The translations under genes and the position numbers were made by a program. A stretch of 64,000 nucleotides of DNA from a virus. The DNA lies in the IMG/VR virus record IMGVR_UViG_3300007765_000002, positions 1-64,000 of that record; one strand, given 5' to 3'. Below the pieces are notes generated by a model that worked only from the letters and a program-made list of their open reading frames with translations, had not been told where the DNA came from and did no database searches. The stretch's first letter is position 1. The number at the start of each line of letters is the position of its first letter. Below are positions 1-64,000 of the stretch, in pieces.

Positions 1-94
1 TATGAAATCCTGTAAATAATGTTTTATATATTTATACGTTAGAGTATTATTTTACATATTCTTTTTTATTATTCAGGTGGTGAAGGGAAAGTAA

Positions 95-1807
95 TTAGGA
101 TGTATGCGGTGATATTTTATTAGTCGACGGCACACCTACAGCATTTTGTAATGCTTCTTCAAACTGGCCTGAATCTGCCAAAGCCTTAGCAGAGCCTTGC
201 AATACTCCATTCAACGCAGCTTTTATTTTAGGATCTTGGAATTTTTGCGGAAGCGACTCGACAAAACCAGTCATTGATTGAATATTTTCTACTACTTTTG
301 GTCCTTCAGACAACGGCAGACTCAATTTTTCCCAGTTTGCAGTTTCTTTTTCCATTATGCCCTGTAATTTTGCCGCGGCGCTTGCTACACCACTTGATGA
401 TACAGATTCAATAGCATCTGGAAGTAACATGTTCAGTGTAGCATTTAATGACATCTGATTTGCCGCTGTGTTAGCAATCGTTACACCGGCCGCACCAGGC
501 CCTTCTAAATCCTCTGCGCTGTCGTCTGCAGATGACGTTACTTCAGACCAATCTCCAGTCAGTGCTTGCCCAACGTAATCAATTGGTGATCCTGCTCCCA
601 AACCAGTTAACGCATTTTGATATTCTTGCAATGCTTGTTCAAAAGGACTCAACGTAGTAGTGCCGTCTGCGTTAACAGTTGATCCCATAACTGTTCCCAT
701 TACGTCATCAAATTTCATTTCACCATTTGTACCTGAACCACCGCCAAATTGGCTTGCTAATTCAGTCGCCGAATCACTTGAAACTTTACTAGTTCCACTC
801 GGAAATCCTGTATTTGCTGGTATATTATCAAATCCTGAAACCACATCTCCTAGATCGGCTATGACTCCGTTAGATAATGCACCAAAATCTCCAGCAAAAT
901 CGCTAACATAATTGCTGAATTCCGAGGTACCAATAGCACCACCTGATGCTTTTTTAAAATCCAAAAACTGCGAGCCATCAGTAATGCCTGACGCTTTAGT
1001 TGTTCCTAAAACTGCTTTCATTTCTGATATGCCTGTCGGTGTGTTAACTTTTTGTAATATACTTGTTGCTTGGCTGTCTGTTAAAGTATCTAAATCAATA
1101 CCGCTATCACGAACAGCATTTGAAACTACAGGAGATACCAATGCTGATTCTAACAAAGATGCAGAACTTTGATCTAGTGGTAATCCAGCCAATGTGCCAA
1201 GTTGTGATGCGGCATTTGCAAATCCAGCGCCTGCTGTTCCAGAACCAGAAGCCATTTGAGCAAATTGCCCTGCTACTTTACCAAGTTCTGAAGAAACTGT
1301 TTCTTTTGCACCTTGCACAGCGTTATGCATTACATCTGCAGATTGTGCTACAGCAGATTCTATCTGTGCAAAATTTTCTGTAAATTTTGATAAATCATCT
1401 GGTATAAGTTTTTTTACATGATTTTCAACAGATTCTATTAATGTAGAACTACCTAACGATGCCTGCATATTATCGGGAACCATTCCACAATCTGCTCCTA
1501 ATTGATGAATTGCGTTAGCGTGTGTTTGAGCACAACCAAACATTCCTGCTTCTTGCCCAGTTGCTTCAACGTTAGCCAAATTCCCTATCATTGTAGTAGT
1601 AACGGCTATTTTTGATTTAATACCATCAATAAGTGCCTGTGTAGACGCTGGCATTTGTATTGCTCTGTTAGGATCGCCGATCGGCTTCAACATTTCCTTT
1701 AAGGCTTCTGTTCCTAAACAATTGTCGCCAGTCTGACATCCGCCGGCATCTGCCGCCGCCTTTTCTTTTTCTCTTTGTTGATTAAAGTCCGGTAGTAAAA
1801 AAGACAT
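95..1807 (-). CDS. Structural protein downstream of PAAR spike
   Basis: 570 residues, no family recognised. The first ~60 residues are charged with a Cys-rich patch (GGCQTGDNC) and a second Cys region near residues 92-108. The rest is Ala/Ser/Gly/Thr-rich and probably helical, like a virion or baseplate-associated protein. It starts 1 nt after the PAAR gene stop and its N-terminus (about residues 10-17, REKEKAAA) echoes REKDPNTA of the PAAR protein, so the two are probably co-expressed and may assemble together. Role at the baseplate or spike is inferred from context only. The 94 bases downstream hold no gene. Confidence 0.6.
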   Translation of the reverse strand: MSFLLPDFNQQREKEKAAADAGGCQTGDNCLGTEALKEMLKPIGDPNRAIQMPASTQALIDGIKSKIAVTTTMIGNLANVEATGQEAGMFGCAQTHANAIHQLGADCGMVPDNMQASLGSSTLIESVENHVKKLIPDDLSKFTENFAQIESAVAQSADVMHNAVQGAKETVSSELGKVAGQFAQMASGSGTAGAGFANAASQLGTLAGLPLDQSSASLLESALVSPVVSNAVRDSGIDLDTLTDSQATSILQKVNTPTGISEMKAVLGTTKASGITDGSQFLDFKKASGGAIGTSEFSNYVSDFAGDFGALSNGVIADLGDVVSGFDNIPANTGFPSGTSKVSSDSATELASQFGGGSGTNGEMKFDDVMGTVMGSTVNADGTTTLSPFEQALQEYQNALTGLGAGSPIDYVGQALTGDWSEVTSSADDSAEDLEGPGAAGVTIANTAANQMSLNATLNMLLPDAIESVSSSGVASAAAKLQGIMEKETANWEKLSLPLSEGPKVVENIQSMTGFVESLPQKFQDPKIKAALNGVLQGSAKALADSGQFEEALQNAVGVPSTNKISPHTS

Positions 1808-1808
1808 A

Positions 1809-2099
1809 TTATGAACCTACTATAACATCAGGACTACCTACTGCCCTAGGGTGTCCGCATGTATCTATATCAACATCAGTTCTTAATGCTGGTTTACCTT
1901 CAATAATAACTGATTCACATGTAGAAACGGTTAACGCACTACAATGCGATCCGGGATTCGGGCACGGAGCGTGGGGCGTCACTGACATGTCAGGAACACC
2001 TGCTTTCCTTCCGTTTATAAGAACAGACTTTGCACCACCAGTCGCAATGCCACCGGCCGTGTTAGGATCTTTTTCTCTTTGTGCTTTCCAACCTGACAT
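1809..2099 (-). CDS. PAAR-repeat spike tip protein (T4 gp5.4-like)
   Basis: 96 residues, the size of T4 gp5.4, the sharp PAAR tip bound to the gp5 spike at the baseplate centre. The sequence has the PAAR layout: Gly-rich turns, GGAKSVLINGRKAGVPD, then a Cys/His/Pro region (HAPCPNPGSHC) and the repeat-like ESVIIEGKPALRTD followed by DTCGHPRA, with His/Cys residues suited to a structural metal. The tip is known to help pierce the outer membrane. A perfect TATAAATA late element lies 5 nt before the ATG and there is no Shine-Dalgarno sequence, so the mRNA may be leaderless. Confidence 0.85.
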   Translation of the reverse strand: MSGWKAQREKDPNTAGGIATGGAKSVLINGRKAGVPDMSVTPHAPCPNPGSHCSALTVSTCESVIIEGKPALRTDVDIDTCGHPRAVGSPDVIVGS

Positions 2100-2104
2100 A
2101 TAGT

Positions 2105-2112
2105 TATTTATA
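2105..2112 (-). promoter_or_regulatory. T4-type late promoter (TATAAATA)
   Basis: Perfect TATAAATA on the minus strand, 5 nt upstream of the ATG of the PAAR gene. In T4 the start site lies about 6 nt after this box, which would place +1 at or next to the start codon. Confidence 0.7.
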
Positions 2113-2133
2113 ACGTATTATAATAACTATTTA

Positions 2134-2424
2134 TTATCCCACACTAATGCCAGTTGTTCCTTGGATATATTGATCTGCCATTGGCTTTACTGTTTTGCCG
2201 ATAACCATACAATGGGATTTGTCTAGTGTGACAGTAGAATCTAACTCCATAGTAAACATAAACTGAGAAATTCCGACCCCTTGCGGGCCCATTTGTAGAG
2301 ACATAGGTTTTTCTATTGTGATATGAGTTTCAGTTTCGTCACTAAATCTACCAATAACTTCTTCACCAGATGTTAATTTAATTGAGATAACATCATTCTT
2401 TTTATAATTGACTTCTAATAACAT
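2134..2424 (-). CDS. Sm-like (LSm-fold) small protein
   Basis: 96 residues. The N-terminal half reads as an Sm-like fold: DVISIKLTSGEEVIGRF followed by a polar turn and THITIEKPMSL, i.e. the strand-loop-strand of the Sm1 motif. The C-terminal pattern (FMFTMELD, then ADQYIQGTTGI) matches, from memory, the marine phage family whose structure was described as an Sm-like protein of putative cyanophage origin. Sm proteins form rings and often bind RNA, but RNA binding is not shown here. It has a good ribosome site (AAGGA) and overlaps the end of the transporter gene by 23 nt, so it is translated with the auxiliary operon. Confidence 0.7.
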   Translation of the reverse strand: MLLEVNYKKNDVISIKLTSGEEVIGRFSDETETHITIEKPMSLQMGPQGVGISQFMFTMELDSTVTLDKSHCMVIGKTVKPMADQYIQGTTGISVG

Positions 2425-3022
2425 TTGTACTTTCCTTGAATATTTTTATTGCACTAGTGCATATTAATAAAGCAATACCTCCGCCTATAACGATATCTGG
2501 AATATTGCTTTGTGTAAACATTACCAATAATCCTGCTATAATAATACCAACACTTGATAATGCATCATTTCTACAACATATATAAGCACTCTTAAGATTA
2601 ATATCTTTGTTTCTATAATATAACAATATTACTGCTGATATAATATTTCCTATTAATACAAAAATACCTACATAAGTTATAGGGTGTGGATCAGGAACAT
2701 ATCCCGTCATAATGTTATTAAGGACATATACTAATGCCATAATACCAAACGCAAACATTATTATTGATTTGACTAACGCTAGTTTGGCTTTTGTTTTTAC
2801 TGCTGATCCTATAACAACTATACTACTTCCTAATATAAGTGCATCGCCTATATTATGAGCACTATCACTTAATAAACTTACTGAATGAGACAATATACCA
2901 TAATATAACTCTAATCCAAACATAAGTGCATTGATTAAAAAGCATATGATTAGTGCGTTGCGTTCACAGGCTTGGCATTGATCGACTGGCCGGCACGTAT
3001 CATCGAGACATAAACGAAACAT
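2402..3022 (-). CDS. Cation diffusion facilitator-type transporter, truncated form
   Basis: 206 residues with about six hydrophobic segments (roughly 24-42, 48-76, 84-106, 114-140, 154-172, 174-195). SLLSDSAHNIGDAL in segment 2 is the CDF metal-site signature (HxxxD). In segment 5 the usual HxxxD appears as CxxxD (CCRND), so one ligand is changed to Cys. The usual C-terminal cytoplasmic domain (~90 residues) is missing. A short Cys-rich N-terminus (CLDDTCRPVDQCQAC) could bind metal. It would export divalent metal (Zn, Co, Fe or similar; not determined) at the inner membrane. TAATG overlap with the glutaredoxin gene indicates coupling. Confidence 0.8.
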   Translation of the reverse strand: MFRLCLDDTCRPVDQCQACERNALIICFLINALMFGLELYYGILSHSVSLLSDSAHNIGDALILGSSIVVIGSAVKTKAKLALVKSIIMFAFGIMALVYVLNNIMTGYVPDPHPITYVGIFVLIGNIISAVILLYYRNKDINLKSAYICCRNDALSSVGIIIAGLLVMFTQSNIPDIVIGGGIALLICTSAIKIFKESTNVIRSQL

Positions 3023-3255
3023 TATGCAACAAGATCATCAATGGGGTGTGCAATTAATCCGTGAAATCCGCCTTTAATTAATGTATCGTCTTTATAAATC
3101 TGAGGAACAGTTCTAAAACCCTGGCCCAGGATCCATTGCTTTGCTTCTTCGTTTGTATCTAAACTAACTTCTTTATATTCAATATTGTTTTCTTCTAAAT
3201 ACTTCTTTGCACTAACACAAAAACCACACGTATCTTTACTATATACAGTAATCAT
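3022..3255 (-). CDS. grx: Glutaredoxin
   Basis: 77 residues, normal for a phage or bacterial glutaredoxin. Active site CGFC at residues 10-13 on the first strand/helix (VYSKDTCGFC), cis-proline motif TVP near 49-51 and a GG motif near 61-62 for glutathione binding. It lies in one operon with class II ribonucleotide reductase and amidinotransferase, so it most likely supplies electrons to the reductase, as T4 and cyanophage glutaredoxins do. It overlaps the following transporter start (TAATG) and the preceding amidinotransferase stop. Confidence 0.92.
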   Translation of the reverse strand: MITVYSKDTCGFCVSAKKYLEENNIEYKEVSLDTNEEAKQWILGQGFRTVPQIYKDDTLIKGGFHGLIAHPIDDLVA

Positions 3256-4340
3256 TTATTTAAATACTCCTTTAAAATTATTGGTTCTTCTCTATTTGGA
3301 AAGTAATCTTGTTTCTCTCCTTCTCTATATAAATCTAACGTTAAGCAATGCAAGCCGCCATCCCAGAAATAACAATGTCTCCATGGTACATGTACGGGTT
3401 CCATTTTATGCTTTTTTAAAAAATCTAATAGATTTTTATTTGTCATACTACTAACACACACATGGCGCTCATCTAATACTAAAACGTTAACGTCAAATAC
3501 ACTTTCCTCAACATACCCTACCCATTCATCTAACCAGGTATTAACATAATTTGCAAATTCTGGATTTGAAACCGCTTCAGGATGCCACCATTTACCGTTT
3601 GTTTTCTGTTTCCAATTAAAAAAATCTCGAATTTTTTCCCAAGATTCATTTTCTATATAACATACATCCCAATTTGGAAAGGTTTCATTATAGTCTTGAA
3701 AATCAAATACGCTTATAATAGCACCAGGCTTTATTGGATGAAAACATCCATCACTGTGAGAATATGGATTATCTAATACATTTATTCGAGTATCTGCAAA
3801 CATTCTTTTTAAGCCTGCCCAGGGCATACAGCATGTATAATTTATATAAGCATCTTTTCCTAGTAAAAAGACATTTGCACTTGTAGGAGGGTGTTTTTCT
3901 ATGGAAAAATTTTCTATTTTTAAATAATCATCCGACTCATTTTGAAAATCAAACATATTATGCAATTTATATCCGTTTGACTTGAGTCCATTTGTTATAT
4001 TTAGATTATCAGCATAATTAGTCCATAGTTTATTTCCTATTACTATTTGATTATCTCTTGGTTGTAATGCATTTCTAGGGATTTTTACTTCACCTACTTC
4101 ATTAATATAATTTTCAATTCTATCGGATTTATCAGATGTAGGACGAATAACTTCGCATCCAAAATCTTTTAAAATTTTTTCATAATTTGATAAGTCTTCG
4201 AGTGTTTCTTCTGCAATTCTTTGCAAAGGGTTTCTAACTTTTGCATCTTTGATATTTTCAAAGAAGTCCGGCCCCCACACGGTGCCAAGCATTACTTTTT
4301 TAAGCGGATCCCATTTATTCCAGATGTTACACTCTTTCAT
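3252..4340 (-). CDS. Amidinotransferase-family enzyme (glycine amidinotransferase-like)
   Basis: 362 residues from the chosen ATG, which has AAAGGCG about 10 nt upstream; a longer reading would run into the previous gene. The fold is the alpha/beta-propeller of the guanidine-modifying superfamily. Visible motifs are QPRDNQIVIG (substrate PRDN), SHSDGCFHPI (catalytic His region) and WDGGLHCLTLDLYREG with the nucleophilic Cys at about residue 332. Family members move an amidino group from arginine to an amine such as glycine or an inosamine phosphate; the acceptor here cannot be told. Similar genes are known in marine T4-like phages with unknown purpose. The catalytic residues appear intact. 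Confidence 0.85.
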   Translation of the reverse strand: MKECNIWNKWDPLKKVMLGTVWGPDFFENIKDAKVRNPLQRIAEETLEDLSNYEKILKDFGCEVIRPTSDKSDRIENYINEVGEVKIPRNALQPRDNQIVIGNKLWTNYADNLNITNGLKSNGYKLHNMFDFQNESDDYLKIENFSIEKHPPTSANVFLLGKDAYINYTCCMPWAGLKRMFADTRINVLDNPYSHSDGCFHPIKPGAIISVFDFQDYNETFPNWDVCYIENESWEKIRDFFNWKQKTNGKWWHPEAVSNPEFANYVNTWLDEWVGYVEESVFDVNVLVLDERHVCVSSMTNKNLLDFLKKHKMEPVHVPWRHCYFWDGGLHCLTLDLYREGEKQDYFPNREEPIILKEYLNK

Positions 4341-4353
4341 TAATAAGGCGCCT

Positions 4354-6267
4354 TTAGATTCCACATCCACCCGCCACACATGCTAGTTCTTGTGAACTGG
4401 TGGTCATATCTTGTTCTTCATATTCACTTAGCAATCCCCAATCAACATCTTTGGGCATTTTGGCTAATAACTCTTTATACTCTTCTTCTGAGCAATCTTG
4501 ATATGGTGCTTGTCTGTAAGTATGATCGTTAAATGGCAAGAATGAAACTCCTGACATCATATCAAAGTTGTTATATACCCATGCACCTACTTCCATCCAT
4601 TCTGTTTCTTTTACACTAATGGTTACTGATGGTTTGTGTTCGCACCAGTGTTCTTGATATACTTTCCATAACTCTAGTTGCTCAATAGCGGTCATGTCTT
4701 TACGGTATACACCGTTTTTAGGACCTTTAACTGGGAATGAGAAAACATAAGTATGGTTTGGTTTTGTCACATCATCTTCACAAGGAAACCCTGCTTCCTT
4801 CATCATCTTAGCAAGTGGATCCTTCTTATCAGCACGAATAGTTCTAATATAATAAGGATTGTGTCTTGCGTGAATGCCACTTGCACTATCAACTAGTTGA
4901 CTAACCGTGCCACTTGGTTTTACACAAGTAATAGCGGCTGATTGAGCAATACCTAACTTTGAAGCAATTTCTTTGTTTGTTGCAACTGCTACTTGTTTAA
5001 GTTCTGATAATAATTCCTCAATACCTTTCTTCTTGCCATTCGTAAAAGCATTATCCATAATGCCCGTCAATGAAACGCCTAATAGTCTTTCTTCTTGGCA
5101 GTTATTTTCCCAACGCTTGTTAAGGTATTTAAAGTTAGTAAGTGTTGATTGGAATGTGCCTAAAATTGTAGCATTGATAACTTTGTTCTTTAAAGATTCG
5201 AGTGTGTCTTCTGGACGAACAACAACTTCAGATAAATTACAAAATTCTTCAGATCTTAAAATAATTTCACTGCAAGGATTGGTGCCAAAGTTATGCTCTG
5301 GATCTCTACGTCCACTTGAAGCGGCAACCTTTTGTGCGGCTTCTCTATTAAAGATACCACGCTCGCCTGATTTGGAATCATATAATGCTTTCCACTCTTC
5401 CATAAAAATACCTACATCTGGTCTTTCTGTATAACAAGCGGAATTGTTTGCTAACGCACGTTGAGTATTGTTTTCCCACCATTGACCTGCTTTAGCATGT
5501 CTCATTCTGTCATCACTTAGGTTGGATAATGAGATAAGTGCTGAGCGGCGAACGCCACCAACTACAACAATTTCAGCAATCTTACATGTAATGTCGTGAC
5601 ACTCAAGTGATGTTAGTTTACGGCCCGCGGCGTTTTTAAATATATCTATACAAAATCTAAACAAATCTTCCAATGGCTCTGGGCCAGAAGCACGACCGCC
5701 AAATGTTTTTAATGGTGCGCCTGCTGGGCGAACTCTTGACAAATCCCACTGAGGAATTTGTCCACCATATAGCAAATGGATAAGTTCTTTAAGTGCCTTT
5801 GCCCATCCAAGTTTAGAGTCACTTACCACGATTGTAGTTTCAGTATCATGAAAATCATCTGCAACTCTAGGCATCTCGTTAACCATTTGTCTTTCAACAC
5901 TAAACCCAACGCCTGTTCCATTCATTAAAATATATAAAATCTCATCAAATGCTCTTGGTGTTTCGATAGCAACAAATGAACAATTATATCCTGCGATGTT
6001 TTCACGTGATAGTGCTTCACCTGCTGTCATAAGACAACGCATTGAAGGCATTATGTCTAAATTTAGAACAGCATCTTTTAATTGTGTTTTAAGTCCAGTG
6101 GGTAATTTGTATTCACATTGCTGTTTTAAATGTTCTTCGAAAAAGTCGAAGTATCTGCTAACTGTTTCTTCCCATGTTTCTCTGCGTTTAACATCATATC
6201 TGTAACGAGAGTATCTTGATAAGTGAATATACTGCTGATATAGAGTGGGTAATTGATGGGCCGCCAT
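4354..6267 (-). CDS. nrdJ: Class II (adenosylcobalamin-dependent) ribonucleotide reductase, monomeric
   Basis: 637 residues. It reduces ribonucleotides to deoxyribonucleotides using a coenzyme B12-generated thiyl radical. Key residues: first redox Cys ~C96 (YNCSF), the finger-loop NPCSEI with radical Cys ~C332 and Glu ~E334, second redox Cys ~C343 (FCNLSE) and the swinging C-terminal pair CVAGGC (~630, 635). VKPSGTVSQLV is the conserved phosphate-binding part. Length and motifs match the monomeric form found in cyanophages. It heads an operon with its probable reductant glutaredoxin. Ribosome site AAAGGA and a sigma70-like promoter (GTGACA-N17-TATAAT) lie upstream. The phage depends on host B12. 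Confidence 0.95.
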   Translation of the reverse strand: MAAHQLPTLYQQYIHLSRYSRYRYDVKRRETWEETVSRYFDFFEEHLKQQCEYKLPTGLKTQLKDAVLNLDIMPSMRCLMTAGEALSRENIAGYNCSFVAIETPRAFDEILYILMNGTGVGFSVERQMVNEMPRVADDFHDTETTIVVSDSKLGWAKALKELIHLLYGGQIPQWDLSRVRPAGAPLKTFGGRASGPEPLEDLFRFCIDIFKNAAGRKLTSLECHDITCKIAEIVVVGGVRRSALISLSNLSDDRMRHAKAGQWWENNTQRALANNSACYTERPDVGIFMEEWKALYDSKSGERGIFNREAAQKVAASSGRRDPEHNFGTNPCSEIILRSEEFCNLSEVVVRPEDTLESLKNKVINATILGTFQSTLTNFKYLNKRWENNCQEERLLGVSLTGIMDNAFTNGKKKGIEELLSELKQVAVATNKEIASKLGIAQSAAITCVKPSGTVSQLVDSASGIHARHNPYYIRTIRADKKDPLAKMMKEAGFPCEDDVTKPNHTYVFSFPVKGPKNGVYRKDMTAIEQLELWKVYQEHWCEHKPSVTISVKETEWMEVGAWVYNNFDMMSGVSFLPFNDHTYRQAPYQDCSEEEYKELLAKMPKDVDWGLLSEYEEQDMTTSSQELACVAGGCGI

Positions 6268-6294
6268 TTATTGATTCCTTTATTCTGTTATAAC

Positions 6295-6323
6295 ATTATA
6301 CAACAAAAGTGCTAAGATGTCAC
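6295..6323 (-). promoter_or_regulatory. Sigma70-like promoter of the nrdJ operon
   Basis: Minus strand GTGACA-N17-TATAAT; the -10 ends 27 nt upstream of the nrdJ start codon, leaving a short leader with an AAAGGA ribosome site. It probably drives nrdJ through the Sm-like gene. The rest of the 166-base gap (6268-6433) is AT-rich with nothing else recognised. Confidence 0.75.
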
Positions 6324-6433
6324 GAATTTTTGTATTAATAATGTATATATCGTAATCACGATATTAAATGTATTTAAATGGTCTGTTAGAAAATTATGTA
6401 GGTAGTTAAACGTGTTTCTAGGTACACTATAGG

Positions 6434-8266
6434 CTATGAATGTAAATATTCTATATAATATACAAGTGTTGCGGCCGAACCAGTACTGGTAGTAGTATAT
6501 CGCATTGTTGCTGTACCAGCACTGTGCGTTACTGTAAATGTAACACCAGTTGCTCCAGTTTGAGTAATAGAATCTGTTACAGTAGAAGCACCTGATTTAA
6601 TTGCTATGCTAAGTTCGCCAACTTGTGATTCAGTACCTCTTGTTATACTATAATACATTTTTACATATTTAACTTCCGACTCAAGGAAAGTAATACCAGT
6701 AGACGTGGCTGTTTGATTGTCTAGTAATGACAGTTGATTACTAATAGTATGCTCTCTTCTACCAAATAATTCCTTAGTGTCAGGTATTAATACATATCCG
6801 TCAGCGTGATTTAGTTGCACTCTGTCATATGTGCCAACATCACCATCTGTTCTACCAAATTTATCTGATATACTTGTGCAATCTGAAACGTTTACGGAGT
6901 TAAAATTAATAACATCAGCAACAGCACTAGCAGTAGCATCTGCGTTGCCGTTATTGGCCACGTCAACAAATGTATTGCCTATAGAATAAATTCCTTGTGC
7001 GCGATCAACATCAATTGCTTCATAATCAATATCACGGAATAAAGAACTTGTAATTTTAATACTGTGTGGGCCTGTGCCTGATGCGGTTGTCTCACCTAAC
7101 CAAAAACCTTTATACATTGTATCAAAGTTACAGTTATGGAATGATAATCCTTCGATAGCATCATTGGAATAAACACCAAGTGGAACACCCTGGAACGAAC
7201 AAGCATTAAAAACTAAGTTTCTTGTTCTTAGTGCGAGTGTTTCAGATATATTAAAACCGGCCGGTCTGTCACTACTATTCAATCCATCAGTACTGTTATA
7301 TGTGCCAACAAATGCTACATCTTCAAAATAAGAATTTAATGTAGAATCAATTTGAATACAGTCTTGAATTAAATGTGTTGAATCAGTAGTTTTAATAGTC
7401 ATACCTCTAATCACAATATTTTGCGGTTGGGTTGCACTATTATTACCAATATTTGGAGCGGCTTGGCCTTTGGAGTCAACTGTACGTATAACGCAACTAT
7501 CATGCCCTGCCGTTTTACTTGACGTAATAGACACGCTGGCAGTTGAATAGCCGGCACCACCACTTACTTGTGTAAATGATGTAATTGCGCCGTCTGTTAT
7601 ATTTGCTGTAAATGATGCACCAGCACCATCACCTGTAATTGTTACAACAGGGGCAGTAGCATAACCAGCGCCTGGTGTGGCAACAGTTAATGAACTTACT
7701 GCGCCGGCAGTGATAGTCGCTGTGGCTGTTGCATTGGTTTGTGTCTCTTCATATTGTATAATTGTTTTTCCAGAGCCATCACCGTATAATGTCGCCCAAG
7801 TAGGAACTTCTATAGGTGCAGTGACTTTATATACACCTGCAGGGAAATATAAACTTCTGCGGGCCTTTTGTGTTGTGTCTCTAACAAACAGTTGGTATAT
7901 TGCTCTTGCAATCGCCGCAGTATCATCTACTGTGCCGTTGCCACTGGCACCAAAGTCCATTATACTTACGTGGTCATCAAGTCTATCTTGCAATGTTCTA
8001 ACAATAGGAGCTCCCGCCGTTGCGCCGGTATCTACTGTTGCGCTTGCATTGCCTTCATAAGTAAAATTGATGAGACCTGCTAAATCACTGTGTTCTGTTA
8101 GAATTGCTGTATTGCCAACTACAGGTGCACCAGCACTTAACGGCCCATTACCGATGTATAATTCTCTTGTGTTGGTTACCCAACCCAATTCAGCATGTGA
8201 TAACTGTGGAAGATTTTCTGCTAACCCTCTACGATGTTGAATTCTAGAAATTTGTACAATTGCCAT
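6434..8266 (-). CDS. Tailspike / receptor-binding fibre with pectate-lyase-type beta-helix
   Basis: 610 residues. The N-terminus (residues 1-45, IQHRRGLAENLPQLSHAELGW...ELYIGNG) is the virion-attachment type seen on many phage fibres. Residues ~98-190 carry SIMDFGASGNGTVDDTAAI and LYFPAGVYKV, the opening of a right-handed beta-helix (pectate-lyase superfamily). An insertion at ~205-255 has two GAGY-type beta repeats (TPGAGYATAPVVTITG and SGGAGYSTASVSIT). The C-terminal ~100 residues form a separate beta-rich domain. Likely role: receptor binding and perhaps depolymerisation of surface polysaccharide. A perfect late promoter lies 5 nt before ATG with no Shine-Dalgarno sequence. Confidence 0.85.
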   Translation of the reverse strand: MAIVQISRIQHRRGLAENLPQLSHAELGWVTNTRELYIGNGPLSAGAPVVGNTAILTEHSDLAGLINFTYEGNASATVDTGATAGAPIVRTLQDRLDDHVSIMDFGASGNGTVDDTAAIARAIYQLFVRDTTQKARRSLYFPAGVYKVTAPIEVPTWATLYGDGSGKTIIQYEETQTNATATATITAGAVSSLTVATPGAGYATAPVVTITGDGAGASFTANITDGAITSFTQVSGGAGYSTASVSITSSKTAGHDSCVIRTVDSKGQAAPNIGNNSATQPQNIVIRGMTIKTTDSTHLIQDCIQIDSTLNSYFEDVAFVGTYNSTDGLNSSDRPAGFNISETLALRTRNLVFNACSFQGVPLGVYSNDAIEGLSFHNCNFDTMYKGFWLGETTASGTGPHSIKITSSLFRDIDYEAIDVDRAQGIYSIGNTFVDVANNGNADATASAVADVINFNSVNVSDCTSISDKFGRTDGDVGTYDRVQLNHADGYVLIPDTKELFGRREHTISNQLSLLDNQTATSTGITFLESEVKYVKMYYSITRGTESQVGELSIAIKSGASTVTDSITQTGATGVTFTVTHSAGTATMRYTTTSTGSAATLVYYIEYLHS

Positions 8267-8271
8267 ATGTA

Positions 8272-8279
8272 TATTTATA
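8272..8279 (-). promoter_or_regulatory. T4-type late promoter (TATAAATA)
   Basis: Perfect TATAAATA 5 nt upstream of the tailspike ATG. No ribosome-binding sequence lies between, so a leaderless late mRNA is expected. Confidence 0.7.
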
Positions 8280-8281
8280 CT

Positions 8282-9721
8282 TTAGGCATTATAATCACAG
8301 TTGCTACAAGCAGAGGCACACATATTTAAATTACCACAATCACCGTAGTCGGCATTTAGAGTCTGTAGAAACCTATTCTCTGTTGTATTTGGAGTCCATG
8401 TATTTGCTATTGTGTCAAAAAATCCTGTTTTGAATACTTCTTCTATACCACCATATTTTAGAGCATTGTTAGCATCGTTTTTAAAACCAAAAGTTAATAA
8501 CAATTCTCTCAGATCGTAAGTGTACTCATTTGCAATTCTTGTGTGATTATGACCCATCATACAACACGGATAAACAAAGCCGTCTGCTGTAATAAAAACT
8601 TTAGATTCTGTTACAGCCATGCAATTTATTTTTCTATTACTGTGCTTTTTACTCGATGGTAAACCTCTCAGAACTTTATTGACATCAACGTTGTCATATT
8701 CTTCAATATTGGTCACTTTCCATAGCGAATCTTTAACCCAAATAAATTTTTCTGCTTCTTCTTCCCATGATTTATTTTGACTAACATATTTTTCTTGTGC
8801 GATTTTTAAAAATGATGTATATTCTTTTATATTAATTTGATCAATTTGGTTATCATCTTCACTAACAAACATATGTGCCTTATATTTTTTTGCAATATTG
8901 TATACAGGACCCTTTCCGTGTTTTTGGATAGCCTTTTTAAAAAGATCAGACAATGTTTCATTTACTTCATAAAGCATTGCATCTAAATATGGATATGATA
9001 TTTTTATATCTGTTTGTTCTTCATTATTTTTGATGTTTTCTGTTTGATCAGTTAAGTATCTGTCATAATCTTCTAAGCCTTCCGCACCTTGAAGTTGACC
9101 AACATATTCTCCTTTACTGGTATATACTGGAGTATCTTCTGGCCTATCCGTATTGATAATTTCTATTTTTGCAAAATTATATTCTTTGGCAAGTTCTTTA
9201 ACATCTTCAAATTGATGTTGATTATGTTTAAAAAGTATAAACTGTAAAATAGCATTTCCACCTGCGTCTATAAATGCTTTTGCGTTTTCTAAAACTTTTT
9301 TAAGATTTGTGTTTTGTCTATAATAAGAATGTACTTCTTGCGTTGTGCCATCTACTGCAAACCATATTTTCATATTTTTATACTTTGCAAAATTTGCCCA
9401 ATAATCAGTACTATGCATTCCGCCGTTGGTATTAATTTCAATTATAATATCATTATTACAGGAATAAAGATAATCTACCATTTGAGGTAGATTAGGATTT
9501 ACTTGGGCGTCTCCAACATTTCCACAAAATATAACACGTTCTAAGTTGGATACCAGTTTTGATGTTAATAAAAATTTAAACTCATCTAGCGACATGTGTT
9601 TTTGATAGGTGCCTGCTAGTTCTCCATATCCATAATATGCTCTACTACAGGCAGGGCATGCCGCGTTACACTTTTCGGTTATTTCAATTTGTACACTAGT
9701 AATATCTTTATATCTATACAT
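8282..9721 (-). CDS. Radical SAM/SPASM-type enzyme (long paralogue)
   Basis: 479 residues from the chosen ATG, which overlaps the previous gene by 8 nt (ATGTATAG). This start places CxxxCxxC at C18/C22/C25 (KCNAACPACSR), as in two other radical SAM genes here. FCGNVGDAQVNP and EINTNGG follow as in radical SAM barrels. A ~110-residue central insertion rich in charged residues precedes a C-terminal Cys-rich region (VYPCCMMGH and CGNLNMCASACSNC) suited to one or two extra Fe-S clusters. Closest relative in the window is the 53.3-54.2 kb gene. Substrate unknown: peptide/protein modification (SPASM) is typical, but no precursor peptide was found next to it. Confidence 0.85.
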   Translation of the reverse strand: MYRYKDITSVQIEITEKCNAACPACSRAYYGYGELAGTYQKHMSLDEFKFLLTSKLVSNLERVIFCGNVGDAQVNPNLPQMVDYLYSCNNDIIIEINTNGGMHSTDYWANFAKYKNMKIWFAVDGTTQEVHSYYRQNTNLKKVLENAKAFIDAGGNAILQFILFKHNQHQFEDVKELAKEYNFAKIEIINTDRPEDTPVYTSKGEYVGQLQGAEGLEDYDRYLTDQTENIKNNEEQTDIKISYPYLDAMLYEVNETLSDLFKKAIQKHGKGPVYNIAKKYKAHMFVSEDDNQIDQINIKEYTSFLKIAQEKYVSQNKSWEEEAEKFIWVKDSLWKVTNIEEYDNVDVNKVLRGLPSSKKHSNRKINCMAVTESKVFITADGFVYPCCMMGHNHTRIANEYTYDLRELLLTFGFKNDANNALKYGGIEEVFKTGFFDTIANTWTPNTTENRFLQTLNADYGDCGNLNMCASACSNCDYNA

Positions 9722-10400
9722 CCAAATTATAATATTGAGCAACGCGTCTGTTCCATTCGTTAGCTGCGTTCTCAAACTCCTTGCCTTCGATAACAAACTC
9801 TTGATAATTTAAGTCTTTAGAGCACATTAACACAACCCCGGTTTTAATGTCTGTACCAAACATTTCATTGTGTGCTTGTGCGTATGCGGCTAACTGGCAA
9901 AAATAGTTGCTAATCCATTCTTTTTTCTTAGGTTTATTAGTTTGCTTAAAGTCAAGTATTGCTAAGTTACCTTTCCAAAGTCCTACACAATCTGTTGTGC
10001 CTGCGTATAATCCTTCATAGTATAGCGAGACTTCTGTACCATATATTTCGCTAACTTTCCTAAGTCCTTCGGCAATAATAACATTTGACATGTTGTATGC
10101 TTTTTGGTGTATGACATTACTGCCAACTTTGCGTTCATGGCTCTCAATATATAATTCTAAATTTTTATGCATTAGTGTGCCGACATTTGCGGCTTCTGTA
10201 CTAATTTGCTGTGCTTGCGTTTCGCCAACACGCTTTTTCCAGTTTGCTAATGCTTCTCTTTCTTGTTGGGATTTAGTCGCGTCTAATATAGTTGTAACGC
10301 TAGGAACTGCTGATCCATCAGGTAATTGATACTTGCGTTTTCTATCTATAGTCGTAACACGTTTTAATTCGTTGTAATCGTATTTTTCCAGTAATATCAT
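9714..10400 (-). CDS. RecB-family (PD-(D/E)XK) exonuclease
   Basis: 228 residues. Motifs in order: GTLMHKNLE (GxxxH) near 94, YAGTTDCVGLWKGNLAILDFKQTNK (D...DFK catalytic core) around 132-155 and YFCQLAAYAQA (QxxxY) near 165-175. This is the signature of the RecB/Cas4-like nuclease family, found in marine T4-like phages and likely used in DNA degradation or recombination. N-terminal part (DGSAVPSVTTIL) is also typical of the family. A consensus sigma70 promoter lies directly at its start, so it is probably early. Confidence 0.85.
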   Translation of the reverse strand: MILLEKYDYNELKRVTTIDRKRKYQLPDGSAVPSVTTILDATKSQQEREALANWKKRVGETQAQQISTEAANVGTLMHKNLELYIESHERKVGSNVIHQKAYNMSNVIIAEGLRKVSEIYGTEVSLYYEGLYAGTTDCVGLWKGNLAILDFKQTNKPKKKEWISNYFCQLAAYAQAHNEMFGTDIKTGVVLMCSKDLNYQEFVIEGKEFENAANEWNRRVAQYYNLDV

Positions 10401-10406
10401 GTATAT

Positions 10407-10435
10407 ATTATAATTGATTTAAATTTAGATGTCAA
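10407..10435 (-). promoter_or_regulatory. Consensus sigma70 promoter abutting ATG
   Basis: Minus strand TTGACA-N17-TATAAT, both hexamers perfect, with the -10 ending exactly 6 nt before the ATG of the nuclease gene. There is no ribosome site. The start site expected 6-8 nt past the -10 would be the start codon itself. Confidence 0.85.
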
Positions 10436-10448
10436 GATTTATTCCGCA

Positions 10449-12329
10449 TTAACCTATACGTCTGGCTGGATTATTCACCGTAAAAGAAGTATTACCAACT
10501 GTGACACTTACTGCTGGCTCATACCCATCACCTGGTTTTGGAAAACGGTAGTGTCCACGATTGCCATTGTTAAATCCTGTAAATACACCAGTATCTCCGC
10601 CCACAATAACAGTTGTTTTGGCATATTTGGAAGGCAACACTACAACAAGCTTATTATCTTTTTCAGATTTTGGTTTCCAAACTGCTCCAGCTCCCAAAGC
10701 ACTGAATGAATGAATCCCTATAAAAGTTGTAATAGATCCGCCGTTGCCGCCGTCCTTGTCGCCGACTGAAGCCCAAGCACTTGCTTTATCATGATTCAAA
10801 GTAATATTACCGGCAGTAACTGTCACTGACGATAACTTACTAGTGACTGGCCAACTAGATACATTGTGATGTAACCAAGATGCACCGACCATACCACTTG
10901 ATTGTGATGATGTTGTCGATCCGCCCGGTGCAGGCCAAGTAACTTTAATTAAGTTAGATCTTTCGTTAACATTTCTTTCGCTTCCCCGCGCTAAACCAGA
11001 TACCATAAAATAGAGTGTTTCTCCTGTGCTTGGAGACCAAGACGCCAATGGCGGCTGTTTTATATGGTCACCATTTACGGCTTTTCGTGATTTAGTTACT
11101 TGTCCCGGGCGCATCCATTCCCACGTGGCTGCATACCAATGGCCACTTAAATTAACAAATACCCATGGATTTGCGGCGACCGGTACACCATTAATAGTGA
11201 CAGTGCCTCCGACGGGGATCTCGTCTATCAACGAGCCACCAGTTAACAGTTTTCCTGTTGGACTAAATGTTGTTACGTTAGATACATCTTGGACTGTGCC
11301 ATCTCCACTGTTTATAATGCCAGGCACTCTTGCGAAATCATTATCTACTTCCGTACGGAATAAACCAATTCCTGATAATTGTCCCATTGAATTATCAATG
11401 TTTCCTGCCATAGTATTGATTAAACCCATTACTGCGTTAAGGGCACCATTCGTATCGCCTGGATCTGCAAAGTCGTATGATCCGCCGCTTATATCTGTAT
11501 TTAAATCTTCATACAGGTAATTCTCTATTCCCATTGCTTGGCCGGCAGGTCTCATTACTACTTGTCCATTTCCTTTATCACCTAAGCCAAAAAAGTTTAT
11601 CTTTGTTTGTGGGTGTATTGGCTCAGTTAATCCTTCGACTGGCGCAAGGACTCCACTAGTACTTTGTGTTAAAGCTTCGCCTGACCTTTCTTTAGGCCCC
11701 ACTGGCCCCATTTGGTCAGGTTTGCCTATAACTAGTGTATCATCTATTATTGAGATATGATCTAATATCGTATTATTCCAATTAATTACCCATTTAATAG
11801 GTTCAGTTACTCTTGCATCAAACCAATTTCCAGGATGTATTTGGTATCCTAGTTTTCGAAAATGAGTAAGAACAGCATTAATTTGTTTGTGTCTTTGGAA
11901 AATCTGTGGTTCTTTTTCTTTTATAGCGGCCATAAGTTCTGGCATTGTCATATCTTGGGCATCAGGAATCTCCATAATGGAAGTGAAAGGATCACCTGTC
12001 CATGCCGCGCCATATTGAAATATTTCTTCAAGTAAAAACCAATGGCCATATGTATACTTGCCAGCCATCACTGGGCCAGTATCTACTACTGCCCTAACAT
12101 TTCCTGCTTCTGACGATGTTTTAAGAACTTGATTAATGAACTGTACTTCTTGCTTTACAGATGCATCGCCTAATATTGTTCTACTGCGTAACGTAGTCGC
12201 AGGCGGTGTTTCAGTATTATCTCCAGTAGTACCTACAGCCGGATCATATGTATACCGTATAGTTGTAGGAGTTCCATACGCTCCGGTTGAGACTTCATCA
12301 GTATCATCAGTATTATTATCGTCAGTCAT
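10449..12329 (-). CDS. Large virion adhesin / tail fibre protein
   Basis: 626 residues, no exact family named. N-terminus acidic and Thr-rich (1-50), a helical region ~80-200, a Gly/Pro segment (QMGPVGP) near 215 and then beta-rich sequence. Residues ~395-460 (HWYAATWEW...GETLYFMVSGLARG...NERSNLIKVTWP) look like a fibronectin- or lectin-like surface domain, and the C-terminal ~60 residues repeat beta strands (VSVTVGNTSFTVN). Probably a distal tail fibre or host-recognition protein, expressed late: perfect TATAAATA 5 nt before ATG. The surface role is inferred from composition and position near the tailspike. Confidence 0.6.
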   Translation of the reverse strand: MTDDNNTDDTDEVSTGAYGTPTTIRYTYDPAVGTTGDNTETPPATTLRSRTILGDASVKQEVQFINQVLKTSSEAGNVRAVVDTGPVMAGKYTYGHWFLLEEIFQYGAAWTGDPFTSIMEIPDAQDMTMPELMAAIKEKEPQIFQRHKQINAVLTHFRKLGYQIHPGNWFDARVTEPIKWVINWNNTILDHISIIDDTLVIGKPDQMGPVGPKERSGEALTQSTSGVLAPVEGLTEPIHPQTKINFFGLGDKGNGQVVMRPAGQAMGIENYLYEDLNTDISGGSYDFADPGDTNGALNAVMGLINTMAGNIDNSMGQLSGIGLFRTEVDNDFARVPGIINSGDGTVQDVSNVTTFSPTGKLLTGGSLIDEIPVGGTVTINGVPVAANPWVFVNLSGHWYAATWEWMRPGQVTKSRKAVNGDHIKQPPLASWSPSTGETLYFMVSGLARGSERNVNERSNLIKVTWPAPGGSTTSSQSSGMVGASWLHHNVSSWPVTSKLSSVTVTAGNITLNHDKASAWASVGDKDGGNGGSITTFIGIHSFSALGAGAVWKPKSEKDNKLVVVLPSKYAKTTVIVGGDTGVFTGFNNGNRGHYRFPKPGDGYEPAVSVTVGNTSFTVNNPARRIG

Positions 12330-12334
12330 AATAA

Positions 12335-12342
12335 TATTTATA
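12335..12342 (-). promoter_or_regulatory. T4-type late promoter (TATAAATA)
   Basis: Perfect TATAAATA 5 nt before the ATG of the 626-residue adhesin gene; no Shine-Dalgarno sequence between them. Confidence 0.7.
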
Positions 12343-12889
12343 ATAGTTTTAGTTTTGTAAGATACAACTGTAAATCTTTATCATTAACACCTTTAACAGT
12401 GCTAGCTGCCTTATGTAAAGCTACTCCAGAATTATCTCCTCGTTTTTTATATTGTATATAATACTTTGCCGCCAACTTATATGCCTTATTTTTTATTGCT
12501 GTCATTAGTTTACCTTCATCAAGTTCCAATTCAGCATATTTGTTATTCATTACCGCAGGCTTTAATTTAAACCCTGGGTCTGGTATAATTATTTCATATT
12601 TGTCTGTAGTTTTTGTTGATGTTTCTTTAGGCATACCATCTTTTTTTAATTGTTGAAAACTGTTTTTACTTAATTGTTTTACCCAATTTTTTTGTTTCTT
12701 ACCTTTGGGATTAGTCCAAATCAATTGAAATATTTTCTTTTTAGTAGCTCCAGCTCCCAGGCGATACTCTCTTTCTTCTCCTTCATCAAGTCCATGCCAT
12801 TCTTTAAATGTTTTAACACCCATTGCGTTTTGCACAGTTCTAAACAGTGTTAAAGCATCTTTACTATTAGCAAATTCGAAAAGTCTCAT
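12338..12889 (-). CDS. Conserved basic protein with leader-like N-terminus
   Basis: 183 residues. The start is placed at the ATG that overlaps the preceding stop (TAATG), not the longer reading 18 nt upstream. It begins MRLFEFANSK, similar to the short leaders found on many small proteins here. Residues ~50-85 are Lys-rich (GATKKKIFQLIW...KGKKQKNWVK) and the C-terminal half is helical and basic. No catalytic motif recognised. Possibly DNA-binding or an internal virion protein; this is inference from charge and leader only. Confidence 0.6.
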   Translation of the reverse strand: MRLFEFANSKDALTLFRTVQNAMGVKTFKEWHGLDEGEEREYRLGAGATKKKIFQLIWTNPKGKKQKNWVKQLSKNSFQQLKKDGMPKETSTKTTDKYEIIIPDPGFKLKPAVMNNKYAELELDEGKLMTAIKNKAYKLAAKYYIQYKKRGDNSGVALHKAASTVKGVNDKDLQLYLTKLKLL

Positions 12890-13254
12890 TACCAAGAAAT
12901 TTCCCAATAAAATGTATCATTTGTTGTGGTGTTTTTCTTTCTAACAATTGTGTACTTTTTATTGGTAAAATGACTCATTACTTCTGACATTTGTTCAGAT
13001 CGTAGTGTGCTTTCTGTATTACCTTTCCATACACTATAAAACGCTTCACCTGTTGCGTCATCATTTGTCATTGGGCTACCTGTAACTACTGTGCCATTAA
13101 TAGTAACTGTGGTTGTATCAGTTGCCGTTGTTGACAAAGCGTTACTAGCAACAGCGGCTAATACACGTAATTCTAGTATTAATATTTCTTGAGCAATTAA
13201 CTGATTATCTTGTCCGCGATCTCTTGCGTGGGATGCCGTTGGAAAATATGCCAT
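12889..13254 (-). CDS. Conserved small virion-type protein
   Basis: 121 residues. N-terminus MAYFPTASHARDRGQDNQLIAQEI, a Thr-rich middle and a C-terminal FYSVWKGNTES...FTNKKYTIVRKKN...FYWEISW ending. This overall pattern recalls a family common in marine T4-like phages that I know only as a conserved small protein, likely structural. Ribosome site AAGAGA before ATG. It is followed by a TAATG-coupled gene. Confidence 0.6.
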   Translation of the reverse strand: MAYFPTASHARDRGQDNQLIAQEILILELRVLAAVASNALSTTATDTTTVTINGTVVTGSPMTNDDATGEAFYSVWKGNTESTLRSEQMSEVMSHFTNKKYTIVRKKNTTTNDTFYWEISW

Positions 13255-13257
13255 AAT

Positions 13258-13638
13258 TTATGTTCTCTTCTTCAATGCTCTTTTAGCCATACTGTCAACT
13301 TTGTTTTGACTTGGCTCATCAATATTTGCTTCATCCGAAACATCTACTTCTAATTCTTCTTCTGTGTTTAATGTAATGAAATCTTTATCGAAGTTTTTAA
13401 TTAAATTTTGGACTCCGGGGTCCATATCATAAATTTGTTTAAAACCATCAAAATCTATAACATGCCCTAAGTTTCTCATAGTATGAACTAATTCTACAAA
13501 ACTTATTTCATTATCACCTATTTCTGCTGAATTATCTGCACTTTTAAGTTCGTGATTTAATACGGTAATCAACGCTTCGACCATGTCGTCGTCTACAGGT
13601 CCTTGCTCCGTCAAATTTAAAATTTCAGCAAATCGCAT
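13258..13638 (-). CDS. Acidic small protein with leader-like N-terminus
   Basis: 126 residues, mostly acidic and helical with a basic C-terminal end (MAKRALKKRT). N-terminus MRFAEILNLTE-Q ends in LTE, matching the L/I-x-E cleavage form of T4 prohead protease substrates. No function recognised. It follows the 382-residue gene by 1 nt, so the two are an expression unit. Confidence 0.6.
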   Translation of the reverse strand: MRFAEILNLTEQGPVDDDMVEALITVLNHELKSADNSAEIGDNEISFVELVHTMRNLGHVIDFDGFKQIYDMDPGVQNLIKNFDKDFITLNTEEELEVDVSDEANIDEPSQNKVDSMAKRALKKRT

Positions 13639-13639
13639 A

Positions 13640-14788
13640 TTACTCGCGCTCTTCTCTTCCTTCTGGCTCTTCTGCGCCAGCCGCTACATCAGCAGTTGAA
13701 AACTCTTCTTCACCTGGAATTTCTTCACCTGGAATTTCTTCAACATCAGCACCCATTTGCTCTACAGGTTGTTCTTCACCTGTAATGATTCTGCTTGCTT
13801 GTGCTAATGTTTCACGTCCTTGTCCATTTGTATCAACCAAATTGTCTAATGTAGGAAGGGCAATGTTAGCATATGCTTCGCTCATCTCGGAGCCTAATTC
13901 ATCACGCATTGCATCTAACAATGGTGGTAAATCTTCGTTGCGTAGTTTGCTTAAATCATCAACTGCTTTTTGTACTCTATCTACAACATCTTTAGATGCT
14001 AGTAGTAGTTCTGCTTGGTCTTCTTGACTTTCGTACAATGCGCGTAATCTTTCTGAAATCTCTACCTCTGTTGATTCTAAGCCAAGTTGTTTCTTTGCTC
14101 TTTTATCAATATTTTTTAGTAGTTGCACATTGGCCATGCCTGATCGCATAATGTCATCTAAAATATTAATTAGAGGAAGGAATGTTTTAACATATATAGC
14201 AGGAACAGACTTGCCATTCATAGCCATTTCAATAGCAGTTTTCGCTCGCACCATGTTTTGACCGCCAACTAGAATACGAAGTGCTTGCATACCTTTAGGA
14301 TCAAATGTATATCTGTCGTCTTTCTCTTTCTTTTCTGAAATTTCTTCTTCATTTACATCTTCCGGACAAGGTTTCTTTTTCTTCATCTTACCTGCCGCTT
14401 CTTTTACTTTTGCTTTCTTTTTGCCTGGTCTTGCTTTCTTTTTGCCTGGTCCTGCACCAAATCCAGCATCGGCAGTACTGCCTTGGTTTGGAATTTTTTC
14501 TGCATCTGCGGCCTTTTCATTTTCAGGACTAAATTCTAACAACTCTTCAATATGCTTTTCTAAATTTTCTTTAATAAAGATCTTTGCTAGATATGATTTT
14601 GAGTTATGCAAATTGTGCCTATCTTCTGATAAGCGTTGCTTTTTAATCTCTTCATTTACTGTTAGGAGTAATTTTTGTGTATGATCTAGGTCCAATTTAG
14701 TAATGTCTACCTTTACACCAAAGGCATTTTGGACACTATTGCTTAATTCTCCTGCTGTTTGTGTTGTATTTAAATCTGTTAAATTCAT
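13640..14788 (-). CDS. Unrecognised protein with Lys-rich linker and acidic tail
   Basis: 382 residues: a helical N-terminal domain (1-90), a low-complexity Gly/Lys linker (~105-145) containing two copies of ARPGKKKA-type sequence encoded by a duplicated ~18-bp segment, a helical core (~160-330) and an acidic tail with a duplicated EEIPG unit. The basic linker could contact nucleic acid and the acidic tail could mask it. No family named. A late-type AATAAATA element and TTTGGAAA precede the start. Confidence 0.6.
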   Translation of the reverse strand: MNLTDLNTTQTAGELSNSVQNAFGVKVDITKLDLDHTQKLLLTVNEEIKKQRLSEDRHNLHNSKSYLAKIFIKENLEKHIEELLEFSPENEKAADAEKIPNQGSTADAGFGAGPGKKKARPGKKKAKVKEAAGKMKKKKPCPEDVNEEEISEKKEKDDRYTFDPKGMQALRILVGGQNMVRAKTAIEMAMNGKSVPAIYVKTFLPLINILDDIMRSGMANVQLLKNIDKRAKKQLGLESTEVEISERLRALYESQEDQAELLLASKDVVDRVQKAVDDLSKLRNEDLPPLLDAMRDELGSEMSEAYANIALPTLDNLVDTNGQGRETLAQASRIITGEEQPVEQMGADVEEIPGEEIPGEEEFSTADVAAGAEEPEGREERE

Positions 14789-14827
14789 AATATGTTTCCA
14801 AATCTGTAATATAAAATAAGTTATTCG

Positions 14828-14835
14828 TATTTATT
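14828..14835 (-). promoter_or_regulatory. Probable late promoter (AATAAATA)
   Basis: One mismatch to TATAAATA, about 40 nt upstream of the 382-residue gene, in the short gap following the 159-residue gene. Confidence 0.45.
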
Positions 14836-15313
14836 AAAAAACGCAATTATAATATAGTTGCGTTAAGTTGTCTTTTGCCTCTTGGGCATTCCAAACGTAG
14901 GTTTTAACTCTAGATTCTATAAAATCTACTTTAAACCAATCGCTTTCTTCAGCATAATACTTAATTTTTTCTTTGGATATTAATAATTTTTCAACTGCAT
15001 TGCCATATTTTATATCGCTCTCGAGTACTTGCTTATATTTTACTTGATCACCATTATTATGAAAAACAGCCAGCATAATAGCAGCCTTTTTTGTGTATAT
15101 ATTTTTCTCGATAATTGAATAACCTTTGTTATATCCTTTCTTAAGAACATATCCATTTTGTGTTTTTCTAATTCGAATATCGCCTACTTTTATGCCTTTA
15201 TTAAGTTTTTTAATTTTTAAATAATGTAATCTTCCATGCTTTTCTAACTTCTCCATCATGTCGTCATACATGTCCGAAAAAGTCGCATCGATTTTTTTCT
15301 TAGATTGGTTCAT
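14834..15313 (-). CDS. Conserved hypothetical basic protein
   Basis: 159 residues, basic, predicted alpha/beta (RIRKTQNGYVLKKGYNKGYSIIEKN), no recognised catalytic motif. The start is preceded by a perfect 14-bp palindrome 10 nt upstream and has no clear ribosome site, so it may be controlled separately from its neighbours. Confidence 0.55.
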   Translation of the reverse strand: MNQSKKKIDATFSDMYDDMMEKLEKHGRLHYLKIKKLNKGIKVGDIRIRKTQNGYVLKKGYNKGYSIIEKNIYTKKAAIMLAVFHNNGDQVKYKQVLESDIKYGNAVEKLLISKEKIKYYAEESDWFKVDFIESRVKTYVWNAQEAKDNLTQLYYNCVF

Positions 15314-15323
15314 ACTAATATTT

Positions 15324-15337
15324 AACCGTATACGGTT
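15324..15337. promoter_or_regulatory. Perfect 14-bp palindrome, candidate operator
   Basis: AACCGTATACGGTT is its own reverse complement and stands out in AT-rich sequence. It lies 10 nt upstream of the 159-residue gene and just downstream of the lysozyme gene, a position suited to a dimeric repressor or an RNA hairpin. Confidence 0.45.
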
Positions 15338-15349
15338 GTTTAAAAAATA

Positions 15350-16186
15350 TTATTGGTCAGCAATCATGTTAACAATTGTTTTACCACGATTACCAACTTG
15401 ATTGTACCACTTACTATTTTGTAGTTCTTTTGCGGCAGTTTTCCAATCACCTTTTTCGGCCGCCGCGGAAAATTTTGGCCATGTCTTGTGCCAATTTGGA
15501 CCCATATTATAAGCCAAATCAACCATCGCTTGTTTGCGTCTTTGGTCCGCTAAATTATAACCAGGTGTTGTTCTTGCACCCTTTACATGATGCTCAAAGT
15601 CTTTGTCAAACATTTCGTCTGCTTGTTGGTCTGTAATGCCTTTGGAAAAGTCTTCGCCAGGCTTAACTAAGTGTCCATAACCAATTGTGTCCTTGCCAAC
15701 TGTGTCTTTATAAACTTTTAAGCGTTTGCCTTCGTGATGCTTAATCATACTCTTAAGAGCATTTACATCACCAAATTCTTTGTCATATGGATCTTGTTCG
15801 ATTGTTTGTGTTATTTGTGTTTTTGTTTGTAGATCAGGCTGTGGTGTATTTTGATCAATTGAATGTATGCCACTTGCCGCCAATGCTCCAGCGGCCGCAA
15901 CACTGGCCGCAGTTTTTTTGAGATCTTCGTTCAATATATCTTTATATAATGACACTTTTATTTGAGACTCATCTAGTTTAAAGTTGCGTATATACGCTAT
16001 CTTACCTTCAACTTTTACACGTTTAAGAATATCCTTCTTAACTAAGCCATCAGCAATCCACTGCTCATGCTCATTTAGATCTCTTTTAAATACTCTCTTA
16101 TCAGTGTATTTTAACAGATAATCACTCTCTTGTAAATTAACGTAAACTAAACTTACATTTGGATTCTGTATTTGTGCAAATCTCAT
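15350..16186 (-). CDS. T4-type lysozyme (GH24) with N-terminal extension
   Basis: 278 residues. The C-terminal ~145 residues are a phage lysozyme cleaving peptidoglycan: catalytic Glu in HHEGKRLKVYKDT, Asp in YKDT and Thr in DTIGYGHL give the E-D-T triad, and QRRKQAMVDLAYNMGP is the conserved helix. The N-terminal ~145 residues are not part of normal lysozymes: MRFAQIQNP start, a beta-rich region (to ~90), a small hydrophobic stretch SVAAAGALAASGI (~108-120) and a Gln/Thr linker. It may be a virion-carried lysozyme rather than the lysis enzyme. Ribosome site TAGGAA. Confidence 0.9.
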   Translation of the reverse strand: MRFAQIQNPNVSLVYVNLQESDYLLKYTDKRVFKRDLNEHEQWIADGLVKKDILKRVKVEGKIAYIRNFKLDESQIKVSLYKDILNEDLKKTAASVAAAGALAASGIHSIDQNTPQPDLQTKTQITQTIEQDPYDKEFGDVNALKSMIKHHEGKRLKVYKDTVGKDTIGYGHLVKPGEDFSKGITDQQADEMFDKDFEHHVKGARTTPGYNLADQRRKQAMVDLAYNMGPNWHKTWPKFSAAAEKGDWKTAAKELQNSKWYNQVGNRGKTIVNMIADQ

Positions 16187-16195
16187 TTCTTTTTC

Positions 16196-16648
16196 CTAAT
16201 TTATTTTGTTCAACTCATACTGCACCATGTCGCCTTGGTCTTCAACGTATGCGTTATAGCCTAACTGTCTAGCAAACTTTTGTACCATTCTAGAATAAAG
16301 GTTTGTTCTGCTTGGGTTGTCGCCTATATCTCCTTTTTCACCGGAAAAAAATATCATTTCGGGACTACGTTCTTTAATAAACTTTTTTATAGCGTGTAAA
16401 ACTGTAGCAAATATTTTATAAGCATCGCCTTCACCTGATACATCTTGACTATGATTTCTATGAAACTCTACTTGATATTCCCCGTTCCCTTCATGATTGA
16501 ACATAATAAGCAGTGGTGTGTCGTCAGGTAAGTTGGCAAATGCTCGCATGCCGCCATGGGGGCCCGGGCCCTGGAAGCCATCCGTTTCACCTGTCCATGA
16601 TAGAGGATAAGGTTGGTCAAATGTTTCAAACAGTTCTGCTATTTTCAT
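16196..16648 (-). CDS. Small protein with leader and GNAT-like C-terminus
   Basis: 150 residues. Leader MKIAELFE-T (L-F-E). The C-terminal part (ATVLHAIKKFIKERSPEMIFFSG...SRTNLYSRMVQKFARQLGY) is like a family common in marine T4-like phages with a partial acetyltransferase-like helix-strand-helix; no acetyl-CoA loop is visible. Ribosome site AAGGCGG lies inside the previous gene, and the two genes overlap by 4 nt. Confidence 0.6.
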   Translation of the reverse strand: MKIAELFETFDQPYPLSWTGETDGFQGPGPHGGMRAFANLPDDTPLLIMFNHEGNGEYQVEFHRNHSQDVSGEGDAYKIFATVLHAIKKFIKERSPEMIFFSGEKGDIGDNPSRTNLYSRMVQKFARQLGYNAYVEDQGDMVQYELNKIN

Positions 16649-17178
16649 TTCTTACCGCCTTTCATGTTAAAGTTCTCGCTTAGGTATTCGTCTAGAGCAT
16701 CTTCACCAGTTGGACTAATTGCCCAAGCACCATCGCCACCATAAATTAAACCTGAGCCATCTAGTTCATCATATAATCTGCTCATAGCAGGTGTAAGACT
16801 GTGTGAATCTTCTTCAAAGTCCATACCTAATTCGTCTGCTGTGGCTATTGCTTTTAACAATAGCATGCCGCCGTGTCCTTTATTACGAAACTCTGGGAAT
16901 ATTTCTGCAAAGTTACGCACATTATCTTCGTTGCGTGTATGTGTATATTGTCCTGCGTGTTTACCGTCTACGTATAAATCTACAGTAAAACCATTTTTTT
17001 GTTTGGTTACGCGAAACTGCTTACCGTCAACAAAGCTTTCGTTTGTAAGTAATTTTGGCTTTCCGCTACCAAGTCCTAACTTTTTAACATTAGCATATTC
17101 GCTTCCAATTGGAGCGTCTTTTGTGGCATTTTGTTTTGTAATAATGCCTACTGCTTCAGTTAATTCTGCAATTTTCAT
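16645..17178 (-). CDS. GNAT-like acetyltransferase with leader
   Basis: 177 residues. Leader MKIAELTE-A, nearly identical to T4 capsid-targeting sequences in its L-x-E-A end. Residues ~90-150 show GNAT motif A (EIFPEFRNKGHGGMLLLKAI, compare R/Q-x-x-G-x-G/A) and a later AMSRLYDELDGSGLIY like motif B. Substrate unknown; a packaged acetyltransferase that modifies host protein on entry is a speculation. TATAAATA lies 4 nt before ATG with no ribosome site. Confidence 0.65.
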   Translation of the reverse strand: MKIAELTEAVGIITKQNATKDAPIGSEYANVKKLGLGSGKPKLLTNESFVDGKQFRVTKQKNGFTVDLYVDGKHAGQYTHTRNEDNVRNFAEIFPEFRNKGHGGMLLLKAIATADELGMDFEEDSHSLTPAMSRLYDELDGSGLIYGGDGAWAISPTGEDALDEYLSENFNMKGGKK

Positions 17179-17182
17179 ACTG

Positions 17183-17190
17183 TATTTATA
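17183..17190 (-). promoter_or_regulatory. T4-type late promoter (TATAAATA)
   Basis: Perfect TATAAATA, 4 nt (ACTG on the plus strand) before the ATG of the GNAT-like gene. It is the tightest promoter-to-start spacing in the window. Confidence 0.7.
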
Positions 17191-17776
17191 GGTTATTGTT
17201 AGCTAACCAAGCAGTATATATACTCCGATAATAACTTTCTATCTCAATAACATCTAACAACTTTCCATTAACTATATCTTCTAGTTTAATAATATTATCA
17301 GTGTGCTGTTTAATTAGGTGAGAGAAATGTATATACATTTCTGCATATTGTTTTATAGTTGTAGCGTCACATACTTGGGTCATTTCTTCCCACGTGTGGG
17401 GGCGATGTAACTGTTTAAATCGCTCTGCGGCCCACATTGCTATGTCAAAGTCATCGACAGTAATACCTATGAAGTCGTGTTTTCGTTCAATATGGTAGGC
17501 CAAATCATGACTTGGAATACTACCATAATATTTTGCAATTTCTATTAGGTAATGATCTTTCTCACTATTATTTTTAAATAAATGGGGTTTTTTAAGTCTA
17601 CTACGATCTTTTGATAACCTGATTCTATTAGAATCAGACCTGATTCTATTAGAATCAGACCTGATATCAGACCTGATTCTATTCTTATTAATTTTGCCAT
17701 TGCATGAATCATATAGCATAGTAATAAGATCACCGCATGATCCGCCCATGTAAACTATAAGGAATAAGTCTTTCAT
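17186..17776 (-). CDS. GG-loop (sulfotransferase/P-loop-like) phage protein with repeat insertion
   Basis: 196 residues from the ATG giving MKDLFLIVYMGGSCGDLIT. The strand followed by a GG/SCGD loop resembles the nucleotide-binding start of sulfotransferase-like P-loop proteins, and the end (IIKLEDIVNG) matches its relative at 55.9-56.6 kb (CIEYENIINS). Residues ~37-55 are a 7-residue repeat (SDSNRIR type) produced by an expanded 21-bp DNA repeat. The core IPSHDLAYHIERKHDFIGIT belongs to a family I know only from marine phages. Chemistry unknown. It overlaps the upstream small gene by 47 nt. Confidence 0.6.
   Translation of the reverse strand: MKDLFLIVYMGGSCGDLITMLYDSCNGKINKNRIRSDIRSDSNRIRSDSNRIRLSKDRSRLKKPHLFKNNSEKDHYLIEIAKYYGSIPSHDLAYHIERKHDFIGITVDDFDIAMWAAERFKQLHRPHTWEEMTQVCDATTIKQYAEMYIHFSHLIKQHTDNIIKLEDIVNGKLLDVIEIESYYRSIYTAWLANNNL
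17619..17684. repeat. Tandem 21-bp palindromic repeat inside a gene
   Basis: Unit CTGATTCTATTAGAATCAGAC occurs at 17619-17639 and 17640-17660, followed by a shortened copy (CTGATATCAGAC) and a partial one. Inside each unit CTGATTCTA-T-TAGAATCAG is a perfect inverted repeat. The 21-bp period keeps the reading frame. It can form stacked hairpins and is a likely site of copy-number change. Confidence 0.9.
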
Positions 17777-17912
17777 TAATTGATTTATGATTGGGTGTGG
17801 CGTTTTGTTTTGTAACGAGTTCTGCTTTACCTTTACTATACTGCTCGTCATACCATTTACGTAAATTTTCTAGAATACGTAAATCTTCTGTAAGTAATTC
17901 GTTTATTAACAT
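17730..17912 (-). CDS. Leader-bearing 60-residue protein
   Basis: Begins MLINELLTE-D (L-T-E) followed by a helical, charged stretch and GKAELVTKQNATPNHKS. The VTKQNAT segment also occurs in the GNAT-like protein (ITKQNATKD), so this linker is shared. Real because of the leader, its close fit after the 168-residue gene and the late-type AATAAATA upstream. No function recognised. Confidence 0.5.
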   Translation of the reverse strand: MLINELLTEDLRILENLRKWYDEQYSKGKAELVTKQNATPNHKSINERLIPYSLHGRIMR

Positions 17913-17921
17913 TATTTTTTC

Positions 17922-18428
17922 TTATTTATTGGTCAGACTAACACTTTCTACATTTAATGAAATATCACGTCTATCTAATTTATTAATTTCTCTAGACTTT
18001 TCTCCGATTCCTCTTTCTTGTGCAAAACTAATCTTGGGCGTGCCATCTTGGTTGACGTCATCAATATAATAATTTGCTATGAGAAACTCCTTGGTACTGG
18101 GATTGTCCGCACTAGGATCTTGTGTCGCGACTACGCGAGAAGGACTTTTAGATACTACAAACCAAAGCTCTGCCACGTCTGTTAATTTTGGTATTACCGT
18201 AAACTGTTGGCCCGGCACCATACCGCGCACTATTTGTTTTTGTTCCGCTTCCGACTTTTTCTTCATTAAAGTGGGGCCATTGGGATTATCTAGATCAATA
18301 CGTTTATCTCTAAGATCTATACTAGTCTCTGTACTATCACCCGCATTAGAAGCCAGCGGCAAGGTTGTGCCTCGAACAGGTCCAGAAATTTGATATACTG
18401 CTTCTGTAAATAATTCTTCTAGCTTCAT
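17922..18428 (-). CDS. Leader-bearing conserved protein
   Basis: 168 residues. Leader MKLEELFTE-AVYQ; F-T-E followed by Ala is the closest match in the window to T4 internal-protein leaders. The rest is polar alpha/beta (PGQQFTVIPKLTDVAELWFVV) with no family recognised. It overlaps the preceding basic gene by 4 nt. Confidence 0.6.
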   Translation of the reverse strand: MKLEELFTEAVYQISGPVRGTTLPLASNAGDSTETSIDLRDKRIDLDNPNGPTLMKKKSEAEQKQIVRGMVPGQQFTVIPKLTDVAELWFVVSKSPSRVVATQDPSADNPSTKEFLIANYYIDDVNQDGTPKISFAQERGIGEKSREINKLDRRDISLNVESVSLTNK

Positions 18429-18706
18429 TTGGAGGCCTTATTTAACCGTTGTTTCATAATGCTTGCCGGATTAGTTCTTTTTGTTCTAGCAGATTTTCTC
18501 GCAATTCTTGCTCCTAACTTTGCTTTAGTCATACGTAATTTAAAACGCTTTTTGATATCTGGAGCCGCAAAACATTGGGCAGGTTTGGACACAATGCGTC
18601 CTTTTCTTCTGCCGCCGGTGCAACGATACTTTCGAACTAATTTATTTCCTTGGCGTTGCCATGCCATTTTTGTTTCGTTTATGCCAAAGAGTTCTTCTAA
18701 ATACAT
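18425..18706 (-). CDS. Very basic leader-bearing protein, probable DNA-binding internal protein
   Basis: 93 residues. Leader MYLEELFGINE-T (I-N-E), then about one third Lys/Arg: WQRQGNKLVRKYRC, GGRRKGRIV, and two Cys around a GGRRKGR turn. Charge and size are like T4 internal proteins IPI-IPIII or a histone-like protein. It probably binds DNA inside the head; no enzyme motif. The ATG overlaps the upstream stop (TAATG). Confidence 0.65.
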   Translation of the reverse strand: MYLEELFGINETKMAWQRQGNKLVRKYRCTGGRRKGRIVSKPAQCFAAPDIKKRFKLRMTKAKLGARIARKSARTKRTNPASIMKQRLNKASK

Positions 18707-19935
18707 TATAATGTATTTAGTAATTTTGCTACGTCTTTTTCAATTACACTGTAAGATACGTTAGCAAGAACAAAACTAAAAAAATCACCATTATGGGCGC
18801 TGTCTCTTGCAAGAAGTTTAAGATGCATATTTGGAAGTTTGCAGTTAGAGTCAACGCCTTCAAAATAATCGTCGTATAATCCGCTAGTTATACCTTTATA
18901 TATTTTCACCATTGCTTTTTTTAAATTTCTAGAATCATACCCAATAACATTTTTTTGTGTTTTAATTACTAAGTAATCCATCATAGCCTCTTCTTGGGCA
19001 ATGACATTTATAAACGATCTGTTGTCTTTGTCTAAAACATATTCTCGTGTATTAATAAATTTAAGGTAATACATTAAATTCCGTATACCAGACGAACAGG
19101 TATACGCCTTGCATAATTCAGTAAATAACCCATTAAACTGTTGAAAATTAGCAAAGGAATAAAATATTATATTGTTATATTCACACAAATCACGAACTAT
19201 CGAAAAATTCTTACAAAAGTTTTGATATCGTGTTTGTATATCAAGACTACCGGTGTTTGCGTAATCTATAACAGCCCTGTTGTAAATTGCTAAAAATTCT
19301 TCACCCGGCACCAATGTGTATGTGCCGTGTTCAATTACATTTTCAAATAAATCAATAAATTCAGAATTTATTGATAGTAACGAATTGATTCCTATATCAT
19401 ACCTTCTCCAGGCCGGAGGTACCCACAGCACAATATTTGGTTTTATAATATCAATTAATTGATATAATTGTACTGTATTTAAATCTGAACTAGCACCAGG
19501 TGTACCAAGGTTAAAAACTTCAACGTCATTGGTATTAAATTGAGCAGATATTAATTTTTTGAGTTGTTCTGCCCAAGTGCTACTATCGTCTATTCCTAAA
19601 CCAAATGCGTGACTGCATCCAATGGTTACTATTTTTAATTTTGCATCTGAATTAAAGCTAGGACCGCGATATCCGTGTGCATTTAAGGTATACTTGACTG
19701 TTTTGCCTTTCCAATACGGATTTATTATTTTTTTATCGTACTCAAAAAAATCAAACTCATAAGTTCGTGAAGGATTTAATATATAATTATTATAAATCTC
19801 ATAACCGTATATATTATTTGGACCTGAAAAGTCTTCACCTTCTGGAAATAACGGCGGTTTAGATAAAGCTGATAATTCAGGATCCCAAAATCCCTTCGTC
19901 CACTTTGAAGTGCTACGATATTCTTCGTAATTCAT
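18706..19935 (-). CDS. SGNH/GDSL-hydrolase-like protein
   Basis: 409 residues. Block I at ~103-112 (VTIGCSHAFGLG, nucleophile Ser in GCSH), block II near FNLGTPGASSDL, block III-like IVLWVPPAWRR and a C-terminal ARDSAHNGDFF giving the D-x-x-H pair. These are the four conserved SGNH blocks, so an esterase or deacetylase-like activity is likely. The ~100 N-terminal residues are Tyr/Asn-rich. Such proteins in marine phages have been guessed to act on glycans; target unknown. A related, less complete protein lies at 54.2-55.0 kb. Confidence 0.7.
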   Translation of the reverse strand: MNYEEYRSTSKWTKGFWDPELSALSKPPLFPEGEDFSGPNNIYGYEIYNNYILNPSRTYEFDFFEYDKKIINPYWKGKTVKYTLNAHGYRGPSFNSDAKLKIVTIGCSHAFGLGIDDSSTWAEQLKKLISAQFNTNDVEVFNLGTPGASSDLNTVQLYQLIDIIKPNIVLWVPPAWRRYDIGINSLLSINSEFIDLFENVIEHGTYTLVPGEEFLAIYNRAVIDYANTGSLDIQTRYQNFCKNFSIVRDLCEYNNIIFYSFANFQQFNGLFTELCKAYTCSSGIRNLMYYLKFINTREYVLDKDNRSFINVIAQEEAMMDYLVIKTQKNVIGYDSRNLKKAMVKIYKGITSGLYDDYFEGVDSNCKLPNMHLKLLARDSAHNGDFFSFVLANVSYSVIEKDVAKLLNTL

Positions 19936-19947
19936 ATACGATACTTA

Positions 19948-20196
19948 TTATTGAATGGTTAATAGATAGATCAATGCTGAAAATAGTGCGGTGATAATGG
20001 AGCCACTAAGGACCCACATAGATTTGTATTTGTTTTTTTCTTGGACTAGCAAGTTATGCCTAATCTCATCGAGTTGCTGTTCAATGACAGTCAAACGACT
20101 TTCGATTCGTTCCATATTCTCCTCCAGGTACCCGTATCTCTCTGAGCAAATCTCAACGTGTGCCTCAAGGCTCTGCCTTTCAATTTCTGATGGCAT
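19948..20196 (-). CDS. Coiled-coil protein with C-terminal membrane anchor (XhlA/holin-like)
   Basis: 82 residues: an acidic coiled coil (residues ~10-50, ENMERIESRLTVIEQQLDEI) followed by one transmembrane segment at ~60-80 (MWVLSGSIITALFSALIYLL). The layout resembles XhlA-type proteins that help lysis, but lacks a second helix, so a holin function is uncertain. Ribosome site TAGGAG before ATG. The 127-base gap upstream holds only a weak 29-codon reading frame. Confidence 0.65.
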   Translation of the reverse strand: MPSEIERQSLEAHVEICSERYGYLEENMERIESRLTVIEQQLDEIRHNLLVQEKNKYKSMWVLSGSIITALFSALIYLLTIQ

Positions 20197-20323
20197 AACA
20201 ACTCCTAAAATGTGTAATAATGCCTACCGCCCGCCCTGTATTATATGTGCCTTTTATATGCCTCTTCATTTCGCCTAAAATGAGCCTAAGTCTTTGCCTA
20301 GTACTGTATTTACTCAAAAATTT

Positions 20324-20875
20324 CTAGAAATTAACTAATAGTTTATCGGAGGAAGTAATATAAATGTTTTTAATTTTAGGGTTTAAAGCATTCCAAACGG
20401 GGGTTTTTATTTTAGCAGTTTCTGTTAAATTTAAAATAACTGGAACGTTTGTTAGATCTTTCATTAATCCAGATGCAGGTATGGCTTCTTCGCCTCGCTC
20501 TAGATATAATCCAGGTTGTTCAACAGTAAAGGAAGTAGTCCAAAAAACATGTTTTCCTTTAAATGAAGATCCAAAATTTAAAGCTTTGATGTCGTCTACT
20601 GAATATTTTTGGGGTTTTTCGATATACATAGGATTGCCGCGTAAACTAATAGTTTGAATTAAAGTTTCTAAATTACTTTGTTGTCCTCTACTTTTATTCC
20701 AAGACTTTTCATTATTAACCAATTGATTAATGTCATCTACAAAAGCAGGGGCGTCAGGTCTGTATTGTGCTACAAGGCCAGTTTGTGATATATCAATTAA
20801 AGTATGTATTGTCAAAAACTCACCAACACCTGAACCAAATCTGCCGCCGGCGGCTAATCCTTTTTCTCTTGCCAT
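20324..20875 (-). CDS. Conserved virion-type protein, function unknown
   Basis: 183 residues, Gly-rich N-terminus (AREKGLAAGGRFGSGVGEF), beta-rich C-terminus. No family recognised. It lies in its own unit beyond the terminator of the 20.98-21.35 kb gene, among two strongly expressed small structural genes. AT-rich upstream sequence has several TATAAT/TAAATA-like motifs, none convincing. Confidence 0.5.
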   Translation of the reverse strand: MAREKGLAAGGRFGSGVGEFLTIHTLIDISQTGLVAQYRPDAPAFVDDINQLVNNEKSWNKSRGQQSNLETLIQTISLRGNPMYIEKPQKYSVDDIKALNFGSSFKGKHVFWTTSFTVEQPGLYLERGEEAIPASGLMKDLTNVPVILNLTETAKIKTPVWNALNPKIKNIYITSSDKLLVNF

Positions 20876-20933
20876 TTGTATACCTATAATATGCTACTAT
20901 TATATTTAGTATAGATTATTTAGCCAAATAAAA

Positions 20934-20955
20934 AGCGGAATGTTACCATTCCGCT
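20934..20955 (-). terminator. Strong intrinsic terminator
   Basis: AGCGGAATG-GTAA-CATTCCGCT hairpin on the minus strand, perfect 9-bp stem, followed by TTTTATTT. It lies 24 nt past the stop of the 123-residue gene. The opposite strand also has a T run, so it may act in both directions. Confidence 0.9.
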
Positions 20956-20978
20956 GTTTTATTATATAATATATTAAA

Positions 20979-21350
20979 TTATAGAACGTATGTTTTTGCT
21001 GTTACTGTTGCTGATGCAAAGTTTACAGAATCAACTGTACCCAAAGCAATTAAAACATCTTCTAAGTGAGCGGCCAATGTTTCACTGGCTGAGCCATCAT
21101 ATGTGTCTGTACCGTATTCACCCTCGACACAAACTGAAATATTGTTGTCTGCACTATGTAGTGCGCCAATAATTACAATGTTAAAGCCTGCGCCTTGAAT
21201 TGCATCCATGGCGGCTGCTACTGCTGATGTTGGGCCTAGCTTTCCTGAAACATCTGCGCCAAAATCAATATCTAAGTGTGCTAATGTTTTACCTAGAAAA
21301 TTGGTGCTAAGACCAAATGATGCAGGTACTGTTCTTGTTACTGAAGCCAT
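20979..21350 (-). CDS. Small Ala/Gly-rich protein, probable decoration or tail protein
   Basis: 123 residues, Ala/Val/Gly/Asp-rich and compact (AVAAAMDAIQGAGFNIVIIG). No family recognised. It forms a single-gene unit with a perfect late promoter 31 nt upstream, a TAGGAGA ribosome site and its own strong terminator, which suggests an abundant late structural protein. It shares this layout and a short alanine-rich helix-strand pattern with the next upstream gene, possibly a distant duplicate. Confidence 0.65.
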   Translation of the reverse strand: MASVTRTVPASFGLSTNFLGKTLAHLDIDFGADVSGKLGPTSAVAAAMDAIQGAGFNIVIIGALHSADNNISVCVEGEYGTDTYDGSASETLAAHLEDVLIALGTVDSVNFASATVTAKTYVL

Positions 21351-21381
21351 TTTAAATCTCCTAATCTAGCGTTGTTATCTT

Positions 21382-21389
21382 TATTTATA
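21382..21389 (-). promoter_or_regulatory. T4-type late promoter (TATAAATA)
   Basis: Perfect TATAAATA in the classical position, with a 31-nt gap to ATG containing TAGGAGA, in contrast to the leaderless class. Confidence 0.85.
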
Positions 21390-21410
21390 TACAAAAATAC
21401 AAAATAAAAA

Positions 21411-21432
21411 AGCGGGATATTTCTATCCCGCT
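21411..21432 (-). terminator. Strong intrinsic terminator
   Basis: Hairpin AGCGGGATA-GAAA-TATCCCGCT on the minus strand, 9-bp perfect stem with a GAAA tetraloop, followed by TTTTTATTTT. It ends the 109-residue gene and insulates the next promoter. Confidence 0.9.
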
Positions 21433-21488
21433 TTTCTTGGAATCATTTGTTTCTAGCAATGCTAAAAACTGTGATTTTACGCTAATAA

Positions 21489-21818
21489 TTAAGCTAAGCT
21501 AACACCTGTGATTGTTTTGACACTTAGTGTTTGTGCGGCAATTGCGTCTAGACGTGCTTCTAGTGCTGTCCATACTGCGCCTGAACCGGCTGCAATGTGA
21601 GCGTGTGCGCCTGAAAGACCTACTACGAAGCCAGCGGCTGTAACTGTGCCTACGAACTCAACTGTACCGTGCTGTGCAATTGCTTCTAGTGCTAGTTGTG
21701 CATCTGTATCTGTTGTAAAGTCGCCACCTGTTGAACATACCCATGTAATGTCACGAACACCTGCGTACTCTGAATTATCTTGTGCTGTTGAATAAGCTGG
21801 ATTTGTATAACCTGCCAT
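21489..21818 (-). CDS. Small Ala/Gly-rich protein, probable structural paralogue
   Basis: 109 residues, similar in composition to the neighbour (LALEAIAQHGTVEFVGTV, AGFVVGLSGAHAHIAAGSGAVW). No family recognised. It has a perfect late promoter, TAGGAGA ribosome site and a dedicated terminator. Monocistronic late expression suggests a high-copy virion protein, for example head decoration; this is inference. Confidence 0.65.
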   Translation of the reverse strand: MAGYTNPAYSTAQDNSEYAGVRDITWVCSTGGDFTTDTDAQLALEAIAQHGTVEFVGTVTAAGFVVGLSGAHAHIAAGSGAVWTALEARLDAIAAQTLSVKTITGVSLA

Positions 21819-21871
21819 TTTTCTAATCTCCTATATCTTGTAATGTATAGATTTCTCTATACCGTTAATAT

Positions 21872-21879
21872 TATTTATA
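21872..21879 (-). promoter_or_regulatory. T4-type late promoter (TATAAATA)
   Basis: Perfect TATAAATA 53 nt upstream of the 109-residue gene; the leader contains an imperfect inverted repeat (TATAGAGAAATCTATA) and TAGGAGA. Confidence 0.85.
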
Positions 21880-21918
21880 TCTAATTAGAAAAAATAAACT
21901 ACGCTATTTCATTGCATA

Positions 21919-22617
21919 TTATTTATTGGCTAGCCACTTTCCTATTCCTTTGCCTACCACATAACCACCGGCTGTCGCTAGTGCAATTTTTGCTGGTGTA
22001 CTAATGCCTGTTTTTTCTGGATCTTTAGCACTTTTATCTTCATATCCACCCTTACGCATAAATCCTTCATATGGGCCGCGTAAATCACTTTTAGGTGTTT
22101 TGGCCCTCAATGCCTGTAACAATCTAGTAGTACCTTGCTTGCGCTCAGTACCATATAATCTATTCCAATCACTTAACAATCTTCTTACAGCACTATACTG
22201 CCCATTTCTAATACCTAAATTACGCTCTAAACTCATTAAAAATTGTTTGTCGAAGTTCGGATTAGCCTTACCTTGTGCCACATCTCTGAGATACCTTTTA
22301 AATTGTAATAAAGGCATACTTGCCCTACCAACTGGGCCAATTTGATTTGCGTATCTTTCTGGATTACTAAAAACAGCTACCCAGTTGTGTAAATCTGTTG
22401 CTGTTGATCTAATATTACTGAAATCTTGATATTGCAAAGTTTTTCTAGCATATTCTGATGCCTGCGCGGCTGTGCTGGGATCAAATCGCATTGCCTGCAA
22501 TGATAATACCGTCAAGTAAATACTTTCTGCCACTTGTTCAGCACTAAGATTCAAACCACGCTGGGTGCGTAGTGCTCGTGCTTCTGTTAAATCTTTAATA
22601 AAACCCATCAACCCCAC
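21919..22617 (-). CDS. Leader-bearing helical protein
   Basis: 232 residues, mostly helical and basic, with a Gly/Ala hydrophobic C-terminus (IALATAGGYVVGKGIGKW). The N-terminus reads MGLMGFIKDLTE-AR; the internal Met gives MGFIKDLTE-A, which matches the capsid-targeting form. AGGAG with 8-nt spacing favours the first Met. Function unknown; possibly an internal head protein. It starts inside the end of the previous gene. Confidence 0.55.
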   Translation of the reverse strand: MGLMGFIKDLTEARALRTQRGLNLSAEQVAESIYLTVLSLQAMRFDPSTAAQASEYARKTLQYQDFSNIRSTATDLHNWVAVFSNPERYANQIGPVGRASMPLLQFKRYLRDVAQGKANPNFDKQFLMSLERNLGIRNGQYSAVRRLLSDWNRLYGTERKQGTTRLLQALRAKTPKSDLRGPYEGFMRKGGYEDKSAKDPEKTGISTPAKIALATAGGYVVGKGIGKWLANK

Positions 22618-23951
22618 TCCTTTTGACTTAAAAAGTTTCTTCTTGAAAACTCCATTCTATCTACTAATTTTACGGCATTACCTATTCTATCAATTGCTAC
22701 AAAACCCTCGGGGTCTGCTACCTCGTAGCCGCCATCTGTTTTATAAAATGTTCCAATACCTTCTACTTTGTTTAATTTGTTTACTAAGATCATTTTAATC
22801 TGTACGATTTGTTTATATATGCCAAGTATTGCTAATAATGTATTACTGTTATCTTCGATAAACTGTTTGTTTGCTTCTATTTTTTGTACACGCGCCTGTC
22901 CTGCAGGCCCTTCAATACCAGTTTTTAGTTTATCAATTTCGGCTTGCATACGATCATCATAATAGTTAATAAAGTCTTGCAAGAAATTTGTAGCATTGGA
23001 TACTTGTCCTTCTCCTTGGCGAATCTTTTCGTTAATAAAGATGGGAATATATTTCATAAACTCTTCATTTTTCAACATTGTGTTGAATTTTGAGGCATTT
23101 GTTTTAGATAAAATATCACTCATCTTCTCAACACCGCGCCTTACAGAATCTGTTTCTCTTGCAGTTAATGTAGCAACGCCTGTTAAATCTTTATACGTAG
23201 CATCATCCATCCAAACTTTTTTGTTACCTTCTGGTGCTATTACACCATATTGTGTTTGCATGTCACTAATCTCAGGCCCGCCAGTATATTGCGTATGCCA
23301 TACTATACCAAAGTCTGCGGCCAGTAATTGCTGTGCTAATTCACTGCCGACAGGGACAGCATATGTAATTTCTTGTGGTCTAAAAGCAATATATTTTTCC
23401 CCTTCAATAGTTACTGTTTTTAAATCACCTTTAGCAAACATAAAGTCGCCATGCAGTATGCCATCAAAGTTTAATTTTGGCAATTCTTTTAAAGCCATCT
23501 TAAACTTATTACGCAGGCCTGCTCTTGTCTTACCTTTTTCTAAACCAGCATCAGAATGGTTCTTGTCAATATCTTTAGGTGTTTTGTTTAATTTAGGATT
23601 TTTATTAAAAAAGCCGTGCTTTGTTGCTACAAAAAACTTACCGTCCTTTGGATCAGTGCCAGCAACAATAGCAGGAGCACCATCCCACTTAGTTGTTATT
23701 TTGGTACGTTTGCCTCCGTGTCCGGAAAGCATACCAGCAACGTTGGCCAAATAGTTTAATGCTTGTTTAGCGCCTTTGTATCCTTGCGTAAATACCAAGT
23801 CTTCAAGGTGTGTCATATGTGTGCGGTCTTCTTTTTCAAAAAGCCATTTAGATTCGTTAATAAGATTTCCTTCGCGGTCTTTGCGTGGTGCACGGTCCTT
23901 GCGACGTTTTGCTCTTGCTGGTCGTTCTTCGTGTAGATCAGATATCTTCAT
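22608..23951 (-). CDS. Large conserved protein with ligase-like KxDG motif
   Basis: 447 residues from MKISDLHEERP; the Met three codons earlier is less likely. A very basic segment follows (RAKRRKDRAPRKDR). Around residue 90, TKWDGAPAIVAG resembles motif I of nucleotidyltransferases/ATP-dependent ligases (KxDG), with FFVATKHGFFNK and FDGILHGDFMF (compare motif III, DGE) in the right order. Motifs IV-V are not clear. I recall it as a conserved uncharacterised family of T4-like marine phages. Nucleotidyl transfer is a hypothesis; the N-terminal leader may make it virion-associated. Confidence 0.55.
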   Translation of the reverse strand: MKISDLHEERPARAKRRKDRAPRKDREGNLINESKWLFEKEDRTHMTHLEDLVFTQGYKGAKQALNYLANVAGMLSGHGGKRTKITTKWDGAPAIVAGTDPKDGKFFVATKHGFFNKNPKLNKTPKDIDKNHSDAGLEKGKTRAGLRNKFKMALKELPKLNFDGILHGDFMFAKGDLKTVTIEGEKYIAFRPQEITYAVPVGSELAQQLLAADFGIVWHTQYTGGPEISDMQTQYGVIAPEGNKKVWMDDATYKDLTGVATLTARETDSVRRGVEKMSDILSKTNASKFNTMLKNEEFMKYIPIFINEKIRQGEGQVSNATNFLQDFINYYDDRMQAEIDKLKTGIEGPAGQARVQKIEANKQFIEDNSNTLLAILGIYKQIVQIKMILVNKLNKVEGIGTFYKTDGGYEVADPEGFVAIDRIGNAVKLVDRMEFSRRNFLSQKEWG

Positions 23952-24183
23952 TATTAACAATATCCAATAATTCTGTTATAGCATCACTAAAACGTTTTTT
24001 AGTTGCTTCATCAACATCGTCCCAATCTATTTTAATCCAATCATCTACAACGTTTTCTAATTCGCCGGACATTTGATCTACAATACCACTTGTTTTACCT
24101 GGTGGGAATCTTTTATAACGTGGGGGCGGCCGCCTAGTTAAAACTTTTGAGTCTACGTACGGCGATATTTCACTCAGTTTCAC
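23938..24183 (-). CDS. Small acidic protein, probable GTG start
   Basis: 81 residues from GTG giving MKLSEISPYVDSKV; this start overlaps the previous stop and matches the MKLSEI/MKISDL leader style. A longer upstream start would lie deep in the previous gene. Arg/Pro-rich RRPPPRYKRFPPGK then an acidic helical C-terminus. No function recognised. Confidence 0.5.
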   Translation of the reverse strand: MKLSEISPYVDSKVLTRRPPPRYKRFPPGKTSGIVDQMSGELENVVDDWIKIDWDDVDEATKKRFSDAITELLDIVNNEDI

Positions 24184-24424
24184 TGTCGCCCGCCTTGCGA
24201 ATACTACGCACAAATTTTTTATTATCTTGTCCGCGTATACTATTAAGAAGTCGTCTTTCTAGTTCAGAAGCAGTAGCATGGTCATAGTTTTCATAAATAT
24301 TATTAATAAGATTTACTGCACTGTCAATGATATGTATAGCGCGACTTTCAATAATCGCACTCTTATTTTTCTCGCTATATAGAGAATTCAATTCTTCAAG
24401 TATAGTTCTAGTTTTACGTTTCAT
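24170..24424 (-). CDS. Small helical protein
   Basis: 84 residues from MKRKTRTILEELNSLY. Mostly helical and charged, with no recognised motif. It shares a 14-nt overlap with the following GTG-start gene. Function unknown. Confidence 0.5.
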   Translation of the reverse strand: MKRKTRTILEELNSLYSEKNKSAIIESRAIHIIDSAVNLINNIYENYDHATASELERRLLNSIRGQDNKKFVRSIRKAGDSETE

Positions 24425-24465
24425 ATTAATATACACTCTGTATATATTTAGTTAAATTTCCACTA

Positions 24466-24954
24466 TTAATTGTTAAATTTTGCTTTCTTATTAATAGATG
24501 TCCAACCAAATCCTCTAACAGAGTAGTAACAAGAAACAACTTTCCAACTTGGAATTTTAGGTTCTGCTGATTCCATTCCCAATTTGAATATATTGTCTGC
24601 TTGTTTTCGAAGGCTTTTGATACTTGTTTTGTCTAAAGCGCCTTGGTCTTTGTGTTTTCTAATAGCACCGTAAAGAGCATCATGTATAACTGCACCACGG
24701 GCAACATCCCACGGAGAAATAATACTCCACATTGCTCTGGATATTGATGCTAAATCTGTTTTATATCCAACTGGAGCTGTGATCATAATATGATCATCAG
24801 TTTCTCTAATTTTTACATCTGTAAGTTTCCAAACTGACATTGAATTAACAATATCAGCAACTCTACTTTTTTCAATCTCAAATGTAAGAGACTCAGTTAA
24901 TACCCATTCTCTCGGGCCAAGAAAATCTGCTTGTAAATAATCATGCCACCGCAT
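24466..24954 (-). CDS. DUF1353-family protein
   Basis: 162 residues. The central pattern VGYKTDLASISRAMWSIISP...GAVIHDALY and the C-terminal RKQADNIFKLGM...VVSCYYSVRGFGW are the DUF1353 signature (TDLASIPR, AaviHDyLY, RkeAD.iFlEaM). The family is common in phages; HD-like His-Asp pairs suggest a hydrolase but no activity is established. Ribosome site CAGGAAT; late promoter just upstream. Confidence 0.8.
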   Translation of the reverse strand: MRWHDYLQADFLGPREWVLTESLTFEIEKSRVADIVNSMSVWKLTDVKIRETDDHIMITAPVGYKTDLASISRAMWSIISPWDVARGAVIHDALYGAIRKHKDQGALDKTSIKSLRKQADNIFKLGMESAEPKIPSWKVVSCYYSVRGFGWTSINKKAKFNN

Positions 24955-24983
24955 AGTATAAATTCCTGTTAGGTTGTTTATAC

Positions 24984-24991
24984 TATTTATA
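24984..24991 (-). promoter_or_regulatory. T4-type late promoter (TATAAATA)
   Basis: Perfect TATAAATA at the stop of the helicase gene, 29 nt before the DUF1353 gene, with an intervening ribosome site. It would separate late transcription of 24.9 kb and below from the helicase-primase unit. Confidence 0.75.
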
Positions 24992-26405
24992 ATTCCTCGT
25001 TGTTTCGCATGTTGCTGAGTAGAGAACGAATTTTACTACCACTTGCTTCTGCTGTAACTTTGGGAGCATCACCTGCACTACTGACTGTTGCACTTCTGTT
25101 AATTTTGTTGAATATGTCTGTTTGGGATCCTGCTGGTGTATATTCTGTGCTTTCATCATTTTGATATGACTGTGCATCTTCTCCCAGATCTCTAATACGT
25201 AAACTTTCCAAATCAAATTCTAGATCAAGTTTTTGGCCAACACCACTACTACTTCTAGTTTTCATAAACTGTATTTGATATCTTCCACGCTCACGCATTG
25301 CTCTACTTGTAAAAATACCAATAACATTGTCTGCTGTATTAACTTTACTAATACCGCCTGCAATATGTGAATGATCAAACTCAATTTCATCCACAGCACC
25401 TCTGTTTAACTGCGATGCTGTAACTAATACAGTGTCTAGTTCTTTAGCAAAGTTTCTTAGTTCTTCTGCTACATACTTGTCTTTAACAAACAAATCACTT
25501 GGTGCTACTTTAGCACTTACCGGCATACACAGATCTAAGTAATCAATCAAAATCGCATCTGGCTTTATACCCTTTTGCACACTTAATTCTTTTACATAAC
25601 TGCGAAAATCATTAATGTTACTTTGTGCTGGCATATACTTAATTTGTAATTTACCCGCCTTCTTAGATACTAACTTAATTTTCATTTCAACTGTATCAAG
25701 ATCTTTAAAAATTTCTTTTGTTGCAATGTTAGATATCATACTGTCAATACGCATTGCTGTAAGTTCTTCGCTTAATTCCAATGTAAAATATAAAACATTT
25801 AATCCGGCCAATACCCAGTTAACTGCTACGTTTTGCATAAACAAACTTTTACCACTACCACTGCCACCTGCAAAAATATTTAACTCGCCCTTGTTAAAGC
25901 CACCAAACAGTTTCTTGTCAAACGTTGGCCAACCTGTGCTCAACTGTCCGTTATTAGATTTTAGCGATAGTAGTCTTTCTCTTGGATTGTCCCAATAGTC
26001 TGTACCCATATCTTTTGTAAGACCAATCTGTACTGCTTTCTTAATTTTAGACTCAACTAGGTTGTAGTCACCCTTTTCTAATAGATCAGCACTATCTAAA
26101 ATTGCTCTCTCAAGTTCTTTATGCCTACTAAAAGTTTCAAACTCATCCATTAACCAATTAGTGTGGTCTTCTGCTACTTCTTCTATAATATTTAATTTAG
26201 AACCTGTTTTACTGTTTATTTGTTTTATTTCGGGCAAAGATTTATATTCATTCACATATTCTTTTATAAACTTTGCTACTGGACGCAAACTTCTATCAAA
26301 GTTTTGCGGATTAAAAATGTTCTGTACTCTTACGTATGCTTCCGGATTTGCCACAAGCATTTCAAGATACAGTTTTTGTAGATCTACGTTATACTCTTTG
26401 TTCAT
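24987..26405 (-). CDS. 41: Replicative DNA helicase, DnaB/T4 gp41 type
   Basis: 472 residues (T4 gp41 is 475). Hexameric 5'-3' helicase of the replication fork. Walker A GGSGSGKSLFMQ at ~178-190, Walker B AILIDYLDL at ~275, and NVIGIFTSR plus MKTRSSSGVG in the C-terminal domain. The N-terminal domain (1-150) is the usual linker/primase-interacting part and the last ~50 residues are Ser/Gly/Asn-rich. It overlaps the primase gene by 17 nt, so helicase and primase are co-expressed from the sigma70 promoter at 27.4 kb. Confidence 0.95.
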   Translation of the reverse strand: MNKEYNVDLQKLYLEMLVANPEAYVRVQNIFNPQNFDRSLRPVAKFIKEYVNEYKSLPEIKQINSKTGSKLNIIEEVAEDHTNWLMDEFETFSRHKELERAILDSADLLEKGDYNLVESKIKKAVQIGLTKDMGTDYWDNPRERLLSLKSNNGQLSTGWPTFDKKLFGGFNKGELNIFAGGSGSGKSLFMQNVAVNWVLAGLNVLYFTLELSEELTAMRIDSMISNIATKEIFKDLDTVEMKIKLVSKKAGKLQIKYMPAQSNINDFRSYVKELSVQKGIKPDAILIDYLDLCMPVSAKVAPSDLFVKDKYVAEELRNFAKELDTVLVTASQLNRGAVDEIEFDHSHIAGGISKVNTADNVIGIFTSRAMRERGRYQIQFMKTRSSSGVGQKLDLEFDLESLRIRDLGEDAQSYQNDESTEYTPAGSQTDIFNKINRSATVSSAGDAPKVTAEASGSKIRSLLSNMRNNEEL

Positions 26406-27372
26406 TTAGTCTTTTCTTTGCCATTAAGTTTATCTTGAGACTCGATGTCTCAACATTATCTATTATATTTTTTAGTGTAAATATTCTACCATATTGGACT
26501 ATTGCTTCGTTTATATCCTTACAAGTGTCGTGCCACGTTGGAAAACTTACGTCCCAGTTATATTTTAGTGCTTGCTGTATAAGTTTGTTTCCGGCACTAT
26601 CGTTATCAGGTACCATTATAACTTGCCTGTTTAAACTCTCAATCAAATCAACCTGTGCATCACTTATATCACTGCCTAGTATAGCAACGCCTTCTACAGC
26701 AATAGCATCAAATGGGCCTTCTGTCACAATAACAAACTTGCGATCTTCTGTTTGCCCATCCATATTAAACACAAACCCCTGTGGTGTGCTAGTAAAATAT
26801 TTTGGATTACCACGCACAGTTAAACGTGCGGTGTATCCTACAATTTCTCCTTTCCAAAAGAATGGTATTATTACACGCCTGTCAAACTTTGTTTCTGTTA
26901 TTGGCGTCCAATAAAAATTGTAGTCATTAATACTTAGCCCTCTGTTTGCCAAATACTTTACAATTTGGGTATTATCGCTTTTTAGCAGGTTGCTTTCTTT
27001 TGGAAAATCTTTAAGTTCAAAGTTAAACTCTGTTTCTTCTTCAATAAGATCGTGTTCAATAGCAGTTTCTTTTAACTGTATTGCTGTTAATACAAGGCGC
27101 TTAATATCACCTTCCGGAACACTTAGCCACGACATTAACTGCCGCATTTTTCTGCTTAAATGTCTTCCGGGTTGCCAGCCTGTTTTATACCCACAGTTGA
27201 AACAATTATATGAGATCGCCTCACCGTTGATTATAATACCGCCTCGGCCACGCTTATCTTGTGTTTCTCCGTTATGTATGCAACAAGGCGCATTAAATGA
27301 ATTCCAGCCACTAGAACTTTTCTTTACCCTTCCAGGCAAATTGTTCATAATAACTGACTGTACTAAGTTCAT
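26389..27372 (-). CDS. 61: DNA primase, T4 gp61 type
   Basis: 327 residues from the ATG (MNLVQSVIMNNLPG); an in-frame TTG five codons earlier lies inside the -10 box. N-terminal zinc finger CCIHNG...CFNCGYK (~20-55), then Toprim-like region FVIVTEGPFDAIAVEG (~205-220) with acidic residues and VIMVPDNDSAG (DxD). Together with gp41 it lays RNA primers. The gene starts 6 nt after a perfect -10 box. Confidence 0.93.
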   Translation of the reverse strand: MNLVQSVIMNNLPGRVKKSSSGWNSFNAPCCIHNGETQDKRGRGGIIINGEAISYNCFNCGYKTGWQPGRHLSRKMRQLMSWLSVPEGDIKRLVLTAIQLKETAIEHDLIEEETEFNFELKDFPKESNLLKSDNTQIVKYLANRGLSINDYNFYWTPITETKFDRRVIIPFFWKGEIVGYTARLTVRGNPKYFTSTPQGFVFNMDGQTEDRKFVIVTEGPFDAIAVEGVAILGSDISDAQVDLIESLNRQVIMVPDNDSAGNKLIQQALKYNWDVSFPTWHDTCKDINEAIVQYGRIFTLKNIIDNVETSSLKINLMAKKRLNEQRV

Positions 27373-27378
27373 AGTACT

Positions 27379-27407
27379 ATTATACAACCTGATGTGCTAT
27401 ATGTCAA
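27379..27407 (-). promoter_or_regulatory. Consensus sigma70 promoter abutting ATG
   Basis: TTGACA-N17-TATAAT, perfect in both hexamers, with the -10 ending 6 nt before the primase ATG. Same geometry as at 10407-10435. Likely an early promoter for primase-helicase with a leaderless mRNA. Confidence 0.87.
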
Positions 27408-27421
27408 GAATCATAATGATA

Positions 27422-29164
27422 TTATTCAATAGCAAATGAATTAGTAATATTTGCTATACCTTCCTGGGAAAAAGAATGATAAAGATATTGTTCAATAACA
27501 AATGAATGACTATATAATTTATTATTAATTTCAATGACGTCTATAAAAAATCCATACTTTTCATTGAAAAAGTTTAACTTTTTTACTAATTGGTCTGCCA
27601 TAAACTTTAGAAAATAATAATGCTTATCTAGATAATACGAAAATGGTGCCAAGTCATAGCTATTTTGTTGCCTCTGCAATTGGTAATGGTTATACAGTGC
27701 CGATATGTTCCTAGATAAAAAATAATCTTGTATGTAATTTGTATCCATTATTAAATTTACATCTATCAAATCTAAATCTACATCTTTGTTTATAATACTT
27801 TTATATGTGCTATCAATGCCATTTAATGGAATTTCCTCGCCAAACGAATAACTTGAATTACTAAATTTAATAAATCTTATCTTAGATAAATTGTGTTTTT
27901 TTTGATAATTAATATCATAGGCTGGTGAATTTGGAAGTATTATCCAGGGATGAAGTAATACCAAGTCTATATTAACGAGAGAAAATTCTTTAAACATATA
28001 TATATTTTTTTCTAAGGTGGCGCCTGGTAAGCCATTTATAACCTCTGCTTTTATATATTGTCCTGCTTTTTTTAATGTTTTTATAAGTTCTTTATTTTCT
28101 TCCCAAGTAATACTTGGTCTATTAATATTATCCAAAACTTCTTTATCTATGTGTTGCAAAGAAACTTTAGATATGCTGCCTTTGGGTGTTTTTGAATTTT
28201 TGGCTTTATATAACTCAAGTTCTAATACACGATCTTTATGTAATTTTGCATTACTAGGATTTTCAAAATAATGGTAATCATTACTAAAATTATCATGGCC
28301 AAACTTAACTACATCTACGTCATCTTTAAGTATTCCCACATTTGCATCCGTAATCATAAGAACTACATATTTAAGTTTTGATAAAAATTTTATTTCTTCC
28401 CTCCAATCCAATGTAGCTACATTAACTTTATGATGTAACCCAGAAGACCAGTCGCAAAAAGTACAAGCATACGGACATCCTCGGACTCTTTCCCATGGAA
28501 TAAATATAAACGAATCCGAATTACTGTCATTTTGTTTTGCATCCAGGCCTTTCGCCTCTAACCATTTTACTCTATTCTTTTTTGCAACTTCATACTCTTG
28601 TAGTAGATCTTGTTTTAAATCCAAGTAAGGATTATATGCTAGATGATCTTTAAATTTAAAAATCTTATACCGGGTTTTAAACTCTTTAGTTATTAAATTA
28701 GGAATAGTCTGCTCGTTTATTGGAGTAATAAAACTATCTAATAGCATTTGGAATGTTTCTTCACCATCTCCATAACAAACATAGTCAAAATAAGGATTCT
28801 TTTTTGCGTATTCTGTGCCCAAAACATGTTCAACTTCAGGACCACCTGCTATTATAATACAATTAGGAAAGACCTTTTTAATTTTCTTTGCTAATCGAAT
28901 CGAATTATTAGAATTCCAAAGATAAAGGGTAAGACAAACAATATCAGGTTTTTTTTCTTTGATTACGTTAAACGCTTTATTAACTTGGTTACCTTTTGTG
29001 TTGGGGCTGAACCCATTCTCATTCGGTAACCAGGTATAATTTTTATAATGTTTTCCTGTCTTTTTATAAAAAGATCTTAAACTATAAGAAACTAAACTGA
29101 TTATGGGGCCGGTGTATCTCGACTGATCCGTGCCTGTATGTAAATTAATAAACTGCACTTTCAT
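27422..29164 (-). CDS. B12-binding-type radical SAM enzyme
   Basis: 580 residues. N-terminal ~170 residues form a cobalamin-binding-like Rossmann domain: PDIVCLTLYLWNS, IIIAGGPEVEHV and YGDGEETFQMLL are typical of this class. The radical SAM core has CPYACTFCDW (CxxxCxxC) near residue 225. The C-terminal ~200 residues are Tyr/Asn-rich. This class does methyl transfer or ring rearrangements; the substrate is unknown. Whether the B12 domain binds cofactor is not certain. A TATAAT box lies 5 nt before ATG but the -35 is weak. Confidence 0.85.
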   Translation of the reverse strand: MKVQFINLHTGTDQSRYTGPIISLVSYSLRSFYKKTGKHYKNYTWLPNENGFSPNTKGNQVNKAFNVIKEKKPDIVCLTLYLWNSNNSIRLAKKIKKVFPNCIIIAGGPEVEHVLGTEYAKKNPYFDYVCYGDGEETFQMLLDSFITPINEQTIPNLITKEFKTRYKIFKFKDHLAYNPYLDLKQDLLQEYEVAKKNRVKWLEAKGLDAKQNDSNSDSFIFIPWERVRGCPYACTFCDWSSGLHHKVNVATLDWREEIKFLSKLKYVVLMITDANVGILKDDVDVVKFGHDNFSNDYHYFENPSNAKLHKDRVLELELYKAKNSKTPKGSISKVSLQHIDKEVLDNINRPSITWEENKELIKTLKKAGQYIKAEVINGLPGATLEKNIYMFKEFSLVNIDLVLLHPWIILPNSPAYDINYQKKHNLSKIRFIKFSNSSYSFGEEIPLNGIDSTYKSIINKDVDLDLIDVNLIMDTNYIQDYFLSRNISALYNHYQLQRQQNSYDLAPFSYYLDKHYYFLKFMADQLVKKLNFFNEKYGFFIDVIEINNKLYSHSFVIEQYLYHSFSQEGIANITNSFAIE

Positions 29165-29198
29165 AACGTATTATATATTACATTATTATTTAACAATG

Positions 29199-29969
29199 TT
29201 ATGAGCGGTAAAGAATTTTTTCCATACTACCTGCAGTTGGTGTGTGTACAAATCGTACTCTGTTATAAACTCCATTCCAGTTAGTATATGCAATGCCGGT
29301 TTTTGATGCCAAAGTTACAGTTTTAATGTCAAAATAATCGGCAGGCGCCACATTATCATTTAATGTTGCTTGTACTTTGATATCACCACTGTAACCATTT
29401 ACATAAAATGCGGCAGTATGTAATCCTGTATTTTGGTTTAATTTTGACTCTGCCACTAAAGGATCACTGGTATATGTACCGCCTGCTTCCTGGAAGTCTG
29501 CTAATTTTAATTCTAGACTTTCTTTTATGTCTGGGAACACTCCATCTAAGATTTGTAATTGGCCAATAACATCATATGCGCCGTCTACGTACCCAATCAT
29601 TTGATTTTCTTCACCGTCTACAACCTTCACTGAATAATTTAGATATTGGCTATCTAAATTTAACAAATCACCTTCTGTAATAGTAACCTTTGCCTTGCCA
29701 TTAATACCATCTACAATCGTTGCTGTTTTATTTAAAAGCACACTTGTTCCGTCCGACGAGTTTAGTATACTAAACGTAATCGTCTTGTCTGTAATGGTTA
29801 AAGTTTTTTGGTTATCGTTTTTCAATTGTATTTGTATTGTGTTATCAATACCTTTGTATAATTTAATCGGATGATTATACATTTCATACCCCCAATGTTG
29901 TTTGTCAGTGTCAACCTTAATTTTCAAATTAATAATTTGGTCATATAAATAGACAGTAGTAACTAGCAT
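29199..29969 (-). CDS. BppU/baseplate-type beta-sandwich structural protein
   Basis: 256 residues, beta-rich throughout. Residues ~30-110 (NHPIKLYKGIDNTIQIQLKND...KTITFSILNSSDGTSVL...KAKVTITEGDLLNL) follow the N-terminal domain of phage baseplate upper proteins; the rest is a second beta domain. Likely a virion or fibre-attached protein. Ribosome site AAAGGA, AATAAATA late element upstream. Confidence 0.6.
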   Translation of the reverse strand: MLVTTVYLYDQIINLKIKVDTDKQHWGYEMYNHPIKLYKGIDNTIQIQLKNDNQKTLTITDKTITFSILNSSDGTSVLLNKTATIVDGINGKAKVTITEGDLLNLDSQYLNYSVKVVDGEENQMIGYVDGAYDVIGQLQILDGVFPDIKESLELKLADFQEAGGTYTSDPLVAESKLNQNTGLHTAAFYVNGYSGDIKVQATLNDNVAPADYFDIKTVTLASKTGIAYTNWNGVYNRVRFVHTPTAGSMEKILYRS

Positions 29970-29988
29970 TTTATAAAATCCTTTACTA

Positions 29989-29996
29989 TATTTATT
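29989..29996 (-). promoter_or_regulatory. Probable late promoter (AATAAATA)
   Basis: One mismatch to TATAAATA in the 29-base divergent gap, 20 nt upstream of the BppU-like gene on the minus strand. Confidence 0.45.
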
Positions 29997-29998
29997 TT

Positions 29999-30373
29999 AT
30001 GTCTAACATTTATCAAGAACTAACCGAGAAATACCCGTTTATAAGTTATATCAAGTATGTTGATAAAGAGTTTATTGGCATTATTTTAAATAAAGATGCA
30101 TCAATTATTAGTATATATGACTATAATGCGCTTCCTAGCATTAAAGTAAAGCAAAAATTTTTAGAATTGGGAGATGTCTGGTGGTGGGAATCCAATAGAT
30201 TATTTCCTATTAACGTTTTTCTTAAAAAAGAATTTGTACCTTTCAAACCTTATATTAAAACATTTATGGCGAAAGATGTAGAAATAGTCCATGGCCCATA
30301 TGTTAGTATGAATGAACTTGCTCAACGCAGAACAAAACGTAGAAATATTCAATTAGTCCAAAAGGTAAAATAG
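29999..30373 (+). CDS. Conserved protein upstream of radical SAM gene
   Basis: 124 residues, first gene of the plus-strand island, no recognised family. Alpha/beta with aromatic patches (DVWWWESNRLFPINVF) and a strongly basic end (AQRRTKRRNIQLVQKVK). It ends 5 nt before the twitch radical SAM gene, so it may be that enzyme's partner or substrate; untested. No good ribosome site before its ATG. Confidence 0.5.
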   Translation: MSNIYQELTEKYPFISYIKYVDKEFIGIILNKDASIISIYDYNALPSIKVKQKFLELGDVWWWESNRLFPINVFLKKEFVPFKPYIKTFMAKDVEIVHGPYVSMNELAQRRTKRRNIQLVQKVK

Positions 30374-30378
30374 GTAAA

Positions 30379-31692
30379 ATGAGTGATAATGCACATCAAG
30401 TACACAATAGATCAATTATTAACACTAAACAGTCTAAATTACAATGTAGATTAAAATGGTCACTTAGCACCATATTTTTAACTACAAATACGACTGCAAG
30501 TTGCCATAGATGTGATCATAATCCAATTACGGAAGATTTTAATTTTCATAATACTCATCAAAAGGTACATGCTCGATTGCAGATGTTGCGCGATGAGTGG
30601 CCAGAGTTAGGATGCGAACACTGTAGAGTTATTGAGCAGGCAGGAGGAATGAGTGATAGACTCTTACATGACGACATGGGATTTGCCCCGTCATCTCCGC
30701 CTGAATTATTTGATAATCCAAATGCAGTTCATGTTACTCCAACGCAACTTGAAATATATTTCAGTAATCTTTGCCAATTATCCTGTACATATTGTGGTTC
30801 GTATTTTAGTAGTACATGGGAGGCAGAAGACAAAAAATATGGTGACATACATGATTTCATGTATCCTGATGACCACAAGGCCGGCCGGCCTAATTATCAA
30901 GAACTTAAATATTTAGATAAAGTATTTGACTGGTTAGATAAAAATGGCCAGCACCTAAGATCATTATACATTTTAGGGGGAGAACCCTTTATACAACCAC
31001 AGTCTGATCGTTTGTTAGATTTCATTGCAGGAAATGGTGATAAATTTAAAAATTTAGATTTATTCTTTTTTAGTAATCTATCAAGTGATAATATAGAACC
31101 AAAAATTATTAAATTAAAGCAACTTCTAGAAGAGGGTAGATTACACAATGCTCATATTGTCGGCAGTATTGATTGTTGGGGTAAGGAAGCAGAGTATGTA
31201 AGATATGGACTAGATATAGAATTATTTGATAAAAACATGAAATATATAATCGACGCCGGACTTGACACTACAATAAACATATGTTGGTCTCCTATATCTA
31301 CTTTTACTATGCCTGATCTTATTGAAAAATATCAAGAATGGAATCAACGACATATTACGAGAGGGAAGGAATGGGGTATGAATATTAGTTTAATGCAAGC
31401 CTCTGGTAAAGACTGGATGCACCCTTCAATATTTGGTCCGAAAATTTTAGATTGGGGATACAACCAATCAATTGACATGTTAATAAATATTGCAAACGAA
31501 AATTCTGAAAGCACAACCAGGGAATCTGTCATTGAATATCTTGAAGGAATAAAAAAAGCAATTGAGTCGGATATTCCTAATAAAAAAGCACAACAGGAAT
31601 TACATAGATATCTAACAGAACTGGATCGCAGGCGTGGAACAGATTATAGAGAACTTTTCCCTATAATCTACGAAGAGATTCATAAGCAATAA
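30379..31692 (+). CDS. Twitch-type radical SAM enzyme
   Basis: 437 residues on the plus strand. CQLSCTYCGS (CxxxCxxC) at ~135-143 after a ~130-residue N-terminal region with extra Cys motifs (CHRCDH near 50, CEHCRV near 80). YILGGEPFIQPQSDRLLDFI is the radical SAM GGE motif. Matches the family named twitch domain-containing radical SAM proteins (one auxiliary cluster). Substrate unknown. It overlaps nothing but is tightly spaced with genes on both sides. Confidence 0.85.
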   Translation: MSDNAHQVHNRSIINTKQSKLQCRLKWSLSTIFLTTNTTASCHRCDHNPITEDFNFHNTHQKVHARLQMLRDEWPELGCEHCRVIEQAGGMSDRLLHDDMGFAPSSPPELFDNPNAVHVTPTQLEIYFSNLCQLSCTYCGSYFSSTWEAEDKKYGDIHDFMYPDDHKAGRPNYQELKYLDKVFDWLDKNGQHLRSLYILGGEPFIQPQSDRLLDFIAGNGDKFKNLDLFFFSNLSSDNIEPKIIKLKQLLEEGRLHNAHIVGSIDCWGKEAEYVRYGLDIELFDKNMKYIIDAGLDTTINICWSPISTFTMPDLIEKYQEWNQRHITRGKEWGMNISLMQASGKDWMHPSIFGPKILDWGYNQSIDMLINIANENSESTTRESVIEYLEGIKKAIESDIPNKKAQQELHRYLTELDRRRGTDYRELFPIIYEEIHKQ

Positions 31693-31694
31693 AA

Positions 31695-31702
31695 CATAAA
31701 TA
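31695..31702 (+). promoter_or_regulatory. Late promoter, CATAAATA, 5 nt before ATG
   Basis: CATAAATA-CAGTT-ATG; the same spacer CAGTT precedes the gp17 ATG on the other strand. No ribosome site. Leaderless late expression expected. Confidence 0.6.
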
Positions 31703-31707
31703 CAGTT

Positions 31708-33333
31708 ATGCGTTTTAATGAATTTAAATTATTTGAAGCAAATTTATCGTTTGGTGATTTCCATCAAGCTGCTGAAGAACGATGGGATGTTTTTTTAAAT
31801 CGCGTCAAAGGAAAGATTCCATGGGACGGCACAATTGCACCTACTTTGGGTGGGCAAGAATATGATTATCCCAAAGCAAGATCCGGAACGTATCCTTATA
31901 ATATATACATTGGATACGCAAATGCCACCAGCCAAAGTAAACTTTTAAAGTCAATTCAATCAGGATCCTTCTATGGCTATCTAGACGGTAAATCTTGGGT
32001 AGTACCGGTTTATGATCCTAAAACTAATACACAATTAGACAATTATAGAATTTCAAATCTCTTTAAAGATCATCAATTTGCCGAACCACATCGTATTAAA
32101 AGTAAAGATCAAATCGCAAATTTTGGTAATTTAACAGAATCCTTGGCAGGTGCAGGTTTAACAGCAAAATTTACTAAACGTGTACAAGGCGGAGTCCAGC
32201 CTATCGAAGTTAAAGACATTCTTAAAATAATTTCAAAATTAACAGTAGATAATAGTAGTAGTCAAGAAGTAAAAATTAATTCAAAAGAATTACACAAAGA
32301 AGACGTGGTGTATGCTTCTGCAGAATATAAAAGTAATTTACAAGATAAAATTGTTTGGAGAATTAAAACTCAAGAACAGGCTTTTAGGGAACTAGTAGCG
32401 ATTGGAGAAGGGAAGCATTTAGATAATCCAAAACTATTAGGCTTGCTTGGGGCAGTTGCAAATTATGCTAATTCTCGATTAATGACGCAATACTCTAGAT
32501 TTTTTGCAACGAATCTCAAAGTTGATGAGATTATAGTAGATACCGACGGTATAGGTGGTGCCGCTTCCTTGCAGTCTGGAGGAGGTACTAAAGCAGACCT
32601 ATTTATAGTTGCTAACGGAAAAAAACTTAGATATGCAAATCTTTCATTAAAAGCCACTAATCCAGATATTGGACAACAAGCACTTGTTGGTAAACCACAA
32701 GGAAACCTAACAGCAGAAAAACTAAAAGATCATTTGTGGAACAATTTGATAACTTTATGGAAAGGGTTTGACGATGGTACAAACTATATCAATGTTGAAA
32801 ATATACTTTCAAAAGAAGAGTATTTAAATTCCATTGGTATCACTAGTGATATGGATTCTAATCAAATCGAAAAGGCAATAAACAGCCAATTACAAGCTAG
32901 CCAGAAAAAGGTTCGGCCCGGTATACAAAAAATGTTCAGCGCAGTTGCGAACAATATTAAACAAATTTGGCTTAAAAACGATGATTCACAATCAGAATAC
33001 GATTTTATACAAGCACTGGTAAACTTTGTTGAATATCATGCAGCCAGAGAAGATAATGTAGAGTTAGTTGATTTTAAGGCAACCGGCGATTATAGTGTCC
33101 ATTCTTTTAAAAACTTATATAAACTACTTAAAGATATAGATTTTGATGTCGGGGAATATAAGACAAACGCGGGTAACGTAGGATTTAAAGTTTATGATAT
33201 CAATAATCCAAAAGATGTATTGGTGTCTTTATATTTTCAGCCGAGAGCAGGGCAATCCACATATAAACTGGCTGTAAAAAAGGGACCTCTACTGAAGAAA
33301 GTTACTAATGTGAGTCACAAACGTAATAAGTAA
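31708..33333 (+). CDS. Leader-bearing PD-(D/E)XK-like nuclease, candidate virion-packaged enzyme
   Basis: 541 residues. Leader MRFNEFKLFE-A (L-F-E then Ala) as in T4 capsid-targeted proteins. In the middle, SGGGTKADLFIVANGKKLRYANLSLKAT gives D-(x)n-x-LK, the PD-(D/E)XK pattern of restriction-type and phage nucleases (D in KADLFI, K in LSLKA). N-terminal ~130 residues (YIGYANATSQSKLLKSI) and helical C-terminus are unassigned. If packaged and injected it could cut host DNA or protect the phage; this is a hypothesis. Late promoter lies 5 nt upstream. Confidence 0.6.
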   Translation: MRFNEFKLFEANLSFGDFHQAAEERWDVFLNRVKGKIPWDGTIAPTLGGQEYDYPKARSGTYPYNIYIGYANATSQSKLLKSIQSGSFYGYLDGKSWVVPVYDPKTNTQLDNYRISNLFKDHQFAEPHRIKSKDQIANFGNLTESLAGAGLTAKFTKRVQGGVQPIEVKDILKIISKLTVDNSSSQEVKINSKELHKEDVVYASAEYKSNLQDKIVWRIKTQEQAFRELVAIGEGKHLDNPKLLGLLGAVANYANSRLMTQYSRFFATNLKVDEIIVDTDGIGGAASLQSGGGTKADLFIVANGKKLRYANLSLKATNPDIGQQALVGKPQGNLTAEKLKDHLWNNLITLWKGFDDGTNYINVENILSKEEYLNSIGITSDMDSNQIEKAINSQLQASQKKVRPGIQKMFSAVANNIKQIWLKNDDSQSEYDFIQALVNFVEYHAAREDNVELVDFKATGDYSVHSFKNLYKLLKDIDFDVGEYKTNAGNVGFKVYDINNPKDVLVSLYFQPRAGQSTYKLAVKKGPLLKKVTNVSHKRNK

Positions 33334-33341
33334 GGTATATA

Positions 33342-33911
33342 TTACTTTAATAAATTCATATGCACAACCACTAAATGTGCATAACCTACTGAGTGACTCT
33401 TTTTAAAATAATACGAATTAGGATCAGTTGGTACTTTCCAAACTTCTTGCCCTATTTCCTTCCACGTTCTATTTGCTAGATAGCGTTTAGCAGGGCGTAT
33501 TACTGCTAAAAACATTGCCATTCTAGGAATACTGTCAGGCATCATCTTCTTTATTAAATCATAATGATTGCTGATATGTATAATCTGTTCAGTATATTCT
33601 CTTTCAGCAAGTCTTTCCCACGGTGGCTCTGTAAACATTAAATCTATTAAATGTTCTTCGCTTTGTACTTGGTTGTATATATTAACATTAAGTAAATCTA
33701 ATTTAAAGTATCCTCGCTCTTCTGCGTCCTTATGATCGAGTGAGCAAATACCTTTTACTGGGTCTGTTGGAACATCAGTAAAATAAACTCCAGTATTATG
33801 TTTTATTAGTTCATTATTGCGTATAATAGTCGCAGGAGTATGGTTTTGTAACTTTTCAAGTACTTCGTTTCTATTCGCGAAGTCTATATCAATGTCAAAT
33901 TTAAGGCTCAT
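33342..33911 (-). CDS. DnaE-like fragment (Pol III alpha finger region)
   Basis: 189 residues from the ATG overlapping the previous stop (ATGA). FDIDIDFANRNEVL and, at the end, YYFKKSHSVGYAHLVVVHMNLL recall DnaE (PDFDIDF; FNKSHAxAYxxxxYxxAxLK). The middle (GYFKLDLLNVNIYN, then SIPRMAMFLAVIRPAKRYL) also follows the DnaE fingers. The palm catalytic acids and exonuclease are lacking, so it cannot polymerise alone. Seen as a conserved short protein in marine T4-like phages; role unknown, perhaps binding a replication partner. Confidence 0.65.
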   Translation of the reverse strand: MSLKFDIDIDFANRNEVLEKLQNHTPATIIRNNELIKHNTGVYFTDVPTDPVKGICSLDHKDAEERGYFKLDLLNVNIYNQVQSEEHLIDLMFTEPPWERLAEREYTEQIIHISNHYDLIKKMMPDSIPRMAMFLAVIRPAKRYLANRTWKEIGQEVWKVPTDPNSYYFKKSHSVGYAHLVVVHMNLLK

Positions 33912-34102
33912 ATTGGTTTCTTGCTCTTGGTACAATTGGTAATGCTAACTAAATTCATAATTGGACGAACAATGTATTCATCATTACGTGATACATTTAC
34001 GCCACCAGGACCACATTTATATCCTAATTTTTCACTTAACCATAACTTATTAAACCATTTATGGTGGTGTGGGTATTTTTTATAGGCTTCCGAATCATCC
34101 AA
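33908..34102 (-). CDS. Conserved 64-residue protein (TTG start)
   Basis: The reading frame has no in-frame ATG or GTG in the coupled position; TTG inside AAATTTGGATGA is the likely start, overlapping the previous TGA. Sequence HHHKWFNKLWLSEKLGYKCGPGGVNVSRNDEYIVRP matches, from memory, a small family next to the DnaE-like gene in marine T4-like phages. Function unknown; conserved pairing suggests the two act together. Confidence 0.6.
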   Translation of the reverse strand: MDDSEAYKKYPHHHKWFNKLWLSEKLGYKCGPGGVNVSRNDEYIVRPIMNLVSITNCTKSKKPI

Positions 34103-34280
34103 ATTTACTTTCCATCCATGCTATTTTATCTTTGAGGTGTAACTTTTCTTTCTTGAGTTCAGTTAACTTTGAGTGAGTTTCGCCTATGTCATTATTCTCT
34201 AGTTTCCAAATTATGTTATCTAATTCTTTATGCCGTTTCTTTAACAATTTTAAATCAAAATCTACTATATTATCTGTCAT
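34095..34280 (-). CDS. DUF465/YdcH-like coiled-coil protein
   Basis: 61 residues, one long helix. LKKRHKELDNIIWKLEN...LTELKKEKLHLKDKIA has the YdcH hallmark (KK-x-K/R-L-x-L-KD-x-I). These small proteins form helical hairpins; function unknown even in bacteria. Overlaps the next gene start. Confidence 0.7.
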   Translation of the reverse strand: MTDNIVDFDLKLLKKRHKELDNIIWKLENNDIGETHSKLTELKKEKLHLKDKIAWMESKFG

Positions 34281-34289
34281 CGTTTTCTC

Positions 34290-34991
34290 CTACATGGTTG
34301 CTTCACTTAAAATGTGCTTTGCCCATTCTACGTCCGCCGGAAACGCTTCGAAGCGTTTACTCCAGTATACCGGATCTATGAAGTCATTTATTAATCCTAA
34401 CTGCTCGTCTGTCATTTTATCGAGCATATCCATTCCTGTATCGCTATGGTATATAACCCATGGACTTATTTTCCCATTTCTTATTAGTGCTACTGCTTTA
34501 TTAAAACTTACAAATTTAAAAAAATGATTGAACGAAGAATTGTTATTATTTGCCCAATCCTCCATACTTAATATGCTACGCTCTAATGCATCTCTAGCAT
34601 TTTCTGTTTTAATATATGGAAGTAAATATTCTTCATACACAGAATCCTTACACCAATTATCTAACTTAATGTTACTTTTAATAACATAATCAATAAAGTA
34701 ATCCGGATTGATTACGTTGATGTTTATAATATGTTTGCCAAACTTTACAAACGCATTATAATATTGGCTACTAGCAAAGTGCTGGTAGTCTTTAAAGTTA
34801 GCAGAACCTTGTGTTAGTTCATAAAAACGTTTATAAGCAATGTATCCTATCTGTACATGCTTTTCGTCTTTCTGTCCGTGTCTACGTTTTTGTTCACATA
34901 CATGAGCCGCTAGTGTTTTTTCTCTAGCAAAACTCCTGTTACAAAATTTACATTCATAGCCACTGTTTGATTGACTTATCGTCGTATCCAT
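34290..34991 (-). CDS. C2H2 zinc-finger protein
   Basis: 233 residues. N-terminal C2H2 finger YECKFCNRSFAREKTLAAHVCEQKRRHGQ (C-x2-C...H-x2-C with nearby H), followed by a conserved helical domain. The family is typical of T4-like marine phages; DNA or RNA binding is likely, target unknown. It overlaps the next gene upstream by 38 nt. Confidence 0.7.
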   Translation of the reverse strand: MDTTISQSNSGYECKFCNRSFAREKTLAAHVCEQKRRHGQKDEKHVQIGYIAYKRFYELTQGSANFKDYQHFASSQYYNAFVKFGKHIININVINPDYFIDYVIKSNIKLDNWCKDSVYEEYLLPYIKTENARDALERSILSMEDWANNNNSSFNHFFKFVSFNKAVALIRNGKISPWVIYHSDTGMDMLDKMTDEQLGLINDFIDPVYWSKRFEAFPADVEWAKHILSEATM

Positions 34992-35421
34992 GTTCTATTG
35001 CTAATTGTTTGAGTTCCTTTTTATCGCATACTTCTGCATATGCTTCTATGTCACTAAGTTTCCACGACGTATATATTTCTTTGAGAAACCTAGTTTTCTT
35101 ATTATCTTTTGTTTCTTTTTTCATTGGCAAATACTTGCGTTTAAATGTGCCAATGCTTGGATTGATAGCACACAGTATTTTGTAAGTTAAGTCGGGATGC
35201 TTACTTACCTCCCAAAAGTTAATGTTTAGTTCATTATTGGTTGCGCGAATCATATACTCCTGTAGATCATTGGAGCCTGTTGCACTTGCGGAATATTTAA
35301 GTTGTAAATATGGGCTAAACGCTTTCTTTTTTTCTGCGCTTAAATTCTTGTACCAGTTGTAATCCTTTTTATCTATTGCGTTAAATATTTCGCTTAATGG
35401 TAATACTGCTGGCTTAGGCAT
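34954..35421 (-). CDS. Conserved helical protein, possibly clamp-loader small subunit-like
   Basis: 155 residues, helical (DYNWYKNLSAEKKKAFSPYLQLKYSASATGS...LKQLAIEHGYDDKSIKQWL). Similarity in layout to gp62-type clamp loader small subunits of marine T4-like phages is felt, not proven; the large subunit gp44 is not in the window. Ribosome site AAAGGA and a sigma70 promoter inside the upstream gene's end show it is real and early. Confidence 0.5.
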   Translation of the reverse strand: MPKPAVLPLSEIFNAIDKKDYNWYKNLSAEKKKAFSPYLQLKYSASATGSNDLQEYMIRATNNELNINFWEVSKHPDLTYKILCAINPSIGTFKRKYLPMKKETKDNKKTRFLKEIYTSWKLSDIEAYAEVCDKKELKQLAIEHGYDDKSIKQWL

Positions 35422-35953
35422 TCTCGAGTCCTTTTATATACTCTTTTATTGTAACATTTTCTAAGTATTTGTCAAGTTCAAATGGGCAATTATTAGCAAT
35501 TCTAACAATTCTGCCTTTTCCTCTGTATCTGTTACATACTGCTTTAATGTTATATTGTTCGATAATAAAACCGCCTGATTCTTTATTACCGCTATAATAG
35601 TTTTCTGTGTCGTTATATATATTATTTACCTTTCCACTTGTACTTTCTAAATCAAAACCAATCATATGTATTTCGTTATGTGTTCGCATTGCTATTATTA
35701 ATGCAATTAATCCTGAATTCATCATTGGTTCATATTCAGGAATATCTTCTAAATAATGCACATTTGCTACATTAACGCCACTTTGTTCAAACTCCTCACG
35801 CATTGGTGAATCAAGTATTATTAAGTGATCTGGAATAAACTCTCTATATAAAGCATTGCATCCATAAATTTCCCACTCGTTTCTTTTAAACAAGTTTAAA
35901 TCTATTTGCCTACGGCTTTCGCCATTGCCTACTACTAATGCTTTCACCACCAT
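35414..35953 (-). CDS. Rossmann-like MptE/DUF115-type protein
   Basis: 179 residues from MVVKALVVGNGESRRQID. ALVVGNGESR...WEIYGCNAL...PDHLIILD follows the DUF115/6-hydroxymethylpterin-pyrophosphokinase-like fold, also seen in sialyltransferase-like proteins. Activity here is unknown. Start overlaps the membrane-protein gene stop by 10 nt. Confidence 0.6.
   Translation of the reverse strand: MVVKALVVGNGESRRQIDLNLFKRNEWEIYGCNALYREFIPDHLIILDSPMREEFEQSGVNVANVHYLEDIPEYEPMMNSGLIALIIAMRTHNEIHMIGFDLESTSGKVNNIYNDTENYYSGNKESGGFIIEQYNIKAVCNRYRGKGRIVRIANNCPFELDKYLENVTIKEYIKGLENA
35448..35475 (-). promoter_or_regulatory. Sigma70-like promoter inside a gene end
   Basis: TTGACA-N16-TACAAT on the minus strand, within the 3' end of the Rossmann-like gene, reading into the 155-residue gene with a normal leader and AAAGGA site. 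Confidence 0.6.
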
Positions 35954-36225
35954 CCTGCCGCTACAACTATTCCTATTACATTTACAACGGCAAAATAACC
36001 TGTTAGTAATACCGGCCAAGCAAGTTTACGTCTGTAATATGCATAAATTCCTGTTATTGATCCTATTAAAAAGGCCGGATATACTATTAACATATTAGGA
36101 TCGTCTGCTGTTAATGCCAAATTTAAACTCGCGGCTACAGTAAAAATAAAACTTACTAATTCAAAATAAAATGCTACCTTGTCACTGTAGTAAGACTCTT
36201 CCCAAAATTTTAAAATTTTACCCAT
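35944..36225 (-). CDS. Small membrane protein
   Basis: 93 residues from the ATG overlapping the previous stop (ATGGGTAA). About three transmembrane segments (~20-36 VAFYFELVSFIFTVAAS, ~44-60 IVYPAFLIGSITGIYAY, ~70-90 PVLLTGYFAVVNVIGIVVAA). No motif recognised. Coupled to the secreted TIM-barrel-like gene, so both probably act at the cell envelope. Confidence 0.65.
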   Translation of the reverse strand: MGKILKFWEESYYSDKVAFYFELVSFIFTVAASLNLALTADDPNMLIVYPAFLIGSITGIYAYYRRKLAWPVLLTGYFAVVNVIGIVVAAGWW

Positions 36226-37378
36226 TGCCAAATGTGCCAGAAAAGCCAAAGAAAATTCTATTTCTATTAAAGTCATCTGTAACTATATGAGAAAAATCCA
36301 TCTCAAAGTTTAATGAGTTATCATCTTTCTCAAACAAATTGAATGTTTTTTTAGTTCCATACATTTGATAGTTGTCCGTCAAGTCAAACTTTAATTCAAA
36401 ATCATAACTAGTGTGTAGGTAATAGGCGCCTATAGCAATGGCGGCTATACCTATGACTGCTAGAGCAGTATCAGAATCACTATTTTTCTTCTTAGGTGCA
36501 TCTTCATGGCCACAGTATGTTATGTTTCTACCATTGCCTGTACCTACGGCACCCATAGAGCACATTAGATCACCTAATGCTTTTGCTTGTGCCGACTCAC
36601 TGAATAACGAATACTCAGAAACTACTACTGGTTTGCCCAGTTTCAATGCCTCAGTCAACATTCTTTTTGCTGTCTCTACATCTGATATGTAATCACCTGT
36701 AGTATGTCTACCTATTTGTAGATAGATGTAATCTGCATTGGTGTAGTATCGTGTATCGTGTTTGTATCCACCAACACCATCTGACAAATGTACCGCAACA
36801 GGTTTGTCTGTCTTTGACTTTATGAAAGCAACATAATCATTCACTTGTTCGGGTGACCAATACTCATCACATTCTAGACAAGCAACATAGGCAGATGCTT
36901 GGTCATCATAGAGTCGGATGATTTTCTCCATGAATACCTTGTGGTGGGCGGCATTACCTTTCCAATCCCTGTGTGCAGATTCGGGTGTCATCCACAATAC
37001 AGGTTTGAGTCCTGCTTGATTTAGTTCTATAAGTCTTTGCCTAAAGTTATCATTGGGGTCTACTATACCACCTGGCAAATGACCTCTAGAGGCACGGACA
37101 TACATATCAATATGTGTATCACCGGTGTTGACTAGTCGTTGTCTAAAGTTTGCTCGTTCTGCATCTGTCCAAGTGTTAGACAAATACATTAAGGTTGTGT
37201 TAAACTTCTTTGACTGATCGCCAGTGTGTGGGCCTATCTTGCCTAATAGAAACGATGATCTTACGCCGTGAAGTGAATATGTTTTATCGTATGCTTGGCT
37301 TACACTTATACCTACTATGCTTAAACAAGAAAGATATATTACTAGTAGCGTGGGCCAAATAATTCGTCGAATATTCAT
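36218..37378 (-). CDS. Secreted glycoside-hydrolase-like (TIM-barrel) protein
   Basis: 386 residues. Signal peptide at 1-30 (MNIRRIIWPTLLVIYLSCLS then ...SQA). Residues ~60-275 alternate helices and strands as in a TIM barrel: FRQRLIELNQAGLKPVLWMTPE, AYVACLECDEYW, KPVAVHLSDG, IYLQIGRH, KPVVVSEYS. ECDEYW and SEYS give candidate catalytic acids. A membrane-spanning stretch (TALAVIGIAAIAIGAYYL, ~305-322) and beta-rich C-terminus follow. Unusual for a T4-like phage; perhaps a surface hydrolase or exclusion factor. G+C in sampled lines is about 45%, above the flanking genes. TAAATA lies 5 nt before ATG. Confidence 0.65.
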   Translation of the reverse strand: MNIRRIIWPTLLVIYLSCLSIVGISVSQAYDKTYSLHGVRSSFLLGKIGPHTGDQSKKFNTTLMYLSNTWTDAERANFRQRLVNTGDTHIDMYVRASRGHLPGGIVDPNDNFRQRLIELNQAGLKPVLWMTPESAHRDWKGNAAHHKVFMEKIIRLYDDQASAYVACLECDEYWSPEQVNDYVAFIKSKTDKPVAVHLSDGVGGYKHDTRYYTNADYIYLQIGRHTTGDYISDVETAKRMLTEALKLGKPVVVSEYSLFSESAQAKALGDLMCSMGAVGTGNGRNITYCGHEDAPKKKNSDSDTALAVIGIAAIAIGAYYLHTSYDFELKFDLTDNYQMYGTKKTFNLFEKDDNSLNFEMDFSHIVTDDFNRNRIFFGFSGTFGNG

Positions 37379-37418
37379 ATGAATATTTAGTTGTTTTCAT
37401 ATGAATATTTAGTTGTTT
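37375..37418. repeat. Tandem 22-bp repeat duplicating a promoter-start region
   Basis: TCATATGAATATTTAGTTGTTT occurs twice without gap. Each copy carries, on the minus strand, CTAAATATTCATATG: a TAAATA box, 5 nt and ATG. The copy nearer the gene supplies the real start of the secreted protein; the other offers a decoy start in another frame. Confidence 0.85.
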
Positions 37419-37425
37419 AGTTTTT

Positions 37426-37926
37426 TTACATAACTTGAGTGACATCAATAACTTCCGATTGTTTATTAATTTCACTAATAAAATAAGCACATTGTGGCTT
37501 AGGACCATCATGTAAAGGAACTGCCAGTAATTGTCCTGTTTTAAGTTTAGGAAAGTACCATTTAACTTCTGTATAGATATCTACAATGTCAATTTCCGCA
37601 TAATTGTGCATATAGCCACTTAGTGGATTGTATAAAAAGGCTTCAAACCCTCTATCATTTACACTAGTAAGAGGCAACACTTCTAAATCACCTACTTCAG
37701 GACTACCTACCACGATATGCCAATCTACAGGCATTGGAATTTTATACTTACCAAGTTGTAGTACTACTGCCGGTGCGTTAAAAGATTCCAAAAAGATAAG
37801 TGGTATAAAAAAGTAATCCGGATCGGCAGGATTACTATTATCTAATATACAAAATCTTACATCATCTACCTTTTCAGGCATAGCGTTCATTGGGTATGAA
37901 ACGTCATCTAACGTTAATATTCTCAT
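37426..37926 (-). CDS. Conserved hypothetical protein
   Basis: 166 residues, beta-rich (FIPLIFLESFNAPAVVLQLGKYKIPMPVDWHIVVG...GPKPQCAYFI). Resembles a family in marine T4-like phages near uvsW, function unknown. Ribosome site AAGAGAAAA. Confidence 0.55.
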   Translation of the reverse strand: MRILTLDDVSYPMNAMPEKVDDVRFCILDNSNPADPDYFFIPLIFLESFNAPAVVLQLGKYKIPMPVDWHIVVGSPEVGDLEVLPLTSVNDRGFEAFLYNPLSGYMHNYAEIDIVDIYTEVKWYFPKLKTGQLLAVPLHDGPKPQCAYFISEINKQSEVIDVTQVM

Positions 37927-37944
37927 TGAGTTTTCTCTTATAAT

Positions 37945-38367
37945 TTAAAATGGTGGATCATCATCAGTAGGATCACTAATTTGATCATCTGCTGGTTTGG
38001 GTTTGTAATCTGGATTTTTAACTATTTGTTTTGTTCGTGGGTTAATTATATAATATTGGTGTGTTCTGTCTTTTGATCTAGCCGGAATTGGGTTACCTTT
38101 AATTGTAGGGCGTGTAGGATTACCAGCATCATCATAATCCGGAGTAGATGGAGAGCCCGGACCTGTATTCATATATTTTGTATGAACGAGTTTTTCCAGT
38201 GAAGCCATCTGCTTTACTAATAATATAATTTCGGATTGTAAATCTTTATTTTCAAGTTTAACCTTATCAATTTTGTCTATTAGACTTTTGTGTTCTAATT
38301 TAATATCGTCTAATTCTTTGATTAAGTCGTGGTACTTTTTATAAAGATCGCTAACTTGTGAACTCAT
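37945..38367 (-). CDS. Coiled-coil protein with Pro-rich tail
   Basis: 140 residues. Residues ~5-62 form a heptad-repeat coiled coil (LYKKYHDLIKELDDIKLEHK...); the rest is a disordered Pro/Lys/Asp-rich tail. Probably an oligomeric scaffold or adaptor; no enzyme motif. A late-like AATAAATA lies 7 nt before ATG. Confidence 0.55.
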   Translation of the reverse strand: MSSQVSDLYKKYHDLIKELDDIKLEHKSLIDKIDKVKLENKDLQSEIILLVKQMASLEKLVHTKYMNTGPGSPSTPDYDDAGNPTRPTIKGNPIPARSKDRTHQYYIINPRTKQIVKNPDYKPKPADDQISDPTDDDPPF

Positions 38368-38380
38368 TGCTTATTATTTA

Positions 38381-39832
38381 TTATCCTTGCCAATTCACTT
38401 TTTCTACAGTAAATGGATATTCTGCTTCCCTGTAATAACTTTTTCTTTTAGTTAAATGTCGTTTAGCATACTTGCAAGTGCTAGTTATATCCCAAATTTG
38501 TACAAAGTCTTTATCTTCTGCTTTTCTAATACCACGGCCAATACTTTGTATTACTCTAACAAAACTTTTGCCTGGTTCAATTAATACCAAATTAAATATA
38601 CGTGGTATGTTAATGCCAACTGCCGCAACGCCATATGTTGCAATAATTATTTTTGCGTCTGCTGTTCTAACATCATCATAATGTTCTTTTCTTTCATCTG
38701 CCTTAGTAGCACCGCTCACAAATACACTTCCATCTAACCTTTGTTCAAGCAGTTTGCCGGCGCTTATTCTATCAACTAATATCAAAGTGTTTCCACTATC
38801 TTTAACATCATCAATAAAATTGCCTATGTAATCTATTCTATCTTCGTTGCTTAAAAGATACTTCAATTCACTCTGATAATTATTATATTCGCCATAATCA
38901 TTAAGTTGTACTATATTAACGTGGCAATTTGCTAAGACGCCCTTGTCTTGCAGGTCAGCGGCGGCTATTCTATTAACTACATCACCAATACTAACTTTTA
39001 GTGACATCCATTCATACTTTTCTTTTGGTATTGTGCCTGTTAAACCCCAACGTATAGGCACATTAGCAAACTGTTGCGTTAGCAATTGCTTCAGCACATC
39101 TGCCTTACTCATATGGACTTCGTCTACCATAATACACGCCACGCCCTCTATGAAGTCTTCTATAGTAACATCTACTTCTGCATTACGTGTTTTCTTTGTA
39201 AGTATGTTTAAACTTTGCCAAGTGCAAATGGTATGCGTTCTGCCGTATTCTTTTCTGTCACCATAAAAGACACCCACATCAAGTCCTAAGTTTATGTAGT
39301 CCTCTTCGGTTTGAGTCACAAGACTTTTGTTTGGCACAATAACTATAGTGCGCCCATATTTCTCGCATATATTACTAAGTGCGGCAGTAATAAGTGTTTT
39401 GCCTGCGCCAGTCGCGACCTCTTGTATGGACTGTGGATTTTCTAAAAAGCGATTAATTACTTCAACTTGATAATCTCGTAATACAATAGACTGTCCTTCA
39501 TGCGTATGTCCGCTAGGCCATTTGACGTGATTATAACTGTTTACATTTACTTTATCAAAAGTTAGTTCAACAGGATTCCTATAATCAATTAATTCTATTT
39601 TGTAATTGTCGAGTAATGGTAATATATCGCCCAACAAGTTTGTATATGTACTACCACCAAGATTAAAGAAAGACGCTTTACCATCCCAGCGTCCTAAACG
39701 AACTGCTGGCATAAATCTTGCGTGGGGGATATCAAATTTAAATTTATCGACTAACTTTCGTCTGTCTGTTAAATCTAATCCTTCAAATTTACAATTTACT
39801 TCGTCTTTTAAATATAACTTACACTTTGGCAT
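38381..39832 (-). CDS. uvsW: UvsW-type DNA helicase
   Basis: 483 residues (T4 UvsW ~500). Superfamily 2 helicase that unwinds branched DNA, such as R-loops and stalled forks. Walker A VATGAGKTLITAAL near 140-153, DEVH box (CIMVDEVHMSKADV), GLTGTIP (motif III-like), and C-terminal RVIQSIGRGIRKAED (motif VI). The N-terminal ~115 residues match the UvsW substrate-recognition part. It overlaps the next upstream gene by 14 nt. Confidence 0.93.
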   Translation of the reverse strand: MPKCKLYLKDEVNCKFEGLDLTDRRKLVDKFKFDIPHARFMPAVRLGRWDGKASFFNLGGSTYTNLLGDILPLLDNYKIELIDYRNPVELTFDKVNVNSYNHVKWPSGHTHEGQSIVLRDYQVEVINRFLENPQSIQEVATGAGKTLITAALSNICEKYGRTIVIVPNKSLVTQTEEDYINLGLDVGVFYGDRKEYGRTHTICTWQSLNILTKKTRNAEVDVTIEDFIEGVACIMVDEVHMSKADVLKQLLTQQFANVPIRWGLTGTIPKEKYEWMSLKVSIGDVVNRIAAADLQDKGVLANCHVNIVQLNDYGEYNNYQSELKYLLSNEDRIDYIGNFIDDVKDSGNTLILVDRISAGKLLEQRLDGSVFVSGATKADERKEHYDDVRTADAKIIIATYGVAAVGINIPRIFNLVLIEPGKSFVRVIQSIGRGIRKAEDKDFVQIWDITSTCKYAKRHLTKRKSYYREAEYPFTVEKVNWQG

Positions 39833-40853
39833 AATATGCTGGGCCAGGACCTAACTGTTTTAATATCTTTTTATCCTCATCGCTCAGCGGCGAGTTTACA
39901 GTATTATAATAACATACCTTAGGTATTTGGTCAAGATAAATGTTGAATGTTTTTTCATTAACCATTCTTGTAACAAATATTAACTGCGGGTTTACTTCGC
40001 TTTCTATTAATTCTTGAACGTTATGAGCGTAATAAACTAAGCAGTCTTTTTTACACACTCTTTCTGCTTTGCCTATAGCATCATCCTTAATAAACTGCTT
40101 TATTACTTTAACCACCATCGGTTCAAACTGTGTATCTATCATTACTTGTTGTTTAGTTACGGCCCTCACTTCACTGTTTTGTTTAGCAATGCCTGCGTCT
40201 ACCTTTGGACCAAATAATAAACGCTCTGGTGAATAAAATACTATTGGAAGTCTATTGTATTTCAAAGCATACAAAATCATATGCTTTAGTTTCTTTTCCT
40301 TGTCTTTTACTGAGCCTGTTAACGACACACGAGTATTGGATGCCATAATATGCTCTACAGAATCGTTAAGCAATAGTTTTATTTTATTACTTAAACCATA
40401 ACCAAGTTCTGCAGACTTGTCTATTAAATCCCAAAGATCAATTATTTCTTTTTTTTCTAAATAATCTAACAATGCCTGTGATGCGTTTTTAATATACGGT
40501 TTAAAACTATTATCAACACAAAGTTCAACTCTGTATTCATCTTCAGACTGCTTTATTTCGTTTATAGTATCTAAATATTCTTGTATTTCGTTGCTGTATT
40601 CTACTTCGGTAATCTCAAGGCTTTGTAAAAAGTCTTGTATAAAAGTAAAATTAATCTCTGCTAAACTAAAAGCCCAAGCTTTACGCTCTACATCCCAAGT
40701 CAAGTCTGTATTGCTTTGCTTACCGTGTGCGAATAGTCTGCGTGGTATATCTGAAGTGCTAAATCTTTCAGTAATGTCTAATCCCGTCATTGAAAACGGA
40801 AGTTTTAGATAAATCTTTTTGTCGTCTATATAAACTTTGACAGGTTTATTCAT
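39819..40853 (-). CDS. Unknown protein coupled to uvsW
   Basis: 344 residues, no named family. N-terminal beta-rich region with LTWDVERKAWAFSLAEINFTFIQDFLQSL, a pattern like a HARP- or substrate-binding domain, then a helical region and TRVSLTGSVKDKEKKLKHMILYAL, VYYAHNVQEL, a possible nucleotide-fold. Tight coupling to UvsW suggests a partner in recombination repair. Its start lies beside a terminator, so it probably has its own promoter; none recognised. Confidence 0.55.
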   Translation of the reverse strand: MNKPVKVYIDDKKIYLKLPFSMTGLDITERFSTSDIPRRLFAHGKQSNTDLTWDVERKAWAFSLAEINFTFIQDFLQSLEITEVEYSNEIQEYLDTINEIKQSEDEYRVELCVDNSFKPYIKNASQALLDYLEKKEIIDLWDLIDKSAELGYGLSNKIKLLLNDSVEHIMASNTRVSLTGSVKDKEKKLKHMILYALKYNRLPIVFYSPERLLFGPKVDAGIAKQNSEVRAVTKQQVMIDTQFEPMVVKVIKQFIKDDAIGKAERVCKKDCLVYYAHNVQELIESEVNPQLIFVTRMVNEKTFNIYLDQIPKVCYYNTVNSPLSDEDKKILKQLGPGPAYYAKV

Positions 40854-40865
40854 AATAAAAAGAAA

Positions 40866-40886
40866 GGGGAGACACTAGGCCTCCCC
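40866..40886 (-). terminator. Intrinsic terminator after the AAA+ gene
   Basis: Minus strand GGGGAG-(9 nt)-CTCCCC followed by TTTCTTTTTATT. It ends the AAA+ unit just upstream of the 344-residue gene. Confidence 0.8.
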
Positions 40887-40895
40887 AAGTGTATT

Positions 40896-40930
40896 AGATA
40901 CTTATCGCCGGAGCGAGGCAATAAGTATCT
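40896..40930 (-). ncRNA. Long hairpin in the 3' untranslated region
   Basis: AGATACTTAT and ATAAGTATCT are perfect 10-bp complements; inside, a G-U pair and GCC/GGC extend the stem to about 14 bp with a 7-nt loop. It sits between the AAA+ stop and the terminator. It may protect the mRNA or be a small RNA; no known family recognised. Confidence 0.45.
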
Positions 40931-40943
40931 ATTTTGGCGGGTG

Positions 40944-42008
40944 TTAACGAAGTATGCTAACCTCCGCCATACGTCTCCAATTATCTTTGGAGATTTTACG
41001 CAAGTCACCAATCTTGAGAGCAGTACGAAGTGACATTTCTCGAACTCGGTCTTTGTTCTTTTCCATGTAGTCAAGAACCTCGTCTTGCGTTTGTTTATTA
41101 AACTTGTATCCGTTGAACAATTCACCGCTTTTGGCAATCTGTTTGATACGCAGGATCTTGTCACGCATTGTGTCCAACGTAAGGTCCAAGTAGTGGCAAC
41201 GTGACTGGAGTGCTTCCAAGTGGTCCTGTACTTTCTTAGAGCGTATATTCTCAAACTTCACGTTAGTGATGAAGATTGCTGACCCGCGGAAGTCAAACGA
41301 ATTAGGAATGCCTTCTGCACGGAGTTTGACACTGTCAGCATTCCAATGGATTCGGCGTCTCTTACCCGAGTCCAATGCCGCTTTCAGTATGTTGAGTGAC
41401 AAGTCATCAAACAATACAGTGTCGCAGTCATCAAACACCAACACGTTGCCTGGATCGCTGTACTCATACAGTTTCGCGTACAGTCCAAGAGCAGTCATCG
41501 CACCTTTTACAACATCGTATCGTGTACGAGTGCCTTTGATTTTGTCGAACAGTGAGGCCTTTTCCAGGGTGGTCTCTACACCGTAGGACTTACCAACTCC
41601 AGGAGGGCCTGTGACAATCATTGCACGGACATCACCATTGATAGTCGCTTCAGTCATTTCGTTGAGGATGCTGAAACGCTCTTCAATGCGGTTCATGACC
41701 TCTTCGTCAGTTTCTTCGACCTTCTCTACAACGGGACTTTTAGACGAGGTATTTCCTGCAGCCATTTTCTTTGCATATTCCTCGGCTTCACTCTCGCCCA
41801 CCATTTCAATATGTAGTGGAGACTCAACCTGGATTGCGAATGTATACTGCGGGAATCCCAGCATATCAGTTCCGTCTACGGTAATCTTGCCGCCGCCTTT
41901 AGTAGACGGACGATAATTTTTGACCAGTGGGAAAATGACATTTTCCACATCCTTAGTGGGAGAGTCTTTACGGTTGATGATGCCTTTGAGGACTTTAATG
42001 TGTGACAT
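40944..42008 (-). CDS. AAA+ ATPase
   Basis: 354 residues from MSHIKVLKGI, preceded by AAGGAGCG; upstream in-frame ATGs lack this. Walker A GPPGVGKSYG at ~135-144, Walker B VLVFDDCD near 195, and a later Asn sensor (AIFITNVKF). The N-terminal ~70 residues are a separate beta domain. Family use unknown; AAA+ proteins of this type occur in marine T4-like phages. The gene is about 50% G+C in sampled lines against ~35% nearby, which suggests a separate origin. Confidence 0.75.
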   Translation of the reverse strand: MSHIKVLKGIINRKDSPTKDVENVIFPLVKNYRPSTKGGGKITVDGTDMLGFPQYTFAIQVESPLHIEMVGESEAEEYAKKMAAGNTSSKSPVVEKVEETDEEVMNRIEERFSILNEMTEATINGDVRAMIVTGPPGVGKSYGVETTLEKASLFDKIKGTRTRYDVVKGAMTALGLYAKLYEYSDPGNVLVFDDCDTVLFDDLSLNILKAALDSGKRRRIHWNADSVKLRAEGIPNSFDFRGSAIFITNVKFENIRSKKVQDHLEALQSRCHYLDLTLDTMRDKILRIKQIAKSGELFNGYKFNKQTQDEVLDYMEKNKDRVREMSLRTALKIGDLRKISKDNWRRMAEVSILR

Positions 42009-42033
42009 AATTCGCTCCTTATATGTCAGTGGA

Positions 42034-42279
42034 TTAAACTTGGCGGGGGACGTCATATCGTCCCTGCATGGTGAAGGTGCCGAGGCGCGTGGCATTGCCA
42101 GTTGCGGGCCAATGTACTTCGCCCTTGAACGCCTGCACTCTCAACGGAGTATCGAAGCCACTGGTTTTGGGATTGGCATTAAACTGCCCAACAGCACCCA
42201 CCAGCGTGTCGTCGTAAACACAAGTCTCACGCTGAGATCCAGCAATGTTTCGAAAGTTGATTACAAAAGTATTACGCAT
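42034..42279 (-). CDS. Small beta-rich protein of the AAA+ cassette
   Basis: 81 residues, beta-rich (FVINFRNIAG...FDTPLRVQAFKGEVHW). Identical AAGGAGCGA ribosome site to the AAA+ gene and one 60-base line at 63% G+C support that it is real and came with the AAA+ gene. No function recognised. Confidence 0.55.
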   Translation of the reverse strand: MRNTFVINFRNIAGSQRETCVYDDTLVGAVGQFNANPKTSGFDTPLRVQAFKGEVHWPATGNATRLGTFTMQGRYDVPRQV

Positions 42280-42456
42280 CTATCGCTCCTTGTTAGTTGG
42301 GTCTGACAAGAAATCATTTATCGCTTCGACAAACATATTCATTACTTCTTGTCTCCAAAGACTAGTATATCCTATGCCGATAGCATTTCCTACTGACTTT
42401 ATTTCTTCATCATTGTAAGACTCAAGAAGTTTGTTTACAATTTCTGTTCTAGTCAT
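42280..42456 (-). CDS. Small helical protein
   Basis: 58 residues from MTRTEIVNKLLESYNDEE, with AAGGAGAAACG upstream; a longer reading starts inside the -10 box. Helical with IGIGYTSLWRQEVM. It ends at the start of the next gene. Unknown function. Confidence 0.55.
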   Translation of the reverse strand: MTRTEIVNKLLESYNDEEIKSVGNAIGIGYTSLWRQEVMNMFVEAINDFLSDPTNKER

Positions 42457-42490
42457 CACGTTTCTCCTTGTTTCTTTAGCGTATATATAC

Positions 42491-42518
42491 ATTATACTGA
42501 TTTTGTCAGATCTGTCAC
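42491..42518 (-). promoter_or_regulatory. Sigma70-like promoter of the AAA+ unit
   Basis: GTGACA-N16-TATAAT on the minus strand, reading into the 58-residue gene and the AAA+ genes with a normal leader. The rest of 42493-42634 is AT-rich with no gene. Confidence 0.65.
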
Positions 42519-42634
42519 TTTTTTTTGTACTCTAAGTGCTTGATTTTATTGAAGAATCAACTATTTTTGATATTTTGGTAAGTGTTTGAAATCATTGAAG
42601 AAAAAAGCCAATAAAATCAATGACTTACTAATTG

Positions 42635-43504
42635 CTACTTTTTCTTAGTTTTCTTAGTAGTCTTTTTCTTGGATTTTTTAGTGGTTTTTGGAGATTTCCA
42701 CTTATCTGTAACTTTGCGGATTTTAGTCAAATTATCTATTTTGATGTCAATTTCTTTAGGGTGGGCAAAAACGTTGATTACAGCACCTGTGGGATCTACA
42801 AAAATACACTCAGAATTTTCAAAGTAATTATCTGGATTAAAATCCGGAGAGGGAAGCCAATAACAGTCATAATCCATATCTTTAAAAGTTTGTAGCAATT
42901 CTTTTTGGTTTTCTTGGCATTCTGCAATAACAAATGGTCTATGAGTTGAGAATAGCCTTGTACCAGTATGTAGAACATCTGATTCATTACCTTCTACATC
43001 TACTTTAACCAAATTACAATAATCGAGACCAATATCATCTAAATTAAACACCGCGCAACGTTCTACATCATTGCCTGTATCATTGTCAGATGTTTTTAAT
43101 GCGCCATGATTCATTTCGTCATCTACTCTATTCAATGGCAAGTATAATGGCCGTTTTGTTCCCACTGCTCCTTTGACTGGCGTTACGTTAAATGCACTAT
43201 TAATAGTCAGATTAGTCATTAAGAAAAAATAATTTAAATGGCTTGGTTCAAAAGCATATACTTCTCCTTCCTTGCCTACTATTCTAGAATAAAACACAGA
43301 ATGTAATCCTATATTAGCCCCTACATCAATAACTTTAGCACCTGGTCGTAATAATTGTGATGCCAATGCTAGTTCTGCCTCTGCATATTCACCGTATAAA
43401 TCTAAACTACGACCGACAATTGTGTCTTTGATATTATATGCAAAATCTCCGTGCTTACACGGCTTAACTCTAACATTTTCACATTGTAGTATAGGAAAAC
43501 CCAT
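42635..43504 (-). CDS. FkbM-family methyltransferase with Lys-rich tail
   Basis: 289 residues. SAM-binding motif AKVIDVGANIGLHSVFYS at ~54-71, YAFEPSHLN (acidic second motif), and VKVDVEGNE (FkbM post-II). FkbM enzymes methylate sugar or polyketide hydroxyls, so a glycan or lipid target is possible. The last ~20 residues are almost all Lys/Thr, an unusual basic tail that may bind nucleic acid. TAATG overlap with the upstream methyltransferase. Confidence 0.85.
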   Translation of the reverse strand: MGFPILQCENVRVKPCKHGDFAYNIKDTIVGRSLDLYGEYAEAELALASQLLRPGAKVIDVGANIGLHSVFYSRIVGKEGEVYAFEPSHLNYFFLMTNLTINSAFNVTPVKGAVGTKRPLYLPLNRVDDEMNHGALKTSDNDTGNDVERCAVFNLDDIGLDYCNLVKVDVEGNESDVLHTGTRLFSTHRPFVIAECQENQKELLQTFKDMDYDCYWLPSPDFNPDNYFENSECIFVDPTGAVINVFAHPKEIDIKIDNLTKIRKVTDKWKSPKTTKKSKKKTTKKTKKK

Positions 43505-44259
43505 TACACTCTACTTCCATAATCAGTAATTGAGCCATTCATCCACGTTAGCATTAACGCAGACTCGTCAAAATAACCTTTTGCTTTTATCATATCATCC
43601 GTACTTTCAGGCAAGACTTCTCTTTCCATAAGATCTACTGGTCCTAAATCCATTGGATCATCTAGTTCTTCCCAATCTTGTTTGGGTTTAACAATACCGT
43701 AAATATTACGATCATTAAAATTTTTAAGAAAATATCCCTTTCTACAATCCCAGCCTGTTATTGCTAACTGATTTATAAATGTAGGTAAGGTATAAAAGTT
43801 TCTATCATATCTTCCAAATTTAGTTTTTAGTCTACCAAACTCTGTATCTAATGTTTGTGGAACAGTTATAAACAGTAATGAAAAAGGAGTAAGTACTCTA
43901 CGCATTTCTAATAACCCTTGTATAGGGTCTTTCAATTGTTGTAATGTATAGTGACACCAACCAATATTAAATTCATCGTCTTTGTATGGCATATTTAAAA
44001 TATCGCCACAAGTAAAGTCAAATTTATCAGTTTCCCTATCAATTAAATCAATACCAGAAACTTTTGTGTGATTAGCGTATGGTGCAGATTCTTCATATGA
44101 TGCTTGGTTACACCACCATTCTGTATTAGATCCATCCCCACAGCCAAAATCACATACATGCAACATGTTCTCAAACAATTGTTTAGAAACTACTTTGAAA
44201 ACTTCTTGGGCTGATTTTCTTTGTTCGACTAAATCACCATATATAAGTGTTTTATTCAT
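43504..44259 (-). CDS. SAM-dependent methyltransferase (class I)
   Basis: 251 residues. HVCDFGCGDGSNTEWW is motif I, FTCGDILNMPYKDDEFNIGWCHYTLQQL is the typical UbiE/Methyltransf_11 core. Substrate unknown; the paired FkbM enzyme suggests sequential modification. Overlaps UvsY stop by TAATG. Confidence 0.8.
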   Translation of the reverse strand: MNKTLIYGDLVEQRKSAQEVFKVVSKQLFENMLHVCDFGCGDGSNTEWWCNQASYEESAPYANHTKVSGIDLIDRETDKFDFTCGDILNMPYKDDEFNIGWCHYTLQQLKDPIQGLLEMRRVLTPFSLLFITVPQTLDTEFGRLKTKFGRYDRNFYTLPTFINQLAITGWDCRKGYFLKNFNDRNIYGIVKPKQDWEELDDPMDLGPVDLMEREVLPESTDDMIKAKGYFDESALMLTWMNGSITDYGSRV

Positions 44260-44711
44260 TATACTGTAACATCCTCCATACCTGCTGTGCGAAGTCTTAT
44301 TACATTACTTACCTGAAATTGCTTAACATCAAGTCCTTTAATAACTCCTAACCATTTGTTGCGAACCAATGCAACTTCATTAATAACAGTTTCTAGATCA
44401 ACCACTTCATCTTCGCCGTCTACATATTTTTCAGCGTCACGAGCACTCAAGGCTCTATTATAACTTTCTAAGTATTTTTTAAAGTGTTTACGTCTAAGTT
44501 TGCGTAGTTGAATATTAAGATGTTGCAGGATTGCTTCTAACTCTTGAAGTTGATTAAAGCGATGCTCTACAATACCTGGTAACGCTGTTGCATTTTTTTC
44601 TAAGACGCCAGAAATTTTGACGTCTTTTTTAGCACCAGTTAATTCGTTCTCGAAATATTCTAGAGCATCCGGTATATTACCCATGTCTTGGACAATTTTA
44701 TTATACCACAC
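44259..44711 (-). CDS. uvsY: UvsY recombination mediator
   Basis: 150 residues (T4 UvsY 137). Helps load UvsX on gp32-coated DNA. Pattern LQHLNIQLRKLRRKHFKKYLESYNRAL...DGEDEVVDLETVINEVALVRNKWLGVIKGL...VSNVIRLRTAGMEDV is that of marine T4-like UvsY proteins, and it lies downstream of uvsX. The GTG start given may be long; an ATG nine codons in gives MGNIPDALEY. Confidence 0.85.
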   Translation of the reverse strand: MWYNKIVQDMGNIPDALEYFENELTGAKKDVKISGVLEKNATALPGIVEHRFNQLQELEAILQHLNIQLRKLRRKHFKKYLESYNRALSARDAEKYVDGEDEVVDLETVINEVALVRNKWLGVIKGLDVKQFQVSNVIRLRTAGMEDVTV

Positions 44712-44717
44712 TATAAG

Positions 44718-44945
44718 TCACCACTCTGTGTCCTCGTCATAATCTTCATCTTCGTAATCTTCTTCATCTAAATCATTTAAAAGTTGTGCAATAGTTGGAC
44801 AGTTGTTTGCTAATTCATCTATTACTTCAGACATATCTTCATCAGTTAGATAGTTTACTAGTTGTTCTGCGGCAAGTGGTAACTCTTTTTTCGGAATGTA
44901 TGCTTTCAACATTTCCCATGTATGAACTAAAACAATTTTATCCAC
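44718..44945 (-). CDS. Small acidic protein between uvsX and uvsY
   Basis: 75 residues, GTG start with TGAGGA site. Helical N-terminus and an acidic tail (DEEDYEDEDYDED). Unknown; recombination cluster context. A CATAAATA late element lies in the uvsX end, 27 nt before its start. Confidence 0.55.
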   Translation of the reverse strand: MDKIVLVHTWEMLKAYIPKKELPLAAEQLVNYLTDEDMSEVIDELANNCPTIAQLLNDLDEEDYEDEDYDEDTEW

Positions 44946-44972
44946 AAATATTCCTCAAGTTAAAGTTAAGGA

Positions 44973-44980
44973 TATTTATG
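44973..44980 (-). promoter_or_regulatory. Late promoter (CATAAATA) at the uvsX end
   Basis: One mismatch to TATAAATA, with a normal leader and TGAGGA before the GTG-start gene. It may give late expression of uvsY and the methyltransferases. Confidence 0.55.
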
Positions 44981-46046
44981 CTTCTGTTTCAGTTTCTTCA
45001 AATTCTACATCGGGGTCTGATTCTACATTTTCGCCAATACCACCTGACATTACATCACGCATAACGCGATCTAATTTCTCGCCAGTCCATCCTTTTCTAA
45101 ACTCTAGAATTTCAGTACCATCTTTACATGTATAACCAAGTCTATTGCCGGTTTTCTTAACCCAGCCTTGTGCTTCAAACATTTCTATCAAGCCACTATA
45201 AGGATCCATGCCTGTTTCATAAGGAATTTTAACTTGAACACCTTCAAATGGTTTGGCATAGCGTGTTTTCATTACCTTACAACCTGCCCTAATACCATAG
45301 ACTTGTGATGTTTTGTTGCCATCTGCATCTTCTTTAAGTTTTAACTTTTTCATAGCAATAACGATAGAACTTGCGTAGATAAAGCCTTGACCCCCTGAAA
45401 TCTTATCATCTGGATCAAACATATCTTGAGATGCATAAGTGTGGTTTGTTGCTACTAATCCTACATTGTGTCCGCCAAACATATTAACGCAATTGCGAAC
45501 AAGTGCGGTTAATGCTTTAGGTTTGCGGCCCATATCACCTTTTAGATCACCTTTATCAAATTGATCTACGTCTGTGGGAGTAAGTAACATACCTAAAGAG
45601 TCAATAACAAAAAGAACTTTAGGGCGTTCTTCCTCTTCCATTGTCTTGTAGTCTTTCATAAAGACGCTGATAGTTTTAGCAACGTCATCAATCATACTCA
45701 TAGACAAGCGAAGTAGTTTTTCTTCGCTAGTATCAACACCTAGTCTTTCTAACCACTCCTTATCTAGAGCAGATTCAGAGTCGATCAAAACTACAAAAAT
45801 ATCTTGTTTTTGTGCTTCTTTAACGATATTCCCAGAAGCAATATAAGATTTGCCTGAGCCTGATTCTCCTGCTAATACAGTGACTCTTCCTAATGGAATG
45901 CCTTTGTAAAAGTCTCCACTGACAAGATAGTTTAAACAATAATTACCTACAGAAATCCAATCGGTAGGATCGCTAAAGCCTACTGACAAGCCGTCAATAG
46001 ACTTTGTAATATCTTTTCTAAATTTTGCCACGTCAAACGGTCTCAT
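44976..46046 (-). CDS. uvsX: RecA-like recombinase UvsX
   Basis: 356 residues (T4 UvsX 391). Strand-exchange ATPase of recombination-dependent replication. Walker A GESGSGKSYIASG at ~53-65, Walker B VLFVIDSLGML near 145, and NHTYASQDMFDPDDKISGGQG (L2/ISGG). C-terminal acidic tail (DPDVEFEETETEA). Ribosome site GGGAGGAAG; the ATG overlaps the stop of a 38-residue reading frame. Confidence 0.95.
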   Translation of the reverse strand: MRPFDVAKFRKDITKSIDGLSVGFSDPTDWISVGNYCLNYLVSGDFYKGIPLGRVTVLAGESGSGKSYIASGNIVKEAQKQDIFVVLIDSESALDKEWLERLGVDTSEEKLLRLSMSMIDDVAKTISVFMKDYKTMEEEERPKVLFVIDSLGMLLTPTDVDQFDKGDLKGDMGRKPKALTALVRNCVNMFGGHNVGLVATNHTYASQDMFDPDDKISGGQGFIYASSIVIAMKKLKLKEDADGNKTSQVYGIRAGCKVMKTRYAKPFEGVQVKIPYETGMDPYSGLIEMFEAQGWVKKTGNRLGYTCKDGTEILEFRKGWTGEKLDRVMRDVMSGGIGENVESDPDVEFEETETEA

Positions 46047-46159
46047 TTCTTCCTCCCGTTTTCGCCATATCTTTTTCTACGTGTCTCCCAACCTTTTGAT
46101 GCATTTTTTCTTTGTATTTCTTTACGCCATTCAGGCATGGGTCCCCTTGGGCCTCGCAT
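46043..46159 (-). CDS. Small basic protein, NUMOD-like fragment
   Basis: 38 residues, too short for most gene callers: MRGPRGPMPEWRKEIQ... ending GWETRRKRYGENGRKK. Its stop overlaps the uvsX ATG (ATGA). The GPRGPM and KGWETRRKRYG patterns resemble the NUMOD3 DNA-binding modules of phage homing endonucleases, so it could be a remnant or a true small DNA-binding protein. Coupled translation is suggestive only. Confidence 0.45.
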   Translation of the reverse strand: MRGPRGPMPEWRKEIQRKNASKGWETRRKRYGENGRKK

Positions 46160-46221
46160 CTTTTCTTTTGTTTCATTAGTATGTTTCCATCCTTATAATT
46201 TTCCTCTAATAGAATAAAGAC

Positions 46222-46243
46222 GGGGCGAGCGTTAACCCGCCCC
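46222..46243 (-). terminator. Terminator after gp32 gene
   Basis: Minus strand GGGGCG-(10 nt)-CGCCCC type hairpin 12 nt past the gp32 stop, followed by GTCTTTATTC. The U run is weak, so some read-through into uvsX is likely. Confidence 0.65.
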
Positions 46244-46255
46244 TATTACTTTATA

Positions 46256-47200
46256 TTACTGGCCCTGTCTAGCACGGATAGTTGCTAAAATATCCTCTGC
46301 TTTGGAACCACCACTACTCTGCGGAGTTTCGGAGACTACCGATTCTTGTTTTTCTTCCTTAGGTTCAGAAGCGGTAGTGGTTGCTTTTGAATCGTTGGAA
46401 GTTGTTTCTGGTTTGTACATACCTGCTGGACGGAAATATTGTCCATAAAGATCTGGATCATACTGCTTTCCGTCTACAGATGCTTCAAACATATCTTTAA
46501 TAACATTGACCGCCGTTTCATCCGGTTTGTTAGGAAGGAAACTGCTAAGATCAAACAAGCCATATTGTGAGATTGCATCCATTTCTTCTTTGTCAAGAGC
46601 ACGTTCGCGTCTTGCCCAAGTAGATGTTGAATAATCAGCATATCCACCTTTAGTTGTTTTTGTCAAACGGAAGTCCAATCCATTTGTATAATCAGTTGGA
46701 AGTTCCTCCAGTTCAGGATCCATCAATGCCGCTTTAAGTAATTGGAAAATTTGTGGTCCAATAATAAAACGACGAATTGGATTTTCCGGAACAGTATCCT
46801 CAGCAAGTGGACTATCCAATACAAATCCTTGGAAAATGTAAGAACGCTTTTTCCAGTACTTACGACCCATATCTTCTAGTGCTGGGTCCTTAAACCAAGT
46901 GCGAACCTCGGTCAAAACTGGACAAGTTTCGTTCCACATTTCCATACACGGAACCTGTACGAAAGTATTCTTAGAATCACTATCGCCTTTAATTCCGCTA
47001 AATGGAAGTCTAATCATAAGTCTTTCTACCCAGAAAAACGGATTACTTTCATTACCGTCGGGTAAAAACCTTAGTACTGCTGTGGATTGTTCTGGAATAT
47101 TCCAGAAAGGATAAATGGCGTTGTCGCCAATAAATGAAGAACCGCTACCTTTGTTTTCTTGAGCCTGTAGCTTAGCTCGTATATCTGCTAATGATGCCAT
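46256..47200 (-). CDS. 32: Single-stranded DNA-binding protein gp32
   Basis: 314 residues (T4 gp32 301). Coats ssDNA in replication and recombination. N-terminal region with basic start (ASLADIRAKLQAQENK), core with aromatic-basic pattern YPFWNIPEQSTAVLRFLPDGN and metal-type Cys residues (CMEMWNETCPV), and a C-terminal Ser/Thr/Glu-rich tail (residues ~260-300) for partner binding. Its own sigma70 promoter, leader with ribosome site AGAGG and terminator mark a single, strongly expressed unit. The -10 lies within a palindrome. Confidence 0.92.
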   Translation of the reverse strand: MASLADIRAKLQAQENKGSGSSFIGDNAIYPFWNIPEQSTAVLRFLPDGNESNPFFWVERLMIRLPFSGIKGDSDSKNTFVQVPCMEMWNETCPVLTEVRTWFKDPALEDMGRKYWKKRSYIFQGFVLDSPLAEDTVPENPIRRFIIGPQIFQLLKAALMDPELEELPTDYTNGLDFRLTKTTKGGYADYSTSTWARRERALDKEEMDAISQYGLFDLSSFLPNKPDETAVNVIKDMFEASVDGKQYDPDLYGQYFRPAGMYKPETTSNDSKATTTASEPKEEKQESVVSETPQSSGGSKAEDILATIRARQGQ

Positions 47201-47245
47201 AATAATTTGCCTCTTGTTGTTTGCCTAAATTTGTGCCTAAAACAC

Positions 47246-47259
47246 ATACTATATAGTAT
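47246..47259. promoter_or_regulatory. 14-bp palindrome over the gp32 -10 box
   Basis: ATACTATATAGTAT is a perfect palindrome covering the -10 (TATACT) and start-site region of the gp32 promoter. A position to bind a dimeric regulator or to form a hairpin in the early leader. Confidence 0.4.
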
Positions 47260-47283
47260 ATGATAAAGTATTTAGTTTGTCAA
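47255..47283 (-). promoter_or_regulatory. Sigma70 promoter of gp32
   Basis: TTGACA-N17-TATACT on the minus strand, about 55 nt before the gp32 ATG. Confidence 0.8.
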
Positions 47284-47305
47284 GTAAAAAAGAGGGATTT
47301 TATGG

Positions 47306-48106
47306 TTAACCTGATAGTCCCAGGGCATCATTCGGATTCGCAAGGAGTTCTTTGGCTTTTTCTACTTCGGATTTTCTTTTACTTTTTGTACTAGTGGAGT
47401 CACTGCCTGAGTTGTTTTTATCTTGATACCAATTATAGATATCCCAAACATCCCAACCTAATGCAGCCGCGTTAGTTGCCCAGGAGAGAAATCCGCCACC
47501 AAGTAATGTTGCGGCCGCGTGCCTTGCGGCTATTTTTGATGCGATATTGGCTGCTTTCTTTTTTGCTGGTTTGACCTTTTCAGGATCGAATTTATTGTCA
47601 GGATATTTCTTGTTCCAGTCTTTAACGTTATCATCAACGTTGGCTTGGGCTCGCTTCGCAGCATCGGCCTGGGCGGCAGTTATACTGCCTCTTGTTCGTA
47701 GCTTGTTTGATTTAGCATTCTGTCCAACTTCAGATCCTATGGCTTTTGCATTAAGTTTTGCTTTTTTTAATACCCCGCGCTTGGTTCTCGGAGTCGTTTT
47801 GTTTACCAATTGGGCTCTTTTCTGATTCAATGCATGGCCCGCTGCTCGGCGCATTTTATTTGCAGCTCTATAAGCCAACACGGCACTAGTGGCCGCCGGC
47901 ATGCCCCCTGGCACATTGGCAAGGATGCCTGACTCATCTTCTCCTTCTCCTTCTCCTGACCTTTTTTCTGGGTGAAGATGAAATGGATTTGTTTCTACTA
48001 ATATGAATGATTCAAAAACATAATCGCCTATATCTTCAGGCGTGAGTTTATTAAGAACTTCTAACATTTTTGTATCATTATCATTAAAAAGTTCTTCTAA
48101 AAGCAT
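47306..48106 (-). CDS. Ala/Lys-rich leader-bearing protein
   Basis: 266 residues. Begins MLLEELFNDNDTK; then an acidic Gly patch, an Ala-rich helix region (NMRRAAGH type) and a long Lys/Ala helix (~95-190) followed by FLSWATNAAALGWDVWDIYNWY, a semi-hydrophobic segment. Composition suits an internal head or DNA-binding protein, but no family is known. It ends close to the gp32 promoter. Confidence 0.5.
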   Translation of the reverse strand: MLLEELFNDNDTKMLEVLNKLTPEDIGDYVFESFILVETNPFHLHPEKRSGEGEGEDESGILANVPGGMPAATSAVLAYRAANKMRRAAGHALNQKRAQLVNKTTPRTKRGVLKKAKLNAKAIGSEVGQNAKSNKLRTRGSITAAQADAAKRAQANVDDNVKDWNKKYPDNKFDPEKVKPAKKKAANIASKIAARHAAATLLGGGFLSWATNAAALGWDVWDIYNWYQDKNNSGSDSTSTKSKRKSEVEKAKELLANPNDALGLSG

Positions 48107-48107
48107 T

Positions 48108-49475
48108 TTAGTAACCTTGTGTAATTTCGTCTGCCCATTCTTCTACTAGATCTGCTTCATCTTTAAATGACTTGCTTTCTACTGCGTGAGTATATCTTAC
48201 ACGTTGAGTATATTCTTCATCTTCGTTAATACGGCCCAAGTCGCTTACATATTTCTTTGCTAGTTGTACTGCTAATGCACCTTCCTCTGATTCGGAAAGT
48301 TCTGCACCAACAAACTTATGTGCAAACTCTCTAACAATGTCATTGTCAACAATACGATTGCTGATATCTTCTAGAGCAGTGCTCACTAAACTTCTTACAT
48401 CATCGTGCTGAACTGAACGAGCAAATTGATCTGTATCAACTGAACTCTCTAATACTAGATCACCGCTTTCAATAAACTCTCTGATTTGGTTTAGTTTGTT
48501 TGCTTTATTTTCCATAGCAGTTTTGTAAATGCTATTAATTAATGGTAGGGACTCAAATACGCTTTCATCAAACTTCTTAACTGTAAAGAAGTCTTTCATT
48601 TCATCTAAGTTATCTTCGGATAGTGTTTCTTCTTGTGCTTCAAAACTTTCTGCAAATGAGGTGTATCCACGTGCTGTTGAGATACGTGCTAAACTGCTCC
48701 TAATACCATTGTAAGCATCACGTACACTTTCTACAATGTCTGCTGTATCTTCATTTACTAAGCTATTGCGTCTGCTGTATGCTACAAAGTTCTTTAATTG
48801 GCCTAATTGGTTAACATTGTTAACAATGTGTGTGCCAATGTCATCATGCAAGTTGCCACCTTCACTAATGTGCCTTGCAACTGCTCTTGCACCTAGTAAG
48901 TTAGTAAATGGAAGTAGTGTTCTTTCACCGCTTGTAGTTTCAACAAAAATTTTGCTAATATTTCTACTGCGTGATCCTCTAACTTCTTCATCTACTGGGC
49001 GTCTATGTCTGACAATAATTCTTGCAGTCTCACCTAAATCTTGGTAACTACTTTTAATGCTACCATACATTTTTGACTCGTTCATATCACTATCCTTAAA
49101 TTCTGCTTGCTGATTGCGTAAAAATTCAAAATCTTTTCTTTCCAAATTGGACTTATTAATATCTCTTACATCAAACGTCAACATTCTGCGTTTTGCAAAT
49201 TGACGCATTTCTTTTAAAAAATTATACCATTGCTGTTTACTATCACCCAAACTTTCTACTAAATCATTACCATAGTAAACTTTAAATTTGTCGTCTACTA
49301 AACTAATAGTAACTGTGCCAACGTCTGTACCATTGTCTTCAAATACAAAATCAAAGAAGCGGGCTTCTCTTGGCTCAAGTGTTTTCATTGCACTTGCATC
49401 ACCAATTGTTAGTGTTGGATAAACTGATCTTAATTTATTAAAAAGATCTTCAGCAATTTTTTCAATATTTTCCAT
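48108..49475 (-). CDS. Large conserved protein next to terminase
   Basis: 455 residues, no named family; compact N-terminal alpha/beta domain (1-120, ending FAKRRMLTFDVRD) and a long helical region. I recall similar proteins in T4-like marine phages near gp17. Structural or packaging role inferred from position. CATAAATA lies 6 nt before ATG with no ribosome site. Confidence 0.55.
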   Translation of the reverse strand: MENIEKIAEDLFNKLRSVYPTLTIGDASAMKTLEPREARFFDFVFEDNGTDVGTVTISLVDDKFKVYYGNDLVESLGDSKQQWYNFLKEMRQFAKRRMLTFDVRDINKSNLERKDFEFLRNQQAEFKDSDMNESKMYGSIKSSYQDLGETARIIVRHRRPVDEEVRGSRSRNISKIFVETTSGERTLLPFTNLLGARAVARHISEGGNLHDDIGTHIVNNVNQLGQLKNFVAYSRRNSLVNEDTADIVESVRDAYNGIRSSLARISTARGYTSFAESFEAQEETLSEDNLDEMKDFFTVKKFDESVFESLPLINSIYKTAMENKANKLNQIREFIESGDLVLESSVDTDQFARSVQHDDVRSLVSTALEDISNRIVDNDIVREFAHKFVGAELSESEEGALAVQLAKKYVSDLGRINEDEEYTQRVRYTHAVESKSFKDEADLVEEWADEITQGY

Positions 49476-49481
49476 TGTTAG

Positions 49482-49489
49482 TATTTATG
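49482..49489 (-). promoter_or_regulatory. Late promoter (CATAAATA), 6 nt before ATG
   Basis: CATAAATA-CTAACA-ATG, no ribosome site; part of the leaderless set. Confidence 0.55.
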
Positions 49490-49490
49490 C

Positions 49491-51074
49491 TTAAACCACA
49501 ATAAACGGCATTGGCATATCTTGTTCAGAATCAATATCATCCTTTAATCTATCAAATAATCCAGTATCCCATTGCCTTACTTCATAACTCATTCGAACTA
49601 TCAACAATGTAGCAGATACTAAATCATCTGTTTCGCCGTCTTTTGCGGCATAACTTTGCCCTCTTGCTATATATGTTTTTAGTTCAGAGATTAAATTTTT
49701 ACTTTTTATTTCAATTTTATCTGTTTCAATTAGGTTTTTTAATCTACTACATGCTAATAACTTTGATTTATGCGTAGTATTAAAACCTTTTCTAAATCTA
49801 CGCGAATTGCCGTGCTTTTTAGTCTCAGATAAAAATATACCTTTAAACTGTTCTTCACCTAGATCATCTATAACGACTAATGCCGCTTCGCCTAGTGTAT
49901 TATTTTCTATACTAAACCATATTTGTGGTGTATCTAAATTCTTTGCACCTATTTCTTCTGCAATATAATATGTAATATCTCTTAATATTTTTATTTGTCC
50001 TTGTACTGGTGTTTTATTATGCATCCACTCTGCTACTTGTTTCATTGTAGGTATTTCAAATACCTGTATAGCGGCATTGTCTCCACCTGTGCCTAAACTT
50101 GGATCCAATGCTATTAAGTAATTGTGTCCTTTTTGTGGCTTGGTGTACCATTTAACTTGACCGTGTTTTTCCAATACATGTATTGGACGTAATGATGCCA
50201 ATACGCGAGAGTCAATTAATGTCTCGTCGTTAATAACAAACTCGCAATCATGTTCGCGAGCAAAGCGTTCTGCACCAATGCGTCCTAGTTCTTCCTGTCG
50301 CCACTTCTCATCACGCTCTGGATGTTCGTTCCAATATGCTCTAAACGCAAAAAAGCCATTGCGTCCTACGTCTGTTTCATTACCGTAATCATCAATAGTT
50401 TTATTTGCGTCTCTCCAAATCATAGCAAACTGGTCTTCATCACTGTTTGGCGTTGAGGTAATAATAGCACCACCGCCTGTTGCTAGTGTTGGAGATATGG
50501 ACGTCCAGAATTCTTTCGCAATGCTAGGCTTTACAAACGCAAACTCGTCTAAGTATAGTAGTGAGATGGACAAACCACGTCCTGTGTTTTCTGTAGTAGT
50601 TGTGCTAACAATTCTACTACTGTTATCAAAGTCTATACTACCTTTATTATATGAATAAACACCTGGACGAATAAAATCAGGAACGTCTTCATATGAATAT
50701 CGTATGCGTTGCATAATCTCTTGTGAGCCAGCATACTTGTGCGCCGCAACAAGTATTGTGCTATCTGGAATAAACATAGCATGCCATAACAAATATCCTG
50801 CCGCGGTGGTAGTTTTACCAGTTTGCCTAGGCATTAGATTAACACTAAATCTATGTTTGTGATAACTGTCCAACAAACGTGTTTGATATTCATACGCATG
50901 GTATTTTATTCTACCTCTGCGTGGATGTTGTATCCAAAAATAGTTCTCTAAAAAATAAGCAGGGCCGGTGTCAGGATCAGCACATTTTGCCAGTTCCAAT
51001 AACTGTTCATCTGTGTATGATTCTCTAGTGTGTGCTTTTTTGACTAAATTGCCGTCAAGTGATTTATTGGACAT
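49491..51074 (-). CDS. 17: Terminase large subunit gp17
   Basis: 527 residues (T4 gp17 610). DNA-packaging ATPase and nuclease. Walker A MPRQTGKTTTAAG at ~83-95, Walker B SLLYLDEFAF at ~165, motif III TSTPNSDED, and the RNase H-like nuclease with Asp in IALDPSLGTGGDNA (~300) and a late DDLVSATLL. Shorter than T4 at both ends. TAAATA box lies 5 nt before ATG. gp16 is 1.7 kb away instead of adjacent. Confidence 0.95.
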   Translation of the reverse strand: MSNKSLDGNLVKKAHTRESYTDEQLLELAKCADPDTGPAYFLENYFWIQHPRRGRIKYHAYEYQTRLLDSYHKHRFSVNLMPRQTGKTTTAAGYLLWHAMFIPDSTILVAAHKYAGSQEIMQRIRYSYEDVPDFIRPGVYSYNKGSIDFDNSSRIVSTTTTENTGRGLSISLLYLDEFAFVKPSIAKEFWTSISPTLATGGGAIITSTPNSDEDQFAMIWRDANKTIDDYGNETDVGRNGFFAFRAYWNEHPERDEKWRQEELGRIGAERFAREHDCEFVINDETLIDSRVLASLRPIHVLEKHGQVKWYTKPQKGHNYLIALDPSLGTGGDNAAIQVFEIPTMKQVAEWMHNKTPVQGQIKILRDITYYIAEEIGAKNLDTPQIWFSIENNTLGEAALVVIDDLGEEQFKGIFLSETKKHGNSRRFRKGFNTTHKSKLLACSRLKNLIETDKIEIKSKNLISELKTYIARGQSYAAKDGETDDLVSATLLIVRMSYEVRQWDTGLFDRLKDDIDSEQDMPMPFIVV

Positions 51075-51079
51075 AACTG

Positions 51080-51087
51080 TATTTAAC
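51080..51087 (-). promoter_or_regulatory. Late-type box (GTTAAATA) of gp17
   Basis: GTTAAATA-CAGTT-ATG; AACTGT...ACAGTT flanking the box is a 6-bp inverted repeat. No ribosome site. Confidence 0.5.
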
Positions 51088-51101
51088 AGTTTTTAAGGGG
51101 G

Positions 51102-51254
51102 TTATTTCTTTTTCTTTTTGTTATGCTGTGACCAAGCAATGGCGTATGCGGCGGGACAATCGTCATCCCCGCCGCACATCTTTTTCTTTAACTTCTTAAC
51201 TTGCTTCTCTCTACCTGGAGGTGCTTTTTCGAGAAGTAGTTCGGAAATACGTAC
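51102..51254 (-). pseudogene. ORF with shared leader but no usual start codon
   Basis: Directly after the TAA of the upstream gene and in the same frame, the sequence reads VRISELLLEKAPPGRE, then Lys-rich, MCGGDDDCPAAYAIAWSQHNKKKKK, stop (50 codons). The first codon is GTA where homologous leaders (MKISEL/MRISEL) have ATG. Either the start was lost, ATT two codons on is used, or the upstream TAA is read through to make a fusion. The APPG...PAAYAIAW part resembles small proteins of marine T4-like phages, so this was or is a gene. Confidence 0.5.
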
Positions 51255-52151
51255 TTAGGCTACTACACCCCAGGTTTTTCCTTTACCGTCGTCTTTCTTT
51301 TCTGGTGCTTTTTTTGCCTCTTCAGGCTTTTTCCGTTTTCCTGCGGCTTCATCCAAACCTGCTAGTTGTCTAATACGATTAACATCTTCTTCTACATTTG
51401 CTTTATATAATGCATCTTGTACAGCATCATCATTTAAAACATCTTCACCATAAGCATCTTTAATTGCAGCCCACGCACCATCGTAATCGCCTGCCATATC
51501 GTGTACTACTTTTATTGCGGCTTTGATTGCATCTTCTTTCCAACCCGGTTTTACACCTTTAGTAGGAAACTCCATGTTATCTATTTCTTTACTTTTGGCC
51601 CATCCAGCGGGTGTTTCATGAACTTCTTCTACTTCTTCTTCTACCTCTTCTTTTTCTAAAGGTTTTCTAGCACGGTGAGGAACTTCTTTCTTTGTGCGGT
51701 ATTTGACTCTAATTGCCTCTTCAACTTCCTCAGCTTCTTCTTCACTTTCAGCAATAAACTCGTCATACGCATTGCGTAATTTATTTTCTGCAGATTCCAA
51801 TGCCATTGGATTGTCACCGCCTGCTACTGGAGGATAACTTTTCTTTACCCTATGCAAGTCGTCACCTACTTTAAAAACTTCTTCTGGTGAATGAACTGTT
51901 GCTTCTGGCTCATTATCCCAACTTTCGCCTTCTGTCATACCGCAACCACATGGTGAATCACCACAGTCTGGGCATGGAGCATCATACTCTTCTTCAGGAC
52001 TTACATTTAATGCTACAGGATGAGATTGGCTCATGCCTGCTAAATTTAGCAACTCTGCTAGTTTGTTTGCATCTGTAGTAGAAATTGATGTTGTTGCGTT
52101 ATCACCGTTCTCTCCAGATGTTGTAATATTTAGGTTATATTTTGTTTCCAT
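51255..52151 (-). CDS. Acidic low-complexity protein with Cys cluster
   Basis: 298 residues: N-terminal beta part with conserved LAELLNLAGM, CPDCGDSPCGCG near ~60-70 (possible zinc site), long Glu/Lys-rich middle with EEVEEEVEE repeats, then a compact helical domain VVHDMAGDYDGAWAAIKDAYGEDVL and VNRIRQLAGLDE. No known function. Located in the terminase region. Confidence 0.55.
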   Translation of the reverse strand: METKYNLNITTSGENGDNATTSISTTDANKLAELLNLAGMSQSHPVALNVSPEEEYDAPCPDCGDSPCGCGMTEGESWDNEPEATVHSPEEVFKVGDDLHRVKKSYPPVAGGDNPMALESAENKLRNAYDEFIAESEEEAEEVEEAIRVKYRTKKEVPHRARKPLEKEEVEEEVEEVHETPAGWAKSKEIDNMEFPTKGVKPGWKEDAIKAAIKVVHDMAGDYDGAWAAIKDAYGEDVLNDDAVQDALYKANVEEDVNRIRQLAGLDEAAGKRKKPEEAKKAPEKKDDGKGKTWGVVA

Positions 52152-52152
52152 T

Positions 52153-52755
52153 TTAATTAGTTCCTACTGGTGATGTAGTACCCATCGGTGCTTTCAAAAA
52201 TTCGTCCGGCTCGTGCTCAATTTCACTACTTGGATCTTTTGCAAAATTAACCATATCAAACAATCTACCTTTGCGTTTTTCATCTTCATCTGCAAGCATC
52301 TTATCTGTGTGTTCTTGTCCAGCAGGTAAGTCGCCTTCTGATTCTGGATAATCACTATCTAATAGTGATTCTGGTTTAGCATCTGGATCCTTTTCGTCTA
52401 GTTCCTTTTGGTCTTTGTCATTTTGAACTTCTTCTGGATGATCTGGACTACGAACAACAATATGACTTTCAGGAATTCCTAACATGCTATGAATATAATT
52501 TTGTAATACGTTGGGAGTAGTAGGATATTCTAATACAATATCTACAATATAAATTTCACCAGCTCCTAAATTACCAAAATCCATTGGATGTTTTTGCATA
52601 ATTGTTTTGTTTGCTTTAGATACGCTTTTAACGCCGTATCTATTCAAACATCCTTCTAGGCGATCTAAGTGTTCGTCTGTAATATCTACAGCAAACTTCA
52701 ATCTAAAAGGATAATCTGTTTTTGCTTCTGTAATGTATTGTTTTAAACTTTTCAT
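52153..52755 (-). CDS. Leader-bearing conserved protein
   Basis: 200 residues. MKSLKQYITE-AKTDYPFRLKF: the leader is nearly the same as T4 internal proteins (MKTYQEFIAE-A). Then an alpha/beta domain (DEHLDRLEGCLNRYGVKSVSKANKTIMQ...GEIYIVDIVLEYPT) and an acidic tail. A family common in marine T4-like phages next to gp16/gp17; no activity known. Confidence 0.65.
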   Translation of the reverse strand: MKSLKQYITEAKTDYPFRLKFAVDITDEHLDRLEGCLNRYGVKSVSKANKTIMQKHPMDFGNLGAGEIYIVDIVLEYPTTPNVLQNYIHSMLGIPESHIVVRSPDHPEEVQNDKDQKELDEKDPDAKPESLLDSDYPESEGDLPAGQEHTDKMLADEDEKRKGRLFDMVNFAKDPSSEIEHEPDEFLKAPMGTTSPVGTN

Positions 52756-52784
52756 AAGGGTACTCTTTTAAGTTTTATATTACT

Positions 52785-52792
52785 TATTTATT
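52785..52792 (-). promoter_or_regulatory. Probable late promoter (AATAAATA)
   Basis: One mismatch to TATAAATA, 29 nt before the 200-residue gene. Confidence 0.45.
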
Positions 52793-52801
52793 TAAATCAC
52801 A

Positions 52802-53293
52802 CTATTTTTTATCTTTGCTGTCTTTATTTTGATCTAGGATTTGCTTAATTAGTTCGTTGCGATCTGCTACAATAGTTGCTTCTGCTTCTATTTCTAGTCC
52901 GCCAACATCCCTTTCTTGTTGATCTACACGTTGCTTCTTAATTTGCAATTCAACCATACGCAATTTCTTATCAATTTTTGCGGCTTTAGCATCAATGGCG
53001 TTCTTCATCATAGTGCCTGCTACTTCAAATATCTTACCTGCGTATCGTGCTTCTACATTCATGCCCAAATCCATTAGATCATTAAATGTTGTTATGGACT
53101 TTTCAGCAATGTTGTCCATTTCTTTATCATTAGATTCTAAATCTCTAACTAGTGGTAATGCACTATCAATTTTATCTACATCGCTTAATACTGACTGTAG
53201 TTTTGTTGCTTCTTCGGGTTTAAAGTCCGAGGGCTTCTCTTCTTCTTGCTCTGATTGTGCTAAATCAAAAAGTTCTTCTAGTTTTTTTGTCAT
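52802..53293 (-). CDS. 16: Terminase small subunit gp16
   Basis: 163 residues (T4 gp16 164). DNA recognition partner of gp17. Helical core RDLESNDKEMDNIAEKSITTFNDLMDLGMNVEARYAGKIFEVAGTMMKNAIDAKAAKIDKKLRMVELQIKK matches the family pattern (N-D-x-x..FE.A..MM..A..AK). C-terminus basic and charged. A TAAATA box lies 5 nt before ATG without ribosome site; the gene also follows the cassette by 4 nt. Confidence 0.85.
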   Translation of the reverse strand: MTKKLEELFDLAQSEQEEEKPSDFKPEEATKLQSVLSDVDKIDSALPLVRDLESNDKEMDNIAEKSITTFNDLMDLGMNVEARYAGKIFEVAGTMMKNAIDAKAAKIDKKLRMVELQIKKQRVDQQERDVGGLEIEAEATIVADRNELIKQILDQNKDSKDKK

Positions 53294-53297
53294 AACG

Positions 53298-54251
53298 TTA
53301 TTTAATCACTCCGCATACTTCTAAACATGTCTTTCGATACAATCCTTGGGAAAATTCTTTTGCTATGTTTAAAGTTTCAATATCATAAACTTCTTTTCTT
53401 TCATCTTCCCAAAAACAGCAAGGATGAATTACGCCATCTGCGCTTATAAAAAGTTGATAATGCTCATCATCGTCAGAGCACTGTAAATGATCACAAACAT
53501 TTGGATCGACATAATTATTGGAAATAATCTTATCTAAATAGGCTTTTTTATCTACTTCATTTGAAATTGCTGTGTTTTCGAATACTTGAGTCTTTACTGA
53601 GTCATATGAATTATTATCTTCATCAGGAAACTCTAATAAATATCTTTCATTAGTTTTCCAATGAAATGCCTCTGGCACATAGGGCAATTCTGTATAAAAT
53701 TCTGAAAACCCTAATTTATGAGACAATTCCCTTGCCTCTTCAACTTGGTGCTGGTTATGTTTAAACGTTAAAAATTTCCACACCGCGTGGCCGCCGGCGT
53801 CGATATATGCCTTTGCATTATCTATTATTTTATTAAAATTTGTGCCTTGTCTATAGATATGATTTGTATCCTCTAGTCCATCAATTGAGAAAGTAACTTC
53901 AAGTTGATTGCTTTTATAACTTCCTAAATCGGCCCACCAAGTCGTAGATCTTAAACTACCGCTTGTGTGCATTGAAACAAAAAATTCTCTGTTATCGAAT
54001 GATACCAATCTTAAAAGATCTTTAAGATGCTTATAGGCTGCAGGGTCTCCTCGATTTCCACATAAATGAATATTTTTTAATATATTACATTTATTAACAA
54101 AATCAATAAAAAAATCTAGATCAAGATCAATTAATTCAAAATTGTCTTTAAGTCCATATCCATTATTATTGCGCGGACATCCTGGGCAACTAGCATTACA
54201 TTTGGTTGTTGGCTCTACATGAACAATTGTTATTTTATTCCATATTTCCAT
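53298..54251 (-). CDS. Radical SAM/SPASM-type enzyme
   Basis: 317 residues. C18/C22/C25 in KCNASCPGCPRNN; IHLCGNRGDPAAYKHL and SMHTSGSLRS follow. C-terminal LQCSDDDEHYQLFISADGVIHPCCFW and ETCLEVC give extra Cys for an auxiliary cluster. Shorter paralogue of the 8.3-9.7 kb gene. Last gene of an overlapping cassette that runs into gp16. Substrate unknown. Confidence 0.85.
   Translation of the reverse strand: MEIWNKITIVHVEPTTKCNASCPGCPRNNNGYGLKDNFELIDLDLDFFIDFVNKCNILKNIHLCGNRGDPAAYKHLKDLLRLVSFDNREFFVSMHTSGSLRSTTWWADLGSYKSNQLEVTFSIDGLEDTNHIYRQGTNFNKIIDNAKAYIDAGGHAVWKFLTFKHNQHQVEEARELSHKLGFSEFYTELPYVPEAFHWKTNERYLLEFPDEDNNSYDSVKTQVFENTAISNEVDKKAYLDKIISNNYVDPNVCDHLQCSDDDEHYQLFISADGVIHPCCFWEDERKEVYDIETLNIAKEFSQGLYRKTCLEVCGVIK
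53299..53306 (-). promoter_or_regulatory. Late-type box (ATTAAATA) of gp16
   Basis: ATTAAATA-ACGTT-ATG at the end of the radical SAM gene; leaderless set. Confidence 0.45.
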
Positions 54252-55038
54252 ATAATTTTCTTAAATTTTGTGCCAATTTAATGCTATGTTTTTGTAATCG
54301 TTCGATATCAAAATTTATAGTAGTAAAATAGTCATTTAATATTGGTATTATATATTTAACATAAAAATCAATTTGAAACGCACTGTTGGGTGACATATAT
54401 CTTGCATCTTTATCAAATACGTCTAATTCAAACTCTTCACTTTCTTTATAAATTTCATATATTGGTTTTGGCGTTATAAACTTATTCCAATTTATATTAT
54501 AATATAAATGCTGTAATTCAGGTGTCTCTTTTATAAAATCAAAATTAAAAGCATAGCCAAAGAAAAAATAATATGGAATTCCATGCAACTCACACAATGT
54601 TTGTATATCTAATATTTGCTCTAGATCTTTCATGTGCTCATATATATTAGATTTAAAAACATCGTTGTAAACTTCTTTAATTACGTTATCATCACTGCTA
54701 CTGCTCGCCCAAAAACCTCTTCCATCGACGACATTAGCATCCATATCGACAATAAAATTTCGTAAATTAAAGTCTTTTATTTGAGAAAGTATTTCTTCGT
54801 TCTCTACAAATAAATCAAGTTTACCAATACTAGTCCATTGTATAATAACTGCTTCAACATCTAAGTTTTCTAATATATGTTTTTTGCAAGTGCGGCCAAT
54901 ATACTCATTGCCCACTGCTGGGCCGCCAATAGAAATGTGTTTTAATTTGTGCGTAAGTGTGGGAAAGTGTACCCAAATTGGATAATGTTTAAAGTCTCGC
55001 TGGCTAATACCACAGCCGGCTGTGATTAATTTACTCAT
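54235..55038 (-). CDS. SGNH-like protein of the cassette
   Basis: 267 residues. ITAGCGISQRDF at the start is block I (GxS-like GCGIS), ISIGGPAVGNEYI is block II; the C-terminal D-x-x-H is not evident. Related in type to the 18.7-19.9 kb protein. Overlaps both radical SAM neighbours (4 and 17 nt). An esterase-like activity is possible but key residues are incomplete. Confidence 0.55.
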   Translation of the reverse strand: MSKLITAGCGISQRDFKHYPIWVHFPTLTHKLKHISIGGPAVGNEYIGRTCKKHILENLDVEAVIIQWTSIGKLDLFVENEEILSQIKDFNLRNFIVDMDANVVDGRGFWASSSSDDNVIKEVYNDVFKSNIYEHMKDLEQILDIQTLCELHGIPYYFFFGYAFNFDFIKETPELQHLYYNINWNKFITPKPIYEIYKESEEFELDVFDKDARYMSPNSAFQIDFYVKYIIPILNDYFTTINFDIERLQKHSIKLAQNLRKLYGNME

Positions 55039-55922
55039 TTTATTTTATTATATTCTTTCCTTGTAATAACATTTCCGAGTGCATAATGATCATATTCAAT
55101 CTCTTGCGAATTACTGCTACATGCTCTACATGCTACTGGATCTGGTTTATATATATTTCCTATAAACTTATCTAAATCGCTATTATAGTCTAATCCAGTA
55201 TTTAAGTATGGTGCCCATTGTTCTTCGTTCTCTTTACCAAAAACTCTTAATGTATCTTCTAGGTTAGCAATTGCAGGGCATTTATATAATTTATTTTTAT
55301 ATATTGTTGGAGAATTTGGTGATCCACATACTCTATGTGCTCCTATATAATTGTCGTTATTTGCTGGATATATATTCGCACCTTCTCCCATGAACGGACG
55401 CCTAAATTCTCCAAACAAGTTCATATGCCATTTAATATTAGTATTCTTATCAATTAATTTAATAAGTTTATCAGGCGGATCAAACGGTATGCCATCTATT
55501 TTCCAATCAGTTTGACTTAAAAAGAATTTAATACTATCTATATATTTCTCAGGAGGAGGGCGATAGTGTAAACTAGTTTGTATTAATACATTATTAACTT
55601 CTTTACACCATTGGTATAACGCCGGACGAGACTTATAATGGAATCCATTGGTAATAAACTTAATACGAGATTTTGGAAAGTACTCCCTTACGCCATATAA
55701 CCATTGTTGGAAATCTTTGTTTAGTAGTGGTTCACCTCCCATTAGATTGATTTCTTTTGGTTTAATGCGTAGACTCCACTCCCTTAACCATTGTTCGCCC
55801 TCCTTCCAAGAAACATGTCCTTTACGATCATAATTAGACAACGTAATACAACCCTTGCAAGATAAACTACATGCATACTGTACCATTATATCAATATAAT
55901 TTAGATCATATTTTTTCATCAT
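55035..55922 (-). CDS. Radical SAM enzyme
   Basis: 295 residues. CSLSCKGC with C18/C22/C25 (same positions as two other genes), INLMGGEPLLNKDFQQWL (GGE), FITNG and, near the end, CPAIANL and CRACS for an extra cluster. Second enzyme of the cassette; differs from the other in its C-terminus, so the two probably act on different steps or targets. Confidence 0.85.
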   Translation of the reverse strand: MMKKYDLNYIDIMVQYACSLSCKGCITLSNYDRKGHVSWKEGEQWLREWSLRIKPKEINLMGGEPLLNKDFQQWLYGVREYFPKSRIKFITNGFHYKSRPALYQWCKEVNNVLIQTSLHYRPPPEKYIDSIKFFLSQTDWKIDGIPFDPPDKLIKLIDKNTNIKWHMNLFGEFRRPFMGEGANIYPANNDNYIGAHRVCGSPNSPTIYKNKLYKCPAIANLEDTLRVFGKENEEQWAPYLNTGLDYNSDLDKFIGNIYKPDPVACRACSSNSQEIEYDHYALGNVITRKEYNKIK

Positions 55923-56634
55923 TTTGTATTTTTTCTTGTAATTCTATTTGCATTTTTTCTGTAATAGTAATGTCTAAGTATTTTCCAATTTGTTCTAAAC
56001 TATTAATAATATTTTCATATTCAATACACAAGTTGTTATCTTTTTTCTTATGCTTTGTTTGTAAATCATTATTCCAATCATTTTCAAGTTGTTCTCTATT
56101 CTCATCAGTTAGTTCTTTTCCTTGAGATGCTAGAAGTATGTCAATTGTGTTCATTGAAAAGTGTGTATTAACAAACCAATCTCTATTGCCTACATCCTTT
56201 TCCAATTGCTGAAGCATACCAAAGAATTCCAACTGAGTAGGTTGGGGCTGCATCCAAACTTTATCTTTAATATTACACAAAACTCTTTTGTGGCCTTCTT
56301 CTGTTCTCGGATATAAAATGTTTACAAACTTATAATTCTTAAAATATTGTCCTACGGCATCTTCCCTGTAATGTGTAGGAACTACAACATACTTGCTGTC
56401 ATCTATTCCAGTCAAATCGCCATTATCACCGTAATCATTAAAACAACGATCAATACTAAAATCCATTCTAAGCATATGCTGATTAAAAATGTCATGTACT
56501 TTTGTACGATTGCCAACTTTTCGTCGCACTAATGTATTACATTCTTCTGCTTTGCTTATAATGTATGATAAAAATTCGCCGCCGCCGCCGTGTGGATAGC
56601 AGACAAAAATATATTTAAAACTATTGAAGGACAC
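55906..56634 (-). CDS. GG-loop (sulfotransferase/P-loop-like) phage protein
   Basis: 242 residues, GTG start. N-terminal strand-loop YIFVCYPHGGGGEFLSYII is a P-loop-like motif; KYVVVPTHYRED and CIEYENIINSLEQIGKYL follow the sulfotransferase-like fold. Paralogue in type of the 17.2-17.8 kb gene. Starts the four-gene cassette after gp4. PAPS binding is unproven. Confidence 0.6.
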   Translation of the reverse strand: MSFNSFKYIFVCYPHGGGGEFLSYIISKAEECNTLVRRKVGNRTKVHDIFNQHMLRMDFSIDRCFNDYGDNGDLTGIDDSKYVVVPTHYREDAVGQYFKNYKFVNILYPRTEEGHKRVLCNIKDKVWMQPQPTQLEFFGMLQQLEKDVGNRDWFVNTHFSMNTIDILLASQGKELTDENREQLENDWNNDLQTKHKKKDNNLCIEYENIINSLEQIGKYLDITITEKMQIELQEKIQNDEKI

Positions 56635-56645
56635 ACTATTACTTA

Positions 56646-57080
56646 TTAGCGTTTGCGGCCTTGATGAAAAATATCATCCTCTGTTACGATACGAAATTGT
56701 ATGCCTTGTCGTTGACACCATTTATAGGCTGCTTCCCATTTTGCATGGTTAACTGCGACACTTGCTTGATTATATTTACTACGGCCGGCGCGTTCTTTCA
56801 ATGTTTGGCTTTTGGGTTTTATTTCTATTAATTCTGCGCGTCTTCCGCTTTTGCCTTCGTATATGATTAAAAAATCTGGAACATAAACAGTTTGTCTGCC
56901 TGTTAAAGGATTACGATATGGAATCTTCATTGGTTCGCTTGCCCATTCAGTTACTGACGGGTGGTTGTCACAGAATTTCATAAAGGCAAACTCCCAACCA
57001 CTTCTATAAGTTGGTGAACCTTTTCCTACATATTTTTTATTATTTTTGGGAATGAATTTCCCTTGGGCATATTTTGCCAT
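56646..57080 (-). CDS. 4: Head completion protein gp4
   Basis: 144 residues (T4 gp4 150). TYRSGWEFAFMKFCDNHPSVTEWASEPMKIPYRNPLTGRQTVYVPDFLI and ELIEIKPKSQ form a nuclease-like fold (PD...EIK), the family's hallmark. Needed to finish DNA-filled heads. Followed by the GTG-start cassette gene. Confidence 0.88.
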   Translation of the reverse strand: MAKYAQGKFIPKNNKKYVGKGSPTYRSGWEFAFMKFCDNHPSVTEWASEPMKIPYRNPLTGRQTVYVPDFLIIYEGKSGRRAELIEIKPKSQTLKERAGRSKYNQASVAVNHAKWEAAYKWCQRQGIQFRIVTEDDIFHQGRKR

Positions 57081-57083
57081 AAT

Positions 57084-57491
57084 TTAAGCCAGTATTGTTC
57101 TTTTTACTGTACTATTTATTGAGCCATCTTTTTTAAAACCTAACACACTTGTTCTATTTCTTGTAGTATTACATAATATGCATAGAAGAGTATTTAATTT
57201 TATAGAATCTTTTACTTCTTCAAGTTGATTTATTAAATCTACTATATTTACATCCTGTTCTACAGCGATTTCCATTAATGTAATTGATAAATTTCTTTGA
57301 ACAGATTCTTCATAACCTCTTCCCTTTAAAAAACCGATAACAATATCATATTGGGCCGGATCAACTGATTGAACTTTTGTATAATAATTATTAAAGAACT
57401 TTTGCCTTTTGTCGTCAACACTTAATTTGCCTGAACTAGTTTCATTTATAGGTTGTGCTGTATTTTTATAATAATTTGTATAATTAGGCAT
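57084..57491 (-). CDS. Conserved virion structural protein
   Basis: 135 residues. KFFNNYYTKVQSVDPAQYDIVIGFLKGRGYEESVQRNLSITLMEIA...TTRNRTSVLGF matches, from memory, a small structural protein of marine T4-like phages next to gp4. Role in neck or baseplate not known. Ribosome site AAAGGT. Confidence 0.65.
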   Translation of the reverse strand: MPNYTNYYKNTAQPINETSSGKLSVDDKRQKFFNNYYTKVQSVDPAQYDIVIGFLKGRGYEESVQRNLSITLMEIAVEQDVNIVDLINQLEEVKDSIKLNTLLCILCNTTRNRTSVLGFKKDGSINSTVKRTILA

Positions 57492-57496
57492 TGTTA

Positions 57497-58507
57497 TTAA
57501 CCTTTAATTCCTTTAATTATTTCCTGTGCTTTTCTAACGGTGGCAGTAGGAAATGCGTGTGATGCGTTTTTAACAACCTGCTCTATTGTAGACGGCAAAG
57601 AAGACCCAAATGCAGATTGTATTAAATTCTGACTATCAAATGCTTCAATTTGTGCCGCGGTTTGTACTGCTGTATTTAATATATCATATGGATTTTTATC
57701 AGGAATAGAATCTAATACTCCACGCAACCCTGATATTATTGATTCACTGCTTGCTCCAAGTCCGTCTGCAGTGGATCCTGGAAGTCTGTCATAACCAGCA
57801 GCCCCAAAATTTGGAATCTGTGCCACGGGGATATCTGCATATGTATACGCATCATAACTTATAGCAATATTACTTTCCTTGGGACCAGAGCCGTCTGATT
57901 GATCATGGGACCCATGAGAGAATTGGGTTACGATAGGATTTTTTAAACTATATCTACTTCCTATTCCTTTTGATAAAGAATATATTTGTATTTCTTTAAT
58001 TAAATTTGTTCCTTGCAAAGTAAAGTTAGAATCTAAACCCCAACTCAATAATGCACTTGAACTTGCTTCCTGATAGGTGTCTTTTAATCCTGATGTTCTA
58101 ATACCATATTCACCATCGGCCTTATTCCCGTCAGAAGTGTAGTGGTTATAAACATTTGAAAGAAAGTTTCTAACATTATTTGCGTTATCATCATGAAATA
58201 CGATGTTTACACCGTTATACGCAACACCTGTATAATTAAAAGACTTTCTATTGTATTGTTTAAGTTCCTCTACATCAAAACTAACACCTGGTAGATCAAC
58301 AGACTTTACCATAAAGCCTACTTCATTGTCTTGATAATTTAATGTCTTTGCAGAACTATCTAAAATAAAAACACAATGATATAAAAATCTAAACTTAGGT
58401 GAAAGTCTGTAATTAGAATGTGTGTAAAGGTTACTTGCGTGGCGGTAGTCCTTCATAAAACCGCCGGCCCCAATACCACGCAAATAATTGTTAAGATACG
58501 ATGCCAT
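57497..58507 (-). CDS. Tail tube-like structural protein (gp19/gp54 family)
   Basis: 336 residues. FRFLYHCVFIL...VGFMVKSVDLPGVSFDVEELKQYNRKSFNYTGVAYNGVNIVFHDDNANNVRNFL has the tube-protein layout (strand, VKSVDLP, BxxYNRK) seen also in gp54 and gp19; SNIAISYDAYTY is the closing strand. The C-terminal ~110 residues are an Ala/Ser-rich helical extension. Probably a tube initiator or tail-end protein. Confidence 0.55.
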   Translation of the reverse strand: MASYLNNYLRGIGAGGFMKDYRHASNLYTHSNYRLSPKFRFLYHCVFILDSSAKTLNYQDNEVGFMVKSVDLPGVSFDVEELKQYNRKSFNYTGVAYNGVNIVFHDDNANNVRNFLSNVYNHYTSDGNKADGEYGIRTSGLKDTYQEASSSALLSWGLDSNFTLQGTNLIKEIQIYSLSKGIGSRYSLKNPIVTQFSHGSHDQSDGSGPKESNIAISYDAYTYADIPVAQIPNFGAAGYDRLPGSTADGLGASSESIISGLRGVLDSIPDKNPYDILNTAVQTAAQIEAFDSQNLIQSAFGSSLPSTIEQVVKNASHAFPTATVRKAQEIIKGIKG

Positions 58508-58511
58508 TAAA

Positions 58512-59120
58512 TTAGCCTGTCGCTACTGAACCTGCTCCTCTTGATACGGGCGCACCAACACCATTACCAATCGGTGTGTTCAATGCGTTATCATATCTAA
58601 TTGACATTGTAATTGTTGCTGGGTCACTTGCTGTATAAGTCAAGTCATTATAGTTTACGTTTTCAATATAGCAACCGTACAATTCCCATGTTTCTAGAAC
58701 ACCCGGGGCTGTCGCACCGTTACCACCGTCAAGTACTTCGTACTTTAGTGTAAACTTGTAATCAATACCAGATACTGAACTCATTTGCTCGAAGAAGTCG
58801 AACTGCTTCTGCATTTGTTCACCTACTCGGCGAGTCATCTCACCGTTTACATCATCACGTAGATTAATTGTAACTGGTTCCCATGTATGTTTACCAAGAA
58901 CATTAATTCTTGAGTTGTAAACATCTATAATTTGATTCTCAAAGGATGCTGTTGGTCGAGTAATATCCATTACATTCTTTGTGATTTCTGATCTCGGAGT
59001 AGTAACGCCAAAGTTTTCCATTATCGCTCTAAAGCGATATTTCAATTTCGGCATCAAAGTACCTTGAGATCCGGCTCCACTAATTGGAACTGTGAATTTT
59101 GTTAATGACGCTACGGACAT
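58512..59120 (-). CDS. 19: Tail tube protein gp19
   Basis: 202 residues (T4 gp19 163). KYRFRAIMENFGV...MDITRPTASFENQIIDVYNSRINVLGKHTWEPVTINLRDDVNGEMTRRVGEQMQKQ is the T4 tube fold; ENVNYNDLTYTASDPATITMSIRYDNA ends it. Polymerises into the tail tube. Own late promoter and ribosome site TAGGAG, after a hairpin that ends gp18. Confidence 0.9.
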   Translation of the reverse strand: MSVASLTKFTVPISGAGSQGTLMPKLKYRFRAIMENFGVTTPRSEITKNVMDITRPTASFENQIIDVYNSRINVLGKHTWEPVTINLRDDVNGEMTRRVGEQMQKQFDFFEQMSSVSGIDYKFTLKYEVLDGGNGATAPGVLETWELYGCYIENVNYNDLTYTASDPATITMSIRYDNALNTPIGNGVGAPVSRGAGSVATG

Positions 59121-59139
59121 ATTATTCTCCTATTTCTTT

Positions 59140-59147
59140 TATTTATC
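59140..59147 (-). promoter_or_regulatory. Late promoter (GATAAATA) of gp19
   Basis: One mismatch to TATAAATA, 19 nt before ATG, with TAGGAG between. Confidence 0.6.
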
Positions 59148-59153
59148 TATGTA

Positions 59154-59179
59154 TTAGGGGTGGTTTTTGCCACCCCTAA
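59154..59179 (-). terminator. Hairpin after gp18
   Basis: TTAGGGGTGG-(6 nt)-CCACCCCTAA, perfect 10-bp stem, 14 nt past the gp18 stop. No U run, so it may be an RNA-processing or attenuating hairpin more than a full terminator. Confidence 0.7.
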
Positions 59180-59193
59180 TCATTGTTTAAACT

Positions 59194-62100
59194 CTATAGA
59201 GCCGCGATTTCTCCTGTATTCTTCAATCTTACTGGAATATAAATGAACTCTAACGCCTTAATTGGCTCAATTGCTACGTCAACGTATAATTCGTTACGAT
59301 CAATTCTAGCCGGGGTGTTATTAGTTTCATCACATACTACCAAGTAATCACCAATTGCTCGCTTAGCCAATAGTTCATTACAAAATGAATCAATTACACC
59401 CTTAATTTCGTTACGGGTTAATTCATCATTGGGTTCGAAAATAAATGGTTTTGCGATAAGATCTAGTTGACGTCTCATGTAAGACACGAGTCTTGAAACG
59501 TTAACTCTATCAATTGCGGAAGATGTAGAAGAGCGGGTCTTATTACCAAAGTTCATCAAACCACTGCCATTAATAAATGTTAATGGATTAATGTTATCAG
59601 TATATAATACGTCACGTAGTCCTTCTCTAACTGCAATGCTGTTAAACTCTCCTGATCCATCAATATAACCAATTGCTGTAGCATTGGAAATTTTTCCTCT
59701 GTTTGTGCCTGCGGCCGCAAACCATGGATAACCGACACTATCATTATAAGCAAATGTGCGTAATACCATATGACTTGCCGGAACAACAATTTTGTTACCT
59801 GCTAGGTCATTTGATAACCCTGATGGGTAGTAAACTGACATATATTCATTATTAGTTACTAGGCCATCTTCACCGTTATCTTCGGCTGCATTAGAGTTTT
59901 TACTCCATACTTGAATTTTCGCAGAATTATCTGCTAAACGGAACGGAGTATCACCAATAACGTGAGCAGTTTCTTTTCTATCTACGTTCAATGTAGTCAT
60001 ATTTGATAGCAATTCTGGATATCCAGGGGCGGCAAGTAAGTTAAATTGACGTTGCTCTTCACGAATATCTGTATTTGCATCAACCGCTGATTTCATTGCG
60101 GCAACAACGACTGCACGTTGGGCCTTGCGACCTGCGTATAGTGTTCCATTAGATTTTGTGCCTGACTTGTTTGTCCAACGATCTGGATAATAAGTAGCAA
60201 CAGATTCGCTTGACATACGTGGGTTACCTGAAGAATATTTTGATGTTGTAACAAAATCTTTCTTATATTCTTTTACTGTATAACCACTGCGTCTTGTATT
60301 CCATAGCAACATACCACGTGGATATGACGCAGGATCTGGAGCATCCGGATCTAGGAAATCATCGCTTAATAAATCTGCAATACTTGATGCAGTACCAGCG
60401 CCAGTGCCACTTACTTTAGCGGCGGCCGCTGTTTGCCATCTTGCATCAGCAAATAAAACACCATTTGATGATGTTTGATCTGTTGTATCAATTAGAATCC
60501 ATTCACCACCTTGTCTACGATAAATCTTAGGATAATTATCTAAGTCAGATGTGTTGACCCAAATATCACCATTTACAAGTGCTGTTTCATCAGATTGTGT
60601 TAGTGGTTCAGCGGCTGCAAAAATTGGGCCAGCTGGATCTGTTACACTTAGATCATATCCACGATAATCTGTTGAAACATTTTGGTAACCTTTCCATGTT
60701 GTACCATCATGAACCATGATGTCAGCAACAAGTGTTGTGTCATACCATAAATCACCTTCAGCAGGATCTGTTGTAGGTGTTGTTAATGATGCTTCATATG
60801 TTAACTCTTCCCAGTTTGTACCAATTAGGTCACCATTTGGCAGCGTATATACATTAGATAATGAAGCAGAAATACTAGCATCTGCCACACCCGTTAGTGG
60901 TGTGCCTGATGTATCGCGTAGTACTAAGTCACCACCTTTAGCATGAATTAGTGACACTGCACCTGATGTTTCAATTTTAGCCGAAACATCTGTAATACCT
61001 GCGGCGCTGACTGCTGTTACAAAAGCTGTTGCAGTAGTGCCAGTCAAAGTTACAGTTGTACCATTAATAGTGAATGTTTCTGTAGATGTGAATGTTGGTG
61101 ATGTGTTAGTACCAGTAACAACAAGCTCGCCGGCCGACTTGCGTCGATATGGTTTAAATGTTACTTCATCCACTGAATCAACATCAGTATCAACCATTAT
61201 CGAGCCTACTGTTATAGTTCTTGGATCAGTACCACCTAAACTTGTTGTAGCGACTGTTATACTATCATAAACGCTTGGGGCTTTTGCTTCCCATAACCCA
61301 GTTGTTGATGAATATACTCTAAATTTAATATTATTACCGTTAGATCCGCCTAAATTGCCATCAAGTTTAACCCACATACTACCAGTCGGTGCTTCGTTTG
61401 CGGCGCCTGGTGTCCAAGGTGGCGGAGATGTATATGATGCTTCGCTCATCAACGGACCAAAATAGGTATCGGCAGTTATGCCCATGTCTGCAAGTGCAGT
61501 ACCTGAAACGTTTGCAAAAATAGCAGATCTATCAGCGGATCCGCCTGCGGCTGATGAACCAATAATATATATTTCTAAAACACCACTATTGTTATATGCC
61601 TGAACACCCTTTCTTGCAGTTGCAAGACCGTCAAACGTGGTATTAATATTGTTAACAATATCAGCAACGCCTGTACCAGTAAATGTAATAGTTGTACCAT
61701 TGATACTAAACGCGTCACCAATGTTCACCGCACTTGGTGTAACTGAAATTGCTGGGAAACTTGATGCCCATGATGCATTTCTTGTTGCTTCAGAATGTGG
61801 AGAGTCAGTTGCAGTACCTGAACCAACTGCTACCCATGTGTTACTGCTATTTTTATAATATACAGCATTGTTTGTTGTTGCTGTAACAATTGCGTAATCA
61901 CCTATAGAACCAAATGAAGCATTTGGAATATAGGATGGACTACCTGTGTGCTCTGTAGCACAAATTTTAGGTATTGTATATGTAAATGTATCTGTTGTGG
62001 CATTCCATACATGTAAACCCCACACTGTATTTGTTAAATTTAACCAATGTGTGCCGTTAACTGGGGTACCTGTTGGCGCCGTTGCAGAGCCTGTTAATTT

Positions 62101-62451
62101 GCTTAAATCAATATCTGCTCTTAACACGTATGCTCTATTAGCAATACCTAAATATGAATACGCGGCATGTAAGCCGTATTCGTTTAATTCATAGCCATGC
62201 AACATTGTTCCAGAAGTACTACTATAAAAAGTAGGAGTACCATATGTTGTAGCTAATTCTAGTTGTGAAGTAAGTAGCTGAACCTTGCCGGCATTCGCCG
62301 CTGTTGTTCCGGATGCTGTGCCTGATCCAGAAGCTTGTAACTTATTTTGTGCAGTTGCTACTAATATTAGTGGAACTGTACCTGGATCTGATGTAACATA
62401 CGCGGATTCATTGGTTACAGTAACTTCAACACCTGGAGATACTAAAGCCAT
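59194..62451 (-). CDS. 18: Tail sheath protein gp18
   Basis: 1085 residues (T4 gp18 659). Contractile sheath subunit. N-terminal ALVSPGVEVTVTNESAY and C-terminal ALEFIYIPVRLKNTGEI with ...RDVLYTDNINPLTFINGSGLMNFGNKTR and VNVSRLVSYMRRQLDLIAKPFIFEPNDELTRNEIKGVIDSFCNELLAKRAI are the sheath core. Residues ~120-640 hold several inserted beta-domains (repeats of TFTINGTTVTLTGTT and SGT type, LWYDT/DIWVNTSD), which decorate the outside. Leader contains two 16-bp palindromes and a late-type box. Confidence 0.95.
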   Translation of the reverse strand: MALVSPGVEVTVTNESAYVTSDPGTVPLILVATAQNKLQASGSGTASGTTAANAGKVQLLTSQLELATTYGTPTFYSSTSGTMLHGYELNEYGLHAAYSYLGIANRAYVLRADIDLSKLTGSATAPTGTPVNGTHWLNLTNTVWGLHVWNATTDTFTYTIPKICATEHTGSPSYIPNASFGSIGDYAIVTATTNNAVYYKNSSNTWVAVGSGTATDSPHSEATRNASWASSFPAISVTPSAVNIGDAFSINGTTITFTGTGVADIVNNINTTFDGLATARKGVQAYNNSGVLEIYIIGSSAAGGSADRSAIFANVSGTALADMGITADTYFGPLMSEASYTSPPPWTPGAANEAPTGSMWVKLDGNLGGSNGNNIKFRVYSSTTGLWEAKAPSVYDSITVATTSLGGTDPRTITVGSIMVDTDVDSVDEVTFKPYRRKSAGELVVTGTNTSPTFTSTETFTINGTTVTLTGTTATAFVTAVSAAGITDVSAKIETSGAVSLIHAKGGDLVLRDTSGTPLTGVADASISASLSNVYTLPNGDLIGTNWEELTYEASLTTPTTDPAEGDLWYDTTLVADIMVHDGTTWKGYQNVSTDYRGYDLSVTDPAGPIFAAAEPLTQSDETALVNGDIWVNTSDLDNYPKIYRRQGGEWILIDTTDQTSSNGVLFADARWQTAAAAKVSGTGAGTASSIADLLSDDFLDPDAPDPASYPRGMLLWNTRRSGYTVKEYKKDFVTTSKYSSGNPRMSSESVATYYPDRWTNKSGTKSNGTLYAGRKAQRAVVVAAMKSAVDANTDIREEQRQFNLLAAPGYPELLSNMTTLNVDRKETAHVIGDTPFRLADNSAKIQVWSKNSNAAEDNGEDGLVTNNEYMSVYYPSGLSNDLAGNKIVVPASHMVLRTFAYNDSVGYPWFAAAGTNRGKISNATAIGYIDGSGEFNSIAVREGLRDVLYTDNINPLTFINGSGLMNFGNKTRSSTSSAIDRVNVSRLVSYMRRQLDLIAKPFIFEPNDELTRNEIKGVIDSFCNELLAKRAIGDYLVVCDETNNTPARIDRNELYVDVAIEPIKALEFIYIPVRLKNTGEIAAL

Positions 62452-62470
62452 AATCTTTTTCCTCGTATAA

Positions 62471-62486
62471 AATTTTAATTAAAATT
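62471..62486. promoter_or_regulatory. Perfect 16-bp palindrome in the gp18 leader
   Basis: AATTTTAATTAAAATT, self-complementary, within 40 nt of the gp18 ATG and just before the ribosome site GAGGAAA. Confidence 0.4.
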
Positions 62487-62488
62487 CT

Positions 62489-62504
62489 ACATCTATATAG
62501 ATGT
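62489..62504. promoter_or_regulatory. Second 16-bp palindrome in the gp18 leader
   Basis: ACATCTATATAGATGT, self-complementary and 2 nt from the first. Two adjacent hairpins or operator sites in one leader may regulate or stabilise the sheath mRNA. Confidence 0.45.
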
Positions 62505-62516
62505 ATTTGTTACCAA

Positions 62517-62524
62517 TATTTATT
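62517..62524 (-). promoter_or_regulatory. Probable late promoter (AATAAATA) of gp18
   Basis: One mismatch to TATAAATA, about 65 nt before the gp18 ATG, so the palindromes lie in the mRNA leader. Confidence 0.5.
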
Positions 62525-62554
62525 TAGATTTCCGGAATTTAGTGCCATACGAAG

Positions 62555-62956
62555 GTGCCCAAAGGGCAAAGAAAAGGGTTCATAAAAATAAATACTCTCG
62601 TGAAACATAGCGAAAGACCGCTCTGTCGTTGCGGTATGCGACCAGTAGCAATAAATTATTATAAAAAAGGCAACCCGCATTACAGATCAAGGTGTGATAA
62701 GTGCGCTCGAAAAGCAAAAAAACTTCGAACCACACCCAAGACAAATTGGAAGTCTAGTGGATATAATAAAAAAAACTACTGTGAAAAGTGTGGCTTTAAA
62801 GCAGACCACACAGTACAACTAGATGTTTATCACCAAGACGGAGATAGGAAAAATAATAATTGGAAGAATTTAAAAACAGTTTGCGCTAACTGTCATAGAT
62901 TATTATACGCTACTGGTAAGGGATGGAAGCAGGGTGATTTAATTCCTGATTTCTAA
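62555..62956 (+). CDS. HNH endonuclease
   Basis: 133 residues, GTG start, plus strand. Zinc-ribbon Cys pairs (CRCGM, CDKC near 28-50), then CEKCGFKADHTVQLDVYHQDGDRKNNNWKNLKTVCANCHRLL: HNH with His, Asn, His and two CxxC. Free-standing nucleases like this occur in marine T4-like phages and may act as homing enzymes. It ends inside the convergent dNMP kinase gene by 18 nt. Confidence 0.85.
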   Translation: MPKGQRKGFIKINTLVKHSERPLCRCGMRPVAINYYKKGNPHYRSRCDKCARKAKKLRTTPKTNWKSSGYNKKNYCEKCGFKADHTVQLDVYHQDGDRKNNNWKNLKTVCANCHRLLYATGKGWKQGDLIPDF

Positions 62957-63583
62957 ACACAATGCTTTAACTGATTCTTCAAGCGATTGCAGAGTGCTAT
63001 TGTTTTTAATAGTATAATCCAAATCACACCCAACCCAAGAATATTCTGATGCATGTACTTTTGGATACACTAATGGCATCATTAACTCATGCATAGGTTC
63101 ATCACGCTCTGCATTATCTGCAACTGCTGTACTCCACCATTCGGGCTCTGTACCGCGTTTTACACGTATTATCTTTCCATCTAGTCTTTTTATTAGATCA
63201 ATCTCATTGGGAAAGCGTGTATCAGTAATAATAACGTTGTGTTCAGCAGTAGTTAGTTTCTTTTCTAAACTTAACAACCATATATCGTCGTGAAACTTAT
63301 TACGCCATAAATCTGTGCCGCATACTTGTAGAGCAAGTCGTGGAGTAAAGTCAGGCATGTCTAGTTTATTTGCCCACCATTCGTCTACTGTTTCGCGCCA
63401 TTCTCTGCTTTCTTTCGTGTCGCCTTCTAGCATGGCACGATCCCATTGGAATACAGAGGCAAGTGAATCTTTTAATGAGTCAGCAAAACTTCCTCTAATC
63501 CATGTTTCTCTACTATTATCGATAAGATAATTTGCGACAGTGTCTTTACCACAGCCTTTGAATCCTACTAGTCCTATAATCAT
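62939..63583 (-). CDS. 1: Deoxynucleoside monophosphate kinase (T4 gp1 type)
   Basis: 214 residues (T4 gp1 241). Walker A GLVGFKGCGKDTVANYL at residues 4-20, and RGSFADSLKDSLASVF, VIITDTRFPNEIDLI and KRGTEPEWWST are typical. Makes dNDPs for phage DNA. Overlaps the convergent HNH gene. Confidence 0.88.
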   Translation of the reverse strand: MIIGLVGFKGCGKDTVANYLIDNSRETWIRGSFADSLKDSLASVFQWDRAMLEGDTKESREWRETVDEWWANKLDMPDFTPRLALQVCGTDLWRNKFHDDIWLLSLEKKLTTAEHNVIITDTRFPNEIDLIKRLDGKIIRVKRGTEPEWWSTAVADNAERDEPMHELMMPLVYPKVHASEYSWVGCDLDYTIKNNSTLQSLEESVKALCLEIRN

Positions 63584-63594
63584 ATGTTTAAATG

Positions 63595-63672
63595 TTATTG
63601 TGTTTTATTGTGAATGTAGAGTGTTGCCGCTACGAGTGCGACTACTACCATGATAAAAATCACGGTTCCCAT
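63595..63672 (-). CDS. 25-residue membrane peptide
   Basis: MGTVIFIMVVVALVAATLYI plus HNKTQ: a single transmembrane helix and short basic end. A good ribosome site (CAGGAG, 8 nt spacing) supports it; too short for most callers. Could be a small inner-membrane protein or holin-type regulator; unknown. Confidence 0.55.
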   Translation of the reverse strand: MGTVIFIMVVVALVAATLYIHNKTQ

Positions 63673-63699
63673 CTGTGGTTCTCCTGTGTGTGTGTAATA

Positions 63700-64000
63700 T
63701 TATCCAATGACGAATGACATCGGTGTGCCACCATCTTCAAAGTTTTGTAATTGTAATGCTAGATCAACCATCTCTTGTTGGCCTTCTGCTTTTAATTCAC
63801 TACCATTCATCGTTGTACCACCTTGTGGTCCAGCGATTGTAGCAAATTTGGAACGTGCTTCGCCGAGTATTTGCTTGCACATTGCGAGTGTATAATCTTC
63901 TATCCATTTCTTTGTCATATGGTGTTGAATTATATTTTCAAGTGGTTTTTGGTTATATAACCAAAGTAATACGCTTTCAGTGTCACCGTCAACTTTACGA
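63700..64000 (-). CDS. C-terminal part of a conserved structural protein
   Basis: Open from the right edge, so truncated. Visible end: WLYNQKPLENIIQHHMTKKWIEDYTLAM and LGEARSKFATIAGPQGGTTMNGSELKAEG...GGTPMSFVIG. From memory this belongs to a structural protein of marine T4-like phages; the exact gene could not be named. The ATG at 63918 is internal, not the start. Confidence 0.6.
   Translation of the reverse strand, partial: RKVDGDTESVLLWLYNQKPLENIIQHHMTKKWIEDYTLAMCKQILGEARSKFATIAGPQGGTTMNGSELKAEGQQEMVDLALQLQNFEDGGTPMSFVIG

Follow-up and report, generated by a model that had tools for sequence, protein, structure and literature searches.

T4-type capsid-targeting leaders are the likely reading of a shared N-terminus on unrelated proteins of a marine T4-like phage

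Why should many phage proteins with unrelated bodies begin with one short leader? The question is raised by a 64,000-nucleotide stretch of DNA (the window), which is part of a truncated record of a marine T4-like phage. In phage T4, the internal proteins IPI, IPII and IPIII and the protein Alt carry a 10–20-residue N-terminal capsid-targeting sequence (CTS) that is cut at L/I-x-E by the gp21 protease (PMC9026906, PMC5694885); T4 ipI begins MKTFKEF. This leader is a well-studied packaging tag, which T4 places on only a few proteins. The original prediction, for genes at 12338-24183 and a few beyond, was that the phage marks ten or more head proteins in this way, possibly for injection. The genes concerned are listed below; a hyphen before the last residue marks a predicted cut.

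12338-12889, minus strand: 183 aa, pI 9.8, MRLFEFANSK leader form
12889-13254, minus strand: leaderless 121-aa protein in the same block, homologous to EST35_0239 of phage PA5oct
13258-13638, minus strand: 126 aa, MRFAEILNLTE-Q
13640-14788, minus strand: 382 aa, MNLTDL leader form, PHROG 14154 virion structural protein
15350-16186, minus strand: lysozyme (Pfam Phage_lysozyme) with a long leader, MRFAQIQNP...VNLQE-S
16196-16648, minus strand: 150-aa DUF6934-like protein (Pfam PF22028), MKIAELFE-T
16645-17178, minus strand: 177 aa, MKIAELTE-A
17730-17912, minus strand: 60-aa ORF, doubtful gene, MLINELLTE-D
17922-18428, minus strand: 168 aa, MKLEELFTE-A
18425-18706, minus strand: very basic 93-aa protein, pI 11.7, MYLEELFGINE-T
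21919-22608, minus strand: basic 229-aa protein, pI 10.1, MGFIKDLTE-A
22608-23951, minus strand: DUF6267 protein (PF19782, phrog_455), RNA-ligase-like, MKISDLHEE start, long leader
23938-24183, minus strand: 81 aa, GTG start, MKLSEI leader form
24170-24424, minus strand: 84 aa, PHROG 11854 virion structural, weak leader MKRKTRTILEEL
31708-33333, plus strand: 541 aa, MRFNEFKLFE-A
47306-48106, minus strand: 266 aa, MLLEELF leader form, between gene 48108 and gp32
52153-52755, minus strand: 200 aa, PHROG 14802 virion structural protein, MKSLKQYITE-A
52802-53293, minus strand: presumed small terminase (by position only), look-alike MTKKLEELFDL, a counter-example

Every leader named in the original prediction was located in the sequence, and its claim that unrelated proteins share a leader held. 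Comparing residues 21 onwards of twelve long window proteins (the 60-aa ORF was left out), we found no pairwise similarity at E<0.01. The leaders also exceed chance. With a seven-residue profile built from twelve window leaders (cut-off score ≥4), 19 of 218 N-termini matched on contig G003 of the same phage; 12 of these are training genes, so that only 7 are new, where internal methionine sites predict 0.8. On the related contig G007, 22 of 416 N-termini matched against 1.5 expected, 7 of them orthologous to training genes and 15 not. A looser, hand-made core pattern gave 37/209 against 14.4 in the same phage and 59/391 against 28.5 in G007, and a stricter T4 pattern hardly rose above shuffled sequences (G003, 4 with a shuffle maximum of 4; G007, 8 with a maximum of 7). 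Across 80 viral-contig loci, chosen for DUF6267, a T4-derived pattern occurred at 103 of 1,112 N-termini; 200 shuffles averaged 6.0, with a maximum of 13, and an internal-methionine control gave 3.8. Removal of DUF6267 left 63 of 1,033, against 5.3 by shuffling (maximum 12). The 103 matches fall into 37 body groups, some of which are look-alikes.

The predicted membership proved incomplete: the lysozyme, the protein at 13640-14788, a gene of the head module at the gp67 position (72900-73139 on G003, MILLELF) and three genes that lie outside the window, immediately to its left (MKILDIIKE-N, MRIDEF and MKITDILQE-S), also carry related leaders. Most members satisfy the test for a T4-type leader, being short, N-terminal and ending in L/I-x-E, and several have no adjacent cut motif. 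MRLFEFANSK and MKLSEI lack an L/I/F-x-E immediately behind them. The weakest member is MLINELLTE-D, because its ORF overlaps 17186-17851 in a different frame, has only identical copies and one weak match (E 0.11) among the loci compared, and yielded no orthologue in G007.

Some individual cut sites had been misplaced. In the DUF6267 protein the cut likely lies at KWLFE39-K40 and not at HEE, because the leader-end glutamates in an alignment of 46 proteins line up at that point. Glutamate ends the leader in 42 of the 46, with leucine or isoleucine two residues earlier in 43, and conserved leader residues show synonymous codon changes, all six leucine codons being used. Leaderless DUF6267 orthologues occur, and the structure model has low confidence over the leader. 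For the 93-aa protein, whose relatives are encoded in 213 viral-contig stretches, the leader-end glutamate is present in 11/11 of the orthologues counted; of 24 distinct sequences, 13 had been left out. Alanine directly follows the cut in 30 of 103 leader matches versus 26 of 296 internal copies, an excess due mainly to DUF6267; once DUF6267, UvsX and a look-alike group are set aside, the count falls to 9/55 (p=0.09).

Leaders also persist between relatives. A G007 match was found for 16 of 22 queries, the leader being recognisable by eye in most, and in seven pairs compared with their codons, silent changes are present at 11 of the 42 residues that are identical. Counterparts begin MRVSELLFKE-E (13258-13638), MRFAHIAG...INLVE-S (the lysozyme), MKLVELFLAITE-G (17922-18428), MGFIKDLYE-S (21919-22608), MRLNEISDF (23938-24183) and, distantly, MKYHEFLIE-A (31708-33333; E 1.7e-4). 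No G007 orthologue was found for 47306-48106 or for 12338-12889, and the latter matched no family. This conservation argues against the leaders being remnants, dispersed through recombination or duplication, that work on only a few proteins. That reading draws some support from G007, in which AATAGATASGNIA follows one leader and also the predicted cut of the capsid protein, from gain and loss of leaders among orthologues and from two leader-bearing proteins, encoded to the left of the window, whose bodies are related. We nonetheless consider it very unlikely, given the G007 matches and the silent changes.

A packaging tag of the T4 type would require a protease, and a gp21 homologue had been proposed as a check. 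The 84.6-kb record stops within the capsid gene, and no gp21 protease gene was found in it. The check held elsewhere: of 9 related contigs, 8 encode the family, and one of these is a longer sequence from the same phage, 99.9% identical to the record, on which the protease gene adjoins the capsid gene. This homologue has 28% identity to T4 gp21, with blocks in common in the alignment. The T4 capsid propeptide is 65 residues long; in sequence, Y-L-T-E-A of the phage capsid protein aligns with F-L-T-E-A of T4, keeping L-x-E at T4 residue 65. What the sequences show is leaders in excess over chance and conserved at the protein level, together with a protease and a conserved capsid cut site in the same phage.

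We then turned to virion proteomics of relatives; none of these data come from the source phage itself. The closest cultured relative found, by terminase, is PA5oct; ESI-MS/MS notes in its record flag the genes whose products were detected in virions. Published or deposited data place homologues of several leader members in virions of PA5oct, CBB or S-SM1. The predicted virion presence held in PA5oct for homologues of 52153-52755 (EST35_0202), 16196-16648 (EST35_0349, MHLFELFD; E 6e-12) and 13640-14788 (EST35_0237, MFLKDVKITES), and in CBB for those of 52153-52755 (CBB_210; 13 peptides, 60.5% coverage), 24170-24424 (CBB_292; its PA5oct homologue has no MS note) and 13640-14788 (CBB_298). The PA5oct lysozyme EST35_0173, also detected, matches ours at the domain level (E 4e-5), and the leaderless protein at 12889-13254 matches the MS-noted virion protein EST35_0239 (E 4e-8). 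By gene order only, 13258-13638 and 23938-24183 occupy the positions of the detected proteins EST35_0238 (MKIKDILVES) and EST35_0230 (MRLDEIQSK). In PA5oct the interval between terL and gp32, the one in which 47306-48106 lies in the source phage, holds a detected leader gene, EST35_0205 (MKLFEVFTLYED), on the opposite side of the 48108 homologue.

Across all PA5oct genes, a leader score ≥4 was reached by 9 of 93 MS-noted genes versus 5 of 327 others (p=0.0007); cut-offs of 3, 5 and 6 gave 10 and 8, 7 and 4, and 5 and 3 genes, respectively. The score did not separate the two sets overall (AUC 0.50), because the majority of virion proteins have no leader, and the stricter T4 pattern was not significant (3/93 versus 3/327, p=0.13). 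In CBB we saw no enrichment with the core pattern (1/55 detected proteins versus 56/520, below expectation, p=0.03) or with a profile score ≥4 (1/55 versus 8/520), and none that was significant with the stricter T4 pattern (2/55 versus 4/520, p=0.10). Nor is the CBB gene at the gp67 position listed in that phage's virion table. Background sets for both phages were gene calls made for this analysis and may include false genes.

The CBB result bears on the possibility that such N-termini are ordinary in small phage proteins, reflecting an easy translation start, a short helix, a degron or shared regulation, with no role in packaging. Look-alikes also speak for it: UvsX, gene 29999 and the presumed small terminase, whose homologues do not appear among the reported virion proteins of PA5oct or CBB. 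Against it stand the leader excess outside DUF6267, the DUF6267 leader-end residues kept despite synonymous change and the link to leaders from two virion datasets, and we judge it very improbable. Equal occurrence in cytoplasmic enzymes, which would have refuted the packaging idea, was mostly not seen: in the 80 loci the T4-type pattern was absent from gp41 (0/52), gp61 (0/12) and UvsW (0/2) and present in 3 of 22 UvsX proteins.

Alternatively, the leader might be an address for the tail or baseplate, or mark a structural part of the particle, with no injection. Whole-virion mass spectrometry cannot tell head from tail, and the lysozyme matches tail-lysozyme families too. However, the L-x-E leader end is the signal conserved at the capsid cut; the gp67-position gene has a leader (that of PA5oct, MKINDIITE-G, is detected in virions); and no leader-like start is seen on the sheath and tube proteins or on the annotated baseplate proteins, either in the source phage or in PA5oct. 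We consider this alternative unlikely.

The explanation we favour, and consider likely, is that the phage uses T4-type capsid-targeting leaders to mark an enlarged complement of head proteins. The predicted tests were mostly favourable, and packaging of ten or more proteins is supported as a reading, with cleavage, head location and injection inferred. The amphipathic N-terminal peptide (M-K/R-hydrophobic-x-E/D-hydrophobic) would dock a new protein on the prohead scaffold core. Once the shell had closed, the gp21-family protease would cut at an L/I/F-x-E signal of the kind that frees the capsid protein's propeptide. Mature bodies would remain in the head amid the DNA and, on ejection, would probably be delivered into the new host as ready-made proteins. 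The proposed cargo includes the DUF6267 protein, the lysozyme, very basic small proteins, a possible GNAT acetyltransferase (16645-17178; PF00583, E 0.031, under the curated cut-off) and others.

The mechanism is already known from T4; what is new is the scale and the enzyme cargo. As with the T4 internal proteins and Alt, a short leader ending in L/I-x-E precedes unrelated bodies. Unlike T4, the source phage has more than ten leader proteins, enzymes included, mostly clustered near gp41, and a second, longer leader type whose predicted cut lies at a distance from the targeting helix. ΦKZ-like giant phages (ΦKZ, 201Φ2-1 and SPN3US) cut many packaged proteins, among them inner-head and ejection proteins, after glutamate with a gp21-like protease, but their propeptides are much longer (several exceed 100 residues in SPN3US) and the ΦKZ motif is S/A-x-E. 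Enzymes are also predicted or shown to be head-carried in P1 (DarA, DdrB) and other phages (PMC5512222); these proteins are large and multidomain, and the sections of that article bearing on them do not mention this leader. The cyanophage cytidylyltransferase T4-GC190 and its DUF6267 neighbour lie in the same block after gp41. In S-SM1, T4-GC190 has the same leader (MKKFSAFLNE-A) and was detected in purified virions (PMC3037559), although the literature sections bearing on it call it a virion protein only, without leader or targeting.

DUF6267 relatives occur in at least 596 viral-contig stretches. K88, D90, G91, E415, G416, V418 and K428 are invariant in 46 sequences, and we take K-x-D-G and the later E-G and K positions to be nucleotidyltransferase motifs. 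Structural alignment with VIA-align ranked RNA editing ligase 1 best (Z 6.1, rmsd 5.2, 193 aligned), with T4 Rnl2 at Z 5.4 (rmsd 4.9, 167 aligned), scores only slightly apart from unrelated rows; a Foldseek search of the PDB returned nothing at E≤0.001. Similar tags on enzymes in many uncultured phages are inferred from sequence alone. A bolder reading, which we regard as no more than possible, is that a kit of ready-made enzymes travels in the head of many oceanic T4-like phages and is injected, each component bearing a CTS-type tag: the RNA-ligase-like DUF6267 protein, a cytidylyltransferase, a HAD-like phosphatase and a zeta-toxin/AAA kinase-like protein. Such a kit could act before phage gene expression begins, mending nucleic acids that host defences have cut.

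Should this tag prove to mark tens of protein families across marine T4-like phages, head-borne proteins of unknown function would become readable from their sequence, functionless families such as DUF6267 would gain a testable role, and a natural range of tags would be on offer for loading proteins into capsids. The first minutes of bacterial infection in the ocean would then involve delivered enzymes and not new gene expression.

The short N-terminal leaders are real and more frequent than chance predicts. All of the N-termini listed in the original prediction, which had read them as T4-like capsid-targeting leaders on proteins with unrelated bodies, were found in the sequence, and no pair of bodies among the twelve window proteins used for training was similar at E<0.01. 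We built a 7-residue profile from these twelve leaders, with 2954 internal Met sites as background, and took scores of >=4 as leader matches. In G003, a longer contig of the same phage, 19 of 218 N-termini matched; 12 were the training genes, leaving 7 new matches compared with 0.8 expected. The related contig G007 gave 22 of 416 compared with 1.5 expected, 7 of the 22 being orthologous to training genes. A looser, hand-made core pattern, restricted to genes of >=60 aa, matched 37/209 N-termini in G003 (versus 14.4) and 59/391 in G007 (versus 28.5). Seven G003/G007 leader pairs have 42 residues in common, with silent codon changes at 11. An RNA-level explanation of the leaders was set aside: in DUF6267 (PF19782; window gene 22608-23951), the motif Leu is encoded by six different codons.

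Inside the leader block, the 409-aa protein of 18706-19935 has a weak NonGDSL lipase-like match below the cut-off (E 0.012); its N-terminus is MNYEEY in the window and MKFDEL in the G007 orthologue. Directly left of the window, G003 160963-162414 encodes two neighbouring leader proteins (MKILDII and MRIDEF) with similar repetitive bodies (E 6e-8), probably a duplication within the block. A 60-aa ORF at 17730-17912 has a C-terminus weakly resembling a stretch of the related phage CBB (locus L064, 21688-21777; E 0.11), within the gene annotated there as ribonucleotide reductase; the likeness may be accidental or mark what is left of a gene.

The window covers bases 1-64,000 of a virus record 84,622 bases long and contains the T4-type genes gp17, gp18, gp19, UvsX, gp32, gp41, gp61 and UvsW (our own naming, partly backed by homology searches). 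Among named phages, the closest terminase is that of the Pseudomonas jumbo phage PA5oct and its relatives (53% identity). The end of the record cuts off the capsid gene gp23, and gp20-gp22 are missing because the record stops there. For the same reason, the lack of a match to PF03420 (T4 gp21 family) in the window's own record is uninformative. G003 (201,690 bases) is 99.9% identical across the full window, in reverse orientation, and carries the head module: portal, a gp67-position gene (79 aa, N-terminus MILLELF), a gp68-like gene, gp21, gp22 and gp23, named by position and homology. The gp21 protease homologue proposed as a check in the original prediction was found, with PF03420 in 8 of 9 related contigs, the longest of which is G007 (322,647 bases). 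The gp21-family protein is 28% identical to T4 gp21 and aligns across conserved blocks. In T4, the capsid propeptide is cut after residue 65 (PMC5694885); our alignment shows the Leu and Glu of that site unchanged across this phage, T4, PA5oct and CBB. After one G007 leader, MRLKELQIKE, come the thirteen residues that also follow the predicted capsid cut.

Separately, CxxxCxxC proteins resembling radical-SAM enzymes, a resemblance judged by eye only, are dispersed among the window's structural and replication genes (8282-9775, 27422-29164, 30379-31692, 53298-54251 and 55035-55922). Beside the tail region, G003 4720-33287 (loci L031 and L032) holds a long gene run of apparent sugar-modifying and CxxxCxxC enzymes, judged by N-termini only.

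We infer from sequence that the leaders take two forms. Where the leader is short, the targeting helix leads directly into the cut, as in MKLEELFTE/A, the slash marking the predicted cleavage; in the long form, a start like MKLFEI is set apart from the cut, as in MKLFEIRQTPPRWLILE/G. On this reading the window DUF6267 gene carries a long-form leader, probably cleaved after E39.

Leaders also occur on genes downstream of gp41 in Melnitz, HTVC008M, DLP_6 and S-CRM01, with few in P-HM2. Across 80 viral-contig loci centred on DUF6267, a pattern derived from T4 leaders matched 103 of 1112 N-termini, compared with a shuffle mean of 6.0 (200 shuffles, maximum 13) and 3.8 at internal Met. DUF6267 contributes 40 of the 103, because the loci were picked for it; without it, 63 of 1033 N-termini still matched versus 5.3 (maximum 12). 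The 103 matches fall into 37 body groups. Among these, at least the UvsX group (3 matches) consists of look-alikes, and a group of eight ~90-aa proteins (MAYDLSKILAEY) is likely to do so too. The residue after the Glu, left free by the pattern, was Ala in 30/103 cases versus 26/296 at internal copies (p=1.7e-6). Among the 55 matches that remain once DUF6267, UvsX and the 90-aa group are removed, Ala follows in 9 (p=0.09). The Ala preference is thus weakened as independent evidence and rests mainly on DUF6267. For the family of window gene 18425, 80 loci yielded 50 called proteins, 24 of them distinct and 11 counted; the 13 distinct proteins left out were without [KR]MxW or RCT[SG]GRRK, and one search pattern included the Glu.

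DUF6267 is listed by Pfam as of unknown function. A single-sequence search with 22608 retrieved 7 loci at 95-100% identity. We aligned the window protein with 45 of 64 locus proteins, hand-picked by spread and length and not by leader; the leader-end residue is Glu in 42/46 and Leu/Ile stands two positions before it in 43/46. Orthologues in P-HM2, S-CRM01 and S-SM1 are leaderless as annotated, which indicates a conserved body to which the leader has been added. The invariant positions of that body (K-x-D-G, E-G-x-V and K) resemble those of ATP-dependent ligases. An AlphaFold model had a mean pLDDT of 81.8, with the leader mostly <50. VIA-align placed RNA and DNA ligases in its best rows (Z up to 6.1), although these matches are weak and interspersed with unrelated chains. 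A DUF6267 profile found no meaningful match among PDB sequences (best E 0.38), and Foldseek against the PDB returned nothing at E<=0.001; the top rows from a viral structure library were mainly DUF6267-like phage proteins. Invariant motifs and weak fold matches together suggest that DUF6267 (window 22608-23951, loci L088-L167) resembles an RNA-ligase-type nucleotidyltransferase, any activity being inferred. The viral structure library also matched DUF6267 to S-PM2 A0A0M6VVW4, named for a cytidyltransferase-like domain, which may be a fusion of the neighbours DUF6267 and cytidylyltransferase.

Other leader bodies in this phage include phage lysozyme, DUF6934, very basic small proteins and, possibly, a GNAT (match below cut-off). 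Leader-bearing proteins in other phages include a zeta-toxin/AAA-type kinase, a cytidylyltransferase that also has DUF5824, and a HAD-like protein in which DIDDTLF was seen by eye, its Pfam match lying below the cut-off.

Packaging of homologues is backed by published or deposited mass spectrometry. The PA5oct sequence record labels 93 genes 'ESI-MS/MS'; 9 of these scored >=4, compared with 5 of 327 other genes (our own gene calls, >=60 aa; p=0.0007). Across all genes, the profile score did not separate the two sets (AUC 0.50). Two of the twelve training genes (52153 and 16196) have PA5oct homologues at E<0.01, both MS-noted. The label also marks the homologues of the gp67-position gene and of two genes with weaker leaders, 13640 and 15350 (for 15350, the match is to the lysozyme domain); 24170 has no MS note in PA5oct. 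For CBB, 55 virion proteins are tabulated (PMC5259590, Table 4), including homologues of 52153, 24170 and 13640 and lacking one of the gp67-position gene. The CBB virion proteins showed no enrichment by core pattern or profile, which counts as evidence against, and the T4-derived pattern was not significant in PA5oct or CBB. Purified virions of cyanophage S-SM1 contained the cytidylyltransferase T4-GC190 (PMC3037559), whose N-terminus in the record is MKKFSAFLNE/A.

The simplest account, and in our judgement a likely one, is that the phage uses T4-type capsid targeting for a wider set of proteins, some of them enzymes; that these proteins are cleaved, sit in the head and are injected is, for this phage, an inference. 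Leader use by T4-like phages to take up various proteins has already been proposed (PMC9026906). Among the titles and abstract openings searched, none dealt with such leaders in T4-like phages of the marine or jumbo kind; one review combined capsid targeting with cyanophages, and there was no paper on DUF6267. Within that literature, what appears to be new is the recognition of the leader across marine and jumbo T4-like phages and on these enzymes.
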